NCBI RefSeq assembly: GCF_003236295.1
Contig: NZ_POTW01000040.1
Location: forward strand, 1-53,375
Source: Jiangella anatolica
GTDB lineage: Bacteria; Actinomycetota; Actinomycetes; Jiangellales; Jiangellaceae
Direction of reading: 5' to 3'
Length of the DNA: 53,375 nucleotides
Numbering within the stretch: position 1 is the stretch's first letter; the number at the start of each line of letters is the position of its first letter. The position numbers and the translations under genes are program-made. The notes under the pieces were generated by a model. The model was not told the DNA's origin and searched no databases. It was given only the letters and a program-made list of their open reading frames with translations. This document shows, piece by piece, positions 1 to 53,375 of the stretch.

Positions 1-102
1 CCTCGATTCCTCGTGGTCGGCAGCCCCGCCCATCCCCCTGCGCGAGGCGTTGAAATCGAGCATAGACATGATCACGTGGCCGGGCGGGCCGATCACGCCC
101 AT
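1..102 (-). CDS. possible N-terminal fragment of an unidentified protein, cut by left edge
   Basis: An open frame runs from an ATG at 102 (in-frame ATGs also at 69 and 63) off the left edge. The visible 34 residues include MSMLDFNASRRGMGG and GGAADHEESR. A weak purine-rich stretch precedes the first ATG. I recognise no family, and the piece is too short to separate a real gene start from chance. It would run away from the tRNA gene. Confidence 0.25.
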   Translation of the reverse strand, partial: MGVIGPPGHVIMSMLDFNASRRGMGGAADHEESR

Positions 103-129
103 CTTTTCCCCGCGTCGAGGGGTGGCTGG

Positions 130-161
130 TTGGACAGAGGACCCCGCGAGTTTGGTATGGT
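130..161 (+). promoter_or_regulatory. candidate promoter for tRNA-Leu
   Basis: TTGGAC at 130-135 and TATGGT at 156-161 resemble -35 and -10 boxes. The 20-bp spacer is longer than ideal. Transcription would start about 25-30 bases before the mature tRNA. Inferred from position and sequence only. Confidence 0.3.
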
Positions 162-195
162 TACGCAGCCGCTGGCGCTCCTCGAAGCGCCGCAA

Positions 196-280
196 GTCCG
201 GGTGGCGGAATAGGCAGACGCGCTAGCTTGAGGTGCTAGTCCCCGTCAAGGGGGTGGGGGTTCAAGTCCCCCCTCGGACA
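196..280 (+). tRNA. tRNA-Leu (anticodon GAG)
   Basis: The 85-nt gene folds as a class II tRNA. The acceptor strand GTCCGGG (196-202) pairs with CTCGGAC (273-279) with one G-U pair, and the discriminator is A280. The anticodon stem is CTAGC/GCTAG around loop TTGAGGT, giving anticodon GAG. A GC-rich variable arm (CCCC...GGGG) and the T-loop TTCAAGT follow. CCA is not encoded. The GAG anticodon reads CUC/CUU leucine codons. The 3' end lies opposite the tail of a decayed recombinase frame on the other strand. Confidence 0.96.
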
Positions 281-288
281 CATCGACT

Positions 289-327
289 CCCCTGGCACAA
301 GCTCCGCTGGAGCTGATGTGCCAGGGG
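289..327 (+). terminator. strong hairpin behind tRNA-Leu
   Basis: CCCCTGGCACA (289-299) pairs with TGTGCCAGGGG (317-327). Inside it AGCTCC (300-305) pairs with GGAGCT (309-314) around a GCT loop, leaving only a GA bulge. This makes a 17-bp stem starting 9 bases after the tRNA. There is no T tract, which is common in GC-rich actinobacteria. The likely role is transcription termination or 3'-end processing of the tRNA transcript. Confidence 0.7.
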
Positions 328-330
328 TTC

Positions 331-1038
331 GTAGGTCGCATTCAGACCCAGCTTCTGGTACCGGTCAGCCTTCTCGTCGTCCGTCGCGCTCCCCAGAGCT
401 AAGGCAAGTCCACCGACCTGGTCGATCTGCGCCTGAAAGTCTTCAGCCGCCATGGCCTGCCGCGCGGGCAGGTGAGAGATCAGGATCTCGGGCGCGTGGC
501 CTGATCCCTCGACTGCCGACACGAGATTGGCGATCTTGCGTTCGAGAGCGGCGAGGTTCCCCTGCAGACTCTCGATCCGCGCTGCCTCTGCCTCGGCGAT
601 CATGCGGAATCCGCAAAGCCCACACGACAACCGCCCGGACAGGGGCATCGACGACTTGCCGCCCGTGGTCTCCTGGTGTCCGGCTTGACCCTGGCCTGTA
701 GACGGTTCTCCCGGCGAGGGAACAGCCGTCGTCAGCGAGCGGCTCCGGCGTGCGGCACCCGCACGGCTCGTGGTGCGGGTTGCGCCGCGGGTCGTACTCC
801 GACGGCGACGGCGCGCCTTTGTCGGTAAGTGCTTGCGCGACCGCACGCAAGCCGTAGCCGGCGACGTCGGATCGGGCTCCAGCCGATGCAACCGCTGCCC
901 GATCGCCGCTTTCGCCGGATTCGGATGCGGGCCCGCGTCCGCGAGCCGACACCCATACGGCGGCCGGCGACCCAGGTGCCGGTCGGGCCTCTCAGCGAGC
1001 GCGAACATCGACGACTTCACCCGGGTCTGGATACGCAT
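331..1038 (-). pseudogene. decayed C-terminal part of a serine recombinase (resolvase/integrase family)
   Basis: Pieces of the actinobacterial recombinase C-terminal half are readable in shifting frames. In order they are: LGRRPPYGCRLADAGPHPNP (usual: LGGRPPYGYRLADAGPHPN), then in another frame GYGLRAVAQALTDKG and SEYDPRRNPHH, then back in the first frame LSGRLSCGLCGFRM (the zinc-ribbon CxxC core), and a coiled-coil stretch AARIESLQGNLAALERKIAN. The N-terminal catalytic domain with the active-site serine is missing, there are at least two frameshifts, and the region between the recombinase domain and the zinc ribbon is shortened. It cannot make a functional enzyme. The last recognisable part ends about 50 bp from tRNA-Leu. 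The 1039-1175 stretch upstream holds no recognisable catalytic domain. Confidence 0.75.
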
Positions 1039-1175
1039 CCGCTCGGCTCACCCTGTCGAGAATCCAGCTGCCGCTCTTCGAGCAGATCGAGGTGGCGCTC
1101 GAGCGATCGCCGTGAGCGGTCCGCCAGTGGACTAACGCCCTCTTGCCTCGCTCAGTCTGCTGGGTAGCCGGTCGC

Positions 1176-1856
1176 TCAAGAGCCCGGGGAGGCGGCCATC
1201 TCTGCCAGCAGGCTCTTCATCCGGGCGATCTCGATGCTCTGGTCGGAGTCGATGTGCTGGGCGAGCTGGAACAGCGCCGACTCCTGGCCGCCCTCACCGC
1301 CGGAGAGCAGTTCGTCGACCATGACCAGTGCGCCCTCGTGGTGGCGGATCATGTACAGGAGGAACAGCTCGTCGAAGTCCCGGCCGGTTGCGGCCTCCAG
1401 CCGGGACAGGTCGTCGTCGGTGAGCATGCCGGGCATCGACTGGTCATCCTCGCCGTGCTGGCCGTGGTGACCGTGCTCGCCGGACGCGTCGGGGACGTCC
1501 TCGCCCCGGCTCTCCAGCCACTCTTCCATCAGGGCGATCTCGTCGCGCTGCGAGACGTCCATGCGCTCCGCCATCAGGGAGAGGTCGTCGCTACCGGCGC
1601 GGTCGGCGACGAGGTCGGTCATGACCAGCGCCTGCGCGTGATGCTGGATCATGCCGTGGACGAAGGCGACGTCCGCATCGGTGTACTGGGGCTGGTCCAG
1701 CTCGGCGACCTCGCCGTCGGTGAGTGGTGTGCCCGTCTCGCCCGGCGGGCCGAGCTGGACGACCGGAGGTGGGTCCGCCTCGTCGTCGGACGTACACCCC
1801 GCGACGACGCCGGCCGCCAGCACGGCGAGGAGCGTTCGGCGAGCGATCAACATCAC
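1176..1856 (-). CDS. DUF305-domain lipoprotein
   Basis: A 226-residue exported lipoprotein. The N-terminus has basic residues, a hydrophobic stretch and a lipobox ending VVAGC, so Cys is expected to carry the lipid anchor. Two DUF305-type helical motifs are visible, HGMIQHHAQAL (about residues 67-77) and YMIRHHEGAL (about 168-177), separated by a His/Asp-rich segment (GEHGHHGQHGEDD). DUF305 proteins are ferritin-like helical bundles often found in copper or other metal-stress loci. The molecular role is not settled. The start is GTG at 1856 with GGGGAG seven bases upstream, or ATG at 1853. It is divergent from the LVIVD-repeat gene with 87 bp between them, suggesting shared control. Metal binding by the His-rich linker is inference. 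Confidence 0.9.
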   Translation of the reverse strand: MMLIARRTLLAVLAAGVVAGCTSDDEADPPPVVQLGPPGETGTPLTDGEVAELDQPQYTDADVAFVHGMIQHHAQALVMTDLVADRAGSDDLSLMAERMDVSQRDEIALMEEWLESRGEDVPDASGEHGHHGQHGEDDQSMPGMLTDDDLSRLEAATGRDFDELFLLYMIRHHEGALVMVDELLSGGEGGQESALFQLAQHIDSDQSIEIARMKSLLAEMAASPGS

Positions 1857-1915
1857 CGGCGATCTCCCCTTATGTCGGAAATGGGTGGATAGTAAGCAGC
1901 CACAAGGATAGGGCC

Positions 1916-1926
1916 GGAACGGTTCC
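1916..1926. promoter_or_regulatory. short palindrome in the DUF305/LVIVD divergent promoter
   Basis: GGAAC-G-GTTCC lies in the 87-bp gap between two divergent genes, 18 bp before the LVIVD start. It could be an operator, but is short enough to occur by chance in GC-rich DNA. Confidence 0.25.
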
Positions 1927-1943
1927 TCGGAGGTGGAGAGCCC

Positions 1944-3758
1944 GTGGCAATGAAGCCAGCAGTTCCCACACGCACACCGCGCATCAGACGCCGCAGCGTC
2001 ACGGTCATCGGGGCCATGCTCCTGCTCGGCGGCCTTCTCCCCGCGGCGGCTTCCGCGCAGGACGACGACCCTCGGGTCGGCCTCGAGCCGGGGTATTTCC
2101 CCTGGTCAGAAGCCAGCAGCAACCTCGACCTGCTCGACAACGACCCGCGGGTGGCGCCGTTCGACGCGCCGCCGGGCAACTTCGGGTTCGTCAACTCCGA
2201 CCTGGCGTTCACCGGCGACAACGCGATCGTCGGCAGCTTCAACGGCTTCCAGATCTACGACATCTCCGACCGGACCAACCCCGTCCTGCGCAGCTCGTTC
2301 GTCTGCCCGGGCGGGCAGGGTGACCCCTCGGTGTTCGGAGACCTGCTCTTCATCTCGGTCGAGGAGACGCGTGGGCGCATCGACTGCGGCACGCAGGGCG
2401 CACCCGGCGCGGTGAACCCGGAGCGGTTCCGCGGCGTGCGCATCTTCGACATCAGTGACCTCGACAACCCGGTCCAGCTGCCTGGCGTGCAGACATGCCG
2501 CGGCTCGCACACCCACACGCTGGTCACCGACCCGGACGACCCGCACAACATCTACGTCTACAACTCGGGCACCGCGGGGGTGCGCCCGTCGGCCGAGCTG
2601 GCGGGGTGCGAGAACGCAGCGCTCACTCAGGCCCCGGTGACCAGCGGGAACCCGACGCAGTGGCGCATCGACGTCATCAAGGTCCCGCTGGACGCACCCG
2701 AGGACGCCCACGTCGTCAGCCAACCGCGGATCTTCACCGACCCCGACACGGGCGCCTTCAACGGCCTGCAGAACACCCTTCCTGGCGCGCTGCACCCGTC
2801 CGGTACGGCCTACTCGCCACTGCCCAACACCAACACCTGCCATGACGTCACCGCGTTCCCGGAGGTCGGGCTGCTCGCCGGCGCCTGCCAGGGCAACGGC
2901 ATCCTGCTGGACATCTCCGACCCGGTGAACCCGGTACGCATCGACGCGGTCTCCGACCCGAACTTCTCCTACTGGCACTCGGCCCAGTTCAGCAACGACG
3001 GCACCAAGGTCATGTTCACCGACGAGTGGGGTGGCGGCACCTCCGCCCGCTGCCGGGTGACCGACCGGCTGGAGTGGGGTGCCGACGCACTGTTCGACAT
3101 CGTCGACGGGCAGATGGAGTTCGCGAGCTACTTCAAGATGCCGGCGGTGCAGACGTCGCAGGAGAACTGCGTGGCGCACAACTCGTCGGTCATCCCGGTG
3201 CCCAACCGCGACATCTACGTCCAGGCCTGGTACCAGGGCGGCGTCTCGGTCATCGACTTCACCGACACCGCGAACCCGGTCGAGATCGCGTACTTCGACC
3301 GTGGCCCGATCAACTCCCCGAACCCGTCCGGGCTCAACCTCGGTGGCTTGTGGTCGGCCTACTGGTACAACGGCTTCATCTACGGCACCGAGATCGCCCG
3401 TGGCTTCGACACGTACGGGCTGGTGGCGAACGAGCTGCTGACCGCGAACGAGATCGAGGCGGCCTCCGAGGTACAGCTGGACCAGTTCAACTCCCAGCTG
3501 ATGTCCGAACTGGTCGCGGCGCCGAGCTTCGCCGTGGTGCTCGCCAACCTCGACCAGGTCGTCCGGGCCGCCGACATCGACGCCAACACCGCTGAGAGGG
3601 TCCGGCAGGCTGTCGACCAGGCCGAGAAGCAGGCCGACAAGGGCAATGTCAGGTCGGCGTTGGCTCAGCTGAACCACGCCGTCGGGGAGGTCGACGACTC
3701 TGCCGGCCAGGCCACGCTCGAGCAAGCACTGCTGGATCTGATCGACGCGCTCAGCTGA
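1944..3758 (+). CDS. secreted LVIVD-repeat beta-propeller protein with C-terminal helical domain
   Basis: A 604-residue exported protein. The signal peptide has a basic start (RTPRIRRR), a hydrophobic core and a cleavage site near ASAQ|DDD. The body carries repeated LVIVD-type strands: FQIYDISDRTNPVLRS, VRIFDISDLDNPVQL, GILLDISDPVNPVRI and VSVIDFTDTANPVEIAYF, as expected of a beta-propeller. The His-containing stretches SHTHTLV, CHDVTAF and YWHSAQF are typical of the family. The last 85 or so residues form a helical unit (SFAVVLANLDQVVRAADI...) resembling FIMAH domains at the ends of extracellular actinobacterial proteins. No enzymatic activity is established for this family. A purine-rich GGAGGTGGAGAG precedes the start. 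Function is unknown; the extracellular location is well supported. Confidence 0.88.
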   Translation: MAMKPAVPTRTPRIRRRSVTVIGAMLLLGGLLPAAASAQDDDPRVGLEPGYFPWSEASSNLDLLDNDPRVAPFDAPPGNFGFVNSDLAFTGDNAIVGSFNGFQIYDISDRTNPVLRSSFVCPGGQGDPSVFGDLLFISVEETRGRIDCGTQGAPGAVNPERFRGVRIFDISDLDNPVQLPGVQTCRGSHTHTLVTDPDDPHNIYVYNSGTAGVRPSAELAGCENAALTQAPVTSGNPTQWRIDVIKVPLDAPEDAHVVSQPRIFTDPDTGAFNGLQNTLPGALHPSGTAYSPLPNTNTCHDVTAFPEVGLLAGACQGNGILLDISDPVNPVRIDAVSDPNFSYWHSAQFSNDGTKVMFTDEWGGGTSARCRVTDRLEWGADALFDIVDGQMEFASYFKMPAVQTSQENCVAHNSSVIPVPNRDIYVQAWYQGGVSVIDFTDTANPVEIAYFDRGPINSPNPSGLNLGGLWSAYWYNGFIYGTEIARGFDTYGLVANELLTANEIEAASEVQLDQFNSQLMSELVAAPSFAVVLANLDQVVRAADIDANTAERVRQAVDQAEKQADKGNVRSALAQLNHAVGEVDDSAGQATLEQALLDLIDALS

Positions 3759-3780
3759 GTCATCGGGCCCACCGGCAGAC

Positions 3781-3813
3781 GCGGCGCGCCAGACATCACG
3801 TCCGGCGCGCCGC
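3781..3813 (+). terminator. hairpin terminator behind the LVIVD-repeat gene
   Basis: GCGGCGCGCC (3781-3790) and GGCGCGCCGC (3804-3813) form a perfect 10-bp stem with a 13-base loop, 22 bases after the stop codon. No T tract is present. Confidence 0.6.
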
Positions 3814-3901
3814 ACCGGTGCGGGCGTCTCGGGTCAGAACGACGACAACCTCGCCCTCGGCATGGGCGCTGGCCTTTCGTGCCCTCGGGCATGATGAACC
3901 G

Positions 3902-6748
3902 ATGCGCGACGAGGTGGGGTGGGCGACGGCCGGGTATCCGCGGCCGTTCCGGCGCCACCAGCGGCTCGCCCTGGACGCGCTGAGCGAGGCGTTCGCCGCG
4001 GGGCGGCAGCGGGCGTGGGTGGTGTTGCCGCCCGGCGCCGGCAAGACCCTCGTCGGGCTGGAGGCGGCCCGACGCCTCGAACAGCCGGTCGTGGTGTTCG
4101 GGCCCAACACGGCCATCCAGGGACAGTGGGTCGCGGCGTGGCGTGAGTTCACCCCGGCGCACATCCCGGCCGGGACGGACCGCAGCCTGAGCGCCCCCGT
4201 GACGGCGCTGACGTATCAGGCGCTGGCCACCTTCGACCCGGACGCGGAGGTCGACGAGGAGGGGCACTGGCGTACGGGCGGCCTGCGCGGCCGCCTGCAC
4301 GAGAACGGCCGCGCGCTGGTCGAGGCGCTGGAGACGGCCGGGCCGATCACCCTCGTCCTCGACGAGTGCCACCACCTGCTGGAGGTGTGGGGCCGGCTGC
4401 TGGCCGAACTGCTCGACGACCTGCCCAAGGCGCACGTCATCGGGCTGACGGGGACGCCGCCGAGCACACTGACCGCCGGCCAGGCCGAGCTGGTCGACCG
4501 GCTGTTCGGGGCGCCGCTCTACAGCACGTCGATCCCCGCGGTCGTGCGGGAGGGACACCTGGCGCCGTTCGCCGAACTGGCCTGGTTCACCTCGCCGTCG
4601 CCGACGGAGTCGCAGTGGCTGGCCGCGGAGGCGGAGCGGTTCGCGGAGCTCCAGAACGACCTGCTCGCACCGGACTTCGCCAGCGTCGGCCTGCTGAGCT
4701 GGCTGGACGAGCGATTCGTGACGCGACGGACCGGCACCGGCCCGGCGTCACCGCTCGCCTGGTCCCGGCTCGAGGGGGACGCGCCGGAGCTGGCGGCGGC
4801 CGCGCTCCGGTTTCACCACGCCGGGCTGCTCGCCCTTCCCGACGGCGCCGTCGTGCGCGAGGAGCACCGGCACGACCCGACGGCGCAGGACTGGGTGGCG
4901 CTGCTGCAGGACTGGGTGTCGGCAGGCCTGCTGACGTCGGATGACCCGCGCGACCGAGCCGCCGTCGAGGCGATCAAGAACGCCCTGCCGGGCATCGGGT
5001 ACCAGCTCACGAAGCGCGGCATCCGCCGTGGCCGCTCCCCCGTCGACCGGGTCCTGGCCCGGAGCGAGGCGACGACCGACGCCACGGTGGAGATCCTGGC
5101 CGCCGAGACGGTGAACCTCGGCGAACGGCTGCGCGCGCTGGTGCTGTGCGACCACGAGCGCGCGGCGGCGACGCTGCCGGCCCGCCTGCGCGGCGTCCTG
5201 GACGCCGACGCCGGGTCGGCGCGGCTGGTGCTCGCCCGCCTGTTGTCCGACGCGCGCACTGCCGCATTGCGCCCGATCCTGGTCACCGGCCGCGCCGTGG
5301 CTGCCGACGCGGTCACGGCGCGCGAGCTGGTGTCGTTCGTCCGCGACCACGCGCCCGGCCTCGACCTCGACGACATCCCGGAACGTGCCACAGGGACGGT
5401 GGACGTCACCGGCCACTGGCGGTCGCGGCACTGGGTGCCGCTGGTCACCCGCTTCTACGAGACCGGCGCGACCCGTGCGCTGGTCGGCACCCGGGCCCTG
5501 CTCGGCGAGGGCTGGGACGCCAGAGGCGTCAACACGCTGGTCGACCTCACCACCGCCACCACCCCGACCGCGGTGGTGCAGACCCGCGGCCGGGCGCTGC
5601 GCATCGACCCGGACTGGCCCGAGAAGGTCGCACACACCTGGACCGTCGTGTGCGTCTCCGAGGAGCATCCCGGCGGCACGAGCAGCTGGGACCGGTTCGT
5701 CCGCAAGCACGACGGCTACTTCGCCGTCACCGACTCCGGCGAGATCGCCGCCGGGGTCGGCCACGTCGATCCCCGGCTCTCGCCGTTCGCGCCGCCGCCC
5801 GTCGCCGAGTTCCCCGCCGAGAACGCCCTGATGCTCACCCGGGCCGAGGACAGAGAGCGGGTGCGAGCGCTGTGGCAGGTCGGCACGCCGTACCGCGACG
5901 AGCTGGTCCACACCATCCGGGTGACGCCGCAGCGTGCCGGCTCTGCGCCACCCGGGCTCCGCCCGGAGTCCAGCCCAGGCCACCGGCCGCCCGCTCTCGT
6001 CCCGGCCTCGCACGGCGCCGCCCGGCCCGGCCACCCTGCGGCCCGGCCCTACGGACGGTGGAACCGCTGGCGGACCGCGGCCGCGCTGGCAGCGCTGCTG
6101 ACGACCCTGCTGGCTGCGGCGGCGCTGTGGTGGCCCGCCGCCGTGACCCTGACGCTCGGGGCCGCGGCCGGCTGGGTACGGGTGCGCCACGTCCGCGCCG
6201 CCCAGCTGCGGGCCGGACGGGACCTCGCCGAGCTGGCCACCACCGGGCCGGACCCGCTCGCCTTCGCCTGCGCCGTCGCCGACGCCCTGCACGAGGCGGG
6301 GCTGTCCGAGGCCGGCGCCGCCGCGGTGACCGCCGCCGTCGAGCGCGACGGAACGTACCGCCTCGTCCTCACCGGGACGAGCGCCGATACATCCGCCCTG
6401 TTCGTCACCGCTCTCGACGAGGTGCTCGCGCCCCTGGTCTCGCCCCGGTACGTGGTGCCGCGCTACATCGTCGGGACCATCCCGGACCGTCCCGAGGCGC
6501 TGCGCCGGGCCGGCCGCGCCTGGCTCTCAGGAGATGCGCCACCGAACGCGGTGGTCTATCACGCGGTGCCGTCGGTCCTCGGCGCGAACCTGCGCCGTGT
6601 GCGCGCCTTCGCCGCGGCCTGGAACCGCTGGGTGAGCGGCGGCGACCCCGTGCGCACCGCCACACCCGAGGGCGAGGGGATCCTCCTCACCCACCGCGGC
6701 CAGGACCCGTTCGCCTCGACGACGGCACTGCGCGTGGCGTGGCTGTGA
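3902..6748 (+). CDS. superfamily-2 DEAD/DEAH-type helicase with C-terminal membrane segments
   Basis: A 948-residue protein. The ATG at 3902 is chosen because the helicase domain begins right after it; an in-frame GTG at 3818 would add 28 low-quality residues. Visible motifs: Walker A PPGAGKT (about residue 43), motif II DECHHL, motif III GLTGTPPSTL, and a C-terminal helicase lobe with GTRALLGEGWDARGVN and QTRGRALRI (motifs V and VI). An insert of roughly 200 residues separates the two lobes. At about residues 725-765, after a Pro/Ala-rich linker, there are two hydrophobic segments, followed by a soluble C-terminal domain of about 180 residues that I do not recognise. The family is probably RNA/DNA helicase or type-III-restriction-like. 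The membrane anchor is unusual. No methylase or nuclease neighbours are present, so a restriction role is not supported. Confidence 0.85.
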   Translation: MRDEVGWATAGYPRPFRRHQRLALDALSEAFAAGRQRAWVVLPPGAGKTLVGLEAARRLEQPVVVFGPNTAIQGQWVAAWREFTPAHIPAGTDRSLSAPVTALTYQALATFDPDAEVDEEGHWRTGGLRGRLHENGRALVEALETAGPITLVLDECHHLLEVWGRLLAELLDDLPKAHVIGLTGTPPSTLTAGQAELVDRLFGAPLYSTSIPAVVREGHLAPFAELAWFTSPSPTESQWLAAEAERFAELQNDLLAPDFASVGLLSWLDERFVTRRTGTGPASPLAWSRLEGDAPELAAAALRFHHAGLLALPDGAVVREEHRHDPTAQDWVALLQDWVSAGLLTSDDPRDRAAVEAIKNALPGIGYQLTKRGIRRGRSPVDRVLARSEATTDATVEILAAETVNLGERLRALVLCDHERAAATLPARLRGVLDADAGSARLVLARLLSDARTAALRPILVTGRAVAADAVTARELVSFVRDHAPGLDLDDIPERATGTVDVTGHWRSRHWVPLVTRFYETGATRALVGTRALLGEGWDARGVNTLVDLTTATTPTAVVQTRGRALRIDPDWPEKVAHTWTVVCVSEEHPGGTSSWDRFVRKHDGYFAVTDSGEIAAGVGHVDPRLSPFAPPPVAEFPAENALMLTRAEDRERVRALWQVGTPYRDELVHTIRVTPQRAGSAPPGLRPESSPGHRPPALVPASHGAARPGHPAARPYGRWNRWRTAAALAALLTTLLAAAALWWPAAVTLTLGAAAGWVRVRHVRAAQLRAGRDLAELATTGPDPLAFACAVADALHEAGLSEAGAAAVTAAVERDGTYRLVLTGTSADTSALFVTALDEVLAPLVSPRYVVPRYIVGTIPDRPEALRRAGRAWLSGDAPPNAVVYHAVPSVLGANLRRVRAFAAAWNRWVSGGDPVRTATPEGEGILLTHRGQDPFASTTALRVAWL

Positions 6749-6823
6749 CGACCGGACGGACGAAGGCGCCCTCACCCGACGTCGCCGCGGGCGCCGCGCC
6801 TGCCCGCCCTGCTCCGATCGCTT

Positions 6824-7852
6824 CTAACGCGCCAGGGCGTGGTGGGCCGCCGGCCGCAGGCGCCGGCCCAGCGCGACGAGCGCCAGGCCGGCCACGGCCC
6901 AGGCGGTGAGCACCAGCACCGGACCAATGGCCGCGGCCCCGTCGAAGTACGAGGTCGATCGCAGCAGTGTGCCGCCCGCCCCGGCTGGCAGCGCCTGGCC
7001 CAGCGCTCCCCAGCCGGTCGGCAGGAACTCCGGGGCCGACGAGACGCCGGAGATCGAGTTGCCGACCAGGAACATGACGACGGCGCCGAGGCCGATGCCG
7101 GCGGGGCCGAGAAGCGCCACCAGGCCGGTGATGGTCAGCGAGATCGCGGCGACGATGAGGGCGACCGCTCCCGCGTTGGCCCACACACTGCCCTGGAGGG
7201 CGCCGAGCCAGGTCTGGGCCACGAGGGTCACGACTCCCCCGGCGGCCGCGGCCGCGACCAGCGCGCCGGCCACCCGTCGCCACACGCCGGTCACGAGGAA
7301 CGACATGAGGATGCCGACGACCATGCCGCCGAGCACCATCGGCAGGGCCGCAGCGGCAAACGCCGAGCCCCGGGGGTCGGCGTCGGGCAGCGGAACGACG
7401 TCCTCGACCGGCGGCGAGGCAGCTGCGGGTTCCGCGACCTGGCCGGCGATCCCCGTCAGCACCTGGGCGACGACCGGGCTGCCGGCCGACGCGGTCAGCA
7501 CGCGGGCCGTTCCCGTGGGCTCGAAGACGATCGCGCCGTAGACCTCGCGGTCCTCGATGAGCCGGCGGGCGGTGTCGGCGTCGGCCGCCCGCCGCAGGTC
7601 AAGCGCGTCGGGCTGGGTCTCGGCGAGCTGCCGCTCGAAACGGTCGGCGGCGGCAGCGGAGCCGACGACGGCGACGGGGATGTCGCGCGGAGCCGACTCG
7701 GCCGGCGGCCATGCGAACGCCGTCACGAGCACGCCGACCAGCACGGCGAAGCCGAGCCCGAGGCCGACGACACGGCGCCAGCCGGTCGGCGCGCCGGGCG
7801 GTTCGGCGGCGCTGGGGGTGGTGTCGGCTGTGGTGAGTTCGTCGAGTTCCAT
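6824..7852 (-). CDS. YhgE/Pip-like or ABC-2-like integral membrane protein
   Basis: A 342-residue protein with one N-terminal membrane segment (VVGLGLGFAVLVGVLVTAF), an extracytoplasmic domain of about 130 residues, and then five or so hydrophobic segments. This layout fits the ABC-2 permease/YhgE-Pip group. The extracytoplasmic part contains DIPVAVVGS and REVYGAIVFEPTG, which are typical of these proteins. The substrate is unknown, and no ATPase partner is adjacent. The ATG at 7852 has AGAAGGAG just upstream, and only 10 bp separate it from the dehalogenase stop, so it is probably the last gene of the four-gene operon. Confidence 0.75.
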   Translation of the reverse strand: MELDELTTADTTPSAAEPPGAPTGWRRVVGLGLGFAVLVGVLVTAFAWPPAESAPRDIPVAVVGSAAAADRFERQLAETQPDALDLRRAADADTARRLIEDREVYGAIVFEPTGTARVLTASAGSPVVAQVLTGIAGQVAEPAAASPPVEDVVPLPDADPRGSAFAAAALPMVLGGMVVGILMSFLVTGVWRRVAGALVAAAAAGGVVTLVAQTWLGALQGSVWANAGAVALIVAAISLTITGLVALLGPAGIGLGAVVMFLVGNSISGVSSAPEFLPTGWGALGQALPAGAGGTLLRSTSYFDGAAAIGPVLVLTAWAVAGLALVALGRRLRPAAHHALAR

Positions 7853-7862
7853 GGTGCTCCTT

Positions 7863-8921
7863 CTACGAGCGGGTGCGGCGGATGAAGTCGTCGATGGCGG
7901 CGGCCACCTCGTGGGCCTTGTCCTCCTGGAGGAAGTGGTGCGCACCGTCCAGGACGGTGTGGGGCTGGCCGGCGGCGCCCGGGATCCGGCCGCTCAACGC
8001 CTCGTGCCGGCCGCCCGTGACGTGGTCGTCCGCGCCGAACACGCACAGGAACGGAAGGTCCAGCGTCTCGAGCACCTCCCACGCCGCCTCGAACGCCGGC
8101 GTCGCCTCGTCGTGCTCGGAGAGCGGGATCAGCACGGCGAACCGGCGGACGCCGTGCTGGTACCGGTCGTCGGGGAACGGCGCGTCGTACGCGGCCAGCA
8201 CGTCAGGATCGAGCGTCGACGTCGTGAAGCCGGCGACGACGTCGGACACGGTGAGCGGGTTCGCGCGCTGGGTGAACTGCAGCCAGGTGGCCAGGTGCAT
8301 CCATCCGTCGCCGTCGATGTCCTCGCGGCCGGTCTTCAGGCCGGTGTTCATCGCCACGACGCGACGGAACCGGTCCGGGTGTTCGGCCAGCAGGCGCAGG
8401 CCGAGGGTGCCACCCCAGTCGTGGCACACCATCGTCACGTCGCGCAGGCCCAGCCGCTCGAACACGGCCTCGGTCAGCCAGTCCATGTGCTGCTGATACG
8501 TGTACAGGAACCGGTCGGTGGGCTTGTCCGACCTCCCCATGCCGACCAGGTCGAGCGCCACGCACCGATGCCCCGCAGCCACCAGGGCCGGGATCACGTG
8601 ACGATACAGATAGCTCCACGACGGATTGCCGTGCAGCAGCAGGATCGTCTCACCGGACGCCCGGGCCGGCCGCTCGTCGATGTAGTGCATCCGCACCGTG
8701 GTGCGCGATCCGTCGCCGAGCGGGACCCGCAGGTAGTGCGGTTCGAACGAATAGTCCGGCAGGCCGGCGAAGCGGTGGTCCGGCGTCCGGAGCACTGTCG
8801 GGCCGGGCGCTCCCGCAGGCACGCGGACGGCGGCTGCCGGGCGGCTCGTGCCGGCGGCCAGTGCCCCGGCTGTCAGCGCGGCGGCGCCCGAGAGCAGCCT
8901 CCTGCGGTCGACCTCATTCAT
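7863..8921 (-). CDS. Tat-exported alpha/beta-hydrolase, haloalkane dehalogenase-like
   Basis: A 352-residue protein. The N-terminus reads DRRRLLSGAAALTAGALAAG, a twin-arginine export signal. The fold motifs match haloalkane dehalogenases: HGNPSWSYLYR after strand 3 (His-Gly-Asn-Pro oxyanion/halide loop), nucleophile region CHDWGGTLGL with the Asp nucleophile followed by the halide-contacting Trp, and the C-terminal base region GAHHFLQEDKA. Characterised dehalogenases hydrolyse carbon-halogen bonds via this Asp, but epoxide hydrolases and other hydrolases share much of the scaffold, so the substrate is unproven. A Tat signal is uncommon for this family. The start overlaps the DUF1772 stop by 8 bp, implying coupled translation. 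Confidence 0.85.
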   Translation of the reverse strand: MNEVDRRRLLSGAAALTAGALAAGTSRPAAAVRVPAGAPGPTVLRTPDHRFAGLPDYSFEPHYLRVPLGDGSRTTVRMHYIDERPARASGETILLLHGNPSWSYLYRHVIPALVAAGHRCVALDLVGMGRSDKPTDRFLYTYQQHMDWLTEAVFERLGLRDVTMVCHDWGGTLGLRLLAEHPDRFRRVVAMNTGLKTGREDIDGDGWMHLATWLQFTQRANPLTVSDVVAGFTTSTLDPDVLAAYDAPFPDDRYQHGVRRFAVLIPLSEHDEATPAFEAAWEVLETLDLPFLCVFGADDHVTGGRHEALSGRIPGAAGQPHTVLDGAHHFLQEDKAHEVAAAIDDFIRRTRS

Positions 8922-9429
8922 GACGTTCTCCTCGGTGTGCGGCGTCGGTGTCAGATGTCGGTGTGCGAATGAGCAGCGCGGCCGCGGTCAGGCAGCCGAA
9001 CGCCGCGACGGCGGCCGCCGTGCGCACGGCGTGTGCGAGCTGCCAGCGGTCCCGAACGTCCGACCAGTCGGCCGGCGGCGCCTGGACGTCCCAGTCGAGC
9101 TGATCACCGTTGATCGGCAGGTTGACGGCGAGGGTCGTGACGAGGACAGCCACCAGCAGAACCAGAGCGACGACGACGAGACGGCGGCCGGCGCCGCGGT
9201 TCCTTGCGGCGACGACGAGGACCACGGTGGCGGCCAGCGCGGGGAGCAGGGTGGCGGAGGCGAGATCGTCGAGCCCGACGAGCTCCACCTGGCGGACCTG
9301 CGTGTAGATCGCGGCCTCGAAGTCACGCAGGCTGAGCTCGAGGACGAGGACCGCCACCAGGAACCCGGCGAAGACTCCCCCGAACAGGAGGCTCACACCG
9401 CGCGCGACCGCGGCGACGGTGAGCTTCAT
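8914..9429 (-). CDS. DUF1772-family membrane protein
   Basis: A 171-residue protein with four hydrophobic segments (near residues 8-30, 55-75, 80-102 and 140-160) and the DUF1772-typical middle region TLAVNLPINGDQLDWDV. DUF1772 proteins include anthrone-oxygenase-like proteins of fungi; bacterial members are mostly uncharacterised. The ATG at 9429 overlaps the TGA of the NmrA-like gene (ATGA). The gene lies within the MarR-linked operon. Confidence 0.8.
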   Translation of the reverse strand: MKLTVAAVARGVSLLFGGVFAGFLVAVLVLELSLRDFEAAIYTQVRQVELVGLDDLASATLLPALAATVVLVVAARNRGAGRRLVVVALVLLVAVLVTTLAVNLPINGDQLDWDVQAPPADWSDVRDRWQLAHAVRTAAAVAAFGCLTAAALLIRTPTSDTDAAHRGERHE

Positions 9430-10295
9430 CGGCGTTCCTGCCGGACGGCGAAGGCGGCCGCGTGGCCGGCCACCCACCGGGCGAAGGTGCCGGCGGGCCG
9501 GCCGAGGATCGTCTCGACGTCGTCCGAGACAGGCTGCCGGGTGCCACTGAGCCGTCCGTACCTGGCCATCAGCGCGACCGCGAACGGCTCGGGCAGTCCG
9601 TGCGCGACCAGTCGCTCGACGGCGTCGCCCGGGCCGATCTCCTCATAGCGCAGCGGGCGGCCGAGGACGTCGCCGATGACGCCGACCATCTCGGCATGAG
9701 TGAGCGACTGCGGCCCCGTCAGCACGACCCGCCGGCCGATCAGCTCGTCGGTGAGCAGGGCCTGCGCGGCCACCCCGGCGATGTCGTGCTGATGGATCGG
9801 CGCCTCGCTGACGTCCGGGTAGGGGTAACGGACGACGTCGCCGTTGCGGATCTGTGCGCCCCACATGGCGATCGTGTTGGCGGCGAAGAAGCTCACGCGC
9901 AGGCTGGTCCATTCCAGGCCACTGCCGGCGGCGGCCTCCTCGGCCTCACGATTGCGGTCGCCGGCGAACCGCGACGGCTGCTCCGACAGGTCGTCGTCGA
10001 CGTTCGTGGCCGAGAGGGCGACGATCCGCCGCACTCCGCCTCGCCGGGCGAGGTCCGCGAGCTCGGCGGCCGCGTCGCCCACGGCACGCGGATGCAGGAA
10101 CAGCGACGTGACGCCGTCGAGCGCCGCGGCGAGCGTGTCCGGCCGGGCGGGGTCGCCGTCGACGACCTCGACGTCGGCCGGCAGGTCCGCGGCCGCCACG
10201 TCGCGGCTGACGGCGCGCACGTCGGCGCCTGCGATGCGCAGCAGGTTGATCAGCGGCCGACCAACGGTTCCGGTCGCTCCGGTCACCAGCATCAT
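9426..10295 (-). CDS. NmrA-like NAD(P)-binding protein
   Basis: A 289-residue protein with an N-terminal Rossmann motif LVTGATGTVGRPL and the NmrA/atypical SDR features VRRIVALSATNVDDD and GLEWTSLRVSFFAAN. No YxxxK catalytic pair is seen, as in NmrA regulators and NAD(P)H-binding isoflavone-reductase-like proteins. Either redox sensing or reductase activity is possible. The ATG at 10295 has GGGGAGA just upstream; an earlier ATG at 10310 lacks a ribosome site. First gene of the minus-strand operon, divergent from the MarR gene. Confidence 0.85.
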   Translation of the reverse strand: MMLVTGATGTVGRPLINLLRIAGADVRAVSRDVAAADLPADVEVVDGDPARPDTLAAALDGVTSLFLHPRAVGDAAAELADLARRGGVRRIVALSATNVDDDLSEQPSRFAGDRNREAEEAAAGSGLEWTSLRVSFFAANTIAMWGAQIRNGDVVRYPYPDVSEAPIHQHDIAGVAAQALLTDELIGRRVVLTGPQSLTHAEMVGVIGDVLGRPLRYEEIGPGDAVERLVAHGLPEPFAVALMARYGRLSGTRQPVSDDVETILGRPAGTFARWVAGHAAAFAVRQERR

Positions 10296-10320
10296 GATGA
10301 GTCTCCCCATTACTCAAAGG

Positions 10321-10335
10321 CTCGTACGATACGAG
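10321..10335. promoter_or_regulatory. candidate MarR operator
   Basis: CTCGTA-CGA-TACGAG is a perfect inverted repeat in the divergent promoter between the NmrA-like and MarR genes. It is nested in ACTCAAA (10312-10318) and TTTGAGT (10351-10357), which are also inverted. The region is AT-rich compared with its surroundings. MarR proteins typically bind such dyads to repress both genes. Confidence 0.55.
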
Positions 10336-10451
10336 AACCGTAACATCTATTTTGAGTTCCGTATCTTATGATGAGCATCACAGCCTGCGCTGCGATAATC
10401 TTTGAGGGGCAGACCATATGAAGGCGGAACCAACGGCGAAGGGCGCGGCAG

Positions 10452-10961
10452 ATGACCTCCACGACGACCGGCGAGGACGCCGACGCGCGACGCCGGCGGC
10501 GCCGGGCAGGTGCCGACATCAAGGAGTCGATGCGCGAGCTGAGCGTTCAGCTGTCCCTGTTGAACCACCAGATCAGCGCGTCGTTCGAGCTCCGCGACAC
10601 CGACTTCGACTGCCTCGACGTCATCAAACGCCACGGTCCACTGAGTCCCAGCGCGCTGGCGCGGCGAACCGGGCTGCATGCCGCCACACTGACCGGCATC
10701 CTCGACCGCCTCGAGCGTGGTCAGTGGATCGCGCGCGAGCGCGACCCCGACGACCGCCGGGCTGTCATCGTCCGCGCTCGCCGCGAGCGCAACCCCGAGC
10801 TGTTCCGCAAGTTCGCGGGCATGAACAGCGCCATGGACGGCCTGCTCGCCGACTACGATCCGGACGAGCTGGAACTGCTCGCCGACTTCCTGCGGCGCAC
10901 GGCCGATGCCGGTCGCGCCGCCACCGACGCTCTCGTCGAGGGCGGACGCGCTCCTGGCTGA
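10452..10961 (+). CDS. MarR-family transcriptional regulator
   Basis: A 169-residue winged-helix regulator. The core reads FELRDTDFDCLDVIKRHGPL, then SALARRTGLHAATLTGILDR (recognition helix) and the wing ERDPDDRRAVIV with the family's DxRxxxV signature. A basic N-terminal extension (DARRRRRRAG) precedes it. It is divergent from the NmrA-DUF1772-dehalogenase-membrane protein operon across the dyad at 10321-10335, so it probably controls that operon and itself in response to a small molecule, perhaps a (halo)organic compound. The effector is inference. Confidence 0.88.
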   Translation: MTSTTTGEDADARRRRRRAGADIKESMRELSVQLSLLNHQISASFELRDTDFDCLDVIKRHGPLSPSALARRTGLHAATLTGILDRLERGQWIARERDPDDRRAVIVRARRERNPELFRKFAGMNSAMDGLLADYDPDELELLADFLRRTADAGRAATDALVEGGRAPG

Positions 10962-11044
10962 GCCCACCCGCCCTCAGTGCCGGGTCACCGTGCGCCGCAG
11001 GCCGCCTTCGACAGCGGCGAGATCGAGATCTCAGGCCGGACGGC

Positions 11045-11077
11045 CGGCTCGCCAGCCCCCATGAGGGCGGCGAGCCG
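11045..11077. terminator. bidirectional hairpin terminator
   Basis: CGGCTCGCC (11045-11053) pairs with GGCGAGCCG (11069-11077). The inner GCCC/GGGC continues the stem around a CCATGA loop, with one bulged A. It lies between the convergent MarR and GlsB-type genes and can serve both. Confidence 0.7.
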
Positions 11078-11083
11078 CCGGTG

Positions 11084-11344
11084 TCAGGCGTTCTGACGGT
11101 TGCGGGCGCTGATGGCCTCGGCGGTCCCGACCAGGAGCACGGCCGCGATCACGGCGACGACGAAGCCGACGACGTTGAGCTCGAAGATGTCTCCGGTGCC
11201 GAGCAGGTTCGCGACCAGACCGCCGATGACGGATCCGGCGAGTCCGAGCAGCAGCGTCGCCACCCAGCCGAGGTCCTGCTTACCAGGCTTGATCAAGCGA
11301 GCGAGTGCGCCGATGATCAGCCCCGCGATGATGAATCCGATCAT
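11084..11344 (-). CDS. GlsB/YeaQ/YmgE-family small membrane protein
   Basis: An 86-residue protein with three hydrophobic segments. It starts MIGFIIAGLIIGALARLIKP and has GWVATLLLGLAGSVIGGLVA, the glycine-rich pattern of the transglycosylase-associated/GlsB family. Members are general stress membrane proteins of unknown mechanism. The ATG at 11344 has AGGAGG at the right distance, and the longer upstream frame is non-coding. Confidence 0.9.
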   Translation of the reverse strand: MIGFIIAGLIIGALARLIKPGKQDLGWVATLLLGLAGSVIGGLVANLLGTGDIFELNVVGFVVAVIAAVLLVGTAEAISARNRQNA

Positions 11345-11457
11345 GACTGCCTCCTGGTGTGCATGCGACCGCGCGGCCGTTTCGTAGGGGTTTGTACCCG
11401 ACGTCGGCGCCGGCACACTCGTCGCCGGCGCTCGCGCGCGAAGCCGTCTCGCCAGGC

Positions 11458-12288
11458 TCAGCTCTCGTCCGGCGGAGCGGCGAGCCGGTTCAACCGGGCG
11501 CGGCACGACGCCAGCGTCGGGTGGTCCTCGGCGACCTTGCCGGAGAGGATGCCGATCGCTGTCTGGAGCGATCGGCGCGCCGCCGCTACGTGGCCCAGTT
11601 CGAGCTGTGCCGCGGCGAGGTTGTGGTGGCTGATCGCGACGTCGGGGTGATCGGGACCCAGTGCCCGCTCCTTCAGCCCTACGGCGCGGGTCAGGGTCAC
11701 CACGGCGGCGGCGAACGCACCGGATCGATGCTCGAGAGAGCCGAGATTGTGGAGCGTCACGGCGACCTCGAGATGGTCGTGGACCTCTTCGTACCGCTCG
11801 AGCACCTCGGTGAGGATCGTGTGTGCCTCGGTGAGCCGGTCCAGGTCGACGAGGATCGCTGCGAACGCGGCAAGATCGGCGGCCAGTTCCGGCGACCGGT
11901 CGCCCGCGAGTCGCCGGCGCAGGGCGATGCCGTCACGCGCGATCGGCTCGGCCGCCGTGGCGTCGCCGCACGCATGTGCGAGGCCGGCGATGTTGTGCAG
12001 CAGGCCCGCCCGGAGGAGGTCCAGTGAGGTGTCGGCGCTGTCGAGGATGGCCAGGGCGCGACAGTACGCCGCCTCCGCCTCATCGAAGTCGCCGTGATAC
12101 TTGCCCACGACACCGATGCCGTTGAGCAGCGGTACGAGCTCGACGGCATCCGGTCCGACGACGCTCTCCGCAAGCTCCAGGGCCACCTGGAACTGCTCCC
12201 GCGCCGCACCCAGCCGGCCGGCGTCGAGCAGCGCGGTGGCGCACGCTGCCGCCTCCTCGGCTGCGGCGAGGACCGATGGTGGAGTCAC
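11458..12288 (-). CDS. tetratricopeptide-repeat protein
   Basis: A 276-residue, fully helical cytoplasmic protein made of about five TPR units. Examples are AREQFQVALELAESVVGPDA, GDFDEAEAAYCRALAIL, LTEAHTILTEVLERYEE, and LGPDHPDVAISHHNLAAAQ, the last being the TPR_10/12 form common beside NB-ARC and SARP proteins. There is no DNA-binding, kinase or CHAT domain. The GTG start at 12288 has AAGGA upstream. A small mini-gene and a 14-bp hairpin lie directly upstream (12311-12408), so expression may depend on reading through or remodelling that hairpin. The partner is unknown. Confidence 0.8.
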   Translation of the reverse strand: MTPPSVLAAAEEAAACATALLDAGRLGAAREQFQVALELAESVVGPDAVELVPLLNGIGVVGKYHGDFDEAEAAYCRALAILDSADTSLDLLRAGLLHNIAGLAHACGDATAAEPIARDGIALRRRLAGDRSPELAADLAAFAAILVDLDRLTEAHTILTEVLERYEEVHDHLEVAVTLHNLGSLEHRSGAFAAAVVTLTRAVGLKERALGPDHPDVAISHHNLAAAQLELGHVAAARRSLQTAIGILSGKVAEDHPTLASCRARLNRLAAPPDES

Positions 12289-12310
12289 GGCGATGTCCTT
12301 CGGGCTGGCC

Positions 12311-12345
12311 GGTGCGGGGCCGGTTGGGGCGACCGGCCCCGCACC
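12311..12345 (-). terminator. 14-bp hairpin between mini-gene and TPR gene
   Basis: GGTGCGGGGCCGGT (12311-12324) and ACCGGCCCCGCACC (12332-12345) form a perfect 14-bp stem around a 7-base loop. In the direction of transcription it begins 6 bases after the mini-gene stop and ends 22 bases before the TPR start. It could be a terminator or an attenuator. Confidence 0.7.
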
Positions 12346-12351
12346 TCCTCC

Positions 12352-12408
12352 CTAGTCCTGGAGAAGCACCTGGTTGTGGTTGGAGACGATCCGTGCGAGA
12401 TAGAACAT
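12352..12408 (-). CDS. 18-residue mini-gene (leader or signalling peptide candidate)
   Basis: ATG at 12408 to TAG at 12352 encodes MFYLARIVSNHNQVLLQD. A very strong ribosome site, GAGGAGG, lies four bases before the ATG, which is the main reason to take this short frame seriously. The peptide is not a secretion signal and has no Cys/Ser/Thr core typical of lanthipeptides. It sits between two perfect hairpins (12428-12450 and 12311-12345) and upstream of a TPR gene. Options: an attenuation leader for the TPR gene, a short peptide acting on the TPR protein, or chance. I do not recognise the sequence. Confidence 0.5.
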   Translation of the reverse strand: MFYLARIVSNHNQVLLQD

Positions 12409-12427
12409 CTGCCCTCCTCAGGGTGGT

Positions 12428-12450
12428 GTCGCACCGCGGGTCGGTGCGAC
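12428..12450 (-). terminator. hairpin terminator behind the FnIII gene
   Basis: GTCGCACCG (12428-12436) and CGGTGCGAC (12442-12450) make a perfect 9-bp stem with a 5-base loop, about 50 bases after the FnIII stop codon and 20 bases before the mini-gene ATG. Confidence 0.6.
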
Positions 12451-12498
12451 CTCGTACGCCGATGATGGCGGCCGGCGCTGGGCATCCGATGGGAAGGA

Positions 12499-13170
12499 TC
12501 AGAGCGACGGGAGCGTGACGGTGAGCGGCTGACTATGGCCGGCGTCGGCCTGAACCGTGAAGGTGTACTGCCCAGGCTCCAGGCACCACTCGAACAGCAG
12601 CTCCCGGACGCTGATCCGGCCGCCGGTCGCAACCGCGACGACGTTCGGGCCGGAGTAGATGGTGGCGCTGTTGCTTCCACCCTCCTGCCCGAGCGGCGCG
12701 TCCCAGGCGATGGCGTCGACAACGCCGTTGACGAGCACGGCGCGAAGGTTGGTCGGCGGCGGCGAGGGCGGGTTCGGGCCCGGCGTCGTGAACGTGACGG
12801 AGTTCCACGCCGACCGATTGCCGGATCCGTCGACCGCCCGGACGGACACTGTGTAGCGCACGCCGGCTCCAAGGCCGTCGAACCGCTGGGTTCTGGTCGG
12901 CCTGGCGGTGGTCGCGGTCCATGGGTCCGGGGTGTCGATCATGATCTCGTAGTACGGGTAGGACGGATTTGCGCTGTCGTCGGTCGACGGGTCCCAGGCC
13001 ACCTCGACCGCGGTGCCCCACAGGTTCGCGACCCGGACGTTCGCCGGCACGGTCGGCGGGGACGTGTCGCCGGCGGCCGCGGCCGGTATCGCCGGAGCCG
13101 CCAGAGCGGCGAGCGTCACCATCGCTGAGATGGCGCCGGTGATCATCCGGCGCCGAGTGGTCGTTGACAT
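12499..13170 (-). CDS. secreted fibronectin type III protein
   Basis: A 223-residue exported protein. The ATG at 13170 is chosen because GGGAGG precedes it and a signal peptide follows (STTTRRRM, hydrophobic core, AAPAIPAAAAG). One clear FnIII domain spans about residues 35-130: PPTVPANVRVANLWGTAVEV, DDSANPSYPYYEI, GVRYTVSVRAVDGSGNRSAW. A second, degenerate beta-sandwich of about 80 residues follows a proline-rich linker (NPPSPPPTNL). No enzymatic domain is present; FnIII modules usually bind carbohydrates or act as spacers. Its promoter contains two SARP-like heptamers, so it may belong to the regulon of the neighbouring biosynthetic locus. Confidence 0.82.
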   Translation of the reverse strand: MSTTTRRRMITGAISAMVTLAALAAPAIPAAAAGDTSPPTVPANVRVANLWGTAVEVAWDPSTDDSANPSYPYYEIMIDTPDPWTATTARPTRTQRFDGLGAGVRYTVSVRAVDGSGNRSAWNSVTFTTPGPNPPSPPPTNLRAVLVNGVVDAIAWDAPLGQEGGSNSATIYSGPNVVAVATGGRISVRELLFEWCLEPGQYTFTVQADAGHSQPLTVTLPSL

Positions 13171-13223
13171 GCTGCCTCCCTGCACGTTGGGTGACTGCGA
13201 CACATCACGCTTGCACGAGGCTC

Positions 13224-13241
13224 TGGGCAAATAGTGGGCAA
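13224..13241 (-). promoter_or_regulatory. SARP-like direct repeat upstream of the FnIII gene
   Basis: On the minus strand, TTGCCCA-ctat-TTGCCCA are two identical heptamers with 11-bp periodicity, ending 53 bases before the FnIII ATG. Eleven bases further downstream is AAGCGT, a possible -10 element. The heptamer matches the CTGCCGA/CTGCCCA heptamers at 17195-17223 (consensus YTGCCSA). Heptamers spaced by 4 bp are the known pattern for SARP binding. Confidence 0.5.
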
Positions 13242-13363
13242 ATTGTCGGAGCTGAGCCCACCAACTTTGCTCCCAGGACGTGTCCAGCGGCTGCCCTGCG
13301 GCCGCGCATACGGTCCGCGTCTGGGCGGTTCGCGCCCGGACACGCGACTACGGAGGAAACGTC

Positions 13364-14551
13364 ATGGGCTTACTGCGTCGTGGGCGGCTGGCCGCTGCCA
13401 TGATCACGGCAGTCCTGCTTGCAGCGAGCATGCAGCTGGCGCCGCCGGCCTGGGCGGAGCCGCCGCCGGAGCGGAACGCCGCCACCGAACCGGCCGGACA
13501 GATCGCGGTACTGACTCACAATCTGTTCGTCGGCGCCGATCTTCGCCCGGCGCTGTCCGCGACCGATCAGCCGACGTTCCAGACCGAGCTCCGGAAGGCC
13601 TTGGACCAGATCGCCGACAATCGGTTCCCCTTGCGCGCCGTCTCGCTTGCGCACGAGATCGCGCAGGCGCGGCCACACGTAGTCGCGTTGCAGGAGGTCT
13701 TCGACATCCGGCTCAACGGAGCCAACGCCTCCGGCCCGTACCGCAATCACCTTGATCTGCTGCTGCAGGCTCTGAAGCTGTTCGGCGACGAGTACCGGGT
13801 GGTCTCGCAGGTCCGAACCCTCTCCGCGACGTTTCCGGTCGACCTCGACCGCAACGGCTCGCTCGAGGCCCAGGTCAGCCTGGCCGATCACAACGTCCTC
13901 CTCGTCCGCAAGGACATCCCGGCCGCACCGACTCCGTTCGGGCCGAAGTGCAATCGTCCGAGCCAGGACGGGTGCGTCTACGGGGTCGTCGATCATGCGG
14001 ACCTGCCGAACGGTCGCGTCATCATGGAGCACGGCTATACCGGGGTCGATCTCGCGGTGAACGGCCGTGACTACCGGGTCGTCACCACCCGGGTCGAAGA
14101 CCGCGACCGGCAACTGTCGAACACACCCGAGCCGATCGACCCGCTCTTCGCGACGTTCCAGTCGTTCCAGACGTCGGAACTGATCACGCTGATCGAGAGC
14201 ATGCCGGGCGGGCCGACCGTGATCGTCCTCGGCGATCTCGCCTCCCGGCCTGAGGACGAGGCGGTCGGCCCGCTGGTCGTTCCGCCGCACACCATCTTGT
14301 CGACGAACGGCTTCCGTGACGTGGCGAAGCTCGATCCGAGCCCGCCGGCTCCTGGTCATACCTGCTGCCAGGCCGTCAACCTCCGCAAGAAGAAGCCCCA
14401 GCTCAACCGCCGGCCCGACCACGTCTTCGTCACCGGAACGCCGGTCGAGGTGCAGACGGACATCCTCGGCGACACCTCGCTCGACCGGCTCCTCGCAGGA
14501 GGACGTTGGCCGTCCGACCATGCCGCGGTGTTCGCGACGCTGCGCTACTGA
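13364..14551 (+). CDS. secreted endonuclease/exonuclease/phosphatase-fold protein
   Basis: A 395-residue exported protein. The signal peptide (LLRRGRLAAAMITAVLLAAS) ends near PAWA|EPPP. EEP-superfamily motifs are in order: LTHNLFVG (metal/phosphate Asn), VALQEVFD (metal Glu), LGDLASRPED where GDxN would be usual, RPDHVFV, and SDHAAVF (catalytic Asp-His). The N of GDxN is replaced by A/S, so catalytic efficiency or alignment at that loop is uncertain. The family covers nucleases, sphingomyelinase-like and phosphatase enzymes; the substrate is unknown. ATG at 13364 follows GGAGGAAACGTC. Codon 3 is TTA, a rare leucine codon in such genomes. The end overlaps the LAL gene end by 7 bp, tail to tail. 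Confidence 0.85.
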   Translation: MGLLRRGRLAAAMITAVLLAASMQLAPPAWAEPPPERNAATEPAGQIAVLTHNLFVGADLRPALSATDQPTFQTELRKALDQIADNRFPLRAVSLAHEIAQARPHVVALQEVFDIRLNGANASGPYRNHLDLLLQALKLFGDEYRVVSQVRTLSATFPVDLDRNGSLEAQVSLADHNVLLVRKDIPAAPTPFGPKCNRPSQDGCVYGVVDHADLPNGRVIMEHGYTGVDLAVNGRDYRVVTTRVEDRDRQLSNTPEPIDPLFATFQSFQTSELITLIESMPGGPTVIVLGDLASRPEDEAVGPLVVPPHTILSTNGFRDVAKLDPSPPAPGHTCCQAVNLRKKKPQLNRRPDHVFVTGTPVEVQTDILGDTSLDRLLAGGRWPSDHAAVFATLRY

Positions 14552-17142
14552 GCAGCGTCCAGCCACGTGGCCGCCTGCTTTCGCGCCTCGGCCCGGCTGT
14601 GTACGCCGAGCTTCGAGAGCACGGCGGTCACGTGGTTGCTCGCGGTTCGTACCGAGATCACCAGCCGTTCGGCGATCTCCGCGTCGCTCACGCCGGCGGA
14701 GAGCAACTGCAGCACCTCGTACTGACGGGCGGTCAGTCCCTGCGGGTTCGCCCGGGTGCTGATGGTCGGACCGCGCGGTACGGAGCTGACGCCGTTCTGC
14801 CGCAACCTCCGCCGCACCAGCTGAGCCAGCGGACGTGCGCCCAGCGCGTGCAGGACGTCGAGGGCCGCGAGTTGATCGGCCGGGTCCGGGCTCTCGCTCA
14901 ACGCGAGCGCGTGCTCATACCGGTAACCCGCCGCGTCCCATCGCATCGCGGCTTCCTGCCAACGACCCGCCATCAGCAGCGAGTACGGGTCATCGGTCCC
15001 GAGCGGCTCGACCGGATGACCGGCCTTCGTCAGCCAGAAGGCCAGCTCGGGCCAGGCCCAACTGGAACGGATCCGTAGCCGTCGCGCTTCCTGGTACGGA
15101 CCGGTGGCGATGTCCGCGATCGACCCAACGTCACCGCGGAGCCAGGCGTGCTCGGCGGCGGCCGCCGCCGCATAGCCGATCCAGAGCGTCTCCCCGATTC
15201 GATGGCTGAGGTCCAGCGCAGCGGAGAGCACCGAGGTGGCCTCGGGGTCGCCGGTCCTGGCCTTGACCCGGCCCAGCACGTTGAGCGCCGGGCAGCGGAA
15301 GTGCGCCCTGGGCCCGATCGCCAGGCGTGCGGTGCGCCCCGCCTCATCCCACGAGCCGCGAGCGGACAGGGCTGTGGCGCGAATGATGTAGAGCATGTCG
15401 ACCCAGCCGAACTGCTCGGTCCGTTCGGCGAGCTCGAGTCCTGCCGTGATGTACGGCTCGGCGTCACCCGCCCGGAAGGTGTCGATCAGTTCCCAAGCAA
15501 GGTAGACGTAGGTCCGGCAGGCATCCTCCGTGGCACCCGTCTCGAGCGCGATCTCCAGGGCCTCGTGCAGAACGTCCGTCGACCCCGGTTCGCCCAGCTG
15601 CCACCGCGCGGCACCGATCGTGGTCAACGCGTGGGCGACCGTGGCCCGATCGCCCGTCGCCCGGGCCATCGCGACCGCACGCTCGGCACCCAGCCGAGCC
15701 TCGGTCGCCTTGTGCGCAAGAACGTCGAGCTGAGACTGATGGCTGTACGCGCGCGCCAGCTCCCTGGACGGACCGAGCCGGCCGAGGACCTCGATCGCCT
15801 CCGCAGCCGTTCGCTCGGCCGCTTGCCGGTTTCCACCCCACCACTGCATCCGAGCCAGCCAGCTGAGACCCTGCCCGACGGCGAGATGATCGTGCAACGA
15901 CCGGCGAAGTTCGAGGGCCGACAGTTGGGCGGACACCGCCTCAGCACCGTCACCGACGATGTAGGCCTCGACGGCGTACCCCTCCAGCAGCCGCGCGTGC
16001 TCGTCCCGGGTCAGCTCGCCGGCGTACTCCAAGGCGGCGCGATAGTGGGTGCCGGCCTCACGATGAGCGCCGCTGACGGCTGCGTCCCGGGCGGCGATGG
16101 GCGCGAACCGGAGAATGGCCTCCCGATCTCCGGCCGCCGACGCGTGATGGACCATGTGGGCGACATCGGAGCCCGGACGGCCGATCAACGCCGTCAGCAC
16201 GACCCGGTTGAGTTGGGTCCGCTGGATGCCCGACAGCGAGTCGGCGACAGCGCGCCGGGCGAGTTCGTGGCGGAACGCCACCCGTTGCGGCGTCACCACC
16301 AGCAGGCCCGCCTCCTCCGCCTCGGCCAAGGTCGCCAGCCCGCCGGGGACGACCTCGTCCACCAGCCACCGGTCGATCGCCGACGGGATCACGGCGAGCT
16401 GTTGAACCGCCGCGCGGCCGGCCGCGGGCAGGCGCAGCAGTCGATCCTGGACCGAGTCGACGACGGTCGGCGGGACATTTCCAATCGAGCCCGAGGCGAG
16501 CAGCTCGCTGACGAAGAACGGGTTTCCCGCCGTGACCTCGTACAACTGGTCCGGGTTGAGCAGGCTCCCTGCCGCCAGCTCGCGGACCGCGGCCGCGGAC
16601 AGCCGGCTCAGCGGCATCCGCCGGCACCGGTCGCTTCCGCCGGCGGCCGCCAGCAACTGCTGCAGGGACGGCCCGACGGGCGACTCGTCGTCGCGGTAGG
16701 TCAGCATCAGCACCGCGGGGAGCTGCTCGATGCGTCGCGCCAGATAGCGCAGGACGTCCAAGGTCGCCTCGTCGGCCCAGTGGATGTCCTCGACGGCCAA
16801 CAACGTCGGCCGGTCGCGGCGCTGGAGCTCCGCCAGCAGGGCGGTCAGCAGTCGATCACGGTCGGCGCCGCCCTCCAGCTCGGCGGCGAGGTCGGCACCC
16901 ACGCTGTCGACCATGTCCCGGAACGGTCCGAGCGTGCGCGGCGTCACCAGGTCGTCGCAGTGGCCGACCAACATCCGTCCGTTGGCCGGCATCCGAGCCC
17001 GCATCGCGTCGACCAGCCGCGACTTGCCGATCCCGGCCTCGCCGAAGACCAGGACCACATGCCCGGCGCCGGTGGCCGCCTGCCGCACCAGGTGGGTGAG
17101 ATCGACCAGCTCACGATCCCGCTCGACAAGTCTCCGGTCCAT
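14545..17142 (-). CDS. LAL-type (large ATP-binding LuxR family) transcriptional regulator
   Basis: An 865-residue regulator. It has N-terminal AAA ATPase Walker A GEAGIGKSRLVDAM (about residue 34) and the Walker B region LLAVEDIHWADEATLD. A long helical TPR-like middle part follows (about residues 330-780), and a C-terminal LuxR helix-turn-helix LTARQYEVLQLLSAGVSDAE, ERLVISVRTASNHV. LAL regulators typically activate catabolic or natural-product genes. It is divergent from the FAD oxidoreductase operon with 139 bp between starts, which makes it a candidate pathway regulator alongside the SARP. The effector is unknown. Confidence 0.92.
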   Translation of the reverse strand: MDRRLVERDRELVDLTHLVRQAATGAGHVVLVFGEAGIGKSRLVDAMRARMPANGRMLVGHCDDLVTPRTLGPFRDMVDSVGADLAAELEGGADRDRLLTALLAELQRRDRPTLLAVEDIHWADEATLDVLRYLARRIEQLPAVLMLTYRDDESPVGPSLQQLLAAAGGSDRCRRMPLSRLSAAAVRELAAGSLLNPDQLYEVTAGNPFFVSELLASGSIGNVPPTVVDSVQDRLLRLPAAGRAAVQQLAVIPSAIDRWLVDEVVPGGLATLAEAEEAGLLVVTPQRVAFRHELARRAVADSLSGIQRTQLNRVVLTALIGRPGSDVAHMVHHASAAGDREAILRFAPIAARDAAVSGAHREAGTHYRAALEYAGELTRDEHARLLEGYAVEAYIVGDGAEAVSAQLSALELRRSLHDHLAVGQGLSWLARMQWWGGNRQAAERTAAEAIEVLGRLGPSRELARAYSHQSQLDVLAHKATEARLGAERAVAMARATGDRATVAHALTTIGAARWQLGEPGSTDVLHEALEIALETGATEDACRTYVYLAWELIDTFRAGDAEPYITAGLELAERTEQFGWVDMLYIIRATALSARGSWDEAGRTARLAIGPRAHFRCPALNVLGRVKARTGDPEATSVLSAALDLSHRIGETLWIGYAAAAAAEHAWLRGDVGSIADIATGPYQEARRLRIRSSWAWPELAFWLTKAGHPVEPLGTDDPYSLLMAGRWQEAAMRWDAAGYRYEHALALSESPDPADQLAALDVLHALGARPLAQLVRRRLRQNGVSSVPRGPTISTRANPQGLTARQYEVLQLLSAGVSDAEIAERLVISVRTASNHVTAVLSKLGVHSRAEARKQAATWLDAAQ

Positions 17143-17194
17143 GCTCCGATGCTCGCACGACGCGGCTCCCGAGCGGCCACCGATCCGCGGGCCG

Positions 17195-17223
17195 CTGCCG
17201 AGGAACTGCCGATCTTCTGCCCA
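17195..17223 (+). promoter_or_regulatory. triple SARP-type heptamer repeat upstream of the TDO-like operon
   Basis: CTGCCGA (17195-17201), CTGCCGA (17206-17212) and CTGCCCA (17217-17223) are each separated by exactly 4 bp, giving an 11-bp period on one DNA face. This is the architecture of known SARP binding sites. CAGGGT starts 11 bases after the last heptamer and could be the -10 element; the first ATG is 58 bases downstream. The SARP encoded at 21951 is the obvious candidate binder. Binding itself is inference. Confidence 0.65.
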
Positions 17224-17281
17224 GCCGCCACAGGCAGGGTCTCTGGACCGGGAGCTCTTCGCACCGACGACGGGATGATCA

Positions 17282-18871
17282 ATGAACTCGCAGTCCTATG
17301 ACGCCATCGTGATCGGCAGCGGTCACAATGCCCTGATCACGGCGGCCTACCTGGCCCGCGCCGGCTGGAGCGTCGTGATCCTGGAGCGCAACGACCGGCC
17401 GGGAGGCCTCGTCCGGACCGACGAGCTCACGCTGCCCGGGTTCCGTCACGACACCTATTCGACCGCCCACCCGCTGTTCGTCGCAGGCCCGGCCTATGCC
17501 GACCTCGGCCCCGAGTTGACCGAGCTCGGCCTGGAGTATCGCAACACCCGTTACCCGACCGGCATCTCGCTGTCGTCCGGCGAGTCCGCGGTCCTGTCGA
17601 CCGATCCGGACGAGAACATCGCCGAGGCGGATCGGCTCGCCCCGGGCGACGGCGCGGCCTTGGCCAAACTCCTCGAGGACTTCGAGCCGATGGCCGGGCC
17701 GATCTTCGGACTGTTCGGCGCGGACCTGACCGATCCGGCATCGGCCAAGATCATCTTGGGCCTGCTGCATGACTCCGACGGTGGGCACTCCGAGTTCGCG
17801 CACCTGTTCACGCGGACCGCGCGCGACCTGCTCGAGCAGCGGTTCCGGTCACCCGTCCTGCGCGGCATGCTCGCGCCCTGGGCGGTGCACCTCGGGCGCG
17901 GACCGGACGACGCCAACAGCGCGCTGTGGACGATCTTGGTCTTGCTGGCCCTGACCGGCGCCGGTATGCCGATCCCGGCCGGTGGCAGTGAACGCCTGGT
18001 CGACGCCTTGGTCGGCCTGATCAGGCGCCACGGCGGAGTCGTGGGGTGCGACCGGCAGGTCGACAAGATCGTGGTTCGGCACGGTCGCGCGGTCGGCGTG
18101 GTCACGTCGGACGGCGACGTCGTCCATGCCACGCGGGCCGTGGTGGCCTCGGTCAATCCCGATCAGCTCTATCTCAAGCTGCTCGCCCACGAGCCCGCGG
18201 TCGTACCGCCGCTGATCCGGCGGCAGGCCTCGGAGTATCGCTACGGCCGCGGCTGTGTCCAGGTCCACCTCGCCCTGTCAGAGCCGCCTCGCTTCGCCGA
18301 CGACCGGTTGGCCCGCGTCGGGCAGCCCCACCTCGGCGGCGGTCTCGACGCGACGTCGAAGGCGATCAACGAGGCGGCGCGCGGGCTGCTGCCGGCCGAG
18401 CCGACCATCTCCTTCGACACGCCGTCGACGCTCGATCCGTCTCGGTGCCCACCGGGGAAGTCGATCGCCCGGCTGCAGTTGCTCGAGGTGCCCTGCGTCG
18501 TCCGCGGCGACGCCGCGGGCGAGATCGCGGTCGGCGCCGACGGCTGGACCGAGAGTGTGAAGAACGCCTTCGCCGATCGGGTGATCGAGCAAGCCGGGCG
18601 GCATGCGCCGAACCTGCCCAGGGCGATCCTCGATCGGCACGTCATCGGCCCCGACGACCTGGCCCGGTTCAACCCGAACTGCGGTCCGGGAGATCCGTAC
18701 GGGGGCAGCCACGATCTCAGCCAGAGCTACACGTTCCGGCCCCTGCCCGGCCAGCCGAGCCATCGCTCGACCGTACCGAACGTGTACCTCGTCGGCGCGG
18801 CTACCTGGCCGGGGCACGGTGTCAACGGCTGCTCCGGCTACATCGTCGCACGACAACTGCTGAACCGATGA
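17282..18871 (+). CDS. CrtI-like FAD-dependent oxidoreductase
   Basis: A 529-residue flavoprotein of the phytoene desaturase/amine oxidase type. The N-terminal dinucleotide motif is AIVIGSGHNALITAAYLA, followed by VVILERNDRPGGLVRT. The C-terminal FAD-contact motif is PNVYLVGAATWPGHGVNGCS. Members carry out desaturations, dehydrogenations or amine oxidations, and the substrate cannot be told from sequence. It is not a kynurenine 3-monooxygenase type. First gene of the operon, behind the triple heptamer site; its stop overlaps the next possible ATG (ATGA at 18868). Confidence 0.85.
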   Translation: MNSQSYDAIVIGSGHNALITAAYLARAGWSVVILERNDRPGGLVRTDELTLPGFRHDTYSTAHPLFVAGPAYADLGPELTELGLEYRNTRYPTGISLSSGESAVLSTDPDENIAEADRLAPGDGAALAKLLEDFEPMAGPIFGLFGADLTDPASAKIILGLLHDSDGGHSEFAHLFTRTARDLLEQRFRSPVLRGMLAPWAVHLGRGPDDANSALWTILVLLALTGAGMPIPAGGSERLVDALVGLIRRHGGVVGCDRQVDKIVVRHGRAVGVVTSDGDVVHATRAVVASVNPDQLYLKLLAHEPAVVPPLIRRQASEYRYGRGCVQVHLALSEPPRFADDRLARVGQPHLGGGLDATSKAINEAARGLLPAEPTISFDTPSTLDPSRCPPGKSIARLQLLEVPCVVRGDAAGEIAVGADGWTESVKNAFADRVIEQAGRHAPNLPRAILDRHVIGPDDLARFNPNCGPGDPYGGSHDLSQSYTFRPLPGQPSHRSTVPNVYLVGAATWPGHGVNGCSGYIVARQLLNR

Positions 18872-19707
18872 TCAACTCGACGAGAGGAACTCGATCACCG
18901 ATGCGAGACTCGCAGACGCAGGCCGGCGGCCGGAGCGCCGTGGAGGATCTGCGCGAGATCTTGTCGAAGCCGATCTTCAATCCGGTGCTGAAGACCTGGG
19001 TCGGCGACGGCAGCCACGACTACGAGGTCTACCTGCGGACCAAGGACCTGCTGTCACTGCAGACGTCGGCCGAACTGCTGACCGATTCCGATGAGCTGAT
19101 GTTCCAGATCGTTCACCAGGCGCAGGAAGTCTGGCTCAAACTGATCTCCCATGAGCTGACCGAGATCGTCGGCGATCTTGATCGCGACCGCCTCTGGGAG
19201 GTGGCCGCCCGGCTGGACCGGGTGATCAGGATCAGCTCCTGCCTCGGCGACGAGATCCGGATCCTGGAGACGCTCACGCCGGACACCTATCAGGTGATCC
19301 GGCGCAGTCTCGGCAACGGGAGCGGTCAGGAGTCACCGGGCTTCAACTCGACCCAGACCGCTGCGCGGTACGTGGCGGAGGCGCTCGACCGGCTGCTGGA
19401 ACGCCGAAACCTGCAGGTCACTGACGTGTACGGAGCTGAGAGCGAGGTGGAGCTGAAGCGCATCTGCGAACTGCTGGTGGACTTCGACGAGCGCTACCAG
19501 CTGTGGCTGGTGGCCCACTTCATGCTGGTCCGGCGGACGATCGGGGTCGGGCGGGACGTCAAGGCGCTCGACGGCGTGCCGGCCAGGATCCTGATCGGCC
19601 GGATGACCAAGCCGCTGTTCCACCCGCTCTGGCGCGCCCGGGACGAGATGACCCTGGCCTGGAGCCGGGAGGGCGGACACCGGCCCGGCGCGGAGCGGGC
19701 CGGGTGA
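18868..19707 (+). CDS. tryptophan 2,3-dioxygenase-like heme protein with altered substrate residues
   Basis: A 279-residue protein if the ATGA-overlapping start is used; ATG at 18901 is an alternative. TDO family features: YEVYLRTKDLLSLQTS, ELMFQIVHQAQEVWLKL (His83 matches the distal TDO histidine), ILETLTPDTYQVIRRSL, and QLWLVAHFMLVRRTIG (His217 matches the proximal heme ligand). In TDOs the signature GFQSxQ[FY]R supplies an Arg that holds the tryptophan carboxylate. Here the stretch is PGFNSTQTAARY, with Ala at the aligned position and an Arg two residues later. The glycine-rich GTGGSSG loop after the proximal helix is also absent (GVGRDVKALDGVPAR instead). Heme binding looks intact, but the substrate or reaction may differ. 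Alignment was by eye. Confidence 0.8.
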   Translation: MINSTRGTRSPMRDSQTQAGGRSAVEDLREILSKPIFNPVLKTWVGDGSHDYEVYLRTKDLLSLQTSAELLTDSDELMFQIVHQAQEVWLKLISHELTEIVGDLDRDRLWEVAARLDRVIRISSCLGDEIRILETLTPDTYQVIRRSLGNGSGQESPGFNSTQTAARYVAEALDRLLERRNLQVTDVYGAESEVELKRICELLVDFDERYQLWLVAHFMLVRRTIGVGRDVKALDGVPARILIGRMTKPLFHPLWRARDEMTLAWSREGGHRPGAERAG

Positions 19708-20831
19708 CCGGCGTGCTCGATGCCGTCCGGGCCGAGTTCCCGGTGCTGACCGACTGCGTCTACCTGAACAGCAACTCGACCGGCGCGATCCCGCGTGGCG
19801 TCGAACCGATCCTGCGAACGTACTGGCACACCCTGAGCCATTGGCGCGACACGGCCTGGATCGGCTGGCTCGACGAGTTGACCGCCTACCGGGACACCCT
19901 CGCGGACTTCATCGGCGCGCCCCGGGGAACGGTGGTCACCGACACGAACGTGAGCACTCTCCTCGGCCGGATCGGCAGCTGTTTCGACTTCCGCGGTGAG
20001 CGGAACCGGGTGGTCACCAGTGACCTCGAGTTTCCGACGGTCCCGTTCGTCTGGGCGGGGTTCGCCCGCCACGGCGCCCACCTCGTGGCCGCCGGATCCG
20101 GCGGCCCGGAGTTCGATCTCGACGCGCTCGAGGCCGCGATCGACGAGCGCACCCGGCTCGTCTGCGTCTCCCACGGCAGCTACACCACCGGCGCGATCCT
20201 GGACCTCGATCGAGTCATCGCCCGCGCCCACGAGGCAGGGGCGCTGGTCGTGGTCGACGCCTTCCAAACCGTCGGTTCGGTGCCGCTGGACGTGGGCGCA
20301 CTCGACGCCGACTTCGTCCTCGGCGGGGCGCACAAGTGGATGTGCGGCACCCACACCGCCTTCCTGTACGTGCGCCCCGACCTGCTCCCGACCCTCCGGC
20401 CGGCCGCCACCGGGTGGTTCGCCGGCGCCGATCCGCTCGCGTTCCAGGAGTCCTCGGAACCCGCGGCTGACGCGCAGCGCTTCGCCGGCGGGACGCCGAT
20501 CCCGATCACCGCGATGATGTCGCGAGTCGGCCTGGACCTGCTGGCGGCGGCCGGCTCGGCGCAGATCCGGGCGCACTCCCTGCGCTGCACCGACACGATC
20601 ATCCAGCGAGCCGACGCAGCCGGGATCGAGGTTCGTACGCCACGTGAGCCCGAGCGTCGTGGGGGCATGATCAACTTGCGCTTCCCCGGCGATCGTCAGG
20701 TCGTACCTCGACTGGCTCGGCGCGGCCTGATCTGCAGCTGGCGCGACGGACTGCGGGTCGCGCCGCACCTCTACAACACCATCGACGAGGTGGAGACGTT
20801 CATGGATGCCCTGACGGAGCTGGCCCGATGA
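19704..20831 (+). CDS. kynureninase-like class V PLP enzyme
   Basis: A 375-residue fold-type I PLP enzyme. The GTG at 19704 overlaps the preceding TGA (GTGA). Kynureninase-like features are VYLNSNSTGAIPRG near the N-terminus, a conserved W-rich helix HWRDTAWIGWLDEL, SDLEFPTVPFVWAG, and the PLP-Asp strand ALVVVDAFQTVGSVPLDVG. The lysine region FVLGGAHKWMCGTHTAF (Lys about 211) should form the Schiff base. Kynureninases cleave kynurenine to anthranilate and alanine. Related enzymes include isopenicillin-N-epimerase-like and desulfurase-like proteins, so the exact reaction is open. The position directly after a TDO-like gene favours kynurenine-type chemistry. Confidence 0.8.
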   Translation: MTGVLDAVRAEFPVLTDCVYLNSNSTGAIPRGVEPILRTYWHTLSHWRDTAWIGWLDELTAYRDTLADFIGAPRGTVVTDTNVSTLLGRIGSCFDFRGERNRVVTSDLEFPTVPFVWAGFARHGAHLVAAGSGGPEFDLDALEAAIDERTRLVCVSHGSYTTGAILDLDRVIARAHEAGALVVVDAFQTVGSVPLDVGALDADFVLGGAHKWMCGTHTAFLYVRPDLLPTLRPAATGWFAGADPLAFQESSEPAADAQRFAGGTPIPITAMMSRVGLDLLAAAGSAQIRAHSLRCTDTIIQRADAAGIEVRTPREPERRGGMINLRFPGDRQVVPRLARRGLICSWRDGLRVAPHLYNTIDEVETFMDALTELAR

Positions 20832-21880
20832 CACCGCGCGCTCTGATCAGCCTGCTGTACAACGGATCGAAGGCGGTCGACGTGCTGCAGGCGGCGCTCG
20901 ACCTGCGAATCCTCGACGCGCTCGACCCTGGGCCGGTCACGCTGGGCGAGCTCAGCGACCGTCTCGGGCTGATCCCCGGCCGGCTGTACAAGCTGCTCGA
21001 CTGCCTGGAGTCCCTTGGCCTGCTCGAGCCGGCCCGGCCGCGCCCCGGAGAACGGCGGGAGTATCGCGCGGTCGCCGGTCTGCGGGAAGCCGTCGATGAC
21101 GTGCTCGGTCCGGCGTCGATCGAGCGTGACCGAGACCGTCATCCCTGGACCGTCCTGCACGGCCGGCTGCCGGAGGTCCTTCGTGGAGACTTCGGCATGC
21201 CCGACGAGGCCTTCAGCTGGCCTCCCGCCGACGAGGCGCAGATCGCCTCGTTCGAGCAGAGCATGGCGGCGGGCCTCGGGCCCTTCGTCGAGAGCTTTCG
21301 ATCCAACGCCCCGCGGCTCTGGGGCGGCCGGGAACGGGTCCGGCTGCTCGACGTCGGTGGCGGCGACGGCACGCTGGCCGCGCGCCTGCTCCCCGGGACT
21401 CCTGGACTGACGATCGACGTGTACAACCTGCCCGCGATCCGGCCGTTGGTCGATCGGACCCGGTCGGCGCTGGACTGCGGATCCCGGCTGGGCTTCGTCG
21501 GCGGCGACTTCCTCACCGAACCGCTGCCGACGGGCTACGACGCCATGTCCTTCGTCCGCGTCCTGCACGACTGGCCGGCGGAGACTGCGCACCAGCTGCT
21601 GCGGAGGGGCTTCCAGGCCTTGGCACCCGGTGGCCGGGTGATGATCAGCGAGGAGTTCCGGACTCCCGAGCGGCTCGCGCGGCAGTTCTTCTGGTCCTAC
21701 TTCCTGATCGGCGTGGACAGCTGTTCCAGCATGCTCCGTGAGCTGAGCGAGTACGCCGGCATCCTGGACCTGGTGGGGTTCTCCGACATCGAGATCCTTC
21801 CCGGACCGGTCGAGATCCTGCTGGCGACCAAGCCCGGCACCGCTCCAGGACTTGAGCAGACTCAGCCGAGATCTGAGTAG
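20828..21880 (+). CDS. SAM-dependent methyltransferase, O-methyltransferase fold
   Basis: A 350-residue protein overlapping the previous gene by ATGA. It has an N-terminal winged-helix dimerisation domain (ALDLRILDALDPGPVTLGEL), then SAM motif I RLLDVGGGDGTLAARLL (about residue 172), the acidic motif region GFVGGDFLTEPLP, and VRVLHDWPAETAHQLL, the HDW catalytic motif of small-molecule O-methyltransferases. Homologous proteins also act as C- or N-methyltransferases on aromatic amino-acid derivatives, for example 3-hydroxykynurenine methylation in pyrrolobenzodiazepine and actinomycin pathways. Which atom is methylated here is unknown. Last gene of the tightly coupled operon. Confidence 0.85.
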   Translation: MTPRALISLLYNGSKAVDVLQAALDLRILDALDPGPVTLGELSDRLGLIPGRLYKLLDCLESLGLLEPARPRPGERREYRAVAGLREAVDDVLGPASIERDRDRHPWTVLHGRLPEVLRGDFGMPDEAFSWPPADEAQIASFEQSMAAGLGPFVESFRSNAPRLWGGRERVRLLDVGGGDGTLAARLLPGTPGLTIDVYNLPAIRPLVDRTRSALDCGSRLGFVGGDFLTEPLPTGYDAMSFVRVLHDWPAETAHQLLRRGFQALAPGGRVMISEEFRTPERLARQFFWSYFLIGVDSCSSMLRELSEYAGILDLVGFSDIEILPGPVEILLATKPGTAPGLEQTQPRSE

Positions 21881-21950
21881 TGATTGCTCAGTGCCTACCG
21901 CACCGGCGACGGCGATGCTGGCTCCACTGCGACCCGAGGGGGGATTCTGC

Positions 21951-23666
21951 ATGTGGTATGGCATCTTGGGGCCGCTGGAGGTTGCCCGGAACGGACGTCC
22001 GGTCCTGGTGGGAGGCCCGCAGCAGCAGGTGCTGCTCAGCGTGCTGTTGCTGAGCGCGAACGTGCTGGTGCCCGCCGATCGGCTGGTCGATCATCTCTGG
22101 GGTGACGAGCCGCCGTCGAGCGCACGCCAGCTCCTGCACGGCTGTGTCGCGAACCTGCGCCGGGCCCTGGCAGGCGCGGACGGCGAGCACCAGCCGCTCG
22201 AGCGCCAGGGACCGGGCTATCTGATCCGGGTCGGCCCAGGGGATCTGGACCGGAGCAGGTTCGACGACCTGGTGGCCGCGGCGAGGACATCCGGCGCCGA
22301 CCGAACGCGAGCCGGGTGGGAGCACCGTTCGTCGTTGTTGCAGCAGGCCTTGCGGCTCTGGCGTGGACCCGTGCTCGACGGGATCGCGCTCGAGAGTTGC
22401 CTCCCCGAGACCGTCGCGCTCGAGGAGGCACGGCTGCGGGTCCTGGAGCAACGGGTCGAGGCGGACCTGATCCTCGGCCGGCACGCCGAGGTGGTGCCCG
22501 AACTGCAGGCGCTCACGCGGGTGCACCCGCTGCGGGAACACCCACGGAAGCTGCTCATGGCGGCACTGGCGCGATGCGGTCGGCCCGCCGATGCTCTGGC
22601 GGTGTTCCGTGACCTTCGCGAAGCCTTGATGGGCGAGCTCGGCGTGGAACCGTCGATCTCGGTTCAGGAGCTGCATCAGCAGATCCTGACCGGCGGCGAC
22701 GGGCTCGAGGACGACGACCAGACGGTCGTCGAGATCGCCGCGCCGCCGCGCAGGCTCGGGCCGCGATCGGTCGCGGCTGAGTCACACGGAGCGGCGGCCG
22801 GCGAGCAGGTGATTCGCTACGCGATGCTCGACGGACGATCGATCGCATGGTCCGCTCTCGGCAGCGGGCCACCGTTGGTCTTCGCCAGCTGGAGCTTCAG
22901 CCGGCTCGAACCGGACTGGCACGACCCAGCCTTCCAGCGGTTCGTCCGGAAGCTCGCCGAGCATCAGACGGTGATCCGATACGACCGGTGGGGAACGGGA
23001 CTGTCCGACGCCGGCCCGGTGTCGAGCTCGCTGGCCGAGGAGGTGGAGGTCCTTGCCGCCGTTGTCGATGCGGCGACCGGGGTGCTGGGCGTTCCCGGCG
23101 CACCGGTCGACCTGTTCGGGGCTTCCAGCGGGGGATGCATCGCCGGCTCCTACGCCGCGACGCGACCCGAACGCGTGGATCGTCTCGTCCTGTTCGGAGC
23201 GTATGCCTCCGGCGACCGCATCGCGTCACCGCGGACCCAGGAAGCGCTGCTCACCGTCGTCGGCTCGCATCCAGATCTGAGCTCACACATTCTGGCCGGC
23301 CTCCTGCTGCCCGGCCAGACCGTGGCCGAACGCGACGATTTCGCCCGCGTCCTGCGCTCCTCCACCAGCCCGGAGCGCGCGGCGCAGTCGCTCGAGGCGG
23401 CGTTCGCGTTCGACACGCGGGCGCAGCTCGGGCAGATCGACGCCGCGACCCTCGTCGTCCATCGCCGGGCCGATCGCGTGGTGCCGGTCGGGCTCGGCCA
23501 GGACCTCGCCAGCCGCATCCCGGGCGCCGCGTTCGTCCCTCTCGACGGCGTCGACCACCTCCCGTGGAGCGGCGATCTCGACACGCCCGCACGACTGGTG
23601 ATCGACTTCCTCGACGACGAGTCCGCCGCGGCGATCACCCGCCGGCGAGGTCGCCACGTCGCCTGA
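21951..23666 (+). CDS. SARP (BTAD) regulator fused to an alpha/beta-hydrolase
   Basis: A 571-residue fusion. Residues 1-95 are an OmpR-type winged helix (WYGILGPLEVARNGRPV; GPQQQVLLSVLLL; VDHLWGDEPPSSARQLLHGC). Residues about 100-245 form the BTAD domain (SRFDDLVAAAR; RLRVLEQRVEADLILGRH; RKLLMAALARCGRPADALAV). After a linker, residues 285-560 are an alpha/beta-hydrolase: RYDRWGTGLSD, nucleophile loop DLFGASSGGCIAG (Ser about 391), acid region VVHRRADRVVP and base region DGVDHLPWSGD. All three triad members appear present. The start ATG follows GAGGGGGGATTCTGC. It is probably the pathway-specific activator binding the heptamers at 17195-17223; the hydrolase may sense or modify a pathway ligand. 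This last point is speculation. Confidence 0.9.
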   Translation: MWYGILGPLEVARNGRPVLVGGPQQQVLLSVLLLSANVLVPADRLVDHLWGDEPPSSARQLLHGCVANLRRALAGADGEHQPLERQGPGYLIRVGPGDLDRSRFDDLVAAARTSGADRTRAGWEHRSSLLQQALRLWRGPVLDGIALESCLPETVALEEARLRVLEQRVEADLILGRHAEVVPELQALTRVHPLREHPRKLLMAALARCGRPADALAVFRDLREALMGELGVEPSISVQELHQQILTGGDGLEDDDQTVVEIAAPPRRLGPRSVAAESHGAAAGEQVIRYAMLDGRSIAWSALGSGPPLVFASWSFSRLEPDWHDPAFQRFVRKLAEHQTVIRYDRWGTGLSDAGPVSSSLAEEVEVLAAVVDAATGVLGVPGAPVDLFGASSGGCIAGSYAATRPERVDRLVLFGAYASGDRIASPRTQEALLTVVGSHPDLSSHILAGLLLPGQTVAERDDFARVLRSSTSPERAAQSLEAAFAFDTRAQLGQIDAATLVVHRRADRVVPVGLGQDLASRIPGAAFVPLDGVDHLPWSGDLDTPARLVIDFLDDESAAAITRRRGRHVA

Positions 23667-23739
23667 CCGGCGGCCGCTCACCCACTCACGCACGCGGTGT
23701 TGCCGCAGAAGCGCGACGCAAGCACAGAAAAGGGAGCAC

Positions 23740-24756
23740 ATGACCATCCGGAAAGCTGGCCACACCGTGCGTACGGTGTGTCGTCTTGCGATCGCTGGGG
23801 CGCTGACCCTGGCACTGAGCGCAGGCGCTGTCCTGACCACGACGGGGTCGGCCAGCGCGTCGAAGATCCACGCGATCGGCGTCGTCACGCCGCCGGCACC
23901 GCCGGACAGGTTGGAGCCGGCGAGTTTCAGGGAAGTCCACGCATATCTCTACCCGGACAGCACCGGCCGCGCCGGCGGCTATGTCTCCTGTCCGCAAGGC
24001 ATGAAGGCCGTGACAGGCGGCGCCACCGCCGCCGCCCCGAACGCAGGGCTCCTCACCGGTCTGACACCGACCTACGACGGGAACGGCTGGTACGCCAGCG
24101 CCGTGCTCCCTCTTTGGGCTCCGGACACGGGGGTGCTGGACCTGGAGGTGATCTGCGCCTGGCCGGAGCAGCTGTCCAGCGTCGCCACGCTGACCCGCAC
24201 GGTGCAGGCTCAGTATGACAGCTCGATACACACCACGCATTACCGCGACTTTCGCGGCTGCCCTGACGGGAAGGCCCTGTTTGGCGGCGGAGCATTCACG
24301 ACACAGGATGGCGTGATCGTGAACGCGCCATCCGGGGGCTCCGGCCCGTTCCTCAACGCCATGGCGCCGCTCGGCAGCTTCTGGGTCAATGGGAGTGCGA
24401 AGGCTGACTCGCCGACGACGGGCGTCGCCATGGAGAGCTACCTGCGTTGCATCGATCCCTTCCAGCTCGGCACGTCCGTGAGCGCCACAGCCTCTGGACC
24501 GTCGAGGACTGACGGGGTACAGACAACGGTGACGGCGTTCTGCCCCTCTGGCCACACCGCCTACACCGGCGGCGCCTACTGGACAGACGGACACGGCAGC
24601 CTGCGAATTTCGCACATCTCCTTCAACCGAACAGCCTGGACCGCCCAGGGCAAAGGCAACAACGGCGCCAGCCTCCAGGTCGAGGTGCGGTGCATCCGCA
24701 CCGACCAGGTCGCTACTCCCCCGGTGATAGCGACGCTGAACTCGGTGCCTCGCTAG
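23740..24756 (+). CDS. secreted protein with three internal CPxG...GGA repeats, function unknown
   Basis: A 338-residue exported protein. The signal peptide (VCRLAIAGALTLALSAGAVL) ends around ASASK. The mature part consists of three homologous units of roughly 80-90 residues. Each opens with a Cys-Pro motif and a GGA (SCPQGMKAVTGGATAA; GCPDGKALFGGGAFTT; FCPSGHTAYTGGAYWT) and ends with a Cys after a beta strand (LDLEVICA; ESYLRCID; LQVEVRCI). This gives one cysteine pair per unit, likely disulfides outside the cell. No enzyme motif is visible and I do not recognise the family. A good ribosome site AAAAGGGAG precedes ATG. Confidence 0.75.
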   Translation: MTIRKAGHTVRTVCRLAIAGALTLALSAGAVLTTTGSASASKIHAIGVVTPPAPPDRLEPASFREVHAYLYPDSTGRAGGYVSCPQGMKAVTGGATAAAPNAGLLTGLTPTYDGNGWYASAVLPLWAPDTGVLDLEVICAWPEQLSSVATLTRTVQAQYDSSIHTTHYRDFRGCPDGKALFGGGAFTTQDGVIVNAPSGGSGPFLNAMAPLGSFWVNGSAKADSPTTGVAMESYLRCIDPFQLGTSVSATASGPSRTDGVQTTVTAFCPSGHTAYTGGAYWTDGHGSLRISHISFNRTAWTAQGKGNNGASLQVEVRCIRTDQVATPPVIATLNSVPR

Positions 24757-24761
24757 GCGTT

Positions 24762-24801
24762 CTCCTGCTCTACCACCCATGCATGCCTGGTAGAGCGGGA
24801 G
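24762..24801. terminator. bidirectional hairpin terminator
   Basis: CTCCT-GCTCTACCA (24762-24775) pairs with TGGTAGAGC-GGGAG (24788-24801), a 14-bp stem with one G-T pair and a 12-base loop. It separates the convergent secreted-protein and MaoC genes and marks the left border of the catabolic island. Confidence 0.7.
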
Positions 24802-24833
24802 TACGCCTGGTGGGCGGCCCGGAAATGTGGGGT

Positions 24834-25283
24834 CTACCGGAAGCGCGAGAGCACGTCGGCGACGCACGCGGGCTTCGTCCGGCCCTCGATCTCGAGTGCC
24901 AGACGCGTGTGCACCTGGATGCTGTCGCCGACGGGTTCGGCCCGCACGATCTCTCCGTGGGCCCGCACGCGCGAGCCGACGGGCACGGGGCTGGGAAAGC
25001 GCACGCGGTCCAGCCCGTAGTTGATGACGGCCGACGCGTCGACGACCTCGAGGAGCTCGAACACGAAGCCCGAGATCAGCGAGAGGGTCAGGTAGCCGTG
25101 CGCGATGGTCGTGCCGAATGGACCGGCGGCGGCGCGCTCGCGGTCGACGTGGATCCATTGGTGATCGCCGGTGGCCTGGGCGAAGGTGTCGATGCGCGCT
25201 TGATCGACTGTCGTCCAGCTGGAGCGGCCGAGGTCGATCGGAACGGCCGAGGTGAGCTCCGCGAGCGTGATGGAGGTCGTCAC
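24834..25283 (-). CDS. MaoC-like enoyl-CoA hydratase
   Basis: A 149-residue single hot-dog protein. The hydratase motif region is ATGDHQWIHVDRERAAAGPF followed by GTTIAHGYLTLSLISGF, the catalytic Asp/His context of (R)-specific enoyl-CoA hydratases. GTG at 25283 overlaps the TGA of the SDR gene (GTGA). With the SDR and acyl-CoA dehydrogenase upstream it can form the first three steps of a beta-oxidation cycle through an (R)-3-hydroxyacyl-CoA. The chain specificity is unknown. Confidence 0.9.
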   Translation of the reverse strand: MTTSITLAELTSAVPIDLGRSSWTTVDQARIDTFAQATGDHQWIHVDRERAAAGPFGTTIAHGYLTLSLISGFVFELLEVVDASAVINYGLDRVRFPSPVPVGSRVRAHGEIVRAEPVGDSIQVHTRLALEIEGRTKPACVADVLSRFR

Positions 25284-26017
25284 ATCGAGGCCCCGCCGTC
25301 GACCGGCAGGGTGATCCCGGTGATGTATCCGGCCTCCTCGGAGGCGAGGAACGACACGGCCGCCGCCATCTCGTCGGGGCGGCCGAAGCGGCCCATCGGC
25401 ACGACGGCCGCGAGCTCTGCGAGCTTGGCCTCGGGGATCGACTCGATCATCCGCGTCGCGGCGTTCGGGAGCAGCGCGTTCACGGTGATGCCGAAGGCGG
25501 CGACCTCCTTCGCGACCGTCTTGGTGAAGCCGATGATGCCGGCCTTCGCCGCGGAGTAGTTCGCCTGGCCGGTGTTGCCACGCACGCCGCTGTACGACGT
25601 CACGTTGATGATGCGCCCGTACTCCTGCTTGCGGAAGTGCGGGATCGCGGCGCGCGTCATGCGGAACGTGCCGCCGAGGTGGATGGCCATGACCTCGTTC
25701 CAGTCGTCGTCGGTGAGCTTCCAGACGACGCGGTCGCGCAGGATGCCCGCGTTGTTGACGACGATGTCGAGCCGGCCCGACTCGGCGACGACGCGAGCGA
25801 CCTCCGCCTCGACCGCCGCCGTGTCGCTGACGTCGAGCGGGAGCGCGTCTGCGTCGATCGCGGCCGCCGCGACGCCGGCCTCCTCGACGTCGTAGTCGGC
25901 GACGTAGACCGTCGCGCCCGCCCTGCGGAGGTGGGTCGCCAGAGCGAGGCCGATGCCGCGTGCCGCGCCCGTGACGATGGCCGTGCGACCGGTGAAGTCG
26001 AAGGACAGGTTGCCCAT
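25280..26017 (-). CDS. short-chain dehydrogenase/reductase, FabG-like
   Basis: A 245-residue classical SDR. It has cofactor motif GAARGIGLAL, NNAG, catalytic Ser in NVTSYSG, YSAAKAG (Tyr and Lys), and the C-terminal ITLPVDGGASM typical of FabG-like 3-oxoacyl reductases and 3-hydroxyacyl-CoA dehydrogenases. It is encoded between acyl-CoA dehydrogenase and MaoC hydratase genes, so oxidation of a 3-hydroxyacyl-CoA is the likely direction. ATG at 26017 follows GGAAGGATCCCC. Confidence 0.9.
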   Translation of the reverse strand: MGNLSFDFTGRTAIVTGAARGIGLALATHLRRAGATVYVADYDVEEAGVAAAAIDADALPLDVSDTAAVEAEVARVVAESGRLDIVVNNAGILRDRVVWKLTDDDWNEVMAIHLGGTFRMTRAAIPHFRKQEYGRIINVTSYSGVRGNTGQANYSAAKAGIIGFTKTVAKEVAAFGITVNALLPNAATRMIESIPEAKLAELAAVVPMGRFGRPDEMAAAVSFLASEEAGYITGITLPVDGGASM

Positions 26018-26070
26018 GGGGATCCTTCCAGTGCGGATGGGATGTCGAGCCGGCGGCGACCGCCGCCGGC

Positions 26071-27216
26071 TCAGAGACCGAGGTCGCGGCCGATGAGCTC
26101 CTTCATGATCTCGTTCGAGCCGGCCCAGATCTTGGTGACCCGGGCGTCCTGCCACGCGCGCGCGGCCCGGTACTCGGTCATGTAGCCGTAGCCGCCGTGC
26201 ACCTGCACGCAGTGGTCGAGCACCTCGTTCTGGATCTCGGCGGTCCACCACTTGGCCTTCGCCGCGTCGACGGCGCTCAGGTCGCCGGCGGCGTGCGCCG
26301 TCACGCAGTCGTCGACGTAGGCCTGCGTCACCTCGACCTTGGTGACCAGCTCCGCGAGCAGGAACTTGAGGTGCTGGAAGCTGCCGATCGGCTGCCCGAA
26401 CGCCTCGCGCGCCCGCGCGTACTCGAGCGTCTCGTCGAGGATCCGGCGCGCGTGTGCAAGGTTGCACACGGCCGAGCCGAGACGCTCCTGCGGCAGCAGC
26501 CGCATCATGTGCGCGAAACCGCGATCCAGCTCGCCGATCAGCTGGTCCTCGGCGACCCGGACGTCCTCGAAGAACAGCTCGGCGGTGTCGGCCTCGGGCT
26601 GGCCGACCTTCTCCAGCTTGCGTCCGCGACTAAACCCCTCGCTCGGGAAGTCGATCGCGAAGAGGCTGATGCCGTGCGTGCGTGGCCCGCCACCCGTGCG
26701 CGCCGCGACGAGCACGAGGCCGGCGGAGGCGCCGTTCGTGATGAACGTCTTCGACCCGCTGACCAGCCATCCCCTGTCCACTCGCGTCGCCCGCGTCTTC
26801 AGCGCGCCGAGATCGGTGCCGCCCGAGGGCTCGGTCATCGCGATCGCCGACACGAGCTCACCCGTCGCCATCCGCGGCAGCCACCGCTCGCGCTGCTCGG
26901 GAGTGCCGAACCGCACGAGGTACGGAACGACGACGTCGAAGTGGATGCTGAGCGACGAGGCGAGGCCCATCGTCACCTTCGAGAGCTCCTCGATGAAGAC
27001 GGCGTTGAACCGATAGTCCTCCGGGGCCGAGCCGCCGTACTCCTCCGGGATTTCCAGACCGAGCAGTCCGGCCTCGCCCGCCTTGCGCCACACGTCGCGG
27101 CCGATCGCGTGGCCGGCACGAAACTCGTCGATGTGGCCGACGACCTCGCGCTCGAGGAACGTCCGCGCCATCGCCCGGAACGCCTCGTGGTCCTCGAGGT
27201 AGACCGTCCGCTTCAT
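26071..27216 (-). CDS. acyl-CoA dehydrogenase
   Basis: A 381-residue flavoprotein of normal length. Motifs: SAIAMTEPSGGTDLGALKT (FAD/substrate), GSKTFITNGASAG, REAFGQPIGSFQHLKF (FAD phosphate), VHGGYGYMTEY, and IWAGSNEIMKELIGRDL at the C-terminus. The usual catalytic Glu of the medium-chain type (YEGT) is replaced by WAGS. LLPQERL matches the helix-G Glu position of long-chain and isovaleryl-CoA dehydrogenases, so the enzyme is probably active and of that type. The ATG at 27216 is preferred; a GTG at 27249 overlaps the promoter. It is controlled from the palindrome at 27252-27275. Confidence 0.92.
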   Translation of the reverse strand: MKRTVYLEDHEAFRAMARTFLEREVVGHIDEFRAGHAIGRDVWRKAGEAGLLGLEIPEEYGGSAPEDYRFNAVFIEELSKVTMGLASSLSIHFDVVVPYLVRFGTPEQRERWLPRMATGELVSAIAMTEPSGGTDLGALKTRATRVDRGWLVSGSKTFITNGASAGLVLVAARTGGGPRTHGISLFAIDFPSEGFSRGRKLEKVGQPEADTAELFFEDVRVAEDQLIGELDRGFAHMMRLLPQERLGSAVCNLAHARRILDETLEYARAREAFGQPIGSFQHLKFLLAELVTKVEVTQAYVDDCVTAHAAGDLSAVDAAKAKWWTAEIQNEVLDHCVQVHGGYGYMTEYRAARAWQDARVTKIWAGSNEIMKELIGRDLGL

Positions 27217-27251
27217 CGTTCGCTCCTTCGGATCGGCGAGCCGCCTCACCA

Positions 27252-27275
27252 GATTCTAAGCGATCGCTTAGAATC
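27252..27275. promoter_or_regulatory. 24-bp perfect palindrome, candidate TetR operator
   Basis: The arms GATTCTAAGC and GCTTAGAATC flank a GATC centre with no mismatch. It lies 35 bp before the acyl-CoA dehydrogenase ATG and 59 bp before the divergent TetR ATG. The length and symmetry are typical for TetR operators. Confidence 0.75.
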
Positions 27276-27334
27276 TTTGGCGATGATACTCTGCCGGCCG
27301 ACGCACGGGTGTCAAGCGTTGAAGGGGTGGGTCG

Positions 27335-27958
27335 ATGGTCACGTCCCCGCCCGCGCCGGGCGCGAGGAAGAGCAACGCCCGCGGCATCCGAGGTCGCGCG
27401 CGGCTACTCGACAGCGCGTTGCGGGCATTCGCGTCGAGGGGCTTCCACGGTGCGACCACGCGCGAGATCGCCGACGACGCCGGCATGAGCGCGGCCGCGG
27501 CGTACGCGCACTTCCCGACGAAGGAGTCGATGCTCTACGAGCTCTCGCTTCGCGGGCACACGGAGGCGCTCGCGACGATCGAGACCGCGGCGGGCGAGGA
27601 CGGACCGCCCGTCGAGCGGCTCCAGCGCGCGATGACCGCGTTCTCGACGTGGCACGCGAGGAGCCACACGACGGCCCGCGTCGTGCAGTACGAGATGGCG
27701 GCGCTCACGCCCGAGCACGCGGCCGAGATCGCGACGATCCGCCGGCGTACTCAGCGCATCGTCACCGCCCTCATCGAGGAGGGCATGGCGACCGGCGAGT
27801 TCGGCGACGACGACGCGCACGCGGCGGGGCTCGCCATCCTCTCGATGGGCATCGACGTCGCGCGCTGGTACCGCGACGACGGCGCCTGGTCGCCCGACGA
27901 GATCGGCGCCCGGAACGGTCGCTGGGCCGTCACCATGCTCGGCGGCCGGCCCGCCTAA
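27335..27958 (+). CDS. TetR-family regulator
   Basis: A 207-residue protein. The N-terminal helix-turn-helix is LLDSALRAFASRGFHGATTR followed by EIADDAGMSAAAAYAHFPTK. The C-terminal ligand domain is helical with a YRDDGAWSPDEIG stretch. It is divergent from the acyl-CoA dehydrogenase operon across a perfect palindrome, so it probably represses that operon and itself until an acyl-CoA ligand binds. Its TAA overlaps the TAG of the next TetR gene by 2 bp, tail to tail. Confidence 0.9.
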   Translation: MVTSPPAPGARKSNARGIRGRARLLDSALRAFASRGFHGATTREIADDAGMSAAAAYAHFPTKESMLYELSLRGHTEALATIETAAGEDGPPVERLQRAMTAFSTWHARSHTTARVVQYEMAALTPEHAAEIATIRRRTQRIVTALIEEGMATGEFGDDDAHAAGLAILSMGIDVARWYRDDGAWSPDEIGARNGRWAVTMLGGRPA

Positions 27959-28548
27959 CCTCGGACGATCGCGACGAGCACCGGCATCGCGACGTCCACG
28001 AGGGTCTCCACCTCGGCGTCGGACCCGCACGCCACCACGCGCTCGGCGACCTCGCCGATCGCGGCGGTGAGGATCGCCACCCGGAGATCATTCGCCGCGG
28101 ACTCGGGCCAGCCGAGCAGCGTCAGATTCCGCCAGACCCACCTCTGCGTACGTCGCCGCTGAGCGGTCGCGAGCTCGGCCGGCACGTCGATCCCGCGATA
28201 GACCGCCTCGATGCCACGGTGCTCCCAGACGGTGCGCAGATAGACCCGCGTGCCGACCTCGAGCAGGGCCAGCGGGTCGGGGTCGCCCGACCGCCGCGCG
28301 CCGCGGACCGCGTCGGCGACCCGCTCCTCGTACCGGTCCTGGTGCGACTCCCACGCGGCGACGAAGAGATCGGCCTTTCCGCCGAAGTGGTGGTAAAGGC
28401 TGCCCGTGCTCACCCCCGCGCGCACCGCGACGTCGCCGATGCTCGCCCCCTGGTAGCCGTCGGCCTCGAACGTCCTCGCCGCGGCGTCCACGATGTCCCG
28501 CCTGCGCTGGACGGAACTCCCCCAGGTCCGCTGCCCGCTCGCGCCCAT
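27955..28548 (-). CDS. TetR-family regulator
   Basis: A 197-residue protein. The HTH is DIVDAAARTFEADGYQGASI then GDVAVRAGVSTGSLYHHFGG. It is closer in sequence style to FadR/KstR-type regulators than to its neighbour at 27335. It is divergent from the two-gene acyl-CoA dehydrogenase operon, with a 73-bp gap that contains three ATTCNNGAAT-like units. The start at 28548 was taken as the first in-frame ATG; MGASGQR precedes the conserved domain. Confidence 0.9.
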   Translation of the reverse strand: MGASGQRTWGSSVQRRRDIVDAAARTFEADGYQGASIGDVAVRAGVSTGSLYHHFGGKADLFVAAWESHQDRYEERVADAVRGARRSGDPDPLALLEVGTRVYLRTVWEHRGIEAVYRGIDVPAELATAQRRRTQRWVWRNLTLLGWPESAANDLRVAILTAAIGEVAERVVACGSDAEVETLVDVAMPVLVAIVRG

Positions 28549-28561
28549 CTCGACCCCGCCC

Positions 28562-28591
28562 TTGACATGCGATCCGCTGGATCAGCATCAT
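28562..28591 (+). promoter_or_regulatory. candidate promoter of the dehydrogenase pair
   Basis: TTGACA at 28562-28567 is a consensus -35. CATCAT at 28586-28591 is a possible -10 with an 18-bp spacer. Transcription would begin about 25 bases before the ATG at 28622, inside the repeat array. Confidence 0.45.
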
Positions 28592-28625
28592 TCGAGAATT
28601 GATTCCAGAATGGATTATAGAATGA
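28590..28625 (+). repeat. three tandem 12-bp units overlapping a start codon
   Basis: The units are ATTCGAGAATTG, ATTCCAGAATGG and ATTATAGAATGA. The first two contain the dyad ATTC-NN-GAAT, and the third has lost half of it. The last unit includes the ATG at 28622. This is probably a multi-copy operator for the divergent TetR at 27955. Confidence 0.6.
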
Positions 28626-29836
28626 ACTCCTTCGCGACGCTCCCCCTGCCCGATTTCCGGAAGGCCGTGCGCTCGTGGATCGCCGAGCACGCACCGCAAG
28701 GCCTCGCGGAGGTCCACGACTGGAACCGGCCCGTCATCGGCGCCATGGACACGGAGCCGTTCGACCGCGCGGAACGTCATCCCCTCTACCGCGAGTGGGA
28801 ACGCCGGCTGCTCGCCGCGGGCCTCGTGTGCCCGCAGTGGCCGGTCGAGTACGGCGGCAGCGGATGGACCCCCGACCGCGCGGCCGCCTTCGTGGAGGAG
28901 TGTCACCGCGCCGGCGTGCCCCGCGTGACGCGCCACATGGGCGAGGACCTGGTGGCCCCGGCCCTCCTCGCCCACGGCACCGAGGAGCAGAAGGCGTACT
29001 TCCTGCCGCGAATCCGGACCGGTGAGCACCGGTACTGCCAGGGGTTCTCCGAGCCCGACTCGGGGTCGGACCTCGCCTCGCTACGCACCCGGGGCCGCGT
29101 CGACGGCGATCGCGTCGTGGTGAGCGGGCAGAAGACCTGGACCTCGCTCGCGGAGCTCGCGACCCACATGTTCACGCTCTGCCGCACCGAGCCCGGCAGC
29201 TCCCGGCACCGCGGGATCTCCTACGTGCTCATCGAGCTCGACGACCCCGGGGTCCAGATCCGCCCCATCCCCCAGATCACCGGCCGCTCCGAGTTCTGCG
29301 AGGTCTTCCTCGACGAGGTGCCGGCCCCGCTCTTCAACGTCGTCGGCGGCCTCGGCGACGGGTGGCGGGTCGCGATGACGACGCTCGGAGCGGAGCGAGG
29401 CGGCAAGGCGAGCACGCAGCGCCTGGGCTTCGAGCGCGAGGTCACCGACCTCCTGCGCCTGCTCACCGACCAGGGCCGGATGCGCGATCCCCTCGTTCGC
29501 CGGCAGCTGGCACTGGCCCTCGGCCAGGTCGAGGTCATGCGTATGCAGGGCGATCGCGTGCTCGCGGGCGTCATGAGCGGGCGCCTCGACCGCGGTCTGG
29601 ACCCGTCGACGGGAAAGCTCATGTGGAGCGAGTTCCAGCGCGAGCTCGGCGACCTGCTCGCACGCGTCCTGGGACCGGAATTCGTGGTCCGGCCGGACGG
29701 CGCGGGGTTCCCGCTCGACGAGTGGCAGGACCTCTTCCTCGCGAGCCGGGCCGACACCATCTACGCCGGCACGAGCCAGATCCAGCGCAACCTCATCGCC
29801 GAGCGCGTGCTCGGCCTGCCCCGAGGAGAGCACTGA
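28622..29836 (+). CDS. acyl-CoA dehydrogenase, large partner of a pair
   Basis: A 404-residue flavoprotein. Motifs: VCPQWPVEYGGSGWT, CQGFSEPDSGSDLASLRTRG, VVSGQKTWTSLA, and the C-terminal IYAGTSQIQRNLIAERVLGL. The last is typical of FadE26/FadE28-type subunits that work as heteromers. The short-chain-type catalytic Glu is absent from YAGT. The sequence TTLGAERGGKAS supplies a Glu in the helix-G region. No clear ribosome site lies before ATG 28622 (ATG 28610 is an in-frame alternative), so the mRNA may be nearly leaderless. It is followed after 1 bp by a second dehydrogenase gene. Confidence 0.9.
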   Translation: MNSFATLPLPDFRKAVRSWIAEHAPQGLAEVHDWNRPVIGAMDTEPFDRAERHPLYREWERRLLAAGLVCPQWPVEYGGSGWTPDRAAAFVEECHRAGVPRVTRHMGEDLVAPALLAHGTEEQKAYFLPRIRTGEHRYCQGFSEPDSGSDLASLRTRGRVDGDRVVVSGQKTWTSLAELATHMFTLCRTEPGSSRHRGISYVLIELDDPGVQIRPIPQITGRSEFCEVFLDEVPAPLFNVVGGLGDGWRVAMTTLGAERGGKASTQRLGFEREVTDLLRLLTDQGRMRDPLVRRQLALALGQVEVMRMQGDRVLAGVMSGRLDRGLDPSTGKLMWSEFQRELGDLLARVLGPEFVVRPDGAGFPLDEWQDLFLASRADTIYAGTSQIQRNLIAERVLGLPRGEH

Positions 29837-29837
29837 C

Positions 29838-30944
29838 GTGTACTTCAGCGACACCGTCGAGTGCGAGGATCTCCGCGAGGTCCTCGAGCGTTTCCACGCG
29901 GCGCACCCCACGCCCTACCCGTCCGGTCCGGCGGAGACGATCGGCGTGGACGAGAGCCGCTGGTCCGAGCTCGCCGCCATGGGGGCGATCGCGCCGCAGA
30001 TCGACGACGCCCTCGGCGGCGCCGGCCTTCCCTTCGAGGCGTTCGCCGTGACGGTGGAGGCGGGTGGCGCCGTGGTCAGCGACCTGCCCCTGCTCGCCTC
30101 CGCGGCGGCCGCGGAGGCGCTGGTCAGGTGCGGCGAGTCCGGCGCGGCCCTCCTTTCCGAGGTCGCCGCCGGTGTCAAGGTGGCCGTGGCGCTCGACGAC
30201 CGCTGCCCGTGGGGAACCGTCGTCGAGTCCGGTGTCGTCGCGCGTGAGCACGCGGGGTCGTGGACGCTGACCGGCGCGAAGCAACTGGTAGCGGCCGACC
30301 TCTCGGCGCAGACCTTGCTCGTGCTGGCCGACGCGGGGCCGCACCGGGGCCTGTTCGCGGTGTCGATCGGCGCGGCCGGCGCCACGGTCACCCGCACGCC
30401 GCGGCCGGCCCTCGACCCGACCGTGCCGCTCCTTCGCCTCGACCTCGACGGCGCACCCGCCGCGCCGCTCGCCCTCGGCGCGGGCACCGACGCGATCGTC
30501 GCCGACGTGCTCGACCGGGTCTGGATCGGCGCGGCCGCCGAACTGCTCGGCGCCGCTCAGGCGGCCCTCGACCTGGCCCTCGACGTCGTCACGACGCGCC
30601 GGCAGTTCGGCCGGCCCGTCGGCGTCAACCAGGCCGTGAAGCACCGCCTCGCCGACACCCACACCACCGTCAGCGGGCTCCGCAGCTCCGTCCGGTACGC
30701 CGCTCGCCGGGTCGGCGAACCCGATGCCGCGGCTGAGGTCTCGTGGCTCGCCCCGCTCGTCGTGTCGCTCGCGATCGACGCGGCCGTGCGCAGCGCGAAC
30801 GACGCCGTCCAGTTCAGCGGCGCGATGGGCTACACCTGGGAGCACCACGCGCACCGGTATCTCAACCGCGCCGCGAGCGCAGCGGCGCTGTTCGGCAGCG
30901 CCGACTCCCACCGCGAGACCATGCTCACCCGACGCGGCTGGTGA
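29838..30944 (+). CDS. acyl-CoA dehydrogenase, small partner of a pair
   Basis: A 368-residue protein with a GTG start one base after the previous stop and GAGGAGAG upstream. The N-terminal half is divergent. The C-terminal helical bundle retains RRQFGRPVGVNQAVKHRLAD (FAD contact and dimer helix) and QFSGAMGYTWEHHAHRYLNR, a signature of FadE27/FadE29-like small subunits. Such subunits combine with a partner into alpha2beta2 enzymes acting on bulky or branched acyl-CoAs, such as sterol side chains. The substrate here is not known. It converges on the biotin carboxylase gene with an 8-bp gap. Confidence 0.88.
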   Translation: MYFSDTVECEDLREVLERFHAAHPTPYPSGPAETIGVDESRWSELAAMGAIAPQIDDALGGAGLPFEAFAVTVEAGGAVVSDLPLLASAAAAEALVRCGESGAALLSEVAAGVKVAVALDDRCPWGTVVESGVVAREHAGSWTLTGAKQLVAADLSAQTLLVLADAGPHRGLFAVSIGAAGATVTRTPRPALDPTVPLLRLDLDGAPAAPLALGAGTDAIVADVLDRVWIGAAAELLGAAQAALDLALDVVTTRRQFGRPVGVNQAVKHRLADTHTTVSGLRSSVRYAARRVGEPDAAAEVSWLAPLVVSLAIDAAVRSANDAVQFSGAMGYTWEHHAHRYLNRAASAAALFGSADSHRETMLTRRGW

Positions 30945-30952
30945 GCCGGCGA

Positions 30953-32305
30953 TCACCCCCGCGGGAGCTGGAATCGGTCGAGGAACCGGGTGTCGGCGTC
31001 GCCGCGCTCGAAGGCCGGATCGCCGAGCACGGCCGAGAGCAGGGTCAGGTTGACGCTCGGCGCGTCGATCTCGAACGCCTCGATGGCGTCACGCAGTCGT
31101 CCGACGGCCGCCGTGCGGTCCTCGCCCCACGCCAGCACCTTCCCGAGCATGGGGTCGAAGTACGGGCCGATCGTGGTGCCCGCGTGGTAGCCGGCGTCGA
31201 CTCTCACATGCGCTCCGCTCGGCTCGACCCAACGCTCGATGCGACCCGCGCGAGGGCGGAACGTGACCGGGTCCTCCGCGTAGACGCGCGCCTCGACGGC
31301 ATGACCGCGGATGCCGGCGGCGGCACTCGCGAGCCCGTCCGGCTCGCGCCCCTCGGCGATGTCGAGCTGCGCCGCGACGAGGTCGACCCCGTGAACGAGC
31401 TCGGTGACGCCATGCTCGACCTGGAGCCGCGTGTTCATCTCGAGGAACGCGAACTGCCCGGTCTCGGTGTCGAGGATGAACTCGACGGTTCCGGCGTTGC
31501 GGTAGCCGACGGCCTCGGCGGCGGCCACCGCGGCGCGCCGTAGCCGGTCGCGGAGCCTCTCGTCGACGCCAGGCGACGGCGACTCCTCGATGACCTTCTG
31601 GTGGCGGCGCTGCACCGAGCAGTCGCGCTCGGCGAACGCGAGCACCTCGCCGCTCGGCAGGCCGACGATCTGGACCTCGACGTGCCGCGCCCGGCGGATG
31701 AACCGCTCGATGACCAGCGCGTCGTCGGAGAAGGCGGCTCGTCCGCGCGAGCGCGCGGTCTGGATCGCCGGGCCGAGCTCGTCCGGCGCGTGCACGACGC
31801 GCATGCCGATGCCGCCGCCGCCCGCTGCGGGCTTCACGATGAGCGGGAAGCCGATGCGCTCCGCGACCGACAGCGCCTCGGCCGCCTCACGGACCGGTCC
31901 GTCGGATCCCGGCACGATCGGCACGCCCGCAGCCCGCATGGTCGCGCGGGCGACGGCCTTGTCGCCCATCTCGGCGATGGTCGACGCGTCCGGTCCGATC
32001 CAGACGAGCCCCGCGTCGGCCACCCGGCGCGCGAACCGCGCGCTCTCGGAGAGGAAGCCGTAGCCGGGGTGCACGGCGTCGGCGCCGCACTCGGTCGCGA
32101 GAGTGGTGAGGAGCTCGGCGTCGAGGAACGAGCGCGGGCTCGGGACCGCCACGGCCAGATCGGCCTCCGCGACATGGGGTAGCCCGGCGTCCGCCTCGCA
32201 CACCGGGACGACGCACTCGATGCCGCGGGCTCGGGCGGTCCGCATGACGCGCCGGGCGATCTCGCCGCGGTTGGCGATGAGCAGACGCGCGATCCGCCCG
32301 TTCAT
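30953..32305 (-). CDS. biotin carboxylase subunit of an acyl-CoA carboxylase
   Basis: A 450-residue ATP-grasp enzyme. It has LLIANRGEIARRVMRTAR, VHPGYGFLSESARFA, KPAAGGGGIGMRVV (ATP loop), ERDCSVQRRHQKVIEESPSP, EFILDTETGQFAFLEMNTRL and QVEHGVTELVHGVDLV. The chain stops right after the carboxylase domain, with no attached biotin domain, unlike most actinobacterial acyl-CoA carboxylase alpha chains. The biotin carrier is the separate 70-residue gene two positions upstream. ATG overlaps the carboxyltransferase TGA. It carboxylates biotin at the expense of ATP and bicarbonate. Confidence 0.92.
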   Translation of the reverse strand: MNGRIARLLIANRGEIARRVMRTARARGIECVVPVCEADAGLPHVAEADLAVAVPSPRSFLDAELLTTLATECGADAVHPGYGFLSESARFARRVADAGLVWIGPDASTIAEMGDKAVARATMRAAGVPIVPGSDGPVREAAEALSVAERIGFPLIVKPAAGGGGIGMRVVHAPDELGPAIQTARSRGRAAFSDDALVIERFIRRARHVEVQIVGLPSGEVLAFAERDCSVQRRHQKVIEESPSPGVDERLRDRLRRAAVAAAEAVGYRNAGTVEFILDTETGQFAFLEMNTRLQVEHGVTELVHGVDLVAAQLDIAEGREPDGLASAAAGIRGHAVEARVYAEDPVTFRPRAGRIERWVEPSGAHVRVDAGYHAGTTIGPYFDPMLGKVLAWGEDRTAAVGRLRDAIEAFEIDAPSVNLTLLSAVLGDPAFERGDADTRFLDRFQLPRG

Positions 32306-33831
32306 CCGCGATAGCCCCAGGCCGCCGGCCCGCGATCACGGAGCGGAGCCGCGAGGTTCGCGAACTCGCAGAGCAGCGGCCGCGTGTCGCGCGGGTCGAT
32401 CATCTCCTCGATCCCGAACGCCTCCGCCGTGCGCATGGGGTCGGCAAGGCGCTCGAGCCGATCGGCGATCCGGGAACGCTCGGCCTCGGGATCCTCGGCG
32501 GCCTCGATGCGCGCCTTGAACCCCGCCTCGACCCCACCCAGGGTCGGCAGGGAGCCCCACCGGCCCGACGGCCAGCTGTAGCGGAACTGTGCTCGCGCGG
32601 CATTCGTGTGAGCGGCCCCGCCGACCCCGAAGACGCGCCTGACGAGCACGCTGCACCACGGCACGGTCGCCTGATGCACGGCCGACAGGGCGCGGACGGC
32701 GTGGCGCATGGTGCCGGCCTGCTCGGCCGCGGATCCGATCGGGATCCCCGGCTGGTCGACGAGCCGCACGACCGGGAGGTGGAACGTCTGTGCGAGGTCG
32801 ACGAACCATTCGGCCTTCCGCGCGGCGTCCGCGGTCAGCGCGCCGCCGTAGCGGCAGTCCTCGGCCATGACGGCGACGGGCCAGCCGTCCAGCCTCGCGA
32901 GTCCCGTGATCATCGACCGGCCCCACTCGGCCCCGAGCTCGAAGAAGGAGCCGGTGTCGACGACGGCCTCGATGACCCGGCGCATCGCGTAGATCTTGCG
33001 TGGATCACGCGGGACGGCGCCGAGGAGCCAGTCGTCGCGGCGCTGCGGATCGTCGGCGGTCTCGCCCCGAGCCGGCGTCTCGAAGACGGACTGCGGAAGG
33101 TAGGACAGGAACCTCGCGGCGCGTGCGAACGCCTCGTCCTCGGAGCCGACGACGTCGGTCACCGTGCCGTTGCGCGTCTGCACGCGGCTGCCGCCGAGAC
33201 TCTCCTTGTCGATCTGCTCCCCCGTCTGCGCGACGAGGGGCGGTCCGCCCGCGAAGACCTGCGACGTCTTCGCGACCATGACCGAGTAGTGGCTCGCCGC
33301 GACGCGGGCGGCCGCGATCCCGCCGCACGGTCCGAGCGCGAGCGCGACCACGGGAACGGTCGCGAGATTCCGCACCACGTCGTCCCAGCCGGGATTGTCG
33401 GGCACATAGCTGTAGCCGAGGGACTCGATGCCGCTCAGGGAACCGCCACCGCTCTCGACGAGCCGGACGAGCGGCAGCCGGAACTCGTGCGCGAACCGCT
33501 CGGGGTACACGTGCTTGGCGAACTCGCTCTTGTCGAGCGAGCCCCCGCGGATCGTGAAGTCGTCGGCGGCGACGACCACCGGCCGGCCGTCGACCCTGCC
33601 CCGGCCGACCACCTGGTTGTTGGGGACGAAGCGATCCTCGGCGTCGCGCCGGCCCGCCAGGGATCCCACCTCGCGGAAGGATCCGTCGTCGAGCAGCCTC
33701 GCGACCCGAACGCGTGCCGTGAGCCGTCCGTTGGCATGCTGCCGGGCGACCGCGGCCTCGCCGCCCATCCGGCGCGCGAGGGAGCGCCGCTCCTCGATCG
33801 CGTCGACCTCGGCCGACCAGTCCTCGTTCAC
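32302..33831 (-). CDS. acyl-CoA carboxylase carboxyltransferase (beta) subunit
   Basis: A 509-residue crotonase-fold protein with two tandem lobes. The N-lobe has the acyl-CoA site LVESGGGSLSGIESLGYSYV and LGPCGGIAAARVA. The C-lobe has AVMAEDCRYGGALTADAARK, VRLVDQPGIPIGSAAEQAGT and QATVPWCSVLVRRVFGVGGA. The C-lobe differs from the usual propionyl-CoA carboxylase sequence (DVPGFLPG... and GGAYCVMGS), so the substrate is uncertain: short, branched or methyl-branched acyl-CoA. ATGA overlaps join it to the biotin carrier upstream and the biotin carboxylase downstream. Confidence 0.88.
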   Translation of the reverse strand: MNEDWSAEVDAIEERRSLARRMGGEAAVARQHANGRLTARVRVARLLDDGSFREVGSLAGRRDAEDRFVPNNQVVGRGRVDGRPVVVAADDFTIRGGSLDKSEFAKHVYPERFAHEFRLPLVRLVESGGGSLSGIESLGYSYVPDNPGWDDVVRNLATVPVVALALGPCGGIAAARVAASHYSVMVAKTSQVFAGGPPLVAQTGEQIDKESLGGSRVQTRNGTVTDVVGSEDEAFARAARFLSYLPQSVFETPARGETADDPQRRDDWLLGAVPRDPRKIYAMRRVIEAVVDTGSFFELGAEWGRSMITGLARLDGWPVAVMAEDCRYGGALTADAARKAEWFVDLAQTFHLPVVRLVDQPGIPIGSAAEQAGTMRHAVRALSAVHQATVPWCSVLVRRVFGVGGAAHTNAARAQFRYSWPSGRWGSLPTLGGVEAGFKARIEAAEDPEAERSRIADRLERLADPMRTAEAFGIEEMIDPRDTRPLLCEFANLAAPLRDRGPAAWGYRG

Positions 33832-34040
33832 TCGCCGAGCTCCACGAGGACCTGGCCGTCGTCGACCGTCTCACCGACCGCGACGTGGACCGCCGTGACA
33901 GTGCCGCTCGCGGGTGTCTCGATCGGGATCTCCAGCTTCATCGACTCGAGGACCGCGACGACCTGCCCCGCGTCGACCGCGTCGCCGACCGCGACACCGA
34001 GCTCGAGCACGACGGCCGGCAGATCCGCGCAGATCTCCAT
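33828..34040 (-). CDS. stand-alone biotin carboxyl carrier protein
   Basis: A 70-residue protein forming just the biotinyl domain, with the biotinylation site VLESMKLEI (Lys35) and the second hairpin PASGTVTAVHVAVGETVDDG. ATG at 34040 has AGAAGGA upstream; a TTG six codons earlier would lack a ribosome site. First gene of the carboxylase operon, divergent from the TetR at 34158. It carries CO2 between the two enzyme subunits encoded downstream. Confidence 0.92.
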   Translation of the reverse strand: MEICADLPAVVLELGVAVGDAVDAGQVVAVLESMKLEIPIETPASGTVTAVHVAVGETVDDGQVLVELGE

Positions 34041-34066
34041 CTGGATCCTTCTCCCCAACGGGCACG

Positions 34067-34100
34067 ATTATACTGATGAGAATAAACCTATCAGAATATT
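34067..34100. promoter_or_regulatory. candidate TetR operator, 34-bp imperfect dyad
   Basis: ATTATACTGAT (34067-34077) and ATCAGAATATT (34090-34100) match as inverted arms at 9 of 11 positions, with 12 bp between. The AT-rich stretch lies between the divergent carboxylase operon and TetR gene. Confidence 0.55.
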
Positions 34101-34157
34101 CCCGGCCGGCGAAGGTCGCGTGACTCGGCGGGCGGGCGCCGTTAGCATCGTGGAGCC

Positions 34158-34808
34158 ATGCCTGACGAGACCGCGCCGAGCACACCCCGCATCGGGCTGC
34201 GCGGAAGCGTGATCCGCGACCCCGGCCACCGGGAGGAGCAGCGCCAGCAGATCCTCCTCGCGGCGGCCAGGGTCTTCGCGCGCAAGGGCTACGTCGCCGC
34301 GACGATGGACGACATCGCGCACGAGATGGGCGTGAGCAAGGGCATCCTCTACTACCAGTTCCGCAGCAAGCAGGACCTCATCGTCGCCGCCCGCGTCGAG
34401 GCGTCGGGAGGCGCGCTCAGCCGCCTGGAGGAGATCGCCGGCGGCCCCGGCCGCCCGGCCGAGCGCATGGCTGCCGCGCTTCGCGACCTCGTCGAGGCGA
34501 CCTTCAGCGAGCTCAGCCGGCACGTCATCCTCACGCCCACCGCGCTCGGCCTCGACGAGGAGCATGCCGAACGGATCCGCTCGGTCGAACGGCGCTACGA
34601 GGCACTCCTCGTCGAGATCTTCGAAGCGGGGGTCGATGCGGGCGAGTTCGTCGCCGCCGACCCGAAGTTGACCGTCTTCACGCTCATCCGTGCCGCCGAG
34701 TCCCCCGCCTTCTGGTACCAGCAGGGGGGACGCATCGGCCGTGACGACCTCGTCGACGGGGTCACGGCCATGCTCATGCGCAGCATCGCGGCGGGCGCTC
34801 GCGCCTGA
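34158..34808 (+). CDS. TetR-family regulator
   Basis: A 216-residue regulator. The HTH region is QQILLAAARVFARKGYVAAT then DDIAHEMGVSKGILYYQFRS, close to KstR2/FadR-like TetR proteins, with a helical ligand domain containing FWYQQGGRIGRDDL. It is divergent from the biotin-dependent carboxylase operon and is followed in the same direction by the thiolase gene, which has its own AT-rich promoter. It probably controls one or both through the dyads at 34067-34100 and 34842-34857. Confidence 0.9.
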   Translation: MPDETAPSTPRIGLRGSVIRDPGHREEQRQQILLAAARVFARKGYVAATMDDIAHEMGVSKGILYYQFRSKQDLIVAARVEASGGALSRLEEIAGGPGRPAERMAAALRDLVEATFSELSRHVILTPTALGLDEEHAERIRSVERRYEALLVEIFEAGVDAGEFVAADPKLTVFTLIRAAESPAFWYQQGGRIGRDDLVDGVTAMLMRSIAAGARA

Positions 34809-34841
34809 TCCGGCGCCCTTGAGCGATCATACTGGCGCGAA

Positions 34842-34857
34842 TATACTCGCACGTATA
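34842..34857. promoter_or_regulatory. candidate operator upstream of thiolase
   Basis: TATAC-tcgcac-GTATA is a perfect 5+5 dyad in a short AT-rich gap, 26 bp before the thiolase ATG. It could overlap a -10 element. A repressor is expected, most simply the TetR encoded just upstream. Confidence 0.45.
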
Positions 34858-34882
34858 ACGTCGGCGAGCTCGAAGGGCACCC

Positions 34883-36103
34883 ATGGAAGACGCAGTCATC
34901 GTCTCGGCGGTCCGCTCGCCGATCGGGCGCGCACGGCGAGGCTCCCTCACGGGCATCCGGGCCGACGAGCTCGCGGCGCAGCTGATCCGCGCCGCGCTCG
35001 ACGCCGTGCCGGAGCTCGATCCGAACGAGCTCGACGACCTGCTCCTCGGCTGCGGGCTCCCCGCCGGCGAGCAGGGCTACAACCTGGCGCGCACCGTCGC
35101 CGTGCGCCTCGGGTACGACCGGCTCCCCGGCTCGACCGTCACGCGCTTCTGCGCCTCGTCGCTGCAGAGCACCCGCATGGCGTTCCACTCCGTCCGCGCC
35201 GGCGAGTCGACGGCGGTCGTCTCGGCCGGCGTCGAGTCGGTGTCGCGCTACGGCGAGCACAACGATGCCGGCTCCAGCGAGCGGACCCGCAACCCCTACT
35301 TCGCAGCAGCCGGACGCCGCTCGAACGCGAGGCCGGCCGCATGGACCGACTGGACGGATCCGCGCGACTCGGGTCAGGTGCCCGACGCCTACGTGAGCAT
35401 GGGCCTGACGGCCGAGAACGTCGCAGCGCTCATGGGCATCGGCCGGGCGGAACAGGACCGCTGGGCCGCTCGCTCACAGCAGCGGGCGCAGCAGCACATC
35501 GCGAATGGGCACTACGCCCGCGAGATCACCCCGGTGACACTCGACGACGGCACGATCGTCGCACACGACGACTCGCCCCGGGCTGGCACGACGGTCGAGG
35601 TGCTCGCCGGCCTCGACCCCGTGTTCCGGGAGGGCGGCAGCGTCACCGCGGGCAACTCGTGTCCGCTCAACGACGGCGCGGCCGCACTCGTCATCATGTC
35701 GGCGACGCGAGCCGGACAGCTCGGCCTCACGCCGATCGCACGCCTCGTGTCGACTGCGGTCTCGGCGCTCTCCCCCGAGATCATGGGGCTCGGGCCGATC
35801 GAGGCCTCGCGCAGGGCACTCGCCCTCGCGGGGATGTCGATCGGCGACATCGACCTCGTCGAGATCAACGAGGCCTTCGCGGTCCAGGTGCTCGCCTCGG
35901 CCCGCGAGCTCGGGATCGACGAGGACCGCCTGAACGTCGCGGGCGGCGCGATCGCGCTGGGCCATCCGTTCGGGATGACGGGCGCGCGCATGACCGTCTC
36001 GCTGCTCAACAACCTGCGCGCCCACGACGCGACCCTCGGCCTGGAGACGATGTGCATCGGCGGCGGCCAGGGCATGGCGATGGTGCTCGAGCGGCTCAGC
36101 TGA
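34883..36103 (+). CDS. thiolase (acetyl-CoA acyltransferase)
   Basis: A 406-residue thiolase of standard length. The nucleophile region TVTRFCASSLQSTRMAFHSV carries the active Cys. NEAFAVQVLA, GGAIALGHPFGMTGARM (His) and ETMCIGGGQGMAMVLE (second Cys) complete the catalytic set. It cleaves 3-oxoacyl-CoA to acetyl- or propionyl-CoA plus a shortened acyl-CoA at the end of a beta-oxidation round. It serves the dehydrogenase blocks around it. Its TGA overlaps the amidase end by 8 bp, tail to tail, with no terminator between. Confidence 0.92.
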   Translation: MEDAVIVSAVRSPIGRARRGSLTGIRADELAAQLIRAALDAVPELDPNELDDLLLGCGLPAGEQGYNLARTVAVRLGYDRLPGSTVTRFCASSLQSTRMAFHSVRAGESTAVVSAGVESVSRYGEHNDAGSSERTRNPYFAAAGRRSNARPAAWTDWTDPRDSGQVPDAYVSMGLTAENVAALMGIGRAEQDRWAARSQQRAQQHIANGHYAREITPVTLDDGTIVAHDDSPRAGTTVEVLAGLDPVFREGGSVTAGNSCPLNDGAAALVIMSATRAGQLGLTPIARLVSTAVSALSPEIMGLGPIEASRRALALAGMSIGDIDLVEINEAFAVQVLASARELGIDEDRLNVAGGAIALGHPFGMTGARMTVSLLNNLRAHDATLGLETMCIGGGQGMAMVLERLS

Positions 36104-37331
36104 CGACCTCGGGCACTCCGCCCGGGAGCAGCGCGGCGACGGCGAGCAGCTCCGCCTCGTCGATCCGGACGCCCACCAGCTGCACCCCGACCGGCAGACC
36201 GGGGCCGGGCGCGGGAATCGACAGCGCCGGCCAGTCCAGCACGCTGAAGGGCGTGCAGTCCGCGAGCAGGCGAGCGTGCACCGCCCGATCGACGCCGGCC
36301 GCGCGCGGCGCCGTGACGGGCACGGTCGAGAGGAGCAGCACGTCGACCCCGAGCTCCTCGGCGACTGTCGTCCGCGCCGAGGCCAACGCGACGAGGGCCT
36401 CGGCGTACTCGCCTTCGCCCGGAAAGCGGGTGGCGTCGAGCAGCGTGCGCAACTCCGGCTGAAGCAGGGCCGCGCGCTCCCCCTGACCGTCGACCAGCCG
36501 GGCGAACTCGAACGCCGAGACCACCCGGTAGATCGATCGGAGCTCGTCCGCGCGGCCGAAGCGCAGCTGCGTGACCTCGTGGCGTGCGTCCAGCGCCCGG
36601 GCGGCGGCAGCGACCCCGAGCGCGACCGCGGGCTCGGCGCCGGTCGCGACCACCCCGATGCGAAGCGGCCGGTCCAGCGGCACCGGTGGATCGGCCAGCG
36701 CGGTCCAGACCCGACGCATGGTGCGCAGGTCTCTCGCGAGCACGCCGACGCGGTCGAGCGTGGGATTCAGCGGCGTCACACCGTGGCGGGGCAGCCGATC
36801 CTGCCTCGGCACGAACCCGACGCAGCCGCACAGCGCGGCGGGGGCACGCACGCTCGCCCCTGTGTCGGTGCCCAGAGCGAAGTCGGCCGCGCCGAGCGCG
36901 ACGAGGGCCGCCGCTCCCGACGAGCTGCCGCCCGTGATCCGCTCGGGATCCAGCGGATGCCGGGCCGGACCATCCCGGCCCACCAGCCCCGACACCCCGG
37001 CACCGAGCTCGTGCAGGTGCGTCTTGGCGGCGATGACCGCACCGACGCGGCGCACGGCGGCCACGACGGCCGCGTCGACGCCGGCCGGCCGATCGTCGCT
37101 CGCGTCACTGCCGAGCCGCGTCGGAAGGGACGCGACATCGATGTTGTCCTTGACGGCGGCGACGAGGCCTTCGAGGGGGCCGGCCGCGACGGCCGCCTCC
37201 GCCCTCGCCTCGTCGTCGCGCCGGGCGACGACGAGGTTCCCCCACGGTGTGCCGGCGAGCGCGTCGAAGTACGCGAGCGAACGCTCCAGCGCCGGCTCCG
37301 CGCGTCTCCGGCGCGGTGGCCCCGTCCCCAT
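36096..37331 (-). CDS. amidase-signature hydrolase
   Basis: A 411-residue protein, somewhat short for the family. The triad is visible: Lys in VAAVKDNIDVASL, cis-Ser in RITGGSSSGAAALVALG, and nucleophile Ser in ALGTDTGASVRAPAALCGCV. Amidase-signature enzymes hydrolyse carboxamides, acyl-amino acid amides and ureas. Last gene of the 14-gene operon; its ATG shares one base with the racemase-like stop. The context suggests release of ammonia or of an acyl group from an N-acyl or amide intermediate. Confidence 0.88.
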   Translation of the reverse strand: MGTGPPRRRRAEPALERSLAYFDALAGTPWGNLVVARRDDEARAEAAVAAGPLEGLVAAVKDNIDVASLPTRLGSDASDDRPAGVDAAVVAAVRRVGAVIAAKTHLHELGAGVSGLVGRDGPARHPLDPERITGGSSSGAAALVALGAADFALGTDTGASVRAPAALCGCVGFVPRQDRLPRHGVTPLNPTLDRVGVLARDLRTMRRVWTALADPPVPLDRPLRIGVVATGAEPAVALGVAAAARALDARHEVTQLRFGRADELRSIYRVVSAFEFARLVDGQGERAALLQPELRTLLDATRFPGEGEYAEALVALASARTTVAEELGVDVLLLSTVPVTAPRAAGVDRAVHARLLADCTPFSVLDWPALSIPAPGPGLPVGVQLVGVRIDEAELLAVAALLPGGVPEVVS

Positions 37332-38452
37332 CAGCGCCCCACGACGACCGTCTCGCGCCGCGCCGTGGCCCGGCCGAGCCCCTCCGGGTCCGGCTCGACG
37401 CCGAGACCCGGCCCGGCCGGGACGTCGATGTGACCGTCGGCCATCTCGAACGGCGCCGTCACGTCGAAGGGGAAGTAGTGCAGCGACGGCGACGTGTCAC
37501 CCGGGAGCACGAAGCCGGGGAGCCCTGCCAGCGCGAGGTTCGCCGCCCTCCCGAACCCGGACTCGATGAGCCCGCCGCACCACACGGCCACGCCGTTCGC
37601 GCGCGCGAGGTCGTGGATGCGTCGTGCCTCGAGGTATCCGCCGACCCGGCCGGGCTTGATGTTGACGATGCGACACGACCCGAGTGCGATCGCGGCGGCC
37701 GTGTCGTGGACGCTCTCGATCGACTCGTCGAGGCACAGCGGAGTCCGCAACCGCCTCGCGAGCTCGGCATGCTGCACCAGATCGCCCTCGGCGAGCGGTT
37801 GCTCGACGAGCAGGAGGCCGAACTCGTCGAGCTCGGCGAGCCGGCGGGCGTCGGAGAGCGCGTAGGCCGCGTTGGCGTCGACCTGCAGCGGCACGTCGTC
37901 GCCGAATCGCTTGCGAACGGCGCGCACGGGCTCGACGTCCCAGCCCGGCCGGATCTTCAGCTTGATGCGCGCGTAGCCCTCGGCGATCTTCTTCTCGACG
38001 TCGGCGAGCAGGCCGGGAATCGTCTCGTGGATGCCGATCGAGACGCCCACGGCCACCCGCGTGCGCTCCGCACCCAGGTGATCGGCGAGGCTCGTCGACC
38101 TGGCGCGGAGCCACACGTCGAGCACGGCCATCTCCAGCGCCGACTTGGCCGCTCGGTGGCCCTTGACGCCGGCGAGCGCCGGCGCGACCCGCGACGGGCC
38201 GGCGATGGGTCCGGCGAGGCGGGGAAGCAGGTGGTCACGCAGGACCGCGAGGGCGCCCGCCGTGAACTCGTGCGTGTAGACCGGCTCCGCGAGGGAGGGG
38301 CACTCACCCCAGCCCTCGCCGAGGTTCGTGAACAGCCGCACGAGCACGAGCTCCCGCTCCCGTTGCACGCCGAACGACGTGACGAACGGCCGGTGCAGAG
38401 GAAGCGTGATCACCCGCAGCTCGGCCCGCTCGATGAGAATCGGATCGATCAT
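37331..38452 (-). CDS. enolase-superfamily enzyme, N-acylamino-acid racemase/OSB synthase-like
   Basis: A 373-residue protein. The N-terminal cap is RPFVTSFG, followed by barrel motifs in order: KxK in YARIKLKIRPG, metal Asp in LQVDANAAYAL, Glu in LLLVEQPLAEG, Asp in LCLDESIESV and Lys in IVNIKPGRVGGYLEARR. This matches the OSB synthase/N-succinylamino acid racemase branch. No other menaquinone gene is near, while an M20 peptidase and an M55 D-aminopeptidase are next door, so racemisation of N-acylated amino acids is the better guess. ATG at 38452 follows AAGGAG. Confidence 0.88.
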   Translation of the reverse strand: MIDPILIERAELRVITLPLHRPFVTSFGVQRERELVLVRLFTNLGEGWGECPSLAEPVYTHEFTAGALAVLRDHLLPRLAGPIAGPSRVAPALAGVKGHRAAKSALEMAVLDVWLRARSTSLADHLGAERTRVAVGVSIGIHETIPGLLADVEKKIAEGYARIKLKIRPGWDVEPVRAVRKRFGDDVPLQVDANAAYALSDARRLAELDEFGLLLVEQPLAEGDLVQHAELARRLRTPLCLDESIESVHDTAAAIALGSCRIVNIKPGRVGGYLEARRIHDLARANGVAVWCGGLIESGFGRAANLALAGLPGFVLPGDTSPSLHYFPFDVTAPFEMADGHIDVPAGPGLGVEPDPEGLGRATARRETVVVGR

Positions 38453-38467
38453 GCCGGCTCCTTCGGT

Positions 38468-39598
38468 TCAGCCGAGGTCCAGGACGATGCCGGCCGCGAG
38501 CGCCGCCCGGATCGGCAGGTCGTCGACGACGACATGCTCGTCGTCCGCGTGGGCGCCGGCCCCGACGGCGCCGAGCCCATCGAGGGTCGGCACGCCGGCA
38601 CCGGCGGTGAAGTTCCCGTCGGACGCGCCACCGACGTGCGCCTCGCCGAGCCCGCCGATCCCGAGCTCCCCGGCGACCCGCTGCGCGATCGCCGCCAGCG
38701 GACGAGACGACTCCGCCTCGAGTGGCGCGCGATCGATGCCGCCCGCCCAGTCGAGCCGGACGCCCGGGTGCACCGGGCCGAGTGCCCGCAACGCCGCGTC
38801 GACGCGCTCGAGCTCGGCCGCCGTGGCCGCCCGCACGTCGACGGCGACCGACCCGGCGGCCGGCACGGTGTTGATCGTCGTACCCGCGCTCATCCGGGTC
38901 GGCACCACCGTCGTGCCGAGCTCCGGGCTGCCGAGCCCCGCGATGCGGAGCACCTGCGCGGCGAGCTCCACGCCGGCGTGCCGCCCGAGCTCGGGCTCCA
39001 GACCCGAGTGCGCGGCCCGGCCGGTCACGTGGAGCGTGTAGCGCCCGACGCCCTTGCGCGCCGTCTTCAATGCGCCGTGATGGCTTGCCTCGAAGACGAG
39101 GGCCGCCCGGCAGCCGAGCGCCGTCTTCTCGATGATCGCCCGGCTGCCGGGCGATCCGACCTCCTCGTCCGGCGTGGCGAGCAGGATGATCGCGACGTCG
39201 CCGAACTCCGCGGCGAGCGCCGCCGCGTGCACGGCCTGGACGAGGCCCGCCTTCATGTCGAAGCATCCGGGCCCGCGCGCGACGCGCCTGCCGGCCTCGA
39301 CGGCGATCCCCCAGGGATGGGTGTCGATCGATCCCGCCGGCCACACCGTGTCGTAGTGGCCGAGCAGGAGCACCGGGCGCGGGCCGGAGCCGAGGCGCCA
39401 CAGCAGGGCATCGCCGTCGCCCGCCGGAGTGCGCTCGGGGTCGACGCCGAGGCGCGCACGCACGAGATCGGCGAGCACCCGCGCCGTCGCGGCGAGGTGC
39501 GGAGCACTCTGCGAGGGCGACTCCGAGCGCACGAGGCGTTCGAGGTCGGCCTCCATGAGCGGGGCGCGGGCGCCGGCGGAGTCGCCCAACGCGCTCAC
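38468..39598 (-). CDS. M20-family metallopeptidase, carboxypeptidase G2-like
   Basis: A 376-residue protein. GTG at 39598 overlaps the M55 stop (GTGA). Zinc-site motifs: LLLGHYDTVWPAGS (His, Asp), RGPGCFDMKAG (bridging Asp), LLATPDEEVGSPGSR (catalytic and ligand Glu), and ADDEHVVVDDL (ligand His). A dimerisation domain sits in the middle. M20 enzymes of this type remove C-terminal or N-acyl groups from amino-acid conjugates. No signal peptide is present, so it acts in the cytoplasm after import. Confidence 0.9.
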   Translation of the reverse strand: MSALGDSAGARAPLMEADLERLVRSESPSQSAPHLAATARVLADLVRARLGVDPERTPAGDGDALLWRLGSGPRPVLLLGHYDTVWPAGSIDTHPWGIAVEAGRRVARGPGCFDMKAGLVQAVHAAALAAEFGDVAIILLATPDEEVGSPGSRAIIEKTALGCRAALVFEASHHGALKTARKGVGRYTLHVTGRAAHSGLEPELGRHAGVELAAQVLRIAGLGSPELGTTVVPTRMSAGTTINTVPAAGSVAVDVRAATAAELERVDAALRALGPVHPGVRLDWAGGIDRAPLEAESSRPLAAIAQRVAGELGIGGLGEAHVGGASDGNFTAGAGVPTLDGLGAVGAGAHADDEHVVVDDLPIRAALAAGIVLDLG

Positions 39599-40464
39599 GC
39601 ACGGCCGCCGGGGATCGTCGGGTGCCCCGGCGCCTGTGCGCCCGCGAGGTGGAGCCAGCCGAGCACCGTCCGCAGTGCGCCGTCCGCGGTCTCGGTGACG
39701 CGGCGCACCAGCCGCCCGCCGAGGCGTTCGGTGTCCGGAAGCAACGTGCACAGGTCGGCCGCTCCCCCATTGGGCAGAGTGGCCTCGACCACGTAGCGCT
39801 CGGGCAGTGCGAGGAGCGGCAGGTCCCCCGCGATCGCCCGTTCCACCGCACGTCGCGCCGCGACACGGATGCGCTCGCGCACGAGCGACGGATGCATGCT
39901 CGAGGAGACGTTGTAGCCGAATCCCTGCTTGACCGCGACCGTCTCGATCCCCGGGATCCGCTCGGCGACCGCCGCACAGAAGACGCCGTCACCCGTCGCG
40001 AGCCCCACGGGAACGCCGAGCTCGGCCGCGAGTGCGGCGTTGAACTCCGCTTCGCCCCACACGTCGCCGTTCACCCGCAGATCCATGAACAGCCGGCTCG
40101 AGAACGTGTGCTCGAGCACGGATCCGCCGGTGCCGGCCGGGCTGTGATAGCCGATGAAGCACACGACGAGGTCGGCCGGCTCGATGCCCTGCATCATCGC
40201 CCACGGCACCTTCGGCCAGCCGCTCAGGAGCACGGCCGCCGGGTGCAGGTCCGCCGCCCGCAGATTCGTCATGTCGCCGTGCGCGTCGTTGACGAGCACG
40301 GACTGCGCTCCACCGTCGAGCGCGCCCTCGACGGCAGCGTTGACCTCGGCGGCCATGAGCGCGCGAGCGTCCGGGTAGTCGTCCGTCCCGCGCATCGTCT
40401 GGCGCAGGTGTGAGACGCCGGCGACGCCCTCGAGGTCGGCCGACACGTACACCCGGTGCGTCAC
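39595..40464 (-). CDS. M55-family D-aminopeptidase-like protein
   Basis: A 289-residue protein related to DppA. YVSADLEGVAGVSH near the N-terminus carries the Asp and Glu metal ligands. VLVNDAHGDMTNLR and FIGYHSPAGTGG carry the His ligands. DppA of Bacillus cuts D-Ala-D-Ala and D-Ala-Gly-Gly and is encoded with a dipeptide transporter, which parallels this locus. GTG at 40464 overlaps the preceding TGA. A D-residue-containing substrate is inferred from the family. Confidence 0.9.
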   Translation of the reverse strand: MTHRVYVSADLEGVAGVSHLRQTMRGTDDYPDARALMAAEVNAAVEGALDGGAQSVLVNDAHGDMTNLRAADLHPAAVLLSGWPKVPWAMMQGIEPADLVVCFIGYHSPAGTGGSVLEHTFSSRLFMDLRVNGDVWGEAEFNAALAAELGVPVGLATGDGVFCAAVAERIPGIETVAVKQGFGYNVSSSMHPSLVRERIRVAARRAVERAIAGDLPLLALPERYVVEATLPNGGAADLCTLLPDTERLGGRLVRRVTETADGALRTVLGWLHLAGAQAPGHPTIPGGRA

Positions 40465-41258
40465 GACGCTCCGAAGGCCGCGGGCCGGTCCTCGAGGAAC
40501 GCCGTGGTCCCCTCCCGGATGTCCGGCGTGAACAAGCACGCCGCCATGCCCTCCGCCTCGCGCGCCAGGACGCCTTCGAGGTCCAGCCCGGGCTCGTCGA
40601 CGAGCAGGCGCTTGGTGAGGCGCATCGAGAGCGTGGCGTTGCTCGCGAGCCGTTTCGTGAGCGCGGCGACGGCCGCGGGAAACTCCTCGTCGGCCACGAC
40701 GGGCGCGAGGATGCCGAACCCCGCGACGGTCGCGGCGTCCACGATCTCCCCGCTGAGCAGCAGATAGGCCGCCGGTCCCGACCCCGCGACGCGCGGAAGG
40801 AGTTTGAAGACGCCGTTCGTGCCGAGGAGGCCCCTGGTGACCTCGGGAAATCCGAACCGAGCGCTCTGCGCGGCGATGCGGATGTCGCACGCGAGCGAGA
40901 GCTCGGCGCCGACACCGACGGCGACGCCGTTGATGGCCGCGACCGTCGGCTGCGGAAGGGAGAGCAGCAACCGGGTCAGGTCCTGGAACCGATCGAGGTG
41001 CGCCTCGTGACCCGGCTGCGCCTCGTCGCCGTCGAGGTGGGCGGACAGCTCGTTCAGGTCTTCGCCCGAGGTGAACGCGCGTCCCGTGCCCGTGAGCACC
41101 ACCACGCGAACGCCCTCGTCGACCGCGATCTCCCGCAGCAGCTCCCCGACCCGGAGGATGTCCACCGCGCGGAGGGCGTTGAGCGTCGCGGGACGATTGA
41201 AGCGAATGGTCGCGACTCCCTCGTCGTTCGTGTACACGACGCCTTCGTGGTCAGACAA
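40461..41258 (-). CDS. enoyl-CoA hydratase/isomerase-family protein
   Basis: A 265-residue crotonase. The TTG start at 41258 is chosen because AAGGAGAG precedes it and SDHEGVVYTNDEGVATIRFN starts the fold. The oxyanion region is FTSGEDLNELS, and VAVGVGAELSLACDIRIAAQ carries the first catalytic Glu. FGFPEVTRGLLGTNG carries the second, so hydratase activity is plausible. It overlaps the CocE gene end by 8 bp. It is the only beta-oxidation enzyme embedded among the peptidase genes, linking amide hydrolysis with acyl-CoA breakdown. Confidence 0.9.
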   Translation of the reverse strand: MSDHEGVVYTNDEGVATIRFNRPATLNALRAVDILRVGELLREIAVDEGVRVVVLTGTGRAFTSGEDLNELSAHLDGDEAQPGHEAHLDRFQDLTRLLLSLPQPTVAAINGVAVGVGAELSLACDIRIAAQSARFGFPEVTRGLLGTNGVFKLLPRVAGSGPAAYLLLSGEIVDAATVAGFGILAPVVADEEFPAAVAALTKRLASNATLSMRLTKRLLVDEPGLDLEGVLAREAEGMAACLFTPDIREGTTAFLEDRPAAFGAS

Positions 41259-43032
41259 CGGACTCTCCTTCGGGCTCTGCGGTGAACAGGGTCGGCACGA
41301 CGGGGATCTGAACGGACGACGGGCGGCTCGCGGAACGATGCACCGTGAACGTCGGCGTGCCGGTCGCCGGGATGCGCACGAAGGTGCCGGCATCGGCTCC
41401 CGCGATGGCGATCCGGAGCCGCCAGCCGGCGTCGATGCGCGCGGCGAGCGGGAGGAGCGCGAGCGCGATCTCGGCGACCTCGCCGCGTTCGAGGGGCGCG
41501 GCGTCCCGCTCGTGGAACGTGCGGTACGGCCCGGCGTGCCACTCCCCCGGCGGAGCCGGACTGGTGCGCCGGTGAAGGAGCCGGAGCTGTCCCTCCGTGA
41601 GGTAGCGGACCTCGCCGTCCGGGGTCACCGCCTCGAGGTAGACGTACAGAGCGCTGTCGGGGGTGCTGCTCTCCAGGTGGAGCGTCACGACCGGGTCGCC
41701 GATGATGTCGACGGCCTCGGTGAGCGGCGCCGTCGTGTACGTCAGGCAGCGCTCGCCGGCCTCGCGTCGATCCGGATAAATGACCGGGCCTCCCCCGGAC
41801 TGGGTCGCCCAGCGGTTCGCCGGTCCCGTCGTGGTGGTGAAGTCGACTCGATAGGCGTCCGCACCCTCGGCGATCGGCGCCTCGACGAGTGCGCCGTCCG
41901 GCCCGCAGTACAGCGTGAGCGCGCCCGAGCCGTGCGGCGGCCACTGCTCGGTGACGCACCAGCGGTCCGCGAACAGCTGCCAGAAGCGGATCGACCTCGT
42001 CGTCGTGCCGCGGGCTCCGGCGTCGAGGTTCTCGTGCAGGAAGCCGAACATCTGCTCGGCCTGATCGTCCGGTGTCACGGCCGCGGGCATGGGCTCGTCG
42101 CCGGTCAGGCTGGCGTCGAAGGCGGCTCCGTGGCTCCAGGGCCCGATGAGCACGGCCATGGGGTTGCCGATGTTGTTGAAGCGGCTGAGCGCGCCGGCGG
42201 CCGTCCCCGCGTCGAACCACGACGCCCAGGCCTGGATCGCCACCCCCGAGCGTTCGATGCGATGCCGCAGGTGGTGAGGGCTGGACTCGACGACGCGGAG
42301 CGCCTTCGCGGACGCGTCGTCGGCGAACGTCAGTGCGCTCCCGACCGCCCAGACGTCCAGGTTGCCGGCATGCTCGGCGAGGGCGGCGGCGAGCAGTGAT
42401 CCGTCGACGTCCTCGTCGGCCCGATCCGGCGCGCCCATCCGGGCCATGACCTCGTCCCTCGTCTCGCCGGTCAGGGCCATGACCGGCTCGGGGTCCATGC
42501 GGTCGAGGGCCTGGTTGCCCGCGGCCCAGGACTGGATGAACGAGTCGAGCAGGATCCCGCCGGGGAACGACAGGTGGATGAACGGGTCCACGTCGCTGAA
42601 GCGCGGGATGATCGCGCGCAGGCTGGGCGGCTCGGCGGCGGCGATGAGCTCCGCGGTGTTGCCGTCGTAAGAGACCCCGTGCGAGCCGACGCGGCCGTTC
42701 GACCAGGGTTGCGCCGCGACCCACTCGCAGAGAGCGCCGAGGTCGGCGACCTCCGACGGCGACCACGGACCGTCCCAGCGCCCGAACGAGGCGCCCGTGC
42801 CGCGCACGTCGACCAGGACGAGCGCGAAGCCCGCGTCGGTGAAGGCGGCGGCCTCACCGCCCCGCGGGGCGAAGACCCCCGGAGGGCGCCCGCGCCAGTA
42901 CCGCGTGGCCCGGATGACGGCGGGCACGGGAGACGCGGTGGCCGAGGCCGGCACGTGGGCGGTCACGGCGAGCCGTACGCCGTCCGGCATCGCGACGTAG
43001 GTGTCGAACCGGCTCGCGCTCGTGCCCGTCAT
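41251..43032 (-). CDS. CocE/NonD-family (S15-like) hydrolase
   Basis: A 593-residue enzyme with an alpha/beta-hydrolase core. The region LVLVDVRGTGASFGRWDGPW is followed by the nucleophile loop RVGSHGVSYDGNTAELIAAA. A helical cap and a C-terminal jelly-roll domain (about residues 360-580; RCLTYTTAPLTEAVDIIGDP) follow, as in cocaine esterase and X-Pro dipeptidyl-peptidases. No signal peptide is seen. Family members cleave acyl esters, alpha-amino-acid esters or Pro-containing peptides. ATG overlaps the preceding TGA. The exact bond is unknown. Confidence 0.9.
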   Translation of the reverse strand: MTGTSASRFDTYVAMPDGVRLAVTAHVPASATASPVPAVIRATRYWRGRPPGVFAPRGGEAAAFTDAGFALVLVDVRGTGASFGRWDGPWSPSEVADLGALCEWVAAQPWSNGRVGSHGVSYDGNTAELIAAAEPPSLRAIIPRFSDVDPFIHLSFPGGILLDSFIQSWAAGNQALDRMDPEPVMALTGETRDEVMARMGAPDRADEDVDGSLLAAALAEHAGNLDVWAVGSALTFADDASAKALRVVESSPHHLRHRIERSGVAIQAWASWFDAGTAAGALSRFNNIGNPMAVLIGPWSHGAAFDASLTGDEPMPAAVTPDDQAEQMFGFLHENLDAGARGTTTRSIRFWQLFADRWCVTEQWPPHGSGALTLYCGPDGALVEAPIAEGADAYRVDFTTTTGPANRWATQSGGGPVIYPDRREAGERCLTYTTAPLTEAVDIIGDPVVTLHLESSTPDSALYVYLEAVTPDGEVRYLTEGQLRLLHRRTSPAPPGEWHAGPYRTFHERDAAPLERGEVAEIALALLPLAARIDAGWRLRIAIAGADAGTFVRIPATGTPTFTVHRSASRPSSVQIPVVPTLFTAEPEGESVV

Positions 43033-44366
43033 GCCGTCGCCCGGGTCAGAAGGCGCCCGTGGGCGTACATGCGGTCGTTGGCCCCGCCGGGGAACTCGTA
43101 GCCGAACAGCCCGGAGGACCCCTTCGGTCCGAAGATCCACTCCCCGACCATCTCGACGCGCTCGTCGGTGCTCGGCGTGCCCGCGCGCACACCGTGGTAG
43201 CCGGTGCGGATCCGCAGGCCCGTGCCCTCGAGGCCGACGTCGCACACGACGCCGAACCGTTCGTAGCGACCGGCGAGGTGCGCGAGTTCCGCTGACGCGA
43301 GCGGAGCCGAGCTCACGAGCTGCGGCGTGAGCCCGGTCGCCGCCGCGCAGACCTGGAACGCCAGCCCCGCGGCGACGTCGGCGACGTCGGGTGTGCTCCC
43401 GGCGATCGCCACGGCGAACCGCCGCGCCGGTGCGACGACGAGCATCGCGCCGAAGCCGAACGTGTCGCCCGCATGGGCGAGGAGTGGGTCGGGTCCGTCG
43501 CGGAGCACGAACCAGCCGAGGCCCTGCCCGGCTCCCACCGACCGGGGCTGAGCGAGCCACCGCCGCCGCATGAGCAGGCGGGACTTCTCCGTGAGCAGGT
43601 CGTCGGCGCCGTCGAAGTGTGACGCGGCGAACCGCAGCAGGTCGCCGATCGCGCAGAACGGGCGGGAGCCGGCCGGCGCCATCGAGACCGGGAGCTCCCG
43701 GAGCGGGCTGGGCACGAGCGCGCCGTCGCGGCGGCGGTGGCCGACGGCGCAGTGGTGCGACAGGGCGTCGTCGGCGAGCACGACCGGCGTCGCGATGCCG
43801 AGCGGCTCCGTGACCAGCGTGCGGACGACTTCCGGGAAGGCGAGTCCGGTGAGCTTCTCGGCGATGCGCCCCGCGAGCACGAACCCGATGTTGGAGTAGG
43901 ACCAGGCCGCGCCGGGCTCGTGCACCGTGCCGACGTCGGCGAGGCGCTCGACGAGTCGCTCGAGCGCGTCGGGGCCGCCTCCCGTGTCGAGGTAGACGTC
44001 GCCCTCGATCCCGCTCTCGTGCGTGAGCAGGTGGCGGACGATCAGGCCCTCCGTCGAACGGCCGGCGAGACGCAGCTCGGGAAGATAGGCCGCGACCGGG
44101 GCATCGAGGTCGAGCTGTCCGGCGTCGACGAGGCGCATCGCGATCGTCGTCGTGACGACCTTGGTCACCGAGCCGATCTGGAAGAGCGTGCGTTCGCCGA
44201 CCGCGTCGCCGACCGTGGGGTCCCCGACACCGCTCGCCGCGACGGTGATCGCGCCGTCGGCGAGGATGCCTCCGACGGCGCCCGGCGCGACACCGCGGTC
44301 CACGATGCCCGCCACCGCGCGCTCGAGCAGCTCCACCGCCTCGGATACCAACGACTGGGTGCTCAC
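43029..44366 (-). CDS. serine hydrolase of the beta-lactamase (class C/D-aminopeptidase) fold
   Basis: A 445-residue protein. Catalytic motifs are FQIGSVTKVV (SxxK), AWSYSNIGFVLAG (YxN) and LLAHAGDTFGFG (HxG in place of KTG). A C-terminal beta domain of about 100 residues follows (GRYERFGVVCDVGLEGTGLR). Related proteins are D-aminopeptidases, DD-peptidases and esterases; without a signal peptide a resistance lactamase is unlikely. GTG at 44366 overlaps the ABC ATPase stop. Confidence 0.88.
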   Translation of the reverse strand: MSTQSLVSEAVELLERAVAGIVDRGVAPGAVGGILADGAITVAASGVGDPTVGDAVGERTLFQIGSVTKVVTTTIAMRLVDAGQLDLDAPVAAYLPELRLAGRSTEGLIVRHLLTHESGIEGDVYLDTGGGPDALERLVERLADVGTVHEPGAAWSYSNIGFVLAGRIAEKLTGLAFPEVVRTLVTEPLGIATPVVLADDALSHHCAVGHRRRDGALVPSPLRELPVSMAPAGSRPFCAIGDLLRFAASHFDGADDLLTEKSRLLMRRRWLAQPRSVGAGQGLGWFVLRDGPDPLLAHAGDTFGFGAMLVVAPARRFAVAIAGSTPDVADVAAGLAFQVCAAATGLTPQLVSSAPLASAELAHLAGRYERFGVVCDVGLEGTGLRIRTGYHGVRAGTPSTDERVEMVGEWIFGPKGSSGLFGYEFPGGANDRMYAHGRLLTRATA

Positions 44367-45154
44367 GTGTCTCCTTCATCGGCCTGGGCGGCCGCCCTGG
44401 CGCGCGTCAGGGTGGGAACGGCCGCGAGCAGCGACCGCGTGTACTCGTGCTGGGGCGATCGGAGCACGCGCTCCGCGGGCCCCGTCTCGCAGATCTCGCC
44501 AGGACGTAGCACGACGACGTCGTCGCAGAGCAGCCGCACGACGGCCAGGTCGTGGGAGATGACGAGCAGCGAGAGGCGCAGATCGCGGCGCAGCCGGTTG
44601 AGCAGGTTGAGCACGGTCGCCTGCACCGAGACGTCGAGGGCCGACGTGACCTCGTCGAGCAGGAGGGTCCTCGCCCGCGTCGCCAGGGCCCTGGCGATCG
44701 CGACCCGCTGCCGCTGCCCGCCGGAGAGCTCGTGCGGGAAGCGCTCGGCATGAGCCGCCGAGAGGCCGACGACGCTGAGCAGCTCGGCGACGCGTCCGCG
44801 CTGGGCGCGAAGGGTGCCGCCGGCGGCGATCGCGGCCGTCTCGGCGAGGGTCTCGCCGATCCGCATGCGCGGGTTGAGCGACGCCGACGCGTCCTGGTAC
44901 ACGTACTGGACCCGGTCGCGAAGTCCCCGCGGCCGCACGCCGTGGCGTGCCACCGTCTCGCCGTCCAGCCGGACCTCGCCGCTCGTGATGGGTGCGAGCC
45001 CGACGATCGCCTTGGCGATCGTTGACTTGCCCGATCCCGACTCGCCGACCAGACCCAACGCGTGGCCGTCCCGCAGCTCGAACGACGCCGACCGCACGGC
45101 GACGTGCCCGTGCGTGCCCGGATACGCCACCGTGAGCTCGTCGACGGTCAGCAC
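44363..45154 (-). CDS. peptide ABC transporter ATPase (DppF-like)
   Basis: A 263-residue ATPase with Walker A LVGESGSGKSTIAKAI, Q-loop VQYVYQDASASLNPRMRIGE, signature LSGGQRQRVAIARALA, Walker B TLLLDEVTSALDVSVQ and an H-loop VISHDLA. The sequence type is that of oligopeptide/dipeptide importer ATPases. It works with the next ATPase and the two permeases. Its GTG start overlaps the DppD-like stop by 7 bp. Confidence 0.94.
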   Translation of the reverse strand: MLTVDELTVAYPGTHGHVAVRSASFELRDGHALGLVGESGSGKSTIAKAIVGLAPITSGEVRLDGETVARHGVRPRGLRDRVQYVYQDASASLNPRMRIGETLAETAAIAAGGTLRAQRGRVAELLSVVGLSAAHAERFPHELSGGQRQRVAIARALATRARTLLLDEVTSALDVSVQATVLNLLNRLRRDLRLSLLVISHDLAVVRLLCDDVVVLRPGEICETGPAERVLRSPQHEYTRSLLAAVPTLTRARAAAQADEGDT

Positions 45155-46185
45155 GACGGCTCCAGCCGGACGGGGTGCTGCGCGAGCTCCTCCTCGACCG
45201 CCCAGCAGGCGACGGTGTGCGACTCGTCGAGGGCGATCCGCCGCGGCAGCTCCGTCGCGCAGCGGGCTCGAGCGAGCGGGCAGCGCGGCTCGAACGGGCA
45301 GCCGGCGAGCACGTCGCCGGGGTCCGGCGGCGATCCGGGGATCGTCGGGAGCTCGGCCTGCGTCGGCGTCTCGAGCGACGGGACCGAGCCGATCAGGGCC
45401 CGCGTGTACGGATGACGCGCGGACGCCATGAGGTCCGCCGCGGCGAGCGACTCGACGATCGTCCCGGCGTACATGACGATCACCCGGTCGCAGTACTCGC
45501 CGACCGCCACGATGTTGTGCGAGACGAGCAGGATGGCCACGTCCTTCTCGCTGTTCAGCCGCACGAGGAGGTCGAGGACGCTGGCCTGCACGCGCACGTC
45601 GAGCGCGGTCGTCGGCTCGTCGGCGATGACGACCTCGGGGCCGGCGAGCAGGCCCATCGCGATCACGACCCGCTGCTTCATGCCGCCGCTCAGCATGTCG
45701 GGATAGCTCGCCAGCACGCGCCCGGGATCGTCGATGCCCACCTCGCGAAGCCGGTCCGCGGCCAGCCGCAGCGCCTCGGCGCGGGACACGCCGAAGTGGA
45801 ACCGCAGGACCTCGATCATCTGCGGTCCGATGCGCCGGACGGGGTTGAGCGAGGCCGACGGGTCCTGGAGCACGAGCGCCACCTTGCGGCCGAGGAGGGC
45901 GCCGCGGCGCTTCGCGGGCAGAGCGTCGAGCGCCTCGCCGTTGACGCGCACCGACCCCGACGCCCGGACGACCCCCTCGGGCAGGAGGTCGGCGATCGCC
46001 AGGGCCACGGTGGACTTGCCCGAGCCCGACTCGCCGACGAGCCCCACGAGCTCACCGGCGCGTACGGTGAGCGAGACTCCTCTGAGGATCACCACGGGAT
46101 CGGAGCTCTCCGTCGTCACGACGAGGTCGGAGAGGCCGATGACGTCGGCCGGCACCTCGTCGCGCGTCGTCGGCGCGGTTCCCAT
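45148..46185 (-). CDS. peptide ABC transporter ATPase (DppD-like)
   Basis: A 345-residue ATPase: Walker A LVGESGSGKSTVALAI, Q-loop VALVLQDPSASLNPVRRIGP, signature MLSGGMKQRVVIAMGL, Walker B EVVIADEPTTALDVRVQA. The C-terminal oligopeptide-transporter extension GCPFEPRCPLARARCATELP has the cysteine pattern that binds an iron-sulfur cluster in this family. Its ATG shares one base with the permease stop. Confidence 0.95.
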   Translation of the reverse strand: MGTAPTTRDEVPADVIGLSDLVVTTESSDPVVILRGVSLTVRAGELVGLVGESGSGKSTVALAIADLLPEGVVRASGSVRVNGEALDALPAKRRGALLGRKVALVLQDPSASLNPVRRIGPQMIEVLRFHFGVSRAEALRLAADRLREVGIDDPGRVLASYPDMLSGGMKQRVVIAMGLLAGPEVVIADEPTTALDVRVQASVLDLLVRLNSEKDVAILLVSHNIVAVGEYCDRVIVMYAGTIVESLAAADLMASARHPYTRALIGSVPSLETPTQAELPTIPGSPPDPGDVLAGCPFEPRCPLARARCATELPRRIALDESHTVACWAVEEELAQHPVRLEPSC

Positions 46186-47054
46186 CAGCTTCTCCTCGGG
46201 TTCAGCGCACGCGCCACGACGTCGCCGAGCAGCGCCATCGCGATGCCCGCGAGGGCGATGAGCACGGCCGGGAAGGCCGCGGCGGCGGGCGCGGTGTAGA
46301 TGTTCTTGACGCCCTCCGTGAGCAACTGCCCCCAGTCCGTCTCCGGTGACCGGGTGCCGAGGCCGAGGAAGCTCAGCGCGGCGACCGCCACGAGACACTC
46401 GCCGAACCCCGCGAAGATCGCGGTCGCGAGGCTGTCGCCGATGTTCGGCGCGATGTAGCGGGTGAAGATGCGCCTGCGCGGCACTCCGGCCAGACGCGCC
46501 GCCGCGACGTAGTCGCGCTCGGACACCGACGTCGTGAGGGTCATGGTCATGCGCGCGAAGTACGGGGAGAAGGCGATGCCGATGGCCAGGAAGGCGCCGG
46601 ACGGCCCCGGTCCGACGATGGCGACGATCACGAGGGCGAGCAGGATGGCGGGAAAGCCGAGCCACGCGTCGACGACGCCGCCGCCGAACGAGCTCCACCG
46701 GCCGCGCGCGAGGCCGACGACGAGGCCGAGCGTCACACCGAGCGCGACGGCGATGCAGAGCGAGAGCGCGGCGAGCACCAGCGAGAGGCGCGTCGCGACG
46801 AGACCGCGCAGCAGGATGTCCCGGCCGAGCTCGTCGGTGCCGACCCAGTGCTCGGTGCTCGGCGGGGCGAAGATGTTGGAGACGTCCTGCTCGAGGGATG
46901 CCTCCTGCCAGAGCACGGGGGCGAAGATCGCCAGCAGCACCAGCAGGACGGTCACGACGATCGAGAGGATGCCGGTCGGCGTCGCGAAGGACCCCTTGCG
47001 ACGCGAGCGCCTGCCGCGGAGGGCGGCGAGCGCGATCGAGGTGGTCTGAGTCAT
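46185..47054 (-). CDS. peptide ABC transporter permease (DppC-like)
   Basis: A 289-residue membrane protein with about six segments. After the first segment comes the DppC/OppC signature STEHWVGTDELGRDILLRGL. The EAA-type loop is ARLAGVPRRRIFTRYIAPN. ATGA overlap with the DppB-like gene. It forms the membrane channel with that protein. Confidence 0.94.
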   Translation of the reverse strand: MTQTTSIALAALRGRRSRRKGSFATPTGILSIVVTVLLVLLAIFAPVLWQEASLEQDVSNIFAPPSTEHWVGTDELGRDILLRGLVATRLSLVLAALSLCIAVALGVTLGLVVGLARGRWSSFGGGVVDAWLGFPAILLALVIVAIVGPGPSGAFLAIGIAFSPYFARMTMTLTTSVSERDYVAAARLAGVPRRRIFTRYIAPNIGDSLATAIFAGFGECLVAVAALSFLGLGTRSPETDWGQLLTEGVKNIYTAPAAAAFPAVLIALAGIAMALLGDVVARALNPRRS

Positions 47055-48034
47055 CGGACGACCGCCCGCCGGACGCGAGGGTCGATGATCGCGGCGAGGA
47101 CGTCGGCGATGAATGACGTGAGCACGACGACGCCGCCCAGGAAGATGACGAGGCCCTGCACGACGGGGAAGTCGCCGACCTGCACGCCCTGGGCGAGCTC
47201 TTCGCCCAGGCCGGGCCGGGCGAACACGCGCTCGATCACGACCGAGCCGCCGATCAGCGTCGCCGAGAGCGCGCCGAGGATCGGGAGGACGGGCCCGAGC
47301 ACGTTGGGCAGCAGGTGATCGGTGAACAGCCTGATCCCCGGCAGGTGCTTGCTCCTGGCCAGACGCATGTAGTCCTGCCCGAGCACCGTGAGCGTCTCGA
47401 CGCGCACCACGCGCGCGAGCATCGCCATGGGCGCGAGGCCGAGCGCCATCGCGGGGAGGATCGCCTTCGCGAGGCTCCCGGATCCCGCGACGGGCAGCCA
47501 CTGGAGCTGTACGGCGAAGAGCCAGACGAGCAGGGTGCCGAGCAGGTAGGGAGGAAGGATGCCGATGACTCCCGTGATCCCGCTGAAGGTCGCCTCGGTC
47601 ACCGGGCGGCGGCGCTCGGTGACGACGCCCGCCCAGAGGCCGACGAGGAGCCCGCCGACGGCGACGAGGACGATCGCGAGGAGCGCCGCCTGGAGCGTCG
47701 GCCACACCCGGTCGGCGATGATCTTGCTGACCGTCTCGCCGGTCTGGAACGACGTGCCGAAGTCGAACGTGAGGACGCCATTGACGTAGTCCGCGAACTG
47801 CGTGAGCCACGCGGCGTCGAGCCCGAGCCGCTCGCGCGTCGCCGCGAGCGCCACCGGGTCCGCGTTCATTCCGAGAATGCGCTGGGCCGGATCGCCGGGC
47901 ACCAGGCGCACCATGGCGAACGTGACGACGACGAGCACCACCATGACGACGACCGCGCGCACCAGCCTGATGAGCAGGAAGCGCGCCCACTGCATCGTCG
48001 ATCCCCTCGCGCGGACCGTCGTCGTGGTGGTCAT
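47051..48034 (-). CDS. peptide ABC transporter permease (DppB-like)
   Basis: A 327-residue membrane protein with about six segments. The DppB pattern is VTFAMVRLVPGDPAQRILG near the N-terminus, FGTSFQTGETVSKIIADR, and the EAA loop DYMRLARSKHLPGIRLFTDH. ATG at 48034 has GGAGAACCC before it, so the MTTTTTVRARG start is used rather than the later Met at 47995. It is 38 bp after the binding-protein stop. Confidence 0.94.
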   Translation of the reverse strand: MTTTTTVRARGSTMQWARFLLIRLVRAVVVMVVLVVVTFAMVRLVPGDPAQRILGMNADPVALAATRERLGLDAAWLTQFADYVNGVLTFDFGTSFQTGETVSKIIADRVWPTLQAALLAIVLVAVGGLLVGLWAGVVTERRRPVTEATFSGITGVIGILPPYLLGTLLVWLFAVQLQWLPVAGSGSLAKAILPAMALGLAPMAMLARVVRVETLTVLGQDYMRLARSKHLPGIRLFTDHLLPNVLGPVLPILGALSATLIGGSVVIERVFARPGLGEELAQGVQVGDFPVVQGLVIFLGGVVVLTSFIADVLAAIIDPRVRRAVVR

Positions 48035-48072
48035 GGGTTCTCCGTACGTTGTCGGGTGGGCCGGGTGCGGCT

Positions 48073-49644
48073 CTAGTCGGCCTTGAACGAGAACGGGTCG
48101 ATCTTGCCGGCCGCCGAGAACGTCAGACCGTCCGCGAAGTACTGGGAGACGACCTGCACGAGGGGCACCAGGTCCGCCTCGGCCAGCAGCGCCTCCTGAG
48201 CGTCGTTCCACGCGGCGCAACGCGCCTCCTCGGTCTCGGCCGCGAGCGCCTCCGGCACGAGCGCCTCGTAGGCCGCGTTCTGGATGCGCCCGAAGTTGAG
48301 CGACTCCTCGAGCGGGCCGGACACCTGGAGCACGTACAGGCTCGGCGAGGCGATGCCCGACTGATAGGGAATGGTGATCAGGTCCCAGCCGTCCGTGTAC
48401 AGGTTCTCCAGCGCCTCGTTGTACGAGAGGGACTGCAGTTCGACCGTCAGGCCGACCTGCGAGAGCGCGTCCTTGACGTACTCGGCCTCCGTCGGGTTGG
48501 TCGCGAGCTGCATCATGCGGATCGTGAGCGGCGACCCGTCAGGATTCGTCCGCACGTCGCCGCTGAGCGCGAAGCCCTTCTCGTCGAGCAGCGCGGCGGC
48601 CGCGTCGAGGTCCCCGCGCACCTGCGCCTCCCCGATCTCCTCGGAGTAGCACGCCATGTTCGAGGTGTACAGGGCGCTGGCCGGCTTCGCCTGGCCGCCG
48701 TACGCGGCCTTGTTGTAGAGCTCGGGGTCGAGTGCGAGCGCGATGGCCCGGCGCAGGTCGGCGTTGCCGCCCACGGGTGTGTCGTGGTTGATCGCGAGGC
48801 CCGTGACGCCCCACGCCTCGCTGTCGATCTCGTTGATGCCCTCCTGGCCCTGCACCCGCTCGACGGCCTGCCCCTGCAGGTTCGCGATGGTCAGCTCTCC
48901 CGAGGTGAGCAGGTTCGCCTGCGTCGAGTCGTCGGCGACGACGCGCAGCTGCACCTCCCGCGGCATGTCCTCGGCCGTCACACCCTCGGGATACGCGACG
49001 TAGTCGTCGCGGAGCGTGAAGGTGTACGACTCGCCGCGCTGCTGCGCCGTGAGCTCGTAGGGCCCCGTGCCGAGCGGCGTGGTGGCAAGTGCCTCCGGAT
49101 CCTCCAGGCCCGCGGGACACACGATCCTCGCGACGTTCGTGAGCCCGGCGAGCATGTCGTTGTTCGGCGCGTTGAGCTCGATCGTCACCGTGTTGGCCGT
49201 GTCGTCCGCCGTGATCGACTTCGCGCCGCCGAACCCGAAGACGCGCGACGCTCCGGGCGATCCGTTCGCCGGATCGGCGACGTACTCGATCGACTTCGCG
49301 ATGTCGCTCGCCGTGAGTGCCGTGCCGTCCGAGCACGTGATGCCCTCGCGCAGGGTGAACGTCCCGCCCAGCGGTGTCACGTCCCAGCTCTCGGCCAGCC
49401 CCGGCGTGATCTCGCCGTCGGGTGACGTCCGCACGAGACCGTCGTAGAGCAGCGCGAACGCCTGCGCCGCGCCGATGTCGCCGATCGACTTGTTGGGGTC
49501 GAAGACGTCGATGTCGGCACGGATGCCGATCGCGACGGTCTCGGGAACGGAGCCGCCGTCGGCGGTGTCCGTGTCGTCCCCGCAGCCGGCGAGCAGGAGC
49601 GCGGTCCCTGATATGGCCGCGATCGTCAACACACGTCGCTTCAT
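48073..49644 (-). CDS. peptide ABC transporter substrate-binding lipoprotein (family 5)
   Basis: A 523-residue exported lipoprotein. The N-terminus MKRRVLTIAAISGTALLLAG ends in a lipobox LLAGC at about residue 21. It carries family features DVFDPNKSIGDIGAAQAFAL near the start, ITPGLAESWDVT and ADLRRAIALALDPELYNKAA. It captures the imported peptide-like compound outside the membrane. The start ATG at 49644 is preceded by a GAGAGGA ribosome site, and the 65-bp gap to the TetR gene may hold an extra promoter, though I see no clear one. Confidence 0.93.
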   Translation of the reverse strand: MKRRVLTIAAISGTALLLAGCGDDTDTADGGSVPETVAIGIRADIDVFDPNKSIGDIGAAQAFALLYDGLVRTSPDGEITPGLAESWDVTPLGGTFTLREGITCSDGTALTASDIAKSIEYVADPANGSPGASRVFGFGGAKSITADDTANTVTIELNAPNNDMLAGLTNVARIVCPAGLEDPEALATTPLGTGPYELTAQQRGESYTFTLRDDYVAYPEGVTAEDMPREVQLRVVADDSTQANLLTSGELTIANLQGQAVERVQGQEGINEIDSEAWGVTGLAINHDTPVGGNADLRRAIALALDPELYNKAAYGGQAKPASALYTSNMACYSEEIGEAQVRGDLDAAAALLDEKGFALSGDVRTNPDGSPLTIRMMQLATNPTEAEYVKDALSQVGLTVELQSLSYNEALENLYTDGWDLITIPYQSGIASPSLYVLQVSGPLEESLNFGRIQNAAYEALVPEALAAETEEARCAAWNDAQEALLAEADLVPLVQVVSQYFADGLTFSAAGKIDPFSFKAD

Positions 49645-49709
49645 CGCAGTTCCTCTCGATGGGTTCAGGAGATCTCGTGGTTCGCGCGCTCGTCGCACGC
49701 CGGTCGCGC

Positions 49710-50432
49710 TCAGCGAGCGGCGTCGGCGGTCGACGCCGGTGGGGCGATGCCGAGGAGCGGGATGAGCTCTGCCGGATCGCCGAGCGCGAGAGCGGCCGTG
49801 TCGACCGTCCTCCCCGCCGCATCCGTCGCTCGCAGGAGAGCCAGAGCGAGATCGGAGAAGTTGACCGCGAGCTCGGCGGGCGAGGCGCCGCGGTTCGGCT
49901 TGTACCAGTGGGCGACACCCGTCGACATCGTCATGATCGCGAGCCGCGCGGTCGAGGCGTCGGGCACGGTGAACACGCCGTCGTCGCAGCCCCTGACGAT
50001 GGCCTCCCGCCAGAGCTGCTCGTACTCGTCGCGGGCGTCGAGGATCTCCTGCAGCGCCGACGGGTCGAGCACGCGGAGCTCGGTGTCGACCGTGCGGGCC
50101 TCGAGCTGGAAGATCGCGTGGGCGAGCACATGGATGTGGACGAGCCGGACGATCCGCGCGGCGGGATCGTCGATGCCCGCGAGCGCCCCCTGCGCCGCCG
50201 CCAGCAGCCGCGCCTGCGCGTCGCGCATGATGTCGGTGAGCAGCTCGGCCTTGGTGCCGACGTAGTGGTACAGCGACGCGGTCGTCATGCCGACGCGGTC
50301 GGCGAGCTCGCGGATCCCGGTCGCCTCGTAGCCCTGCGTCGAGAAGAGCTCGAGCGCCGTCCGCCGTATCCGCTCGCTCGTCGTGGCGGCGTTGCGCTTG
50401 CGGCCCTCGCGCCTCGGAACGAGTTCGGTCAT
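49710..50432 (-). CDS. TetR-family regulator of the long operon
   Basis: A 240-residue protein. HTH: IRRTALELFSTQGYEATGIR then ELADRVGMTTASLYHYVGTK. It is co-transcribed with the acyl-CoA ligase (ATGA overlap) and the transport/hydrolase genes behind it, so it likely autoregulates the whole operon through the palindrome at 52020-52037. The ligand is likely an acyl-CoA made by the ligase or the imported compound. Confidence 0.9.
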   Translation of the reverse strand: MTELVPRREGRKRNAATTSERIRRTALELFSTQGYEATGIRELADRVGMTTASLYHYVGTKAELLTDIMRDAQARLLAAAQGALAGIDDPAARIVRLVHIHVLAHAIFQLEARTVDTELRVLDPSALQEILDARDEYEQLWREAIVRGCDDGVFTVPDASTARLAIMTMSTGVAHWYKPNRGASPAELAVNFSDLALALLRATDAAGRTVDTAALALGDPAELIPLLGIAPPASTADAAR

Positions 50433-51982
50433 GCCACGCCTCCGATGGTCGTGCCGCGGTGTTCGCGAAGGTCGAAGACCACGCCGGTCCTCGAGCGGGA
50501 AGTGAGCTCTGCCTTGGCGACGCGCGCGGACGGCGTCATGGGCAGTTCGTCGGCGAACTCGACGAAGCGAGGGAGCTTGAAGCGTGCCAGCTGGGTCGAG
50601 AGGCGATTCACGAGCGCTCGCGCCGCCTCCGCCCCGTCGGTCGCGCCGTCGTCGAGCACGACGACGGCCTTCACCTCTTCGCCGAAGAGCTCGTCGGGTA
50701 CGGGCACGACGGCGGCGATCCGCACATCGGGATCTGCCATCAGCGCCGCCTCGACCTCCGCGGCCGCGACGTTCTCGCCGCCGCGGCGGATCATGTCCTT
50801 CTGCCGGCCGACGAGCCGGATCGAACCGTCGGCATCCCGCCGCACGAGATCTCCGGTGTGCAGCCAGCCGTCCCGCAGCGTGCGGGCCGTCTCCTCCGGC
50901 CGTCGCCAGTAGCCGCGCATCATGGGCGTCCCGGCGACGAGCAACTCCCCCGCCTCGCCGGGACGCACGTCGGCTCCGTCCGCGTCGACGATCCGGATCG
51001 CCTTGCCCGGCGCGGGAACGCCGAGCACGCCCGTCCCGACCGATGCCGAGTCGTCGACCGGCACGTACAGGTCGACGCCGGACTCCGTCAGCCCGTAGGC
51101 CTCGCGCCAGGCCGCACCCCATCGCTGCTCGAGCTCGGCGTGGCGCAGCGGCGGAATGGCCGAGCACCAGACAAGGCGCAGGGCGTTGTCGCGGTCGTCG
51201 GGCGCCGGAGGCTGCTGCAGGAGCAGCGTGGGCATGGTGCCGAGCATGTACAGGGTCGTCACGCCGTGCTCACGAACCGAGCGCATGAATCCGGATGCGG
51301 AGAATCGCGGCAGTACGACGAGCGGGATGCCCGCGGTGAGCGCCATGGCGGTGTTCCACATGGGATCGATGTAGGAGAACGGCTGCGACGTGAGCGTCAC
51401 GTCCGACTCGGTCACGCGCGCGAGGCGCGCGGCGAGGGCGCCGAGCCCGACCCAGTAGTCGTGACCGAGCATGCAGGCCTTCGGGAAGCCGGTCGTGCCC
51501 GACGTGTACTGCAGGTTCGCGAGCGCGTCCGGGGCAACCGGAGGCACGTCGGCCCGGTCGCCGTCGTCCACGAGCTCGCCGGGCGGCACGACCGGGACCT
51601 CGGCGCCGGCGAGCGCGAGCGCACCCTGGACGACCTCTGTGAACTCGGGCGCCGCGACGACGAGACCCGGTTGAGCGTCCGCGATCACGTGCGCGAGGTC
51701 GGCCTCGCGGTAGGTCGCGTTGACTGGCACGGCGACCAGACCCGCCGACAGCGTGCCGAGCCAGGTGATCGGCCAGGCCGCCACGTTCGGAAGCATGATC
51801 GCCACGCGGCTGCCGGTCCGCAGTCCCCGGGCGCGAAGGGCGGCCGCGGTCCGCTCCGCCGCCTCCCGCGCTTCGGCGAACGTGATCGAGGCGTCGGGGA
51901 AGCGCAGGAACTCGCGGTCCGGCCACTGCTCGGCCGCACGGGCGAGCAGTTCAGGGACCGTCTTCGGCTGCGAGTCGACCAC
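50429..51982 (-). CDS. acyl-CoA ligase (AMP-forming)
   Basis: A 517-residue ANL-superfamily enzyme. GTG at 51982 is chosen because AAGGAGG stands 7 bases before it; an upstream ATG at 52075 would include the operator. Motifs: LQYTSGTTGFPKACMLGHDY (P-loop), EAYGLTESGVDL, DGWLHTGDLVRRDADG, RLVGRQKDMIRRGGENVAAA and the C-terminal SARVAKAEL with the adenylating Lys. It activates a carboxylic acid to its CoA thioester, feeding the dehydrogenases, hydratases and thiolase of this island. First gene of the long operon. Confidence 0.93.
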   Translation of the reverse strand: MVDSQPKTVPELLARAAEQWPDREFLRFPDASITFAEAREAAERTAAALRARGLRTGSRVAIMLPNVAAWPITWLGTLSAGLVAVPVNATYREADLAHVIADAQPGLVVAAPEFTEVVQGALALAGAEVPVVPPGELVDDGDRADVPPVAPDALANLQYTSGTTGFPKACMLGHDYWVGLGALAARLARVTESDVTLTSQPFSYIDPMWNTAMALTAGIPLVVLPRFSASGFMRSVREHGVTTLYMLGTMPTLLLQQPPAPDDRDNALRLVWCSAIPPLRHAELEQRWGAAWREAYGLTESGVDLYVPVDDSASVGTGVLGVPAPGKAIRIVDADGADVRPGEAGELLVAGTPMMRGYWRRPEETARTLRDGWLHTGDLVRRDADGSIRLVGRQKDMIRRGGENVAAAEVEAALMADPDVRIAAVVPVPDELFGEEVKAVVVLDDGATDGAEAARALVNRLSTQLARFKLPRFVEFADELPMTPSARVAKAELTSRSRTGVVFDLREHRGTTIGGVA

Positions 51983-52019
51983 CGAGCATCCTCCTTGCAG
52001 GGGCGCTGGGGCGACACTA

Positions 52020-52037
52020 ACCGATCGATCGATCGGT
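52020..52037. promoter_or_regulatory. candidate TetR operator, 18-bp perfect palindrome
   Basis: ACCGATCGA-TCGATCGGT is self-complementary and lies 38 bp upstream of the acyl-CoA ligase GTG. ACTA and TAGT flank it, extending the symmetry with a one-base offset. It is the only clear dyad at the head of the 14-gene operon. Confidence 0.6.
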
Positions 52038-52101
52038 AGTCTACAGCTGAGACGAAATCGTCCGCGTCGTTCCAACGAGGTCGAGCGCTTGGCGTACGGG
52101 C

Positions 52102-52749
52102 TCAGATGATCTTCGGGAAGGAGATCAGAAGCCCCACGCCGACGAGGAGCAGCACGACCGCGAACCCCAGGACGACCCAGGCCAGCGTCGTGGATCGCGG
52201 ACGCTGCGAGATCGCGGCGAAGAACAGGACGAGAGCGAAGAGCACTGTGAGCAACGTGTAGTCATCGCCGCGCTGGTTGTTCTCGAGGGCGTCGGCGAAC
52301 AGCGCGTCGGCGCGAGCGTCGGCATCGGCCGCCTCCGCCTCACCCGGAGGACGGTACTCAGGCATGGCGAACGGGCCCTTGGGCGCGTCCGGATCCTCGA
52401 GGGGCGACGTGGCGACCCAGGCGTCGAACGCGACGGCGAAGTGATCGGTGAACCTCGTCTCGACGAACTGACGCAGGACGTCGTCGCCCTCGGCGACGGC
52501 CTGGACGTAGACCCCGAAGACGGTGAGGTCGAAGGTGCGGGCGGCATCGGCCTCGGCAGCACTCCGGGACGCCTCGCTCCGGGCACCCGACGCGCGGGAG
52601 AAGGCGATGGACATCTCGCCGCCCCACTTGCTCGCCTCGAATCCGCTCCAGGCGGTGAGCACAGCCGTGATGGAGAGGACGATGACAGCCAACAGCTCGC
52701 GAACCCCGACCTGACGATCACGTGCCGCGTTCGCGCCCGTCTCCGGCAT
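52102..52749 (-). CDS. membrane protein of unknown function
   Basis: A 215-residue protein. One membrane segment lies near the N-terminus (LLAVIVLSITAVLTAWSGFE). A roughly 120-residue helical, acidic middle part with EAEAADADARADALFADALE follows, and two membrane segments at the C-terminus (TLLTVLFALVLFFAAIS; VVLGFAVVLLLVGVGLLIS). The layout resembles DUF4337-type proteins, but I cannot assign it with confidence. ATG at 52749. It ends 65 bp before the ligase operator and is probably not part of the catabolic operon. Confidence 0.7.
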   Translation of the reverse strand: MPETGANAARDRQVGVRELLAVIVLSITAVLTAWSGFEASKWGGEMSIAFSRASGARSEASRSAAEADAARTFDLTVFGVYVQAVAEGDDVLRQFVETRFTDHFAVAFDAWVATSPLEDPDAPKGPFAMPEYRPPGEAEAADADARADALFADALENNQRGDDYTLLTVLFALVLFFAAISQRPRSTTLAWVVLGFAVVLLLVGVGLLISFPKII

Positions 52750-52918
52750 CTTCGGCTCCTCGCCCCGTGCGGTCGCACTCGTACGAGTGCGCAGCGATCC
52801 CGCACGCCACTCTCACGGTCCACCCGTCCCGGCCCGACGTGGTCACCCCGAGCGGGTGAAGAGCGCATCCTTGCGGGTCACGGGCAGCTCGGGAGGGTTC
52901 AGGCTCGGCGGCGCGGTG

Positions 52919-53375
52919 TCACGAAGGCTCCTGGATGCCGTCCGGAGCGATGACGGGTCCGGCCAGCGCGGGATCGTTGGTCTCGACCATCCACTGCGTC
53001 AGCCGCGCCGCAAGGTCGGCCTTTACCGGCGCGTAGGAGGCATCGTCGGCGAGGTTGCGCTGCTGCCAGGGGTCCTCGTGCAGGTCGTAGAGCTCCTCAC
53101 CCGGACGTGGCCGGAAGTGATCGGCGCCCAGGCCGCGCCGTGCCGGGCTGCGCTCGATGTCCCCGGACAACCTCGGCGGCGTGCCCGGCTGCAGGTTGCG
53201 GATGTAGGCGTACCGGTCGGTGCGGATGGCCCGGATCGGGTCGTACTCGTCGTGGTAGTTCTTCTCCGCGAACACCTCACCCCGCCGCGGCCCGGGTTCA
53301 CCGCGCAGCACACCGGCGAAACTCTGCCCCTGCACGAACGCCGGAACCTCACCCCCGGCCAACTCCAACAGCGTC
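52919..53375 (-). CDS. sulfatase-family protein, C-terminal part (cut by right edge)
   Basis: The visible 151 residues match the C-terminal subdomain of type I sulfatases: LELAGGEVPAFVQGQSFAGV, VFAEKNYHDEYDPIRAIRTD, RYAYIRNL and GEELYDLHEDPWQQRNLADD. The last is the ELYDLxxDPxExxNLA signature. The active-site CxPSR and metal ligands would be outside the window, so activity cannot be judged. The 169-bp gap (52750-52918) before the membrane protein gene shows no gene. Confidence 0.88.
   Translation of the reverse strand, partial: TLLELAGGEVPAFVQGQSFAGVLRGEPGPRRGEVFAEKNYHDEYDPIRAIRTDRYAYIRNLQPGTPPRLSGDIERSPARRGLGADHFRPRPGEELYDLHEDPWQQRNLADDASYAPVKADLAARLTQWMVETNDPALAGPVIAPDGIQEPS

Follow-up and report, generated by a model that had tools for sequence, protein, structure and literature searches.

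An actinobacterial operon with diverged tryptophan dioxygenase-like and kynureninase-like enzymes that probably breaks down and methylates tryptophan

What do a tryptophan dioxygenase (TDO)-like oxygenase, a kynureninase-like enzyme and a methyltransferase make when their genes form a small operon of their own? The question is raised by the window, the whole stretch of 53,375 nt of Jiangella anatolica DNA analysed here (contig NZ_POTW01000040.1). At 17282–21880 it carries four overlapping genes followed by a SARP gene, first described in a sequence-only reading as a CrtI-like, TDO-like, kynureninase-like and methyltransferase set joined by ATGA/GTGA overlaps; open reading frames and Pfam matches agree, confirming that the gene set is real. 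The first gene (17282–18871, + strand) encodes a CrtI/CrtO-like FAD oxidoreductase with Amino_oxidase (PF01593) and NAD_binding_8 (PF13450) domains. It overlaps by ATGA the gene for TDOL (18868–19707, +), a TDO-like heme aromatic oxygenase of 279 aa (Trp_dioxygenase, PF03301; 82.2 bits against a cut-off of 34.9, with a query lacking the last 30 codons and carrying 3 extra upstream ones); translation could instead begin at an in-frame ATG at 18901, with which this overlap would disappear. TDOL is joined by a GTGA overlap to KYNL (19704–20831, +), a kynureninase-like PLP enzyme of 375 aa (Aminotran_5, PF00266, plus KYNU_C, PF22580, at 44.8 bits against a cut-off of 27; query with 30 extra upstream codons), and KYNL by an ATGA overlap to OMT (20828–21880, +), a PF00891-type SAM methyltransferase of 350 aa (Methyltransf_2, with PF08100). 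The SARP regulator, in which a BTAD domain (PF03704) is fused to an alpha/beta-hydrolase domain (Abhydrolase_1, PF00561; query translated from TTG), was listed as an open reading frame at 21852–23666 with a TTG start. The ATG at 21951 is the more likely start and places the gene (21951–23666, +) 70 bp downstream of OMT, with no overlap. Divergent from the operon, a gene at 14545–17142 (−) encodes a LuxR-type (LAL) regulator with AAA_16 (PF13191) and PF00196 domains.

The order TDOL-KYNL-OMT recurs in all 12 close actinobacterial relatives, which belong to five families, and is thus not due to chance. With the starts chosen, the first two genes overlap by 4 bp in 12/12 relatives and the second and third in 10/12. 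The conserved unit is therefore this triad, smaller than the four-gene operon. A search for the same gene order in other actinobacteria was the check proposed in the sequence-only reading, and the adverse outcome it named, a conserved neighbourhood that does not hold these genes together, was not encountered; its three enzyme genes stand, the CrtI-like gene proves optional (linked to the triad in 9/12) and the SARP falls outside. Triad TDOLs form one clade (support 100/99) in a tree in which, by the program's own warning, L075, L038, L045, L041 and canonical TDO are long branches of unsure placement; the tree leaves aside a wrongly framed canonical TDO of L080 and, like the residue counts, the truncated TDOL of L054. 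For the TDOLs of L070, L072 and L073 the tree used the part before the first stop and the residue counts the longest stop-free piece. Alignment A1 covers 12 of the 19 KYNLs; A3 is without L026 and L030, A4 without L030, and A5 without L052 and L054.

The distribution of the triad is very patchy. At E 1e-30 there is no match in any of 11 other genomes of the same genus and, among 393 sampled genomes of the class, the triad type occurs only in the window's own, with a weaker TDOL in nine. A wider conserved cluster was rejected: the Pfam content of ten flanking genes differs from locus to locus and, apart from the flavoenzyme and LuxR-type genes, each neighbour was seen in two genera at most within about 10 kb of flank (less on one contig), by a rough gene calling in which some known genes were missed. 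By Pfam, L025 has an AMP-ligase and a thioesterase upstream of the triad, and L028 and L029 have further flavoenzymes downstream. Planctomycetota, a UBP7 bacterium and Actinomycetota all have relatives of the TDOL/KYNL pair, and the more distant genes lie near each other in 6 of 21 loci outside the actinobacteria and in 5 of 9 additional loci within them. The neighbours of TDOL genes in metagenome-assembled genomes are mostly uninformative (GCV_T, RibBA, HAD, TPR), a tryptophanase in L038 excepted. Among the titles and abstract openings of open-licence papers, we found no description of this gene set.

The SARP had been taken for the pathway-type regulator and was rejected in that role, since in none of the 12 other loci did tblastn find a homologue next to the triad; weak SARP matches occur at a distance of some kb in L024, L031, L032 and L034, and Rhizohabitans (L032) carries a more distant BTAD/TPR regulator just upstream. 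The LuxR-type regulator is the better candidate: Microlunatus parietis (L023) has a homologue of 84% identity at the corresponding position and Kribbella (L024) one of 64% identity beside the triad, with none near the other ten triad loci at E 1e-8. Nothing usable came from a promoter scan or from aligning the divergent promoter region to that of L023.

How far, then, do the enzymes deserve their names? TDOL belongs to the Trp_dioxygenase family and keeps the heme and tryptophan-anchoring residues: in XcTDO alignment numbering, F51, H55, Y113, R117 and the proximal H240 are kept in 13/13 triad TDOLs. Canonical membership does not hold. TDOL scores 100.3 bits with NCBIfam TIGR03036, whose cut-off is 390.7 (query lacking the last 30 codons), and neither signature loop occurs in any of the 13. 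The PASG position reads NGSG, KGSG or QGSG, and ALDGV (ALDGM in one) stands where TDO has GTGGS. Thr254 of XcTDO aligns with Leu234 of TDOL when relatives carrying GTQGT serve as anchor, or with Ala233 in the alternative register, and in neither register do triad TDOLs have a Thr there. The helical insert of TDO, in the region of helices F/G, is also missing, making TDOL about 40 aa shorter in the middle.

KYNL diverges in a similar manner. It has the kynureninase fold and keeps the PLP-binding Lys227 and Asp201; the closest solved relative of its sequence and of its model (pLDDT 74) is the Pseudomonas fluorescens kynureninase 1QZ9. It is not a canonical member: KYNL scores 91.9 bits with TIGR01814 (cut-off 246.4), and Tyr226 and His204, both important for kynureninase catalysis and present in the three canonical enzymes aligned, are replaced in the triad by His or Gly and by Gln, respectively. 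Equivalents of these two residues are also absent from the KYNLs of L067, L070, L072 and L073.

The window's genome carries separate canonical TDO and kynureninase genes elsewhere, so that the triad is a second, dedicated set and unlikely to be housekeeping. In M. parietis, TDOL and KYNL are the only matches of their kind, and its TDOL must for that reason itself start the pathway. The sequence-only reading saw no assembly-line gene beside the set, and this extends genome-wide: the assembly, 7.0 Mb in 256 contigs with a stated completeness of 100, yielded no match to the NRPS condensation domain and nine to PF00109, of which one, at 178 bits and on another contig, is a clear ketosynthase and the rest are partial and below 30 bits. 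OMT is conserved in 12/12 relatives, and its His247, in an HDW motif, is invariant in the 11 sequences aligned. The flavoenzyme scores 125.8 bits with the phytoene desaturase model TIGR02734 (cut-off 238.1). Among the nine of 13 triad genomes searched, the six with a linked copy, the window's included, have it as their only homologue above 40%, and the three without one have homologues of only 32–33%.

We consider the chances about even that this is a stand-alone specialised-metabolite operon with a TDOL-KYNL-OMT core, whose product would be a methylated tryptophan-derived aromatic reached through a ring-opened intermediate. A tryptophan-derived product is plausible, and the short pathway probably yields a methylated aromatic of the anthranilate type. 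For the substrate, each reaction, the product and the regulation we infer the following. TDOL would bind L-tryptophan, or a simple derivative, through the conserved Arg and distal His and use O2 to oxidise the indole ring, which would most likely open to give an intermediate of the N-formylkynurenine type. As a diverged PLP-dependent kynureninase, KYNL would cut off the alanine side chain to leave an (N-formyl)anthranilate-type aromatic, which OMT would methylate, O- or N-methylation being more likely than C-methylation. The flavoenzyme, where present, may carry out one further oxidation of the product, and control of the operon probably lies with the divergent regulator of LuxR type. Several observations count against this proposal, among them the ALDGV loop and the loss of Tyr226 and His204. 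A search at E 1e-10 that took in 11/13 triad genomes found no TIGR03035 arylformamidase in M. parietis or the window's genome; a protein as weak as the PF04199 cyclase of L073 would be missed at this threshold, and the result speaks only for the absence of a classical enzyme. In L075, KYNL and OMT (about 60% identical) lie beside a different TDOL without the Arg and a second oxygenase-like gene, and the non-triad genome G374 has a flavoenzyme homologue (45%) located away from TDOL. L073 offers what a kynurenine route predicts: its adjoining TDOL and KYNL genes are followed on the same strand by an FAD monooxygenase and the cyclase, which is weakly similar to arylformamidase. TDOLs of this type in kynurenine-like contexts have the more TDO-like loop GTQGT, and conclusions from their context cannot be carried straight over to the triad.

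A possible, though clearly less probable, account is that TDOL acts like the 2-oxindole-forming MarE, mainly transferring one oxygen to give oxindolyl- or 3-hydroxypyrroloindoline-alanine, from which KYNL, as an adapted PLP lyase, could for example release an oxindole, with OMT methylating. If true, this would be an undescribed way of fragmenting tryptophan. The AlphaFold model of TDOL lies nearest MarE (9CA3), whose chains take ranks 1–5 (9CA3_A, TM 0.75/0.82) above all TDO chains listed (ranks 6–44, query-normalised TM 0.50–0.67). It aligns to MarE in one stretch and to TDOs in two, and it shares the compact fold of MarE, in which the part corresponding to helices F and G of TDO is missing (PMC11904535). 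The triad loop, as [A/S]-L-x-G-x, resembles the SLGGR of MarE, the lost Tyr226 and His204 would suit an altered lyase, and L038 has its tryptophanase homologue between TDOL and KYNL. Against this, the sequence profile favours XcTDO (145 bits) over MarE (88 bits), and KYNL is nearest to kynureninase, which needs a ring-opened substrate. The loops of MarE, SLGGR and DATG, are not those of TDOL: only the Leu and one Gly of SLGGR are shared, and Arg235 is replaced by Val or Met. A residue like Arg243 of MarE was dropped as a marker because canonical TDO also has Arg in that column. MarE itself is described in PMC12312684 as primarily a dioxygenase without ascorbate. The auxin-degradation enzyme of PMC12633357, a Rieske enzyme, belongs to a different family and was rejected as a relative.

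Rather unlikely is the broader proposal that TDOL and KYNL are a co-evolved tryptophan-fragmenting pair bypassing classical N-formylkynurenine: TDOL would form an oxindole- or pyrroloindoline-type amino acid, KYNL would remove its side chain, and the OMT of the actinobacterial triad would give a small methylated indole- or oxindole-derived metabolite. A catabolic or detoxifying role, in which OMT would act on a toxic intermediate with no specialised product, seems improbable. It draws on L067, where TDOL has KYNL, flavin enzymes and ABC amino-acid transport genes in its vicinity, and on L071, where it lies near CoA-type catabolic genes; the separate canonical genes, the patchy distribution, the LuxR-type regulator accompanying the triad in two relatives and the make-up of the linked genes, three or four in number and including no transporter or ring-cleavage enzyme, speak against it. 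TDO and kynureninase are found together with a PF00891 methyltransferase (SibL) in pathways of the actinomycin and pyrrolobenzodiazepine type. The analogy to such clusters drawn in the sequence-only reading proved weak: KYNL belongs to a different type and there is no sign of 3-hydroxylation. A 3-hydroxy-4-methylanthranilate module with its assembly line elsewhere or lost, for which the comparable genes of mycemycin (PMC5867642) could be cited, is very improbable and, with no condensation domain found, largely refuted for this genome. The linked genes include neither a hydroxylase, such as kynurenine 3-monooxygenase, nor a formamidase, SibL is not among the top OMT matches, and mycemycin MymQ, at 44% identity to Pseudomonas aeruginosa KynU, is unlike the non-canonical KYNL.

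To return to the favoured operon, both TDOL and KYNL depart from their textbook relatives, and together with OMT they probably break down and methylate tryptophan. In TDO and MarE, an active-site loop helps to set whether one or two oxygen atoms are transferred. Mutants with exchanged loops have explored this, and TDO moved toward monooxygenation when given a MarE-like loop (PMC12312684). A KYNL gene lies nearby in 13/13 loci with ALDGV-type loops, 6/21 with SLKG-type and 4/8 with GTQGT loops, and these natural variants with their natural partner make loop control of oxygen transfer approachable on natural enzymes. An operon of three or four genes in a genome without a detected NRPS should be easy to express, and its product may be directly findable.

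Among known systems, XcTDO (2NW8; TIGR03036) shares with TDOL the heme-dependent aromatic oxygenase fold and the positions of Phe51, distal His55, Arg117, proximal His240 and Tyr24/Tyr27/Tyr113; TDOL differs in its shorter middle, its replaced PASG and GTGGS loops and a score far under the TIGR03036 cut-off. MarE, the nearest solved fold, shares the compact fold, the simplified middle helix and the loop Leu, but has only 25% identity in the fold alignment, a loop with Arg235 and a profile score below that of XcTDO. Kynureninase (1QZ9; TIGR01814) resembles KYNL in fold, Lys227, Asp201, Phe129, Trp256, the C-terminal Arg and KYNU_C; KYNL lacks Tyr226, His204 and Asp132, is about 29% identical and falls well short of the equivalog cut-off. 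The sibiromycin genes are accompanied by NRPS genes. So are those of antimycin, whose AntN/AntP (TDO plus kynureninase) supply anthranilate for a specialised product (PMC3869250), and mycemycin combines a kynureninase of canonical type with genes for ligase and carrier proteins (PMC5867642), whereas here three or four genes stand alone with no NRPS detected in the genome. Mycemycin and sibiromycin (TDO, kynureninase and methyltransferase) and antimycin (TDO and kynureninase) nevertheless use the same enzyme classes as this operon in a specialised-metabolite setting.

The operon comprises four overlapping genes (17282-21880), which encode a CrtI/CrtO-like flavoenzyme, a protein related to tryptophan 2,3-dioxygenase (TDOL), a PLP enzyme resembling kynureninase (KYNL) and a PF00891 methyltransferase (OMT). 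The coordinates and overlaps proposed in the sequence-only reading proved correct. A SARP/BTAD regulator is encoded at 21951-23666, 70 bp downstream of the four-gene set if the ATG at 21951 is the start; it is a fusion with an alpha/beta-hydrolase domain (PF00561), a possible ligand sensor. A LuxR-type regulator (14545-17142) is divergent from the operon. Beyond the SARP gene, positions 23740-24756 encode a 338-aa protein with a likely signal peptide, judged by eye, and without a Pfam family. The region 24834-36100 encodes MaoC, two acyl-CoA dehydrogenases, biotin carboxylase, carboxyltransferase and thiolase, all of acyl-CoA catabolism, together with an SDR-like frame, also judged by eye; it resembles a cluster for degrading branched-chain or isoprenoid acids, unrelated to the operon.

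The operon is real, conserved and compact. A single TDOL scan of genome contigs gave 33 loci. The 12 nearest, at 60-85% identity, come from Microlunatus, Kribbella, Nocardia (eight), Rhizohabitans and Micromonospora, and all have the gene order TDOL-KYNL-OMT, the triad. With start codons as chosen, TDOL and KYNL overlap by 4 bp in all 12, and the overlap of KYNL with OMT persists in 10. Nine of the 12 also have a linked flavoenzyme gene. It lies upstream of the triad in Microlunatus and immediately downstream in seven of the Nocardia loci; in N. panacis it is on the opposite strand at a distance of about 6 kb. In six triad genomes tested, including that of the window, the linked flavoenzyme is the sole homologue above 40% (those of the other five are 48-88% identical), and three tested triad genomes without a linked copy have only 32-33% matches. 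It is therefore a real but optional member, whose family also exists on its own, since a 45% homologue in a non-triad genome (G374) lies away from TDOL. The LuxR gene is linked in two of the 12 loci; none has a SARP homologue adjoining the triad, weak SARP matches occur some kb away in four, and the Rhizohabitans locus carries a more distant BTAD/TPR regulator about 0.3 kb upstream. No further neighbours shared by more than two genera were seen with a rough gene caller which missed some known genes. At one locus in each of two close Nocardia species (L025:7552-9895 and L026:7542-9879), genes for an AMP-ligase and a 4HBT thioesterase lie directly upstream of the triad and could add an activation step there; they were assigned by Pfam in L025 and by shared gene clusters in L026.

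Residues equivalent to Tyr24, Tyr27, Phe51, His55, Tyr113, Arg117 and His240 of the canonical enzyme XcTDO are kept in all 13 triad TDOLs, although Tyr113 is not diagnostic, being Phe in the canonical TDO of the window's genome. Triad TDOLs align as about 40 residues shorter than TDO in mid-protein, and the 2-oxindole-forming heme oxygenase MarE is likewise simplified in this region, according to PMC11904535. Both TDO loops are absent, PASG being replaced by N/K/Q-GSG and GTGGS by ALDGV (ALDGM in one). The latter position is SLKG-type in all 20 non-actinobacterial TDOLs aligned (one SLKN) and GTQGT in 8/8 further actinobacterial ones; the TDOL of locus L075 has neither. The best fold matches of the AlphaFold model (pLDDT 83) are to MarE (ranks 1-5; 9CA3_A, TM 0.75/0.82), followed by TDO, whereas the sequence profile ranks XcTDO over MarE (145 vs 88 bits). 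TDOL is neither a plain TDO nor a plain MarE. According to PMC12312684, swapping loops shifts both enzymes between monooxygenation and dioxygenation; the paper calls MarE primarily a dioxygenase when ascorbate is absent. Given these effects and the mixed features, TDOL may transfer one oxygen atom or two.

The nearest solved relative of KYNL, in both sequence and fold (model pLDDT 74, built on 12 sequences), is the P. fluorescens kynureninase, whose Lys227, Asp201, Phe129 and Trp256 are retained. Tyr226 and His204 are catalytically important in kynureninase; in triad KYNLs they are replaced by His or Gly and by Gln, respectively, and Asp132 by Val. The window genome's own canonical kynureninase has both the Tyr and the His. 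KYNLs found near GTQGT-type TDOLs (L067, L070, L072 and L073) also lack Tyr226 and His204, so this loss need not mean another reaction.

One variant cluster (L075:3820-8211, genome G129) combines a KYNL (61% identity to that of the window) and an OMT (59%) with a different TDOL, which groups in the tree with those of L070, L072 and L073 (its position is unsure, since the branch is long and the composition unusual). KYNL and OMT therefore look tightly coupled and the oxygenase replaceable. In this TDOL, Arg117 is replaced by Gln and Tyr113 by Phe. Another TDO-like gene, between TDOL and KYNL, retains Arg117 but has Leu in place of His55. From these complementary defects, the two products are possibly a split or two-subunit oxygenase.

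Among more distant relatives, six of the 21 loci outside actinobacteria have KYNL near TDOL, several of these contigs being short, and KYNL lies within the analysed flanking DNA in five of nine further actinobacterial loci, with more than 6 kb between the two in L067. Neighbours include an FAD monooxygenase, a Rieske protein and a PF04199 cyclase with weak arylformamidase similarity (L073), ABC transport, flavin reductase, luciferase-type monooxygenase and FMN oxidoreductase genes (L067), and thiolase, enoyl-CoA hydratase and SDR genes (L071). These contexts fit tryptophan breakdown; the L068 neighbourhood has no genes of these kinds. Arylformamidase TIGR03035 matched in five of 18 genomes at 1e-10, a strict cut since the L073 cyclase scores just E 1.7e-8. 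By this measure, a classical formamidase is missing from five of the six genomes from outside actinobacteria and from both M. parietis and the window's genome; KYNL may accept the formylated compound, or a different hydrolase may be involved. In a UBP7 MAG (L038:9989-13710), a tryptophanase homologue stands directly between TDOL and a KYNL relative (28%).

Elsewhere, the window's genome also encodes a canonical TDO (contig C226) and a kynureninase (C245; 255.4 bits against the TIGR01814 cut-off of 246.4), so that the triad is a second, dedicated set; in M. parietis, the TDOL/KYNL pair provides the only TDO-type and kynureninase-type matches. Triad-type TDOL is rare. Of the 393 genomes sampled from the class, ten match at 1e-30; nine of these matches are weaker and not of triad type, leaving only the window's own, and the 11 other genomes of the genus give none. 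Sampling 251 genomes from the Nocardia family gave one match, in the N. vulneris genome on which the sample was centred. Six Nocardia genomes (G024, G025, G027, G028, G029 and G033) carry a third TDO gene whose best stretch scores 82-95 bits, and immediately next to it a kynureninase-like gene that scores 184-196 bits, below the TIGR01814 cut-off, as at G028:C2:98127-100090; this pair perhaps belongs to another specialised pathway. The window's genome assembly has no condensation domain and one PF00109 match above 30 bits, so that an NRPS is absent and nothing points to a modular PKS.

In the pathway we consider most likely, TDOL would oxidise tryptophan, KYNL would take off the side chain, OMT would methylate the resulting aromatic and, optionally, the flavoenzyme would oxidise the methylated product. 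OMT has a conserved histidine in an HDW motif, which fits O-methylation; SibL-like C-methylation is not favoured by the match ranking and is less likely. Among the titles and abstract openings that searches of open-licence papers listed, none describes the operon. Two active sites, those of TDOL and KYNL, are altered in informative ways. The supply of anthranilate to a specialised pathway by TDO and kynureninase has a precedent in antimycin (PMC3869250), and mycemycin has a SibL-like methyltransferase in addition (PMC5867642). The operon is a new variant of this TDO/kynureninase/methyltransferase theme.
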